Below are positions 1 through 22,844 of a stretch of 22,844 bases of DNA, piece by piece (the first letter of the stretch is position 1; every line of letters starts with the position of its first letter). The DNA comes from a virus. The notes beneath the pieces are model-generated. The model saw only the letters and a program-made list of their open reading frames with translations, searched no databases and was not told the DNA's origin. Made by a program: the position numbers and the translations under genes. Location: positions 1 through 22,844 of IMG/VR virus record IMGVR_UViG_3300035145_002070; one strand, given 5' to 3'.

Positions 1-32
1 TCCAAGACATTAGAGTTGTTGCATCAGTATGA
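1..32 (+). CDS. C-terminal end of an upstream gene (partial)
   Basis: Reading in frame 3 from the window edge gives QDIRVVASV followed by TGA at 30-32. The stop overlaps the ATG at 29 of the next gene in an ATGA arrangement, the coupling used several times later in this window, which is why I take this as the true end of a gene. The product cannot be identified from nine residues. By T4 gene order (baseplate genes 5-12 lie upstream of 13-16) a baseplate wedge protein such as gp8 is possible, but that is inference only. Confidence 0.45.
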   Translation, partial: QDIRVVASV

Positions 33-223
33 TAAAAGTCGAAGGTCATGATAACCTTTATAGAGACCCACAGACAGGGGCAATTGTAAACAAACAGTTG
101 CCCCCTAAAAAGTCTGCGTCACAAACTATTTCAGCAATGAGGAGTGACATAAATACATTGAAGGAAGAACTATCTGACATCAAGCAACTTCTAAGAGAGA
201 TCGTAAAAAATGCCAGCAGTTAA
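29..223 (+). CDS. Small coiled-coil protein, 64 aa, function unknown
   Basis: A 64-aa protein with two parts. The N-terminal half (about residues 1-25) is polar and contains YRDPQTGAIVN, a short motif I associate with small proteins in the structural regions of cyanomyoviruses. The C-terminal half (about 35-60) is a heptad-like amphipathic helix (ISAMRSDINTLKEELSDIKQ, then LLREIV), suggesting a coiled coil that could mediate oligomerisation or fibre/baseplate attachment. The start codon overlaps the upstream stop (ATGA), and its own stop overlaps the next gene by 14 nt (210-223), so translation is probably coupled across all three genes. No enzymatic motif is visible. The gene is likely real because of the overlaps and position; a specific function cannot be given. 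Confidence 0.7.
   Translation: MIKVEGHDNLYRDPQTGAIVNKQLPPKKSASQTISAMRSDINTLKEELSDIKQLLREIVKNASS
148..155 (+). promoter_or_regulatory. Candidate T4-type late promoter octamer CATAAATA
   Basis: CATAAATA fits the NATAAATA form described for T4-like cyanophages (T4 consensus TATAAATA, recognised by the gp55 sigma with the gp33/gp45 system). It lies inside the 64-aa gene, 54 nt before the ATG of the 1618-aa fibre gene at 210, a plausible distance for its own late transcript. Because it is inside a coding region a chance match is possible. Confidence 0.4.
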
Positions 224-3200
224 CGTCGCTAAATCAGACACCTTTGAAATTCAAAGGCAAAAAATCAATACTATTGGATCGCAGATCTTTGCTATCTCCG
301 CTGGTGGCAGTGACCTATCGACTGGTATTCTAAAGTTAGGTGATGGAACCAAAGATGCTCCGTCGCTAGCATTTACCAACGATGCATCTCTTGGTTTCTT
401 CAAGTCGAATCTTGGAGAATTGGCATTTGTTTCCACTAGCAAAAAAGTTTTTGGATTTGACGCATCCAGTCAAGTTGCATTTCAAGATTTCATTGTCAGA
501 AAGAAAAGTCTAGAAACTACTGGTATTTCGATCTCAAATACTGGTGCTGGATATGATGAAGGAACCTACACAGATGTAACTTTTATTGGTGGCACAGGTT
601 CTAATGGAGTTGCCACTATTGTTGTAACTGGTTTTGAAGGAAGTGTTACCGCAGATGGTGATGATTATAATCCAGGAGCATATACTGGAGTCATTCTCGA
701 AGGAGGAACAGGATCAGGAGCAACTATCTCCTTCACTGCTAATACCACACTCGGTTCTATTACAGATGGGGGATCATCTCTCTCACCAGGAATTTATGCA
801 AATGTTCCTCTAACAAATGTTTCTAGTAGCGGATCTGGCGCAGAAGCAACTGTTACTGTTACTGGAACTACTGACCTAACAATTGGTATCACCACAGCAG
901 GATCTGGTCTAAGTGATGAAACTTACACAGACATTCCTCTGCTCAATACTCCAGATCAGACATTCGTCGTAACAGCTATTGCTAATCCTGGAACTCCTCC
1001 ACCAGATAACGTATATTCAATTGATGGAACTCAGCAAGCAACACTTTCTGTTGTAGAAGGAAGAACATACTGGTTTGATACTAGTGATTCTAGTGTAGAA
1101 ACTCATCCTCTTGGTTTTAGAGATGACAATGAAAATGAGTTGCCATCTACTTATTTTGATGTAACTCAGTATGGTGCTGCTGGTAATGCAGGATCTTTCA
1201 CTCAGTTGGTAATTAAACCAGGCGCATCGGAGGCAGTTACAGGACTGACATACTATTGTTCTTCCCATGCAGGTATGGGTGGAACTATTAACTTGACTTC
1301 GGTTGGAGGTTCAACTAACTATGGAACTGGTGGATTGGCAACTGTTGTAGTTGCTACGAATGCAGTTTCTACCGTCACTGTAACTTCTGGTGGTTCTGGA
1401 TATCAGCAAGGAGATTCTTTGACCCTTGCTGGTGTTACTGTTGGTGGTGACGGTGCTGTTCTATCTGGTGGTGTTGCTCTAACAGTTAGTGCTGCTACTT
1501 ACAATGGTGTGGTAACTGATGTTACTGTTACTGACAATGGAACAGGATACGAGAATGGTGATGTCCTTTCTGCCAGCACTTCAGTCATTGGTGGAACAGG
1601 ATCTAGTTTCCAATACACACTATCTCAAGATTCGGGAGCAATTTCTGCTGTAGCTTTCAGTGCATATGGTTCTGGATATACATCTGGAGATGTTCTCACA
1701 CTCCCAGGTTCACTTACTGCAAGCACCACGGTTGCACTAGTAGATGCTCAACCTGTAATTACAGTTTCAAACTTAACATCTACTTCAATTCAAGTTGGTT
1801 ATATAATCACAGGTGCAACAGGAATTCCAAGCGGAGCAGTTGTTACAGGAATTGATACTGATACCAATGCTATCACAATTAATGTTGATACTACTGGAAC
1901 TGGAACTAGCAACGCAACATATACTCCACCTTGGGGAGCACAAACTGGTGCAACTGAATTCCAATACACTATTGGAAATGTCGGTCCAGTAAATTCAGTA
2001 ACTGTTACTAATGGTGGTGCGGGTTATGACGTTGGAGATGTTCTGACTGTTGCTGCTGCCGAACTATCTGCATCTATTAATTATGCAGTTACTGTTGGTC
2101 TTGTTCAAACACTAACATTTAGCGGAACCGTCGCTGATAGTGCAATTAGTGTCGGAGATAATCTAAAGGTTCCTGATGGTGCTGTCACTTCAGTTACTCC
2201 AGCTGGTAATGCAGGAACTATTGATGGTGAATACACAGCTGTTGCTGCTACTGGTGGATCTGGTAGTGGAGCAACATTTGATGTAACCAGAGATTCTCTT
2301 GGAGCTATTTCTAGCGTAACTGCATCAGATGGTGGTGGTGGACTAGGATATGCAGTTGGCGACACTCTAACTATTGCTGGTGCTTTGGTTGGTGGTGCCG
2401 ATATTACTCTAACCGTAGATGAAGTAACCGTATCAACTTTACTTCCTGTATATAAAGTAGCGTCAACTGGTGGAAATATTGACAGTGTTACTCTCCTTGC
2501 TGCTGGTCTTGCCGCAGCTGCTGTTCTTCAAAAAGATGGAACCAACAATACATACACAGTTGCTACCGCTACTGCAGACTCAAATGGATTCTTTTTGAAT
2601 GGAGACTTTGCACCAGAGTTTACTATTTACGAAGGTAACACATATGTCTTTGATTATGCTTCTATTGTAGAAGAATATGACTTTGCTCTATCTGAATCTC
2701 CAGATGGATCTAATACCACAGTTACTGGTATTACTTCAGTTGCAACGCTAGGAAGCACTACTCTTACACTATCCAGCGTAGCGGGTATCATTCCAGGGAT
2801 GGCAGTTTCAGTTACTGCTGGTGATGGAGCATTCCCGATTGGAACAGTAGTTGAATCCATTAATGGAAGTGATATTACTGTATCTGCTAACCCATCACTA
2901 GGTGGCGCTGTAACACTAACATTTACTGGATCAACATTCCTACAAGGTGTCACGACAGTCAATGGTGTTTTGACTCTTAGTGTAAATGCAAATACTCCAG
3001 ATCTATATTACTTCTCACCACTCAACCCTGGATTTGGTGGCAATTCTCTTCTGACGTTCGATGCAAACAATCCAAAAGTATTCGGTGATGGAGCAGAGTT
3101 TACAGTAACTAGTGTTCTCACTGAAGATCTAATCAAGGGAGAAGTAGCATCAGGAAATCTGCTAGCAGAAAGTGCAACTATTACTACTGATCTCGATGCT

Positions 3201-5066
3201 GTAAACATTACTGCATCAGAATCAGTAACTGCGTTAACAGCAACACTAACTACCTTGAACGCAACAAACATTCAAGGTAGTATTATTAGTTTGTCATCTT
3301 CTCAGACTAATATCAATTCTGTTTTCAACTTTGGAAATGGTCAACTAACAATTGAATCTGCAACTGGAGATTTTACAACTGCAGGAGAACTCAAAACAAC
3401 TGGTCAACTGAATGTAAATGATTCTCTGCTTGTAAATTCAAATGTAATTAGTGCAGCTGCTGGTCTTGATATTGAATTTGCACCACCAGTAAACCAAGTT
3501 GCAAAGGTTGATGCATCAACAGCATTTGGTATTGCTGCTGGTTCTGAAGCAGATAAACCTGTTACTGCATATAATGGTTACATCAGATTCAATACTGATA
3601 GTAATCAGTATGAAGGATATAGTGAAACAAATAGTTCTTGGTCTTCTCTTGGTGGTGTTCGTGACCTTGATGGAAACACTACTATTCTTGCTGAAGAGAC
3701 TGTAGGTGCTGATGATAACACTCTATGGTTTATTCAAGACGGCACAAATACTCTCAAGTTTACTCCAAACTATGTTGAGTTTATCAATGTCAAGAAACTA
3801 AGATCACTGAATGTTAATGCTCCTGCCTTTGAAGAATGGAGAGCAAATACTAATGTAGATGTTGGTGATTATCTGAAGTATGGTAACGATGTTTATGAAG
3901 TTACTGGAGCAGGAACGACAGCAACATCTGGAAACGAACCAAATGATACTAGTGGCAATCCATTTATTAATGGAAGTGCGACTCTTGTATACAACACAAC
4001 TGCTGTTGCTCCAATTACTATTGAAGAAACTTCAGAATTCAGAATTGCTCCACAAGGAGGAACTGATTTTGTAGTTAATGGAGAACTGAGACTCTCTGGC
4101 AATAAGTTCTCGTCAGATATTTCTGATATCGAAATTGCACCAAACTCTGGTCAAAAGGTATTCATCAACGCAACAACATCTCTTGTAATTCCTGTTGGCG
4201 ATAATAATTCTAAGGGAAGTCCTGCTCAAGGTTCTATTAGATATAACACTGACGATACTACATTTGAAGGATACGATGGTGTTCAGTGGGGTTCTCTAGG
4301 AGGAGTTAAGGATATTGATGGAGACACTCTAATCAAACCAGAGAGTGTTCCAAACGCTGACGAAGATACTCTATTCTTCGTCAATGCAAATGCTGAGTCT
4401 ATGAGACTCACTACAACTGAACTACAATTTGATGCTGTAAGCACTATTACTTCTCAGACATCAAATAGTTTGACTATTACTGCAGGAAGTTTGTTCTTGG
4501 GTAATAATGTAGATACAACACTAGACAATACATCATCAACTTCAACTTTCCTACATACATCTAAAGAATTCTTTGACATCGGTCTATCTGTTGGTCTAAA
4601 TGTAGATCCTCTGTTGAGACTAAATGATAATGGTGATATTCTTTATAACCTAGGATTCGGAACAGGAACATTTAGTGGAGTAACTCTACTAGATACAGAT
4701 CTAAGATCATTTGAACTAGCACATACTAGACAGTTTACTACCAAATATGATCTGACCAAAGGAACGATTGATCAAGGTGCAGCGGTTCTATATAATCCAT
4801 CTACTGATGAAGCTGCAAAAGTTACTATTACTGCATACAATTCAAACAGCACACACAAAGAGGTTCTTGAATTCACTGTTATAGATAGAGGATCTGATAT
4901 CTTCTATACAGAAATTGGTAATATCAAAACTGGTCAAGAAATTATCAGTGCTGAGTTTGACTTTAACGCTAGCGGTGAGGTTCGCGTTACCACAACTCTA
5001 GATTCTGCTTTAAACAATAACAACTTGGTCAATGTAACTGTGGTTTCGCAAATCATCAAAAAATAA
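210..5066 (+). CDS. Very large fibre-like virion structural protein (1618 aa) with cupredoxin-like domains
   Basis: A 1618-aa Gly/Ser/Thr/Asn/Val-rich, almost wholly beta-predicted protein of the kind that forms tail fibres or baseplate appendages in cyanomyoviruses. Visible order: N-terminal region of about 100 residues (MPAVNVAKSDTFEIQRQKIN; likely attachment end); four GTY/GAY-type Gly-rich repeats (about 110-255); a cupredoxin-like domain (about 267-362; ligands H299, C350, H353, M356); five GxGYxxGDxLTL modules (Tyr at 398, 447, 490, 606, 714); a degenerate, interrupted cupredoxin-like domain (about 778-948); a region rich in short T/N/S strands; and two copies of an IRYNTD-FEGYDG-WGSLGGV-DIDGDT unit (about 1115-1195 and 1335-1415) typical of cyanophage fibres. 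It has no signal peptide or membrane segment. The ATG at 210 is supported by AGAGAG upstream and overlap with the previous gene. Virion surface location and a host-contact role are inference; no family assigns the whole chain. Confidence 0.85.
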   Translation: MPAVNVAKSDTFEIQRQKINTIGSQIFAISAGGSDLSTGILKLGDGTKDAPSLAFTNDASLGFFKSNLGELAFVSTSKKVFGFDASSQVAFQDFIVRKKSLETTGISISNTGAGYDEGTYTDVTFIGGTGSNGVATIVVTGFEGSVTADGDDYNPGAYTGVILEGGTGSGATISFTANTTLGSITDGGSSLSPGIYANVPLTNVSSSGSGAEATVTVTGTTDLTIGITTAGSGLSDETYTDIPLLNTPDQTFVVTAIANPGTPPPDNVYSIDGTQQATLSVVEGRTYWFDTSDSSVETHPLGFRDDNENELPSTYFDVTQYGAAGNAGSFTQLVIKPGASEAVTGLTYYCSSHAGMGGTINLTSVGGSTNYGTGGLATVVVATNAVSTVTVTSGGSGYQQGDSLTLAGVTVGGDGAVLSGGVALTVSAATYNGVVTDVTVTDNGTGYENGDVLSASTSVIGGTGSSFQYTLSQDSGAISAVAFSAYGSGYTSGDVLTLPGSLTASTTVALVDAQPVITVSNLTSTSIQVGYIITGATGIPSGAVVTGIDTDTNAITINVDTTGTGTSNATYTPPWGAQTGATEFQYTIGNVGPVNSVTVTNGGAGYDVGDVLTVAAAELSASINYAVTVGLVQTLTFSGTVADSAISVGDNLKVPDGAVTSVTPAGNAGTIDGEYTAVAATGGSGSGATFDVTRDSLGAISSVTASDGGGGLGYAVGDTLTIAGALVGGADITLTVDEVTVSTLLPVYKVASTGGNIDSVTLLAAGLAAAAVLQKDGTNNTYTVATATADSNGFFLNGDFAPEFTIYEGNTYVFDYASIVEEYDFALSESPDGSNTTVTGITSVATLGSTTLTLSSVAGIIPGMAVSVTAGDGAFPIGTVVESINGSDITVSANPSLGGAVTLTFTGSTFLQGVTTVNGVLTLSVNANTPDLYYFSPLNPGFGGNSLLTFDANNPKVFGDGAEFTVTSVLTEDLIKGEVASGNLLAESATITTDLDAVNITASESVTALTATLTTLNATNIQGSIISLSSSQTNINSVFNFGNGQLTIESATGDFTTAGELKTTGQLNVNDSLLVNSNVISAAAGLDIEFAPPVNQVAKVDASTAFGIAAGSEADKPVTAYNGYIRFNTDSNQYEGYSETNSSWSSLGGVRDLDGNTTILAEETVGADDNTLWFIQDGTNTLKFTPNYVEFINVKKLRSLNVNAPAFEEWRANTNVDVGDYLKYGNDVYEVTGAGTTATSGNEPNDTSGNPFINGSATLVYNTTAVAPITIEETSEFRIAPQGGTDFVVNGELRLSGNKFSSDISDIEIAPNSGQKVFINATTSLVIPVGDNNSKGSPAQGSIRYNTDDTTFEGYDGVQWGSLGGVKDIDGDTLIKPESVPNADEDTLFFVNANAESMRLTTTELQFDAVSTITSQTSNSLTITAGSLFLGNNVDTTLDNTSSTSTFLHTSKEFFDIGLSVGLNVDPLLRLNDNGDILYNLGFGTGTFSGVTLLDTDLRSFELAHTRQFTTKYDLTKGTIDQGAAVLYNPSTDEAAKVTITAYNSNSTHKEVLEFTVIDRGSDIFYTEIGNIKTGQEIISAEFDFNASGEVRVTTTLDSALNNNNLVNVTVVSQIIKK
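540..965 (+). repeat. Tandem Gly-rich Y-T-D/G repeats in the fibre N-terminal part
   Basis: Four degenerate protein repeats at about residues 111-252: GAGYDEGTYTDVTFIGGTGS, then versions centred on YNPGAYTGVILEGGTGSG, LSPGIYANVPL and LSDETYTDIPLL. Each is about 35-45 residues and the pattern is a GxGY or equivalent turn, a short loop ending in a Y-[TA] strand, and a Gly-rich turn. They resemble the GxGY modules elsewhere in the window and probably arose by internal duplication. Confidence 0.6.
1008..1298 (+). other. Cupredoxin-like domain with full type-1 copper ligand pattern
   Basis: Residues about 267-362 of the 1618-aa fibre. The strand VVEGRTYWFDTSDSS leads to ETHPLGFR (H299), then a loop region, then LTYYCSSHAGMGGTI (C350, H353, M356). 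Known of the family: blue-copper cupredoxins bind Cu through an upstream His on one strand and a C-terminal Cys-His-Met loop. The CxxHxxM spacing seen here matches the short loop of amicyanin rather than the longer loop of plastocyanin. That all four ligands sit in the right order and near the expected strands is seen in the sequence; copper binding is inference. It could instead be a structural beta-sandwich binding another metal or none. Confidence 0.65.
1380..2400 (+). repeat. Five GxGYxxGDxLTL modules in the fibre
   Basis: Modules with the pattern V-T-V-x(2,3)-G-G-x-G-Y-x-x-G-D-x-L-T-[LVI] have their tyrosine at residues 398, 447, 490, 606 and 714. Examples are GGSGYQQGDSLTLAG, GTGYENGDVLSAS and GAGYDVGDVLTVAA. 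Intervals vary from 43 to 116 residues because other short beta units lie between them, for example IPSGAVVTGIDTDTNAITIN near residues 540-570. The same module type recurs in the 3371-aa fibre and in gp14 of this window. Confidence 0.7.
2541..3053 (+). other. Degenerate, interrupted cupredoxin-like domain
   Basis: Residues about 778-948 parallel the domain at 1008-1298. IYEGNTYVFDYAS matches VVEGRTYWFDTSD, and LYYFSPLNPGFGGNSLLTF matches TYYCSSHAGMGG. The metal ligands are all replaced: the upstream His by Y823/D824, Cys by F935, the loop His by L938/N939, and Met by F942. Between the two halves lies an extra unit of about 85 residues (roughly 830-914, including TLSSVAGIIPGMAVSVTAGD) that looks like an inserted beta module. 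The alignment is by eye. Confidence 0.5.
3553..4450 (+). repeat. Two copies of a fibre unit (IRYNTD / LGGV-D-DGDT)
   Basis: The copies are at about 3553-3790 and 4210-4450 (residues about 1115-1195 and 1335-1415). Both share the order GYIRFNTDSNQYEGY or GSIRYNTDDTTFEGY, then W(S/G)SLGGV, then DLDGNT or DIDGDT, then a loop with ADDNTLWF or ADEDTLFF, then an L-F or L-F-D strand. I recognise this unit as common in cyanomyovirus fibre-like proteins. It is probably an internal duplication along the shaft. Confidence 0.65.
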
Positions 5067-5076
5067 GGGGTAGGCA

Positions 5077-5589
5077 ATGGCAAACAATTTAGAAAATTTT
5101 GATTCTGTTGGAGGATTTTCTGTAGCAAATACAGAAATGATTAATGAGTTGAAAGATGTAAAGAACGTCAACTCATTAGAACTGAAAAATTCTTTCTATG
5201 CTAGCGATAGCAGTGCTTCTCATTATATTCTGAGAGGTTTGAATACTTCTATTCTTTCTGTTGATAATGTCAATACTCTAATTGAATTACCAAACAATAC
5301 TATTAATTTTGTTGAGTCGCATATCATCGGTGTAAATGATACTGGCGCTGGGCACGTATCATTGAAATTGGATGCTGTAGTTTCTGTTGATTCTGCGGGA
5401 GCTAAAACATCATTCTCCACAATGGAAACTATCATCGAAGATAGTATTCCAGCAGATCAAACATGGACTATTGAACCTTTCACTGGTGGTGCTGCAAACA
5501 GATTTAGTTTTCAGACTACAAGGATTGGAACTACTCAGAATATCAAATGGATTGCATACGTTAAAGTAGTAAGTATTGCCTGGCAGTGA
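5077..5589 (+). CDS. Putative virion structural protein, 170 aa
   Basis: A 170-aa protein starting 10 nt after the end of the large fibre gene, with a good ribosome binding site (AAGGGG at about 5064-5069). The N-terminal 60 residues are polar and mixed (MANNLENFDSVGGFSVANTE). The remainder reads as alternating beta strands, for example GHVSLKLDAVVSVDSAGAKT and NIKWIAYVKVVSIAWQ, consistent with a small beta-sandwich. It has no signal peptide, membrane span or catalytic motif. Position between two giant fibre genes suggests a fibre tip, connector or baseplate accessory protein made from the same late transcript. I do not recognise a named family. Confidence 0.75.
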   Translation: MANNLENFDSVGGFSVANTEMINELKDVKNVNSLELKNSFYASDSSASHYILRGLNTSILSVDNVNTLIELPNNTINFVESHIIGVNDTGAGHVSLKLDAVVSVDSAGAKTSFSTMETIIEDSIPADQTWTIEPFTGGAANRFSFQTTRIGTTQNIKWIAYVKVVSIAWQ

Positions 5590-5590
5590 T

Positions 5591-5598
5591 GCTAAATA
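5591..5598 (+). promoter_or_regulatory. Weak late-promoter-like octamer GCTAAATA
   Basis: GCTAAATA lies in the 46-nt gap before the giant fibre gene, 38 nt upstream of its ATG. It differs from NATAAATA at one defined position. The location, one of the few true intergenic gaps here, makes a late promoter plausible but the match is imperfect. Confidence 0.3.
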
Positions 5599-5635
5599 GA
5601 TAAGAGAATAAAATCATCAGCAGGTTGCGTAGAAG

Positions 5636-8600
5636 ATGAGCTTTAAGTTTAATTCTGACAGGGAACAAATCAGAGCAATCTCTCCTTCTCTTATCGGAGA
5701 CAACGAACTCACTATTAGAGGTGGGGTTGGATCTAATGAGAGGGAGATTCTTAGAACGCTACTTGACCCAGGAACCAGTCTACCTCGCGTTGGTATCAAC
5801 CGAACTGGTCAAAGAATTGATACTATTTCTGTAACCAACCCAGGTGGAGGTTACACTGATATCCCGACAGTTACTGTTGCGCCTCCTCCAGCTGGTGGTC
5901 TTCAAGCGTTTGCGTCTGCTCAGATTTCTGAAGGTAGACTTGTTGGTGTTGTTATTGATAATCCTGGTGCTGGTTATGCAGATGCTCCTGCTGTAAGTAT
6001 CAGTGGTGGAAATGGTGTAGGTGCTGCTGCAACTGCATTTCTAGACACCGTTGACTTTGAACTTGACATTAATGGTGCTATCAGAACATCTACGTCTATC
6101 ATTTCTGATACTGCGCGAATTCTAAACCTAGACATTGAAAACTTAGTTACTCCTGACGCACAATACAGAGCACCAAACCTCAAAACATTCATTAACAACA
6201 CAGGTATCCCTTGGGCGCGTGACACATTTATCCAGAAGAATACTTTTGTATATCGCGGACCTAATGTTTATCAGTCACTGAATGAAGGAACCACTGATGC
6301 AAATCCACTGAATCCTCCTCTTCATACTGATGGTATTGTATTGAATGGTAACGACCTGGAGGATGCTGTTCCAGGTGTTCTGTTTAAACACATTGGTTTC
6401 CGTGTATCAAACCCCAACGAAGTTTACTACAACGAAACTGGCGAAGCTGGTATCTATCCAAGATCTATCACACCTCTCTTGGGTGATAAGTCTGACAAGA
6501 TTGCAACTACAGAATACGTCCTCAATCTAGCAACGAATGACGTTGGTGGTCGTATCTATGTTTCGCAGCAGATTGGTAACGACGAGAATGATGGTCGTTC
6601 TGCTGTCAACCCAGTTAGAACCATTAAAAGAGCATGTCAATTGGCATGGGCAACTCCTGGAGTCAAGGAGTCGATCATCGTTTCTGGTGGTGACTATGTA
6701 GAAGATAACCCCATTTCAATTCCACCTGATGCATCCGTTGTTGGTGACAACCTGCGTCTGGTTATCATTAGACCAAATAACCCAAGAAAGCACATCTTCA
6801 AGTTCGGTGACAAGAACTATGTCATCGGTGTAACTTATAGAGACTATGTTGACTCGGATGGAGATGAGCAGCATACCTGGGACTTTGCTATGGTCTTTGA
6901 CGATAAGCAAAGAGTTACTTATGACTACGATGTCAATGGAGACTTTGGAACTAGTTTCCCAATTGGTCACCAAGTTTTTGGTGAGCAAATTTTTAGAGCA
7001 ACTTTCCAGTCAAACGCTGGTCTACAAAATCTAACTGCTAACCAAACACTAAGAGGTGAAAATGCTGGTGGTCTGATTTCTACTAGAAATGTAAACTTTA
7101 ATTTAACGTCAGGACCATCTGCATATCTAACAGGAACATTTGATTTTGTTGTAACCAATGGTTCTATTTCAACTGGTGAAACACTATTCTTTGCTGGTAG
7201 CGGCACACAAAGATTCCAGATCAATACTGCATACGATCTAAATGATCTTGTATGGACTGAAGATCATCTATATCAAGTAACAGTTGCTGGAACATCTGGA
7301 ACAACCAACCCAACACATGATGCTGGTGCTGTGACAAATGGAACAGCTGAGTTTACATATTTGAGAGATACTTACTCACTAGTAACCACTGATATTATCT
7401 CAATTCGAGCTGAGGGTGAGGTTGTCTTTGAAGACACTGATATTGTGTCTGTTCTTCCTATTTCTCGCATCGACTTCTCTCAGCAAGGAACTGATGCAGT
7501 CGCTACTGGTGGTTTTGGAGACTATGGAACTCCAGAAGATCTCGGTGGTATTATCTTCTATACCAACCCACTGGTAGAAGATGATAACATTCATGACTAC
7601 AAAGAAGGTCAGATGATCGAGATTACTGGTATGCCTACCAGCGCACCAGATCTATCTGCTTTGAATGGTAAGCAAAGAATCTATAAGGTCATCGAAGATC
7701 CTGATGGCAGATCAAGAAGATTTGTTATTCCTAAGAAGTATCCATCACTAACAAACGACAACTTCACAGGATTCTCTCTTGATGCTTCTGTTAAGTCATA
7801 TTCTAAGTCAGTAACTTTCTCACTTCTAAACTCTCCATTTAAATTTAATGAAGCAACTCCTGTTGCAAGGAGATTCCAAGATGCTGGTCTGCAAATCAAG
7901 AACAATAGAGAATTTATTGCAGATGAAGTAGTTGGTCGCATTAATGATGAATTCAAGAAAGATTACTTCGCTGTTTATGACATTGGTGGAACACCATCTA
8001 CAACACTAACACCATCAAACGTAACTTATGATCCTGCAACTGGTGTTGCAACATTCACTGTTACGAGTCACGGTCTCTCTAATGGAGATGGTGTAAGAAT
8101 CATTGATGAATCTATTACGTTCACTTGTGCCATGGATGGTAACAAGACTGAACACTCGTATCCAGATTCTCATCATTACTCTAGTGGCAAGTCTCTTCCT
8201 GTTGAAAACGCTACTACAAATACATTTGAACTTAACGTTGGTGTATCTGGTCCTGACCAGCAGTTTACTCCTATTGCAGCGTCATATAACCCCGCTACAG
8301 GTGATCTAGTCCTAGACTTGGATACTGCTCATGGTCTCTCTGTAGGTGAAGGTATTGTCATTGACGACAACTCATTGTCCTTCACTTGCTCGATGGACAA
8401 TTATGATTCTGTCAAGACATATCCACGTCCAGGTATTGATCCTTATGCTGGTAGATCAATTCCTATCACAGCAGTTCCATCTGATACCGAGATCACACTA
8501 AACGTTGGTATTTCTGGTCCAAATAAAACATTCACCCCAACTGATGCAACATATGATCCTGTAACTGGTGACCTGACTGTCACTGTGGGTCAGCATGGTC

Positions 8601-11600
8601 TTGGAGTCGGTCGTGGTATTGTTATTGAGAACAATTCATTCACATTTACATGTGCAACAGATGGCAACGTAGAAGAGAAGACTTATCCACGTTCTGGTCA
8701 GGACCCATATGCAGATGGTAAGTCTATCCCCATTACTGCAGTTGGAAGCACATCACATACCGTAACTGATGCAACCTATAACCCAGTTACTGGCGTAGTC
8801 GAACTGACTATTCCAAGTCATGGATTTACTCAAGGTGACTACATTAAACTAGATGATCTTTCGCTGGTCTTCTCTTGTGAACTAGATGGCAACGTAACTA
8901 ATAAATCATATCCCCGTGCTGGATATGATTATCCATCTGGTCGCTGGTTGGAGATTAGCGAAGTAGCAGCAAATACATTTAGAATTGATATCGGACCTTC
9001 GTCCTATACTGGCGCACATACTTTTGTGAGTGCAGTTGCCAATGGTCTAGATCGTCAAGATGGAACATTTACTGTTAATGTTGGTGCAATTTCAAGTCCT
9101 TCTGATCAGTCTGCACATACATTTGTAAGTGCTGAAACTAACGCGATCAGACATAATCCACAGTCTGCTCATACTTTCCAAGGTGCAACTTCCAATGCAA
9201 TCAAGCATCTACCACAGTCTGCACATACATTCATTAGATCTGCTCAGGACTCACTAGTTGTAGGTGGTTCTGAATTCAAGATCTACTTGGGAACCTCTAG
9301 ATTCATCCATGAATATGTAAGCGGAGGAACCGTTACATTCGGAGGAACTACAGCAAACATCACAAACTTTGTTTACGATAATGTTATCACTGGAACTGCT
9401 GTCGTTTCGATGGATCAGTCTTTGGGAGCACTAGCAGAAGATGATATCGTCCAGATTGCAGATATTACGCTGCGTTGTGTTGTAGATGGAGTAACTACAG
9501 AAAAAACTTATCCAAGTTTCAATATTCCAGTTAGTGATGACAAGTGCCGTAGAGACATCAGACACTTCCTCAATGCACTAGTAGAAGACCTTGAGTTTGG
9601 AAGCAACAACAATATTGTTTCTGCAGCAAGAAGATATGTAGATGGAACAAACACTCAAATTGATTTTGTTGATAACGAGATCATTCAAACTGTTCGTGCT
9701 ATTGAGTATGCTAGAGAACTGGCAACCTATGCTATGAGCAAATGGAGAACTGGAAACAGAACTCCAACAGATCCTGTCTACACACCTCAGTATTCTACTC
9801 TACCAAGATATTTTGATGACACCATCATTGATGATGGACAATCACCTGCTTGTGCTAACGTAGCATCTGCTATTGATACCCTATCGTATCTGTTTGTTGA
9901 TGTTCTAGCAAATGATTCTTCTGGAACTGTTCTAGATGCTGCATATCTGATCGCTAGAAATAGACATCATATTGCAGATGAAGCATACAACCTTGCTGTT
10001 GCTAATTATCCATCTCTTGGTCTCATTAATATTGATGAGCGTAAGTGTCGTAGAGACATCAACTTCATCCTTAGTGGATGGATTAGAGACCTTGTTCTCG
10101 GAGGAAACTCTGGCACAGTAACTAATGCTGAAGCATACTTCAACGGTGGTCAACTTGCTGGCATTCCACAATCAGAACTTGGTGCAACTCTGTTTGCTTT
10201 TGAAAAGACCAGAGATCTAGCAATCGCAGCAATGCGTGGTTGGAAGACTGCTGCAGGAACTGCATATCCTGCTGCTACATACACACCAATCCCAAGATTT
10301 ACTGATGCTACTATTCTTGCTGATCCTAATGGAAACCCACTATGTGCTGACGTAGAAGCAAGTATCACAACTCTACATGCTCTACTAGAAGATATTCTAG
10401 ATGGCACGATTGCTCCTGGTGCTACAGAGAAAAATACAGGAACTCTATTTGATATTGCTGGCATAATCAATTATGCAGATAGCGTTATCACTGATGCCAG
10501 AGGAAATGTCATCACCGTTAAAGGAACCTACGATGACTTCCCAATCATCGAAGCATCTCCATACACCCAGAACTCTTCTATCATCTCAAGACTTGGTGGT
10601 AGTGGTGCTCTGATTGATGGTTCTAAGGTCAAACAACCTAACTGCCCAAGAGCAGGTCTTACTCAGCAGGGAGAAGCGAAGTTCCCCAACCAGGGTAAGT
10701 CGATGGTTGCATCTGCCTTCACGATTGTTTCTGAAGGTGGTATTGGTTATAAGATCATTGAAGATGGTTATACTCAGTTGGTTTCTGTCTTCTGTATTTT
10801 CTGTGAAGATGGTGTTCTTTCTGAGACTGGTGGTTATGCATCTATCACCAACTCTGCTACAAACTTTGGTATCTATGCGCTTAGAGCAACTGGATTCAGA
10901 AGAGAAGCATATGAGTTTGACGTTGCTACTATCACCAACGTATCATCTACTCCAACAGGAAGAACTATCTTTAGTGTTAGTGGTCTCGGAAGAGAACCAC
11001 TTGAGCACTATGTTGTCAAGATTGATGGTTATGAGAATGCCAATCCAGACATCGAATACTTTGTTGATGTTGTAGAAGGCGTTACCGTTGGTCCTCCTTT
11101 CTCTGCTCAGATTACTCTTGAATCTGGTTCTGGTGGTAGCGCAGAATTTAGAGATCTTTCTACCAATGCTATCGTCAGTCTTGCATCTCTGGTTGGAGAA
11201 ACGGTCAGACTGCACAGACCATCTATCGTTAACTCCTCCTCACACACCTGGGAATATGCTGGTTCTGGAACCAGTTATCTTGCTCTACCTGAGAACGGTG
11301 GTGTTAAGGTTGAGGCAAACGAACAAGTCTCCGAGAACTATGGTAGAACATACGTTTCTGGAACTGACGAACTTGGTGACTTCAAGGTTGGAACGTTCGC
11401 AAGAATTGAAAACAGAACTGGTAACATCACCTTTACTGGAACGGTTACCATCTCGGAAGTTGAATTCTTGAAACTGAAAGGTGGCGACGTTGTTGTTACT
11501 GGTTTCGACAACAGCAACACACTGGGTGGTGCTAACACCAGTGACTCCAAACTGCCAACTCAGAAAGCAGTTAAGGACTTCATCACTAACAACCTCGGTC

Positions 11601-14600
11601 CTTTCATCAACAAACCATACTCTACGAACCCAGTTCCCAGAGCACTGGTTGAACTTACTGACTCTGGTAAGATCTCCGAAGATCAGATTCCACCCCTACG
11701 TCCTTTCCAAGTCTATACTGTAGGACCAGGAGAAAGAACTTCAGTTGAAGGAGCACTTGCTGGCGACATTGCAATTGAGCAATCCACCCCACCACAGTCT
11801 TTCATTCTGAACAATGATAATGATAGTCTGTTCCTAGGATTCCCTGTTGATTCTACCCTATCATTTACTATTGGAGATATCTTCACTGGTGATTTGTCTG
11901 GAGGTAAGATCCAAGCAACTGAATACAGAACTGGTGTTCTTTATCAAATCAACCTAACCGATTCTGGTTCTGGTTATATTACTCCACCTGTTGTTACGAT
12001 TGCTGGAACTACTCAATCAGGTGGTGTTCAAGCAGCTGCTACTACTCAAATCGCTAATGGTCAGGTTGTCCTGATTGAAATTGTAGACTTCAATGGTTTC
12101 ATTGGTGGTAAAGGATATACCTCACCACCTACCATTACTATCGCTGCTCCTGCTGGATCAGGAACACAAGCAACCGCTGTTGGTTTGATTGAAAGTAGAC
12201 TTTATGGTGATATTGTCAACAACATCAAGATTACTGAAACTGATGATATTCAGTCAAGTGATCTTCCCGCAGAGACCGTTAATATCACTCGTGTTGTTAA
12301 CACATCTGGTAGCAACACACTCAACTGGATTTCACTATCATCTGATAGCATCTCCGCAAACCAGATTACATCTGGTATTATCTCAACTGCACGTCTTGCA
12401 TCCAACGCATCTGGAGAAACCAGTGCTGCTAACTCCTTCACCTTCCTAAGAGGTGACCAAGCATACGCACCTGCAGTTCAAACACTGAAAGGACCTGAAA
12501 CAAGATACTTCGGTATTCTTAAAACAACAGCTTCTACTAACGCATCTCAGTTGGTATTTGAAGGATCAACTCAGTTTGGTCTGGGTCATGAAGTCAGAAA
12601 TAATGTAGTAGGTATTCAAGCAGATACCAATATTGATGGCATTCTAACAGAAAATGGAGAGACGACAGTTAGTATTGATAAATTCCTAACTGCAACTCTA
12701 CCTGCTGGAACAGTTATTGAATTTGATAGAGGTCGTTCACCACTCACATTTGAATCTTCACAGACTCAAGGTGAATTTGTTGAGGCGATCGTTATTCAGA
12801 ATGGTGGTAGTGGTTATGATAATGGTCCATTCTTCAACGTTGCTATCGGCGGTGGAAATGGAACTGGACTGAGAGCAAATATCTTCACGACCAATGGTTC
12901 AGTTACTGGTGTAACTATCGTTTCTGGTGGTGAAGGATATGGTCAGAACACTGAACTTCAAAGTGTTGACTTCATTTGCGACATTCCATCTGAACTCGGA
13001 ACTAATGGAACTGGTCTAGTTCTTCTTGCAAAAGTTACTACTGTTCTTAGACAGTATGCTAATGTTTCTATTGACATCGACAGAGTTACTAACCAAACTC
13101 TAAATGAAGATGCTTTCGGAACACTTGGTGTTGCTAGATTTAAGAAATCTCAGTTTGTCATTGGACAGTCTGGAAATGGTTCTGTAGAAATTAACACTGG
13201 ACCTGACTCTGGTCTTGATGCTGATACACTTGACGGCGCACAGGGTGCGTTCTACTTGAACGCTGGTAACCTGAATGCTGGTTTCCTTAAGATTGAAAGA
13301 CTTTCTGGAACCTATAACATTGGAATTTCTGGTAGATCTGGTTCTACCATTAAACTAATCACATCAACCAACTCTCCAACTGGTAACCTAGCACCTAACG
13401 AATTCAGTGAAGGTGTCATTTGTGATACCAAGAACAACACTGCTGATGGTCTGTTTGACGGTGGCACACGTCACATGGTCATGACCTTTAGAGCAGGTGG
13501 TTCTGACTTCGATGCTACATTTGGTGGTGTCAGACAACTTGCAATCACGGATGGAACTCCTCTAAACGGTGGCAACCTGTGGTTGCGTGGTTCTCATACA
13601 AGTCCTGCTAACGCATTTGGTGGTTGGAATCTTATCTGGCATTCCGAAAATGATGGTGTTGGATCAGGACTAGATGCTGACCGTTTGGATTCAAGACAGG
13701 GTTCATGGTATCAAAATGCTGTTAACATGAACGAAGGAATTCTTGCTAATAACAGAATTCCTGTTCATCAGACAGCAAGAGATTTCAATGAAAAGATTAG
13801 AATCGTAGATTGGACTGGAACTCCTAGATACCAAATCCTAATTCGCGATGAACTTCTTGGTGGTTCTGCTCCATTCCTTCCTGGTGAAACTGTAAACCTA
13901 TATGATGCAGGAGACAATGGTGTTGGTTCTATCTCCATCTCTAAAGTAACTCCTTATCAGGATGTAAATGATGCTTCCAATAACTTCACGATTCTTGTTG
14001 GTAGTTTGACCACTGGTGATTTCGTTGATGCTAACGGAAACACTATCGCTAAGTTTATTGGAACTGGCGGTGTTGCAAACGCATACGAATTCCAAGACTG
14101 GAGTATCTCCAACCTAGATGATAATGCTGATGGAGATGTAGATGGAACGTTTGAAGTCATCGACATGATTTCTGACGGTGGTAATGCCAGACTGAAACTA
14201 GGCAGAATTGATGGTCAGCAGTCATCTGATCCATCGATCTACTTCAGATCTTCACAATCACCTGCAACTAACTACAACTCAGCACTCATCGCATCTGGTG
14301 GTAATGCTGGTGACGGTAGTGGTTCTCTAGAACTGAAAGTTGCTAATGAGTATGCTTTCACTATCAATGGCAACTACTTCTGGAACCAAGCAAACATTGA
14401 GTTCCATACTGCTAATATTGCACCTACAACTAATCAGCAAGGTGATATCACTGTAAGATCTGGCGTAATGCGAGATGTTAACGGTAACTTTGAAGCAGGA
14501 GTAATTACAGCAGACTTGACTGGTGCTGCTTCAGAAAACGTTCTGAAGGCAGGCGACACCATGTCTGGTTCTTTGACAATTGGTGGTGTTACTGCTGCTA

Positions 14601-15751
14601 ACCAGGCACTAGAAGTTTCTGGTAGAGCAGACTTCCTGAGCAACATTACTGTTGCTGCTAACTTGGCAGTTGATGGTGATACTCTATTTGTGGATACTTC
14701 TAAAGAATCTGTCGGTATCAACGTTGGAACTACTCTAACAACTGGTATTGGTCTCGATATTCTCGGTGGAGCAGTTGCTGCTCTAAGACTGAGTGGTCCT
14801 GATAACCCAACTGGACACCAACTTCTAATTGATGGTTCTAGAAATTCTTATTATGATGATGCCAACCATGCGATGATGTTCATCTCGTCTGGTGCAGCAG
14901 TAAGCACACATCCTGGCGAAGGCGCACACTGGATCTTCAACGGTAGAGCATCTAATAGAGACTTCATTTTCCGCAACAACTCCAACAACAAACTAACCAT
15001 TCAAGGTGATGGTGGTCTCAAGATTGAGAACAGCGGAACCAATAATGGTCTTGAAGTTGACAACATGATTGTTGGCATCGCAGGTCTGACACTTGGAACT
15101 ACTGCCAATAACGATGAAGCTCCAATCTACTTCCTAGGAAACACTGGTGGTCTCGTAGGTGGTGGTCCTGACCAGTTGAGCAACTTCCGTATGGGTAACG
15201 GTATCATTAGTGGAGACATCTTTGAGATTACCGCTAATGATGGAAGTGTTGGTGCTACTTCTTGGAAGGCAACCCCAGCACTTGCTATCCAAGGAACCAA
15301 CAACAGAGTTGCTATCAACACTGATTCGTTCCAAGGCAATGATCCCGAAGACAACACCCTCAGAACTTACACTCTAAATATTGAGGGTGATGTCAACTTC
15401 AACGGAACTCTATACCAGAATAACGGCGAGTTCGTTACTTCTCGTTGGACTGAAGCACCTAACGAAGCAGATATCTACAGACCATCGTTTGTTGGTATTA
15501 ACTTCCAGAGTGATAGAGATCCAGAAGAAGCACTAGAAGTTGAAGGTAACATTGAAGTCAGTGGAAACCTACAAATCAATGGAGATGTTCAGTGGCTTGA
15601 TACTTACGGTGTCATCAGAACAACTCGTCAAACGATTGATCAGGACATTACGGTCCCCAACTCAACCAACGCATTAAGTCACGGTATTGTTAATATAAAT
15701 AATAGCAGGACTGTTACAGTTGGTGCTGGAGCAATCTGGACAATTGTATAA
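5636..15751 (+). CDS. Giant tail-fibre-like structural protein, 3371 aa
   Basis: A single uninterrupted 3371-codon frame, far longer than T4 long-tail-fibre proteins (gp34 about 1290 aa, gp37 about 1030 aa). Order by residue: N-terminal MSFKFNSDREQIRAISPSL (likely attachment end); paired GxGY modules (Tyr 73, 114); a beta-helix-like region from about 306 (GRIYVSQQIGNDENDGRS, then an IIVSGGDYVEDNP turn) resembling pectin-lyase-fold N-termini; four tandem Cys repeats (about 792-1124) and a half copy (C1281); four SAHTF repeats; two helical KCRRD units (C1304, C1471); a second likely beta-helix stretch (about 1630-2000); further GxGY pairs (Tyr 2114/2161 and 2394/2435); two GLDAD-LD units (2526, 2678); and a C-terminal beta region ending GAGAIWTIV. 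No C-terminal peptidase or chaperone domain is evident. It is probably a trimeric fibre or large baseplate appendage used in host recognition; that role is inferred. Confidence 0.87.
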   Translation: MSFKFNSDREQIRAISPSLIGDNELTIRGGVGSNEREILRTLLDPGTSLPRVGINRTGQRIDTISVTNPGGGYTDIPTVTVAPPPAGGLQAFASAQISEGRLVGVVIDNPGAGYADAPAVSISGGNGVGAAATAFLDTVDFELDINGAIRTSTSIISDTARILNLDIENLVTPDAQYRAPNLKTFINNTGIPWARDTFIQKNTFVYRGPNVYQSLNEGTTDANPLNPPLHTDGIVLNGNDLEDAVPGVLFKHIGFRVSNPNEVYYNETGEAGIYPRSITPLLGDKSDKIATTEYVLNLATNDVGGRIYVSQQIGNDENDGRSAVNPVRTIKRACQLAWATPGVKESIIVSGGDYVEDNPISIPPDASVVGDNLRLVIIRPNNPRKHIFKFGDKNYVIGVTYRDYVDSDGDEQHTWDFAMVFDDKQRVTYDYDVNGDFGTSFPIGHQVFGEQIFRATFQSNAGLQNLTANQTLRGENAGGLISTRNVNFNLTSGPSAYLTGTFDFVVTNGSISTGETLFFAGSGTQRFQINTAYDLNDLVWTEDHLYQVTVAGTSGTTNPTHDAGAVTNGTAEFTYLRDTYSLVTTDIISIRAEGEVVFEDTDIVSVLPISRIDFSQQGTDAVATGGFGDYGTPEDLGGIIFYTNPLVEDDNIHDYKEGQMIEITGMPTSAPDLSALNGKQRIYKVIEDPDGRSRRFVIPKKYPSLTNDNFTGFSLDASVKSYSKSVTFSLLNSPFKFNEATPVARRFQDAGLQIKNNREFIADEVVGRINDEFKKDYFAVYDIGGTPSTTLTPSNVTYDPATGVATFTVTSHGLSNGDGVRIIDESITFTCAMDGNKTEHSYPDSHHYSSGKSLPVENATTNTFELNVGVSGPDQQFTPIAASYNPATGDLVLDLDTAHGLSVGEGIVIDDNSLSFTCSMDNYDSVKTYPRPGIDPYAGRSIPITAVPSDTEITLNVGISGPNKTFTPTDATYDPVTGDLTVTVGQHGLGVGRGIVIENNSFTFTCATDGNVEEKTYPRSGQDPYADGKSIPITAVGSTSHTVTDATYNPVTGVVELTIPSHGFTQGDYIKLDDLSLVFSCELDGNVTNKSYPRAGYDYPSGRWLEISEVAANTFRIDIGPSSYTGAHTFVSAVANGLDRQDGTFTVNVGAISSPSDQSAHTFVSAETNAIRHNPQSAHTFQGATSNAIKHLPQSAHTFIRSAQDSLVVGGSEFKIYLGTSRFIHEYVSGGTVTFGGTTANITNFVYDNVITGTAVVSMDQSLGALAEDDIVQIADITLRCVVDGVTTEKTYPSFNIPVSDDKCRRDIRHFLNALVEDLEFGSNNNIVSAARRYVDGTNTQIDFVDNEIIQTVRAIEYARELATYAMSKWRTGNRTPTDPVYTPQYSTLPRYFDDTIIDDGQSPACANVASAIDTLSYLFVDVLANDSSGTVLDAAYLIARNRHHIADEAYNLAVANYPSLGLINIDERKCRRDINFILSGWIRDLVLGGNSGTVTNAEAYFNGGQLAGIPQSELGATLFAFEKTRDLAIAAMRGWKTAAGTAYPAATYTPIPRFTDATILADPNGNPLCADVEASITTLHALLEDILDGTIAPGATEKNTGTLFDIAGIINYADSVITDARGNVITVKGTYDDFPIIEASPYTQNSSIISRLGGSGALIDGSKVKQPNCPRAGLTQQGEAKFPNQGKSMVASAFTIVSEGGIGYKIIEDGYTQLVSVFCIFCEDGVLSETGGYASITNSATNFGIYALRATGFRREAYEFDVATITNVSSTPTGRTIFSVSGLGREPLEHYVVKIDGYENANPDIEYFVDVVEGVTVGPPFSAQITLESGSGGSAEFRDLSTNAIVSLASLVGETVRLHRPSIVNSSSHTWEYAGSGTSYLALPENGGVKVEANEQVSENYGRTYVSGTDELGDFKVGTFARIENRTGNITFTGTVTISEVEFLKLKGGDVVVTGFDNSNTLGGANTSDSKLPTQKAVKDFITNNLGPFINKPYSTNPVPRALVELTDSGKISEDQIPPLRPFQVYTVGPGERTSVEGALAGDIAIEQSTPPQSFILNNDNDSLFLGFPVDSTLSFTIGDIFTGDLSGGKIQATEYRTGVLYQINLTDSGSGYITPPVVTIAGTTQSGGVQAAATTQIANGQVVLIEIVDFNGFIGGKGYTSPPTITIAAPAGSGTQATAVGLIESRLYGDIVNNIKITETDDIQSSDLPAETVNITRVVNTSGSNTLNWISLSSDSISANQITSGIISTARLASNASGETSAANSFTFLRGDQAYAPAVQTLKGPETRYFGILKTTASTNASQLVFEGSTQFGLGHEVRNNVVGIQADTNIDGILTENGETTVSIDKFLTATLPAGTVIEFDRGRSPLTFESSQTQGEFVEAIVIQNGGSGYDNGPFFNVAIGGGNGTGLRANIFTTNGSVTGVTIVSGGEGYGQNTELQSVDFICDIPSELGTNGTGLVLLAKVTTVLRQYANVSIDIDRVTNQTLNEDAFGTLGVARFKKSQFVIGQSGNGSVEINTGPDSGLDADTLDGAQGAFYLNAGNLNAGFLKIERLSGTYNIGISGRSGSTIKLITSTNSPTGNLAPNEFSEGVICDTKNNTADGLFDGGTRHMVMTFRAGGSDFDATFGGVRQLAITDGTPLNGGNLWLRGSHTSPANAFGGWNLIWHSENDGVGSGLDADRLDSRQGSWYQNAVNMNEGILANNRIPVHQTARDFNEKIRIVDWTGTPRYQILIRDELLGGSAPFLPGETVNLYDAGDNGVGSISISKVTPYQDVNDASNNFTILVGSLTTGDFVDANGNTIAKFIGTGGVANAYEFQDWSISNLDDNADGDVDGTFEVIDMISDGGNARLKLGRIDGQQSSDPSIYFRSSQSPATNYNSALIASGGNAGDGSGSLELKVANEYAFTINGNYFWNQANIEFHTANIAPTTNQQGDITVRSGVMRDVNGNFEAGVITADLTGAASENVLKAGDTMSGSLTIGGVTAANQALEVSGRADFLSNITVAANLAVDGDTLFVDTSKESVGINVGTTLTTGIGLDILGGAVAALRLSGPDNPTGHQLLIDGSRNSYYDDANHAMMFISSGAAVSTHPGEGAHWIFNGRASNRDFIFRNNSNNKLTIQGDGGLKIENSGTNNGLEVDNMIVGIAGLTLGTTANNDEAPIYFLGNTGGLVGGGPDQLSNFRMGNGIISGDIFEITANDGSVGATSWKATPALAIQGTNNRVAINTDSFQGNDPEDNTLRTYTLNIEGDVNFNGTLYQNNGEFVTSRWTEAPNEADIYRPSFVGINFQSDRDPEEALEVEGNIEVSGNLQINGDVQWLDTYGVIRTTRQTIDQDITVPNSTNALSHGIVNINNSRTVTVGAGAIWTIV
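5822..6040 (+). repeat. GxGY module pair near the N-terminus of the giant fibre
   Basis: Residues about 63-135 contain two copies of the unit V-x-N-P-G-x-G-Y-x-D-x-P-x-V-[TS]-[VI]. The first is TNPGGGYTDIPTVTVAPP (Tyr 73) and the second is DNPGAGYADAPAVSISGG (Tyr 114), each followed by a Gly/Ala-rich strand and a 41-residue period. It is the PTVTI subtype, closer to the gp14 insertion than to the GDxLTL subtype of the 1618-aa fibre. Confidence 0.7.
6545..6960 (+). other. Probable right-handed beta-helix entry region of the giant fibre
   Basis: Residues about 304-440. The sequence RIYVSQQIGNDENDGRS followed by NPVRTIKRACQLA and then IIVSGGDYVEDNPISIPPDA matches the layout of pectin-lyase-fold phage and bacterial proteins: a yVs-GNDsnDG start, an RTI-kA helix, and a first rung with G-Y-E-NP. 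It is followed by VVGDNLRLVIIRPNNP. The fold is an inference from the pattern; tailspikes and fibre shafts commonly use it. No polysaccharide-cleaving residues can be assigned. Confidence 0.5.
8009..9000 (+). repeat. Four tandem Cys-containing repeats of about 75-88 aa
   Basis: Each repeat reads roughly T-x-[AV]-[TS]-Y-[DN]-P-[AV]-T-G, then a strand, then HGL or HGF-x-x-G, then S-[FV]-[TS]-F-[TS]-C-x-[MTL]-D, then YP-R-x-G-x-D-Y-x-[SA]-G, then a final strand ending in [NI]-[VI]-G. The conserved Cys is at residues 831, 918, 1006 and 1081 (spacing 87, 88, 75). A shortened fifth copy, ITLRCVVDGVTTEKTYPS, has C1281. The repeats are clear by eye and I recognise similar TFTC-DG-YPR units in other cyanomyovirus fibres. 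Confidence 0.85.
9011..9257 (+). repeat. Four short SAHTF repeats
   Basis: The giant fibre has GAHTFVSAVANGLDRQ, then SAHTFVSAETNAIRHNPQ, SAHTFQGATSNAIKHLPQ and SAHTFIRSAQDSLVV. The spacing between the second, third and fourth copies is about 18 residues. The short regular period and the S-A-H-T-F strand followed by a polar turn look like rungs of a narrow beta shaft linking the Cys repeats to the next domain. One intervening stretch (about 1140-1155) separates copy 1 from copy 2. Confidence 0.75.
9539..10440 (+). repeat. Duplicated helical KCRRD units in the giant fibre
   Basis: There are two copies of an alpha-helical unit of about 150-165 residues, unusual within an otherwise beta-rich fibre. 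Copy 1 begins DDKCRRDIRHFLNALVEDL (C1304) and copy 2 begins ERKCRRDINFILSGWIRDL (C1471). Each continues with a G-N-N or G-N-S turn, a helix ending in T-R-D-L-A or A-R-E-L-A followed by [AM]M-x-x-W, a YTP-x(2,8)-R[YF]-D segment, and C-A-[ND]-V-x-[AS]-[SA]-I-x-T-L. The Cys pair (KCRRD and the later C-A-[ND]-V) is conserved in both copies. Confidence 0.75.
11936..12985 (+). repeat. Two further GxGY module pairs in the giant fibre
   Basis: The tyrosines are at residues 2114 (GSGYITPPVVTIAG), 2161 (GKGYTSPPTITIAA), 2394 (GSGYDNGPFFNVAIGG) and 2435 (GEGYGQNTEL). The first pair is separated from the second by about 230 residues of shaft sequence that includes LASNASGETSAANSFTFLRG. They are the same module type as at 5822-6040 and in gp14. 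Confidence 0.7.
13211..13720 (+). repeat. GLDAD-LD-xQG repeats of the giant fibre
   Basis: Two copies at residues 2526 (GLDADTLDGAQGAFYLNAGN) and 2678 (GLDADRLDSRQGSWYQNAVN). Known of phage fibres: DADTLDG-type motifs mark repeated collar or shaft units in many tail-fibre proteins, including T4-like ones. This supports assignment of the giant protein as a fibre. Confidence 0.75.
15694..15701 (+). promoter_or_regulatory. Perfect T4 late promoter octamer TATAAATA
   Basis: This is an exact match to the T4 late promoter consensus, lying in the last codons of the giant fibre gene (encoding the Ile-Asn-Asn stretch) 67 nt before the ATG of the 294-aa fibre gene at 15769. It could start a separate transcript for the adhesin and assembly chaperone. 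The codons are AT-rich, so chance cannot be excluded, but it is the only exact TATAAATA I noticed on the + strand. Confidence 0.55.
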
Positions 15752-15768
15752 ACTTTTTTCTTACTAAT

Positions 15769-16653
15769 ATGTCTGAACTAAGAGTAAATAGTATTAGATC
15801 TGTCAGTGGTAGTAGTTCTATTGCTATCGGAAATGATGGATCACTTGATGTCCCTGGTGGACTAACCGTTGCAGGTAAAGATGTTAGTGGTGGAGGACTA
15901 GAATCTGGTCCTTCATCCGAAAGACCTACTGCTGCGCCCAATGTTCTCAGATGGAATACTTCTACTGAAGTATTGGAGACATATTTTCCATTCAGCACTA
16001 ACCAGAGTGATCCTGGTTGGGTTGCTGTTGGAGGAAGAAATCTGCTAGCGAGAGTCATTCGTAATGACGCATGGTCTAGTTGTGATATTAGATGGGGTGA
16101 GTCTGATAACCGTAACTCAAAGTATTATGGTTATGAGATTGAAGCAACGTTCTATGAACCATCTTCATCTAACAGAAACATGTATGCTAGATGGATTCGT
16201 GGTGATTCTTCAGTTGATAGTGGAAACAATTATAGATGGTCTTATGAGTGGATTCACTCAAATGATGGTATTTCTAGACATAATGCTAGACCAACAACTT
16301 ACTTCCCAATTTCGACATCAAACAACGGTTCATACCAGTTGAGATCAAACGGTGAGGCAACACTAAGAACATCGATTAAGATGTCTAACTGCCCTAACGC
16401 ATCTACTGCAGAAAGATGGTCATTCACTGTTCATAGTGGAGGAGACTCCGAGCAGGATGGATTCTACATGGTTGGCGGCGGTGTTTGGAGATGTCCTTAT
16501 AGAAAGAACTCCAACGCTTATCCACTAAATGGCATCAGATTCTATCTGTCAGGTGGAACAATGAGAGGAACCACAGGTCCAAATACTATTATTTCAGTAT
16601 TCGGAATCTCTGGTTACGAGACAGAAAACATGGGTTACGTTACCGTAGGATAA
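15769..16653 (+). CDS. Short tail-fibre or adhesin candidate, 294 aa
   Basis: A 294-aa protein. The N-terminus MSELRVNSIRSVSGSSSIAI is a pattern typical of phage fibres that anchor to the tail. It is followed by a Gly-rich linker (about 33-50) and a short unit RPTAAPNVLRWNTSTEVLE ending in GWVAVGG (about 52-92). The C-terminal 200 residues are aromatic, Trp/Arg/Tyr-rich and unlike the repeats of the giant fibres, so they probably form a compact receptor-binding head (for example WSYEWIHSNDGISRHNA and GVWRCPYRKNSNAY). No membrane span or signal peptide is visible. It sits directly after the giant fibre and directly before a probable fibre-assembly chaperone, the usual order for a receptor-binding protein and its helper. 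Host-binding role is inferred; the receptor is unknown. Confidence 0.78.
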   Translation: MSELRVNSIRSVSGSSSIAIGNDGSLDVPGGLTVAGKDVSGGGLESGPSSERPTAAPNVLRWNTSTEVLETYFPFSTNQSDPGWVAVGGRNLLARVIRNDAWSSCDIRWGESDNRNSKYYGYEIEATFYEPSSSNRNMYARWIRGDSSVDSGNNYRWSYEWIHSNDGISRHNARPTTYFPISTSNNGSYQLRSNGEATLRTSIKMSNCPNASTAERWSFTVHSGGDSEQDGFYMVGGGVWRCPYRKNSNAYPLNGIRFYLSGGTMRGTTGPNTIISVFGISGYETENMGYVTVG

Positions 16654-16657
16654 TCAA

Positions 16658-17023
16658 ATGGCAGAACTAAGACCAATTACAAGAGAAGAAAAAATCAAGT
16701 TCTATAGAGATCTTGGTTATAGCGAAACAGATCAGACTCACATCGAGTCTGATGGTGTTACTAGTAGACCTTGGACAGCAGAAGAATTTGAAGAGTCTGT
16801 CTGGTTGTTTTGGTTGCACCCAGATGAGCACGGAAAAGATCTTTCGTATGTTGGAAGACGTAGAGAAGCGTATCCAAATGAAGTAGAGCAACTAGATACT
16901 CTATGGAAGATGGTAAATCATCTGATCTCAAAAGGTGTCGATGTTGGTCCTGAAGCTAAAGCTATGGCAGAACAGATCAAACAAATTAAAACTTCGATTC
17001 CAAAATATTCTAAACCTGCGTGA
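16658..17023 (+). CDS. Probable tail/fibre assembly chaperone, 121 aa
   Basis: A 121-aa mostly helical, acidic/basic protein beginning MAELRPITREEKIKFYRDLG. The segment RREAYPNEVEQLDTLWKMVN (about residues 68-87) resembles the Y-P-x(2)-x-Q-L-D-x-[LI]-W motif seen near the end of many phage tail-assembly chaperone-type proteins, which is often followed, as here, by a helix and a final K-x-x-[IY]-P-K (SIPKYSKPA). It starts 5 nt after the adhesin stop, with TAGGAT as a weak binding site inside the end of that gene, so the two are probably co-translated. Not virion-bound, by analogy with known fibre chaperones. The match is a short motif, so the assignment is moderate; a small baseplate-associated protein is the alternative. 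Confidence 0.6.
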   Translation: MAELRPITREEKIKFYRDLGYSETDQTHIESDGVTSRPWTAEEFEESVWLFWLHPDEHGKDLSYVGRRREAYPNEVEQLDTLWKMVNHLISKGVDVGPEAKAMAEQIKQIKTSIPKYSKPA

Positions 17024-17029
17024 TATAAT
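17024..17029 (+). promoter_or_regulatory. Possible -10 element TATAAT before the oxygenase gene
   Basis: TATAAT lies immediately after the stop of the previous gene and 20 nt before the ATG at 17050. No convincing -35 hexamer is visible 16-18 nt upstream. It may be a host-type or middle promoter, or simply an AT-rich spacer; it is also one base short of TATAAATA. Confidence 0.25.
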
Positions 17030-17049
17030 AGAAACAACTGAGTTAAATT

Positions 17050-17649
17050 ATGGCACTTGATAATATTTTTTCTACCCCTTTGGGTAGATATGAGATTTTG
17101 TCTGGAAGCGATCAGATGACATCTGATCTAGCAAAACGTCTCTATGAAATCGAAGAAGAGTTTAGTGGAGATTATGATCCATATTCTCTAAAAGGGAAGT
17201 CTGCATTTCACTCACCAGCAAACTTGGTGTTTGGTGATGATAAAACTTCTGTTGCTTTGCGACGCATGATTTTTGATGTGTGTCGTCTGTATGCAGATGA
17301 GCAAGATATTGCTTTTCCACCAGATCTGTCAGGACTAAAGAAGTTTGATTGTTGGGGTGTTATTCTAAGACAGGGAGACTACTCAACAACACACTCACAT
17401 CCAGATTGTAAATTTTCTGGAGTATTATATGTGAAAGTTCCTGAGTCTATGTCAGAAGAGGAAGGAAATCTAGTCTTAATTGATCCTAGACCTGGAGCAA
17501 GATCTTCTGGTTTGTATGGATCTAGAATTTTCCAAGTAAAACCAGAACAAGGAGTAATGTATTGCTTCCCTAACTGGTTGGAACACTATGTAGAATCACA
17601 TTCATGTGAGGGAGACCGTATCTCCATCTCATGGAACATCGATTGGTAA
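17050..17649 (+). CDS. Putative 2OG-Fe(II) oxygenase, 199 aa
   Basis: A 199-aa soluble protein with the layout of the putative 2OG-Fe(II) oxygenase family common in T4-like cyanophages (the PF13759 type). The N-terminus IFSTPLGRYEI matches the family's IF-TP start. The core has THSHPDCKFSGVLYVKVP (H115, H117, D119), an L-x-x-x-D-P-R segment (LVLIDPRPGA), a GVMYCFPNWLEHYV segment with the distal ligand H179, and GDRISISWNI with R190 in the place of the residue that binds 2-oxoglutarate C5-carboxylate. Length fits the family. Such enzymes use Fe(II), O2 and 2-oxoglutarate to hydroxylate a substrate; the substrate here is unknown. Its place between fibre genes and the neck operon suggests late expression and possibly virion-protein or host modification, which is inference. 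The first-sphere ligand assignment (H115 or H117 with D119) is by eye. Confidence 0.82.
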   Translation: MALDNIFSTPLGRYEILSGSDQMTSDLAKRLYEIEEEFSGDYDPYSLKGKSAFHSPANLVFGDDKTSVALRRMIFDVCRLYADEQDIAFPPDLSGLKKFDCWGVILRQGDYSTTHSHPDCKFSGVLYVKVPESMSEEEGNLVLIDPRPGARSSGLYGSRIFQVKPEQGVMYCFPNWLEHYVESHSCEGDRISISWNIDW

Positions 17650-17652
17650 GCA

Positions 17653-17660
17653 AATAAATA
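17653..17660 (+). promoter_or_regulatory. Candidate late promoter octamer AATAAATA
   Basis: AATAAATA fits NATAAATA and lies in the 32-nt gap before the 64-aa gene, 21 nt before its ATG. The intergenic location and suitable distance raise the likelihood relative to matches inside genes. Confidence 0.5.
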
Positions 17661-17681
17661 CAACGTATATCATATATCGCT

Positions 17682-17876
17682 ATGGATCCCGCAACACTTA
17701 AGAAAAACTTTGAAGAGCAAATTGCTACTACTGTAAAGCAAATTGGAGAACTCGAAGAGAACCTGAAAAAAGCAAAAGAATATAAAATCAAACTAGAAGG
17801 AGGTCTAGAGACTCTAGGACTTCTAGAAGGAGACGCAGATTCGGACGTTCCAGCAGAAGAAGCACCTGCAGAATAA
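17682..17876 (+). CDS. Small coiled-coil protein with acidic tail, 64 aa
   Basis: A 64-aa protein made of one long amphipathic helix (about residues 4-47) with a heptad-like Leu/Ile pattern and alternating Lys/Glu, ending in an acidic, Ala/Pro-rich tail (LEGDADSDVPAEEAPAE). No catalytic motif, signal peptide or membrane segment is present. The gene stands alone between a candidate late promoter (17653-17660) and a strong hairpin terminator (17881-17916), which supports it as a real single-gene unit. A role as a scaffold, oligomerisation or assembly helper near neck assembly is possible. I do not recognise a named family. Confidence 0.7.
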   Translation: MDPATLKKNFEEQIATTVKQIGELEENLKKAKEYKIKLEGGLETLGLLEGDADSDVPAEEAPAE

Positions 17877-17880
17877 CCCT

Positions 17881-17916
17881 AGTTCCCTGCCTGATAAATA
17901 CAGGTAGGGACTTTTT
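17881..17916 (+). terminator. Rho-independent terminator after the coiled-coil gene
   Basis: The arms TCCCTGCCTG (17884-17893) and CAGGTAGGGA (17901-17910) pair as 10 bp with one G-T wobble and enclose a 7-nt loop ATAAATA. They are followed by TTTTT at 17912-17916. Further pairing outward is possible with a bulged T at 17883. The hairpin begins 5 nt after the stop of the 64-aa gene. It would stop transcripts coming from the fibre region before gp13. Confidence 0.8.
17893..17900 (+). promoter_or_regulatory. Late promoter octamer GATAAATA forming the terminator loop
   Basis: GATAAATA fits NATAAATA and occupies the closing G and whole loop of the terminator hairpin. It lies 28 nt before the ATG of gp13, a normal distance for a T4-type late promoter. 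It would allow the neck operon to be started anew exactly where upstream transcription is ended. Confidence 0.6.
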
Positions 17917-17928
17917 GTATCTAGATGC

Positions 17929-18759
17929 ATGGCTTCACCAGCAACAAAGCAAGAATTAATTGATTATTGCAAACGTCAACTGGGTGCTCCAGTGCTGCAG
18001 ATTAATGTTGCAGACGAGCAAGCAGATGATATCATTGATCAGGCAATTCAGTATTACCACGAATATCATTTCGATGGTGTGGAGAGGATGTATCTCAAGC
18101 ACAAGTTTACTGCTGACGATGTAACTCGATTTACTGAGTCAGATCAAGATACTACTGCGTCAAATAGTGATGCCTGGGAGAACAGAAACAATTACATCCA
18201 AGTCCCTGATGCTGTAATTGGTATCTCCAAAGTATTTGGTGTCTCCTCAAACTTCATGAGGAACAACTTGTTTGGTATGAGCAACCAATACTATCTGATG
18301 GATCTGTTTTCATTCTCATCAGGTTCTGCATTTAGTTTTGGTAACTTTGACTTGACCAACTACTTCATGATCAAGCAGCACTTCGAGACTATTGATATGA
18401 TTATCAATACTGGTGCTTTCATTGAGTATAGATTTAATAAGAGACAAGATCGTCTCTTTATTGATATCGATAAGTCAAGGATTGTAGAGGATCAATATCT
18501 ACTCATTGATTGTCATCGTTATCTTGATCCTACTGAGTTCACTCAGGTTTATGATGATAGTTTTGTCAAGAAATATGCTACTGCTCTGTTGAAGAGACAG
18601 TGGGGACAGAACCTAATCAAGTATAACGCAGTTCAACTTCCTGGTGGTGTCACTCTCAATGGTCGTCAGATCTGGGAAGATGGTAACAATGAAGTGAAGG
18701 AACTGGAGTCAAGAATGATGACAGATTACTCACTCCCACCCATGGACATGATCGGATAA
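17929..18759 (+). CDS. gp13: Neck protein gp13 (head-completion protein)
   Basis: A 276-aa protein that I recognise as T4-type gp13 (T4 protein 309 aa). Known role: with gp14 it forms the neck ring that seals the packaged head and joins it to the tail. The N-terminus TKQELIDYCKRQLGAPVLQI followed by NVADEQADDIIDQAIQYYHE is the typical conserved opening of cyanophage gp13. Later landmarks are NNYIQVPDAVIGISKVFGV, a Met/Phe/Ser-rich loop (SNQYYLMDLFSFSSGSAFSF) and LLKRQWGQNLIKYNAVQLPG near the C-terminus. It is the first gene of the neck operon, one nucleotide upstream of gp14, and is preceded by a terminator/late-promoter element. The start at 17929 fits the family opening; an out-of-frame ATG lies at 17925. 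Confidence 0.92.
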   Translation: MASPATKQELIDYCKRQLGAPVLQINVADEQADDIIDQAIQYYHEYHFDGVERMYLKHKFTADDVTRFTESDQDTTASNSDAWENRNNYIQVPDAVIGISKVFGVSSNFMRNNLFGMSNQYYLMDLFSFSSGSAFSFGNFDLTNYFMIKQHFETIDMIINTGAFIEYRFNKRQDRLFIDIDKSRIVEDQYLLIDCHRYLDPTEFTQVYDDSFVKKYATALLKRQWGQNLIKYNAVQLPGGVTLNGRQIWEDGNNEVKELESRMMTDYSLPPMDMIG

Positions 18760-18760
18760 G

Positions 18761-19879
18761 ATGCCAACATCACCCTATTTTCCAACATACTACGGCGGCA
18801 CGACTGGCGAGCAAGGTCTCGTCCAGGATCTTGTGGATGAGCAGATCAAACTGTTCGGCACAGATATCTACTACTTGCCAAGAACTCTCATTACTGATGG
18901 GGTCTTAGATGATGTCATCTACAATAAGTTTGAGAGTCAGTTTCAGGTAGAGATGCTTCTACAGAACGTAGAAGGTTTCGGGTCACCATCAGAATTCATT
19001 AGCAAGTTCGGACTTCGTATTACCGACGAGGTTCGTTTTGTTGTGTCTCAACGTAGGTGGGAAGAAGCAGCAGATGGTTACACTTTGACTGTTCCTACTC
19101 GTCCTAATGAGGGAGACCTACTCTACTTCCCTCTCACACAAGATATCTACGAGATCAAGTTTGTAGAAAGAGAAGATCCATTCTACCAGTTGGGTAAGAT
19201 CTATTTCTACACCATGACTGCTGAGATCTATGAGTATGGCAGTGACGACATCTCCACAGGTGTTGAGGAGATCGATGTTCTTGAAACTATCATGTCTCCT
19301 GCTATCCTCATGTTCATGGATCCTGGTGGTGTTGGTGACTTTACTGTTGGGGAAGAAGTTGTAGGTGATGAGTTCCTTGCTAAGGCAACTGGAACTACAG
19401 ATGGCGATGCTGTCGATAGCATCACTATTACAGACTCTGGATCACATTACAGTCAATCATTACCACCTACGGTCACTATTTCAGGAGGCGGAGGAAATGG
19501 AGCAACAGCCACTGCAACGGTTAGTTCGACTGGTCTTGTTACTGATATCACTATCACTAGTGGGGGTAGTGGGTATACAACTGCTCCTACTGTTACTATT
19601 GACTACTCACCTAAAGATAACCGAGCAGAAGTCAAGTCCTGGGATTCCGCCACAAGAAAACTTGAGATCCTTAATAGAACAGGAACCTTCACAACTGCAG
19701 AGACCATAACTGGTTTAACGTCAGGTGCCAAGTGGAGTCCTGAGTCTTACGACACTCTAAATAATACCAACAGCGAGTATGATCAAAATCGAGAGATCGA
19801 AGATGCCGCTGACAATATTATTGATTGGACTGAGGGTAATCCGTTCGGTGAAGCAGGCAATTTTACAGGTAGCATCTAA
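18761..19879 (+). CDS. gp14: Neck protein gp14 with inserted GxGY beta module
   Basis: A 372-aa protein recognised as T4-type gp14 by its opening (YYGGTTGEQGLVQDLVDEQI, DIYYLPRT) and by the block SEFISKFGLRITDEVRFVVS with QRRWEE and DLLYFPLTQDIYEIKFVE. T4 gp14 is about 256 aa, so this protein is roughly 115 residues longer. The extra length lies in the C-terminal half: GDFTVGEEVV (about 195), then two GxGY modules (SGSHYSQSLPPTVTISGG, Tyr 230; GGSGYTTAPTVTIDYS, Tyr 272), then EVKSWDSATRKLEILNRTGT and a conserved-looking C-terminal tail with DNIIDWTEGNPFGE. Known role: partner of gp13 in the neck. It overlaps the gp15 start by one base (TAATG). The insertion probably adds a surface decoration at the neck, which is inference. 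Confidence 0.9.
   Translation: MPTSPYFPTYYGGTTGEQGLVQDLVDEQIKLFGTDIYYLPRTLITDGVLDDVIYNKFESQFQVEMLLQNVEGFGSPSEFISKFGLRITDEVRFVVSQRRWEEAADGYTLTVPTRPNEGDLLYFPLTQDIYEIKFVEREDPFYQLGKIYFYTMTAEIYEYGSDDISTGVEEIDVLETIMSPAILMFMDPGGVGDFTVGEEVVGDEFLAKATGTTDGDAVDSITITDSGSHYSQSLPPTVTISGGGGNGATATATVSSTGLVTDITITSGGSGYTTAPTVTIDYSPKDNRAEVKSWDSATRKLEILNRTGTFTTAETITGLTSGAKWSPESYDTLNNTNSEYDQNREIEDAADNIIDWTEGNPFGEAGNFTGSI
19373..19612 (+). repeat. GxGY module pair inside gp14
   Basis: Residues about 205-284 of gp14 carry two repeats, DSGSHYSQSLPPTVTISGGG and SGGSGYTTAPTVTIDYSP, 42 residues apart. They match the PTVTI subtype in the giant fibre (GGGYTDIPTVTV, GKGYTSPPTITI). The flanking half-units GDFTVGEEV and GTFTTAETITGLTSGA resemble each other, as if the pair was placed within another repeat module. 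Confidence 0.75.
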
Positions 19880-20679
19880 TGTTAGGGTCACATTTTTATA
19901 ACGAAATCATTCGTAGAAATATTATTGGGTTTGGAACCCTATTCAATAATATTACTTTGAAGAAGGTTGATCCTTCTGATAATTCTGTATTGGAAGAAGA
20001 GAAAGTTCCTTTGGCGTATGGTCCAAAGGCAAAGTTCTTGACTCGCCTAGAACAGAACCCTGATGTTAACAGAAAGATTGCTATTACTTTGCCACGTCTC
20101 TATTTTGAGATGACTGGTATTGGGTATGATGCCCAACGCAAAACATCACCTGTCCAAAAGTATAGAACTATTATTCAGGATGATGGCACCGAAGTAAAGG
20201 AACAGTATGTTCCTGTGCCATACAACATTGAGTTTGAACTTGGTATCATTGCCAAGTCTCAAGATGATGGTCTGCAGATTCTTGAACAGATTCTACCATA
20301 CTTTCAACCTGCATTCAATATCACTCTCAACATGATCCCTGACATGAATGAGAAGAAAGATATTGCTATTGTATTGAACAGTGTTCAGTATGATGATGCA
20401 TGGGATGACACTTTCCTCGAACGTAGATACATTACTTGGACTCTAACTTTTACTTGCAAGTCTTACATCTACGGTCCATTTGATCAATCGAGCGTCATCA
20501 AGAAAGCAATTGTATACGAAGGTATCAACGCTGCTGTTCCACAAAGAACTACCAAGGTTACCTATACACCTAAGGCACTCGAAGACAAGAACAACGATGG
20601 CGTTATCGATGCTGCTGATGACGCACTGCTGGTATCTACTGACGACTTTGGATTTAATGAAGGCATTGAACTACTATGA
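19879..20679 (+). CDS. gp15: Tail sheath stabiliser / tail completion protein gp15
   Basis: A 266-aa protein recognised as T4-type gp15 (T4 protein 272 aa). Known role: a hexameric ring at the head-proximal end of the tail that stops sheath and tube growth and docks the tail to the gp13/gp14 neck. Landmarks are SHFYNEIIRRNIIGFGTLFN at the start, LPRLYFEMTGIGYDAQRK (about 74-91), YNIEFELGIIAKSQDDGLQI with LEQILPYFQP (about 115-145) and FLERRYITWTLTFTCKSYIY (about 178-197). The C-terminal tail is acidic with DKNNDGVIDAADD, an EF-hand-like DxNxDG sequence worth noting but not a known part of the family. Start and stop overlap the neighbours by 1 and 4 nt (TAATG and ATGA), indicating coupled translation. 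Confidence 0.92.
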   Translation: MLGSHFYNEIIRRNIIGFGTLFNNITLKKVDPSDNSVLEEEKVPLAYGPKAKFLTRLEQNPDVNRKIAITLPRLYFEMTGIGYDAQRKTSPVQKYRTIIQDDGTEVKEQYVPVPYNIEFELGIIAKSQDDGLQILEQILPYFQPAFNITLNMIPDMNEKKDIAIVLNSVQYDDAWDDTFLERRYITWTLTFTCKSYIYGPFDQSSVIKKAIVYEGINAAVPQRTTKVTYTPKALEDKNNDGVIDAADDALLVSTDDFGFNEGIELL

Positions 20680-21095
20680 GCAAGTTTGAAGATAACATGG
20701 AAGACATTTTCGATATCGAAGTTGAATCGACTGACATTGAACCATCAAAACCTAAACCTCCTAAGGAAGAGAAGGACGATCAGACAAAAGACTACGAGTT
20801 TACCCGTGGTCAATTATACTCATTGCTCAGCAAGGGTCAGGAGGCGCTAGACGGGGCGTTAGAGGTAGCACAGGAGTCTGGGCACCCCAGAGCGTATGAA
20901 GTCGCTGTGAACGCCATGAAGCAGGTAGCAGACGCCACTGATAAACTCATCGATCTTCAGCAGAAGATGAAGAACCTTGAGGCACCCACTAAGAGGGAGA
21001 CCAACAACACCACGAACAATCTATTTGTTGGTAGCACAGCAGACCTACAGAAAATGCTGAAGCAGATAAATAAGAGTGAAGAGTCAGGAGAGTAA
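20676..21095 (+). CDS. gp16: Terminase small subunit gp16
   Basis: A 139-aa protein in the T4 position for gene 16 (T4 protein 164 aa). Known role: the small terminase forms rings that recognise concatemeric DNA and regulate the gp17 motor during headful packaging. The N-terminal 45 residues are acidic and Lys/Pro-rich (SKPKPPKEEKDDQTKDYEFT), probably disordered. The centre is helical, with YSLLSKGQEALDGALEVAQE and HPRAYEVAVNAMKQVADATD followed by KLIDLQQKMKNL, a block typical of cyanophage gp16. The tail ends with TTNNLFVGSTADLQKMLKQI. The stretch encoding the central helices is clearly more GC-rich than its surroundings. It overlaps gp15 by 4 nt and the next gene by one base (TAATG). gp17 is not in the window. 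Confidence 0.9.
   Translation: MSKFEDNMEDIFDIEVESTDIEPSKPKPPKEEKDDQTKDYEFTRGQLYSLLSKGQEALDGALEVAQESGHPRAYEVAVNAMKQVADATDKLIDLQQKMKNLEAPTKRETNNTTNNLFVGSTADLQKMLKQINKSEESGE
21065..21072 (+). promoter_or_regulatory. Candidate late promoter octamer GATAAATA at the end of gp16
   Basis: GATAAATA, identical to the octamer in front of gp13, lies in the last codons of gp16 (encoding QINK) 22 nt before the ATG at 21095. It would give the downstream virion genes their own late start. Its presence inside a coding region lowers certainty. Confidence 0.5.
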
Positions 21096-21541
21096 TGCTA
21101 GTCACACCAATCGGTAAAATTACATCGTTGGATTCTGCTACAGATATTGATGCAGCATATCCTTCTGGCACTGGAGGAGGTATGTTGAATGGTAAAGAAA
21201 TTCTCCGAGCAAGCATTGTTAAAATTGACAATGCATCAGACAAACCTGTTTGTGCCAGAGTAGTTGTAGTTCAGGCTCTTAATCCTGCCACTGGAGAACC
21301 ATTCAGTGTTTTCCAACAAAATAATGTAGAGACCTTTAACTATCACGATATTATTATTGCCGCTGGCGAGACTGTCTACATCAGAAAAGACCCCACTTCT
21401 ACTGACTATGACGATCCCAATGTTCCAACTTATCTAGATCAACCTCTATCTGGTGGCGAAACAATTCAGTTGAGACTTGCTCCAAACCAAACTGCTGGCA
21501 CTGGATATGTCTATGCTTCCCCCGTTACTGTAGTAGGATAA
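21095..21541 (+). CDS. Probable virion-associated protein, 148 aa, function unknown
   Basis: A 148-aa, mostly beta-predicted protein without membrane span or signal peptide. It opens MLVTPIGKITSLDSATDIDA, has a Gly-rich turn (YPSGTGGGMLNGKEIL), then strands such as KPVCARVVVVQALNPATGEP and FNYHDIIIAAGETVYIRKDP, and a C-terminal region GGETIQLRLAPNQTAGTGYV. The DIIIAAGETVYIRK segment and the AGTGYVYASPV ending resemble small decoration-like beta-sandwich proteins, but I do not recognise a family. It is coupled on both sides by TAATG overlaps (gp16 and the 253-aa gene), so it is likely part of the same late transcript and assembly stage. Confidence 0.75.
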   Translation: MLVTPIGKITSLDSATDIDAAYPSGTGGGMLNGKEILRASIVKIDNASDKPVCARVVVVQALNPATGEPFSVFQQNNVETFNYHDIIIAAGETVYIRKDPTSTDYDDPNVPTYLDQPLSGGETIQLRLAPNQTAGTGYVYASPVTVVG

Positions 21542-22302
21542 TGTCATTCAACAATTATATCTGGGGAGAAAACTTTGCTCTCAATCTAGCAAGAGGCAAA
21601 GTTCGTGGAACTTCCTATGTGGAGAAGTTCGGTAGAAATCCAAGTGTCGCTACAAGTATTGAAACTGTTTGGGATCGTGGTGGTATCTACGAATATCTAA
21701 CATCTGCTGTGCCAGTTTATGTTTATTCTGCTAATGCCAACGATGGATTGACTGGAACTGGAGCTAGAAAAATAACAGTTCAAGGACTGGATACTGATTT
21801 CAATTTGGTTCAGGAAGAAGTTACAGTTAATGGTGCTGCTTCTACACAAACATTCTTGAGAGTTTACAGAGCATTTATTACTGATGCTGGTTCTGATGGA
21901 TACAATAGAGGTGATGTTGTTATCAGCACCGCAGCATCAGGAGCAGGCACAGTCCTAGCACAAATTGGTGGTGATGGAACTGGAATTAACTATATTGGTT
22001 TCGGTCAAACTATGCTAGCTTTGTATACAGTGCCTGCTGGTAAGACAGCATATCTAACACAGTGGACTATTGGAGCAGCAGATTACAATACAGCAACATC
22101 TGCTTTCTTGAGAACCAGATTACCAGTTAATGGATTTGTGATGACAACATCAGATACTATGTCAGTATCAGGTGGTTTTCATGTAAAGAACTATTCTATT
22201 CCACTAAAGTTTAACGAGAAAGTGGACATTGAGGTTCAGGCATTCAATGGTGCTGGAACTCAAATCAGTTCAACATTCAATCTTATTCTCTTAGATAACT
22301 AA
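21541..22302 (+). CDS. Probable virion structural/decoration protein, 253 aa
   Basis: A 253-aa beta-rich protein. The opening ALNLARGKVRGTSYVEKFGR followed by NPSVATSIETVWDRGGIYEY, the middle KITVQGLDTDFNLVQEEVTV with GAASTQTFLRVYRAF, and MLALYTVPAGKTAYLTQWTI form a layout I recognise from virion proteins of several unrelated marine phages: a GxSYVxKFG start, an ETVW-GG segment, a V-GLD-x-N-[VL]-V strand, an FLRV-R strand and a Y-TVPAG-[KT]-A-Y strand. A capsid-surface or tail-peripheral role is probable but not assigned to a named family with certainty. It begins with a TAATG overlap and is followed by a strong ribosome binding site for the next gene. Confidence 0.78.
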   Translation: MSFNNYIWGENFALNLARGKVRGTSYVEKFGRNPSVATSIETVWDRGGIYEYLTSAVPVYVYSANANDGLTGTGARKITVQGLDTDFNLVQEEVTVNGAASTQTFLRVYRAFITDAGSDGYNRGDVVISTAASGAGTVLAQIGGDGTGINYIGFGQTMLALYTVPAGKTAYLTQWTIGAADYNTATSAFLRTRLPVNGFVMTTSDTMSVSGGFHVKNYSIPLKFNEKVDIEVQAFNGAGTQISSTFNLILLDN

Positions 22303-22307
22303 GGAGA
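22301..22307 (+). promoter_or_regulatory. Strong ribosome binding site AAGGAGA
   Basis: AAGGAGA overlaps the stop of the previous gene and ends 6 nt before the ATG at 22314. It is the best Shine-Dalgarno match in the window and fixes the start of the small basic gene, suggesting high expression of that product relative to its neighbours. Confidence 0.7.
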
Positions 22308-22313
22308 CTAAAT

Positions 22314-22595
22314 ATGAAGTCGTTTAAAGATCTCAGGCAGGAACTCAATGAAGCAGCCTGGAGCAGAAAAGAAGGACAGAACAAAAAAGGAGGACTCAAC
22401 GAAAAGGGACGCAAGTCTTACGAAAGAGAGAATCCTGGATCAGACCTTAAGGCACCAAGCAAGAAGGTTGGAAACCCCCGTAGGAAATCGTTCTGCGCTA
22501 GAATGAAAGGAATGAAAGCGAAGCTAACTTCTAAGAAGACTGCTCGCGATCCAGATTCAAGAATTAACAAGTCGTTACGTGCATGGAATTGTTGA
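22314..22595 (+). CDS. Small basic protein, DUF6321-like, 93 aa
   Basis: A 93-aa strongly basic protein. After a short N-terminal helix (MKSFKDLRQELNEAAW) comes a highly characteristic block: KKGGLNEKGRKSYERENPGS, then KVGNPRRKSFCARMKGMKAK, then DPDSRINKSLRAWNC at the very C-terminus. I recall this as the conserved DUF6321 family found in many T4-like cyanophages and other phages; function is unknown. The invariant-looking Cys residues (in SFCARM and the final WNC), NPRR motif and positive charge would suit DNA, RNA or capsid-interior binding, which is inference. It has the strongest ribosome binding site here and is followed after one base by another small ORF. Confidence 0.85.
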   Translation: MKSFKDLRQELNEAAWSRKEGQNKKGGLNEKGRKSYERENPGSDLKAPSKKVGNPRRKSFCARMKGMKAKLTSKKTARDPDSRINKSLRAWNC

Positions 22596-22596
22596 C

Positions 22597-22734
22597 ATGG
22601 CAAAATATGATGCTGATTGGTATAAGAAACTAGCAGAGGGACAGAAGAACTATCCTCTCCCTCTCTACGCTCCGTGGACTAAGGTATACGAGGGCAAGTT
22701 TAAAAATCAAGACAAGGACACAAATCGTAGCTAA
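22597..22734 (+). CDS. Small ORF, 45 aa, function unknown
   Basis: ATG at 22597 opens one base after the upstream TGA and gives 45 residues: MAKYDADWYKKLAEGQKNYP, then LPLYAPWTKVYEGKFKNQDK, then DTNRS before TAA at 22732-22734. The composition is aromatic and basic, typical of small real phage proteins rather than random translation. The immediate adjacency to the DUF6321-like gene suggests coupled translation. No motif or membrane span is seen, and I do not recognise it. Confidence 0.6.
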   Translation: MAKYDADWYKKLAEGQKNYPLPLYAPWTKVYEGKFKNQDKDTNRS

Positions 22735-22790
22735 TTGTTACACTATTTTCTCCTACATACCTCTATAATAGGTGTAGCTGGATGTAACAC
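22735..22790 (+). promoter_or_regulatory. Possible promoter region with TATAAT and flanking inverted repeat
   Basis: The 56-nt gap contains TATAAT at 22764-22769, a good host-type -10 hexamer. A 7-bp inverted repeat flanks it: TGTTACA at 22736-22742 and TGTAACA at 22783-22789. No clear -35 hexamer stands 16-18 nt upstream (TTGTTA at 22735-22740 is 23 nt away). It could drive the next small gene and whatever follows, possibly early or middle rather than late, and the repeat could be an operator or simply an RNA stem. Confidence 0.35.
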
Positions 22791-22844
22791 ATGTATGGTG
22801 CTTACTTAATCCTCATCTTTGTTCTCATCCTCTTCGCTGTAGGG
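22791..22844 (+). CDS. Small membrane protein (partial, runs off window)
   Basis: ATG at 22791 opens MYGAYLILIFVLILFAVG with no stop before the window end. The 18 visible residues are almost all hydrophobic and would form a membrane helix. A weak GGATG sequence lies about 8 nt upstream. Position after a possible promoter favours a real start, but length and function cannot be judged here. Confidence 0.45.
   Translation, partial: MYGAYLILIFVLILFAVG

Follow-up and report, generated by a model that had tools for sequence, protein, structure and literature searches.

A probable cupredoxin domain with a predicted type-1-like metal site in a phage virion structural protein and its marine relatives

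Amicyanin and plastocyanin (PF00127, Copper-bind; NCBIfam models TIGR02657 and TIGR02656) are free soluble electron carriers. The domain described here resembles them in the strand order, in the position of a His before the middle strand and in the length of the C-x2-H-x2-M loop, as well as, through a sister family, in an end-to-end profile match; it differs in being a bead in a 1618-aa virion protein, in carrying a Pro after the first His and in scoring under the Pfam cut-off. Plastocyanin is also known as a separate gene of cyanophages (PMC3037559), as the earlier note on this DNA had correctly stated. The product of this gene, petE, belongs to the same superfamily as our domain, and the two often share a phage genome (14 of 21 records); however, it is exported as a protein in its own right, about 110 aa long, and its direct profile similarity to the domain is not significant, for which reason a recent capture of petE was rejected. 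As for other metal sites, phage fibres have known or proposed iron-binding HxH motifs (PMC11705849). The HxH iron sites of the T4 gp37-type fibres (Ferrojan/Trojan Horse hypothesis) are similar to our case in having conserved metal ligands in tail fibre proteins, but they have another fold, His-only ligands and another presumed metal. No description of cupredoxin or blue copper domains in phage tails or virions was found among the open-access papers searched.

The window, i.e., the whole analysed stretch of 22,844 bases, is an IMG/VR virus record; it shows synteny to the part of the Prochlorococcus phage Syn1 genome (Kyanoviridae, Vellamovirus) that encodes structural proteins. Its features considered below are as follows.

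210-5066, + strand: virion structural protein of 1618 aa (PHROG 6005), 92% identical to Syn1_099 of Prochlorococcus phage Syn1
1008-1298, + strand: cupredoxin-family domain with the full ligand set (residues 267-363; AlphaFold2 pLDDT 93; hhalign to the plastocyanin-like sister family 98%, E 2.9e-13; 342 distinct homologous domains)
1104-1106, + strand: H299, predicted N-terminal His ligand, starting the strand at model residues 40-44
1257-1277, + strand: ligand loop C350-S-S-H353-A-G-M356, with the spacing of amicyanin (CTPHPFM)
2571-3047, + strand: second copy of the domain, without the ligands (residues about 788-946; N-terminal half E 4e-9 against the iterated profile)
5077-5589, + strand: neighbouring virion structural protein (PHROG 5449)
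5636-15751, + strand: ORF of 3371 aa, corresponding in position, by synteny, to the Syn1_101 tail fibre protein

In Syn1, Syn1_099 comes downstream of gp8, and further downstream are gp13-gp16 and a tail fibre protein of great length. The earlier note had called the 1618-aa protein a fibre; the annotation of Syn1_099 gives only 'virion structural protein', adjoining baseplate and tail-fibre genes. H299 and the C350-x-x-H353-x-x-M356 motif are located in the ORF exactly as had been claimed (the loop codons are at 1257-1259, 1266-1268 and 1275-1277, respectively), and the loop indeed has the length of that of amicyanin. The whole protein contains one Cys, five His and four Met residues (including the start Met), so that the claimed ligands make up four of these ten residues: two His, one Met and the only Cys, C350. 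The ligand Cys is likewise the sole Cys in gp9 of Syn9, S-SM1, S-RIM8 and ACG-2014d. The CxxHxxM motif appeared in none of 20,000 composition-preserving shuffles of the protein, which rules out its chance origin. An HxH iron motif was also considered for this protein and rejected, as His residues occur only at positions 299, 353, 1449, 1505 and 1549.

The AlphaFold2 model of the window domain, built with 60 aligned relatives, is confident (pLDDT 93) and contains eight strands or bridges. H299 opens a middle strand, C350 ends the penultimate one, and H353 and M356 lie in the loop before the last strand, which we take to be the plastocyanin layout. In plastocyanin, the residue after the first His is usually Asn or Ser; in the window domain it is Pro. 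The structure prediction and fold search suggested in the earlier note thus gave a confident beta domain with cupredoxin-like ligand placement, the fold search itself being less favourable: Foldseek returned no significant match for the model, with Ig-like domains in the first places (best E 0.009, TM 0.47-0.51), which is insufficient for membership among Ig-like domains as well. Because of this outcome, the fold was assigned by homology. Direct profile matches of the window domain to cupredoxins were also weak. A Pfam search of the whole 1618-aa protein gave nothing, Copper-bind reaching just E 0.16 for the domain, below the Pfam cut-off; direct hhalign of the domain with the phage plastocyanin was not significant (4%, the best of 100 column shuffles being 3.3%); and a PDB profile search with alignment A2 yielded antibodies and one pseudoazurin, all weak. 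Five members of the same alignment match PF25489, a eukaryotic At5g54830-like domain (best E 8e-4), which is possibly a distant relative.

The similarity to the cupredoxin superfamily is indirect, via a sister family. When the PF00127 model was run over 21 phage genomes, it detected, besides petE in 14 of them, weaker-scoring domains inside long structural ORFs; these domains, together with their IMG/VR relatives, constitute the sister family, which resides in the same kinds of phage protein as the window domain. All 42 of its members match PF00127, and 41 match the amicyanin and plastocyanin NCBIfam models; its profile finds plastocyanin, amicyanin and rusticyanin chains in PDB at E of about 1e-6, and its structural model (pLDDT 95.8) has plastocyanin as the top Foldseek match (E 2.7e-4, TM 0.51). 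Alignment of the window and sister families by hhalign gave 98% probability and E 2.9e-13 with the H, C, H and M residues in register, and the profiles of the two families recovered the same copies in 391 of 392 cases. H299, C350, H353 and M356 therefore occupy, in register with the ligands of the sister family, the canonical positions of a type-1 copper ligand set (two His, one Cys, one axial Met). Since the sister family matches plastocyanin and amicyanin by both sequence and fold and is homologous to the window domain, the cupredoxin relationship proposed earlier gains support, and the window domain is, as far as can be judged from sequence comparison, very probably a cupredoxin homologue with a selected metal site.

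Further support for such a site comes from the behaviour of the ligands among homologues. All four are invariant in the 60 aligned relatives and belong to the seven most conserved positions among the 342 distinct homologous domains. Out of 324 complete, distinct domains, 309 retain the whole set; in the others, exactly one ligand was never lost, two were lost once, three in 12 cases and all four in two. For comparison, in quartets drawn from the other most conserved positions, the share of deviating copies that deviated at a single position had a median of 86% and a minimum of 76%. A shared metal would be expected to produce the all-or-none pattern of the ligands, although the 15 losses represent fewer independent events, as some degenerate copies are related to each other. 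An example is the 'YCYY' group (L278, L280, L283, L295, L298 and L300), in which His, His and Met are all replaced by Tyr while Cys is kept, possibly in connection with a different function. Two of the three IMG/VR scans for the wider family (those with 334 and 540 relatives) were seeded on Cys-containing motifs, one of them also with His; for this reason the scan was repeated with the ligand-free segment between H299 and C350, and only this test lacks the seed bias. It retrieved at least 485 relatives, and all four ligands were present in 76 of the 77 complete copies, the sole exception (locus L140) having lost H299 and M356 together. The set is also kept in the matched copy of 20 out of 21 GenBank phages picked by whole-domain tblastn, and it persists between domains that are only about 40% identical. 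Hence, the co-conservation of the four residues, proposed in the earlier note as a check, is seen in the aligned homologues, where they are kept or lost jointly, and this, together with the register with the sister family, supports its claim that all four type-1 ligands are present. As read from these alignments, the four-ligand site is under selection; conservation does not tell which metal it would hold.

The domain is not peculiar to the 1618-aa protein: by the sequence searches, it is a widespread family across hundreds of marine phage tail proteins, located in gp9, the proximal tail fibre and baseplate proteins. With the window domain as the query, tblastn found 50 phage records, and those with a stated habitat are all marine (phages of Synechococcus, Prochlorococcus, Pelagibacter and Methylophilales); a second member of the family found 329 records. 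Most of the matches listed for the latter fall towards the C-terminal end of gp9, which connects the baseplate wedge with the long tail fibre, and in cyanophages the domain lies at the C-terminus of this protein. The fetched loci contain in total 429 copies of the domain, distributed over 308 ORFs with no more than five in any one. A search of 84,980 cellular species genomes found only ten loci, a lower bound because the cellular pattern search was narrow; most of them lie on Pelagibacter contigs of possible phage origin. Two of the ten encode SAR86 lipoproteins of 181-183 aa (L197 and L200), one being clearly chromosomal. Cupredoxins are usually exported, and these lipoproteins are exported too. 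The SAR86 lipoprotein has the same domain with all four ligands (38% identity), but it is a single-domain cellular protein encoded amid fatty-acid metabolism genes (in L200, at 5925-6470, next to a 976-aa ORF). In Cyanophage PSS2, gp080 (L102, 3995-4333) represents the domain as a stand-alone 112-aa gene past the tape measure genes, which lacks the ligand set (D, A, T and M).

The 1618-aa protein itself harbours a second, degenerate copy of the domain, which, like the breadth of the family, is a point missed by the earlier note. In this copy the first His is replaced by Tyr, and YYFSPLNPGFGG stands in place of YYCxxHxxMGG, so that all four ligands are gone; the copy is also split by an insert of about 50 aa. 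This insert is similar to a further bead of the protein, at about residues 525-565. The second copy is present in orthologues from other genera as well, at partly different stages of loss (His and Cys are kept in S-CAM4). A copy without ligands indicates that the fold can serve as a bead even when it holds no metal; against this background, it is all the more significant that the first copy has kept its ligands. At window positions 1391-2371, a 33-nt repeat that encodes SGYxxGDxLT beads occurs in four spaced copies.

Taken together, residues 267-363 are probably a cupredoxin domain (plastocyanin/amicyanin superfamily) in a phage tail or baseplate protein, with a selected type-1-like metal site that would be loaded with copper after lysis. 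According to this proposal, the reduced apo-domain would be synthesised in the cytoplasm and built into the tail, and copper would be taken up at or after lysis, when the particle meets host copper and seawater. By pinning together the His loop and the Cys-His-Met loop at one end of the sandwich, the metal would stiffen the bead; a cupredoxin may thus have been recruited as a virion bead, in which copper stabilises or tunes the tail. Because a soft Cys/Met set is kept instead of a generic zinc site, copper is the most likely metal, and the domain may possibly act in redox chemistry or surface recognition during adsorption; retention of the weak Met ligand, too, speaks for copper over zinc. We regard the presence of copper in the virion as reasonably probable. 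With respect to function, the chances of a mainly structural or assembly role appear about even, and a redox or receptor role seems somewhat unlikely.

A different metal, zinc or iron, held as a purely structural staple like the HxH iron in the T4 gp37 fibre tip, is an unlikely reading: zinc or iron staples rarely need a Met, whereas here the axial Met is kept as strictly as the three strong ligands, and the motif is not HxH. Its precedents are a zinc-bound cupredoxin-like domain in PDB (4hcg) and the iron described in phage fibres (PMC11705849). Still less likely is a virion without any metal, in which a cupredoxin captured from a host serves only as a beta-sandwich spacer and the four residues are left over from it for structural or folding reasons. 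The ligand-less copies found beside intact ones agree with it, as they point to a fold useful without metal, and phage proteins fold in the copper-poor cytoplasm; such a relic, however, should lose its ligands one by one, and single-ligand losses were not seen among the complete domains, nor does such a relic fit the intact sets of strongly diverged domains.

That the domain is Ig-like, with Cys, His and Met conserved for another reason, e.g., thiol chemistry or cross-linking, is very improbable. The top Foldseek matches of the window model are Ig-like, and Ig and cupredoxin sandwiches share their topology, but those matches are not significant (TM 0.5), the homologous sister family matches cupredoxins first, and a shared metal would account for the loss of both His and the Met together, whether Cys is lost with them or not. 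Finally, the bead, copper-loaded or mimicking a cupredoxin, might dock on a host envelope partner or exchange electrons or metal with it, as a copper counterpart to the Trojan-horse hypothesis for iron. The placement of the domain in gp9, proximal tail fibre and baseplate proteins and its occurrence in SAR86 lipoproteins are consistent with such a tool, which we nevertheless find doubtful, as we know of no host envelope partner, the domain lies inside the chain and not at a known receptor-binding tip, and phages of both photosynthetic and heterotrophic hosts carry it.

Returning to the copper-loaded domain as the preferred explanation, its four preserved ligands and its recurrence in hundreds of marine phage tail proteins mean that these virus particles may carry copper. 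Only tentatively can this be extended to many marine phage virions, including most cyanophages with the gp9 type carrying the domain, as copper-loaded particles whose blue-copper beads, recruited into baseplate and fibre proteins, would help to sense redox state or to exchange metal with the host surface. Phage tail metal sites have so far been mainly His-based iron or zinc; a conserved site of the blue-copper type, present in gp9 as a core connector and in many other structural proteins of phages abundant in the ocean, would represent a novel class of metalloprotein in virions. If the proposal is true, tailed phages would include a class of copper metalloparticle, viruses would join the marine copper cycle, and the domain would acquire a functional name in hundreds of 'virion structural protein' entries; the prediction is directly testable as copper per virion. 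In T4, each particle has 18 copies of gp9, and a loaded gp9 would accordingly contribute some 18 Cu or more to a virion.

Two more features of the window concern its other structural genes. The head closure protein gp14 (18761-19879) has 372 aa against 292 aa in Syn1; the identity stops at residue 202, past which the window protein has GGSGY-type beads that occur in tail and baseplate PHROGs too. A gene of a 2OG-Fe(II) oxygenase (17050-17649; PF13759, E 2.8e-18) is located amid the structural genes and is present in Syn1 too.
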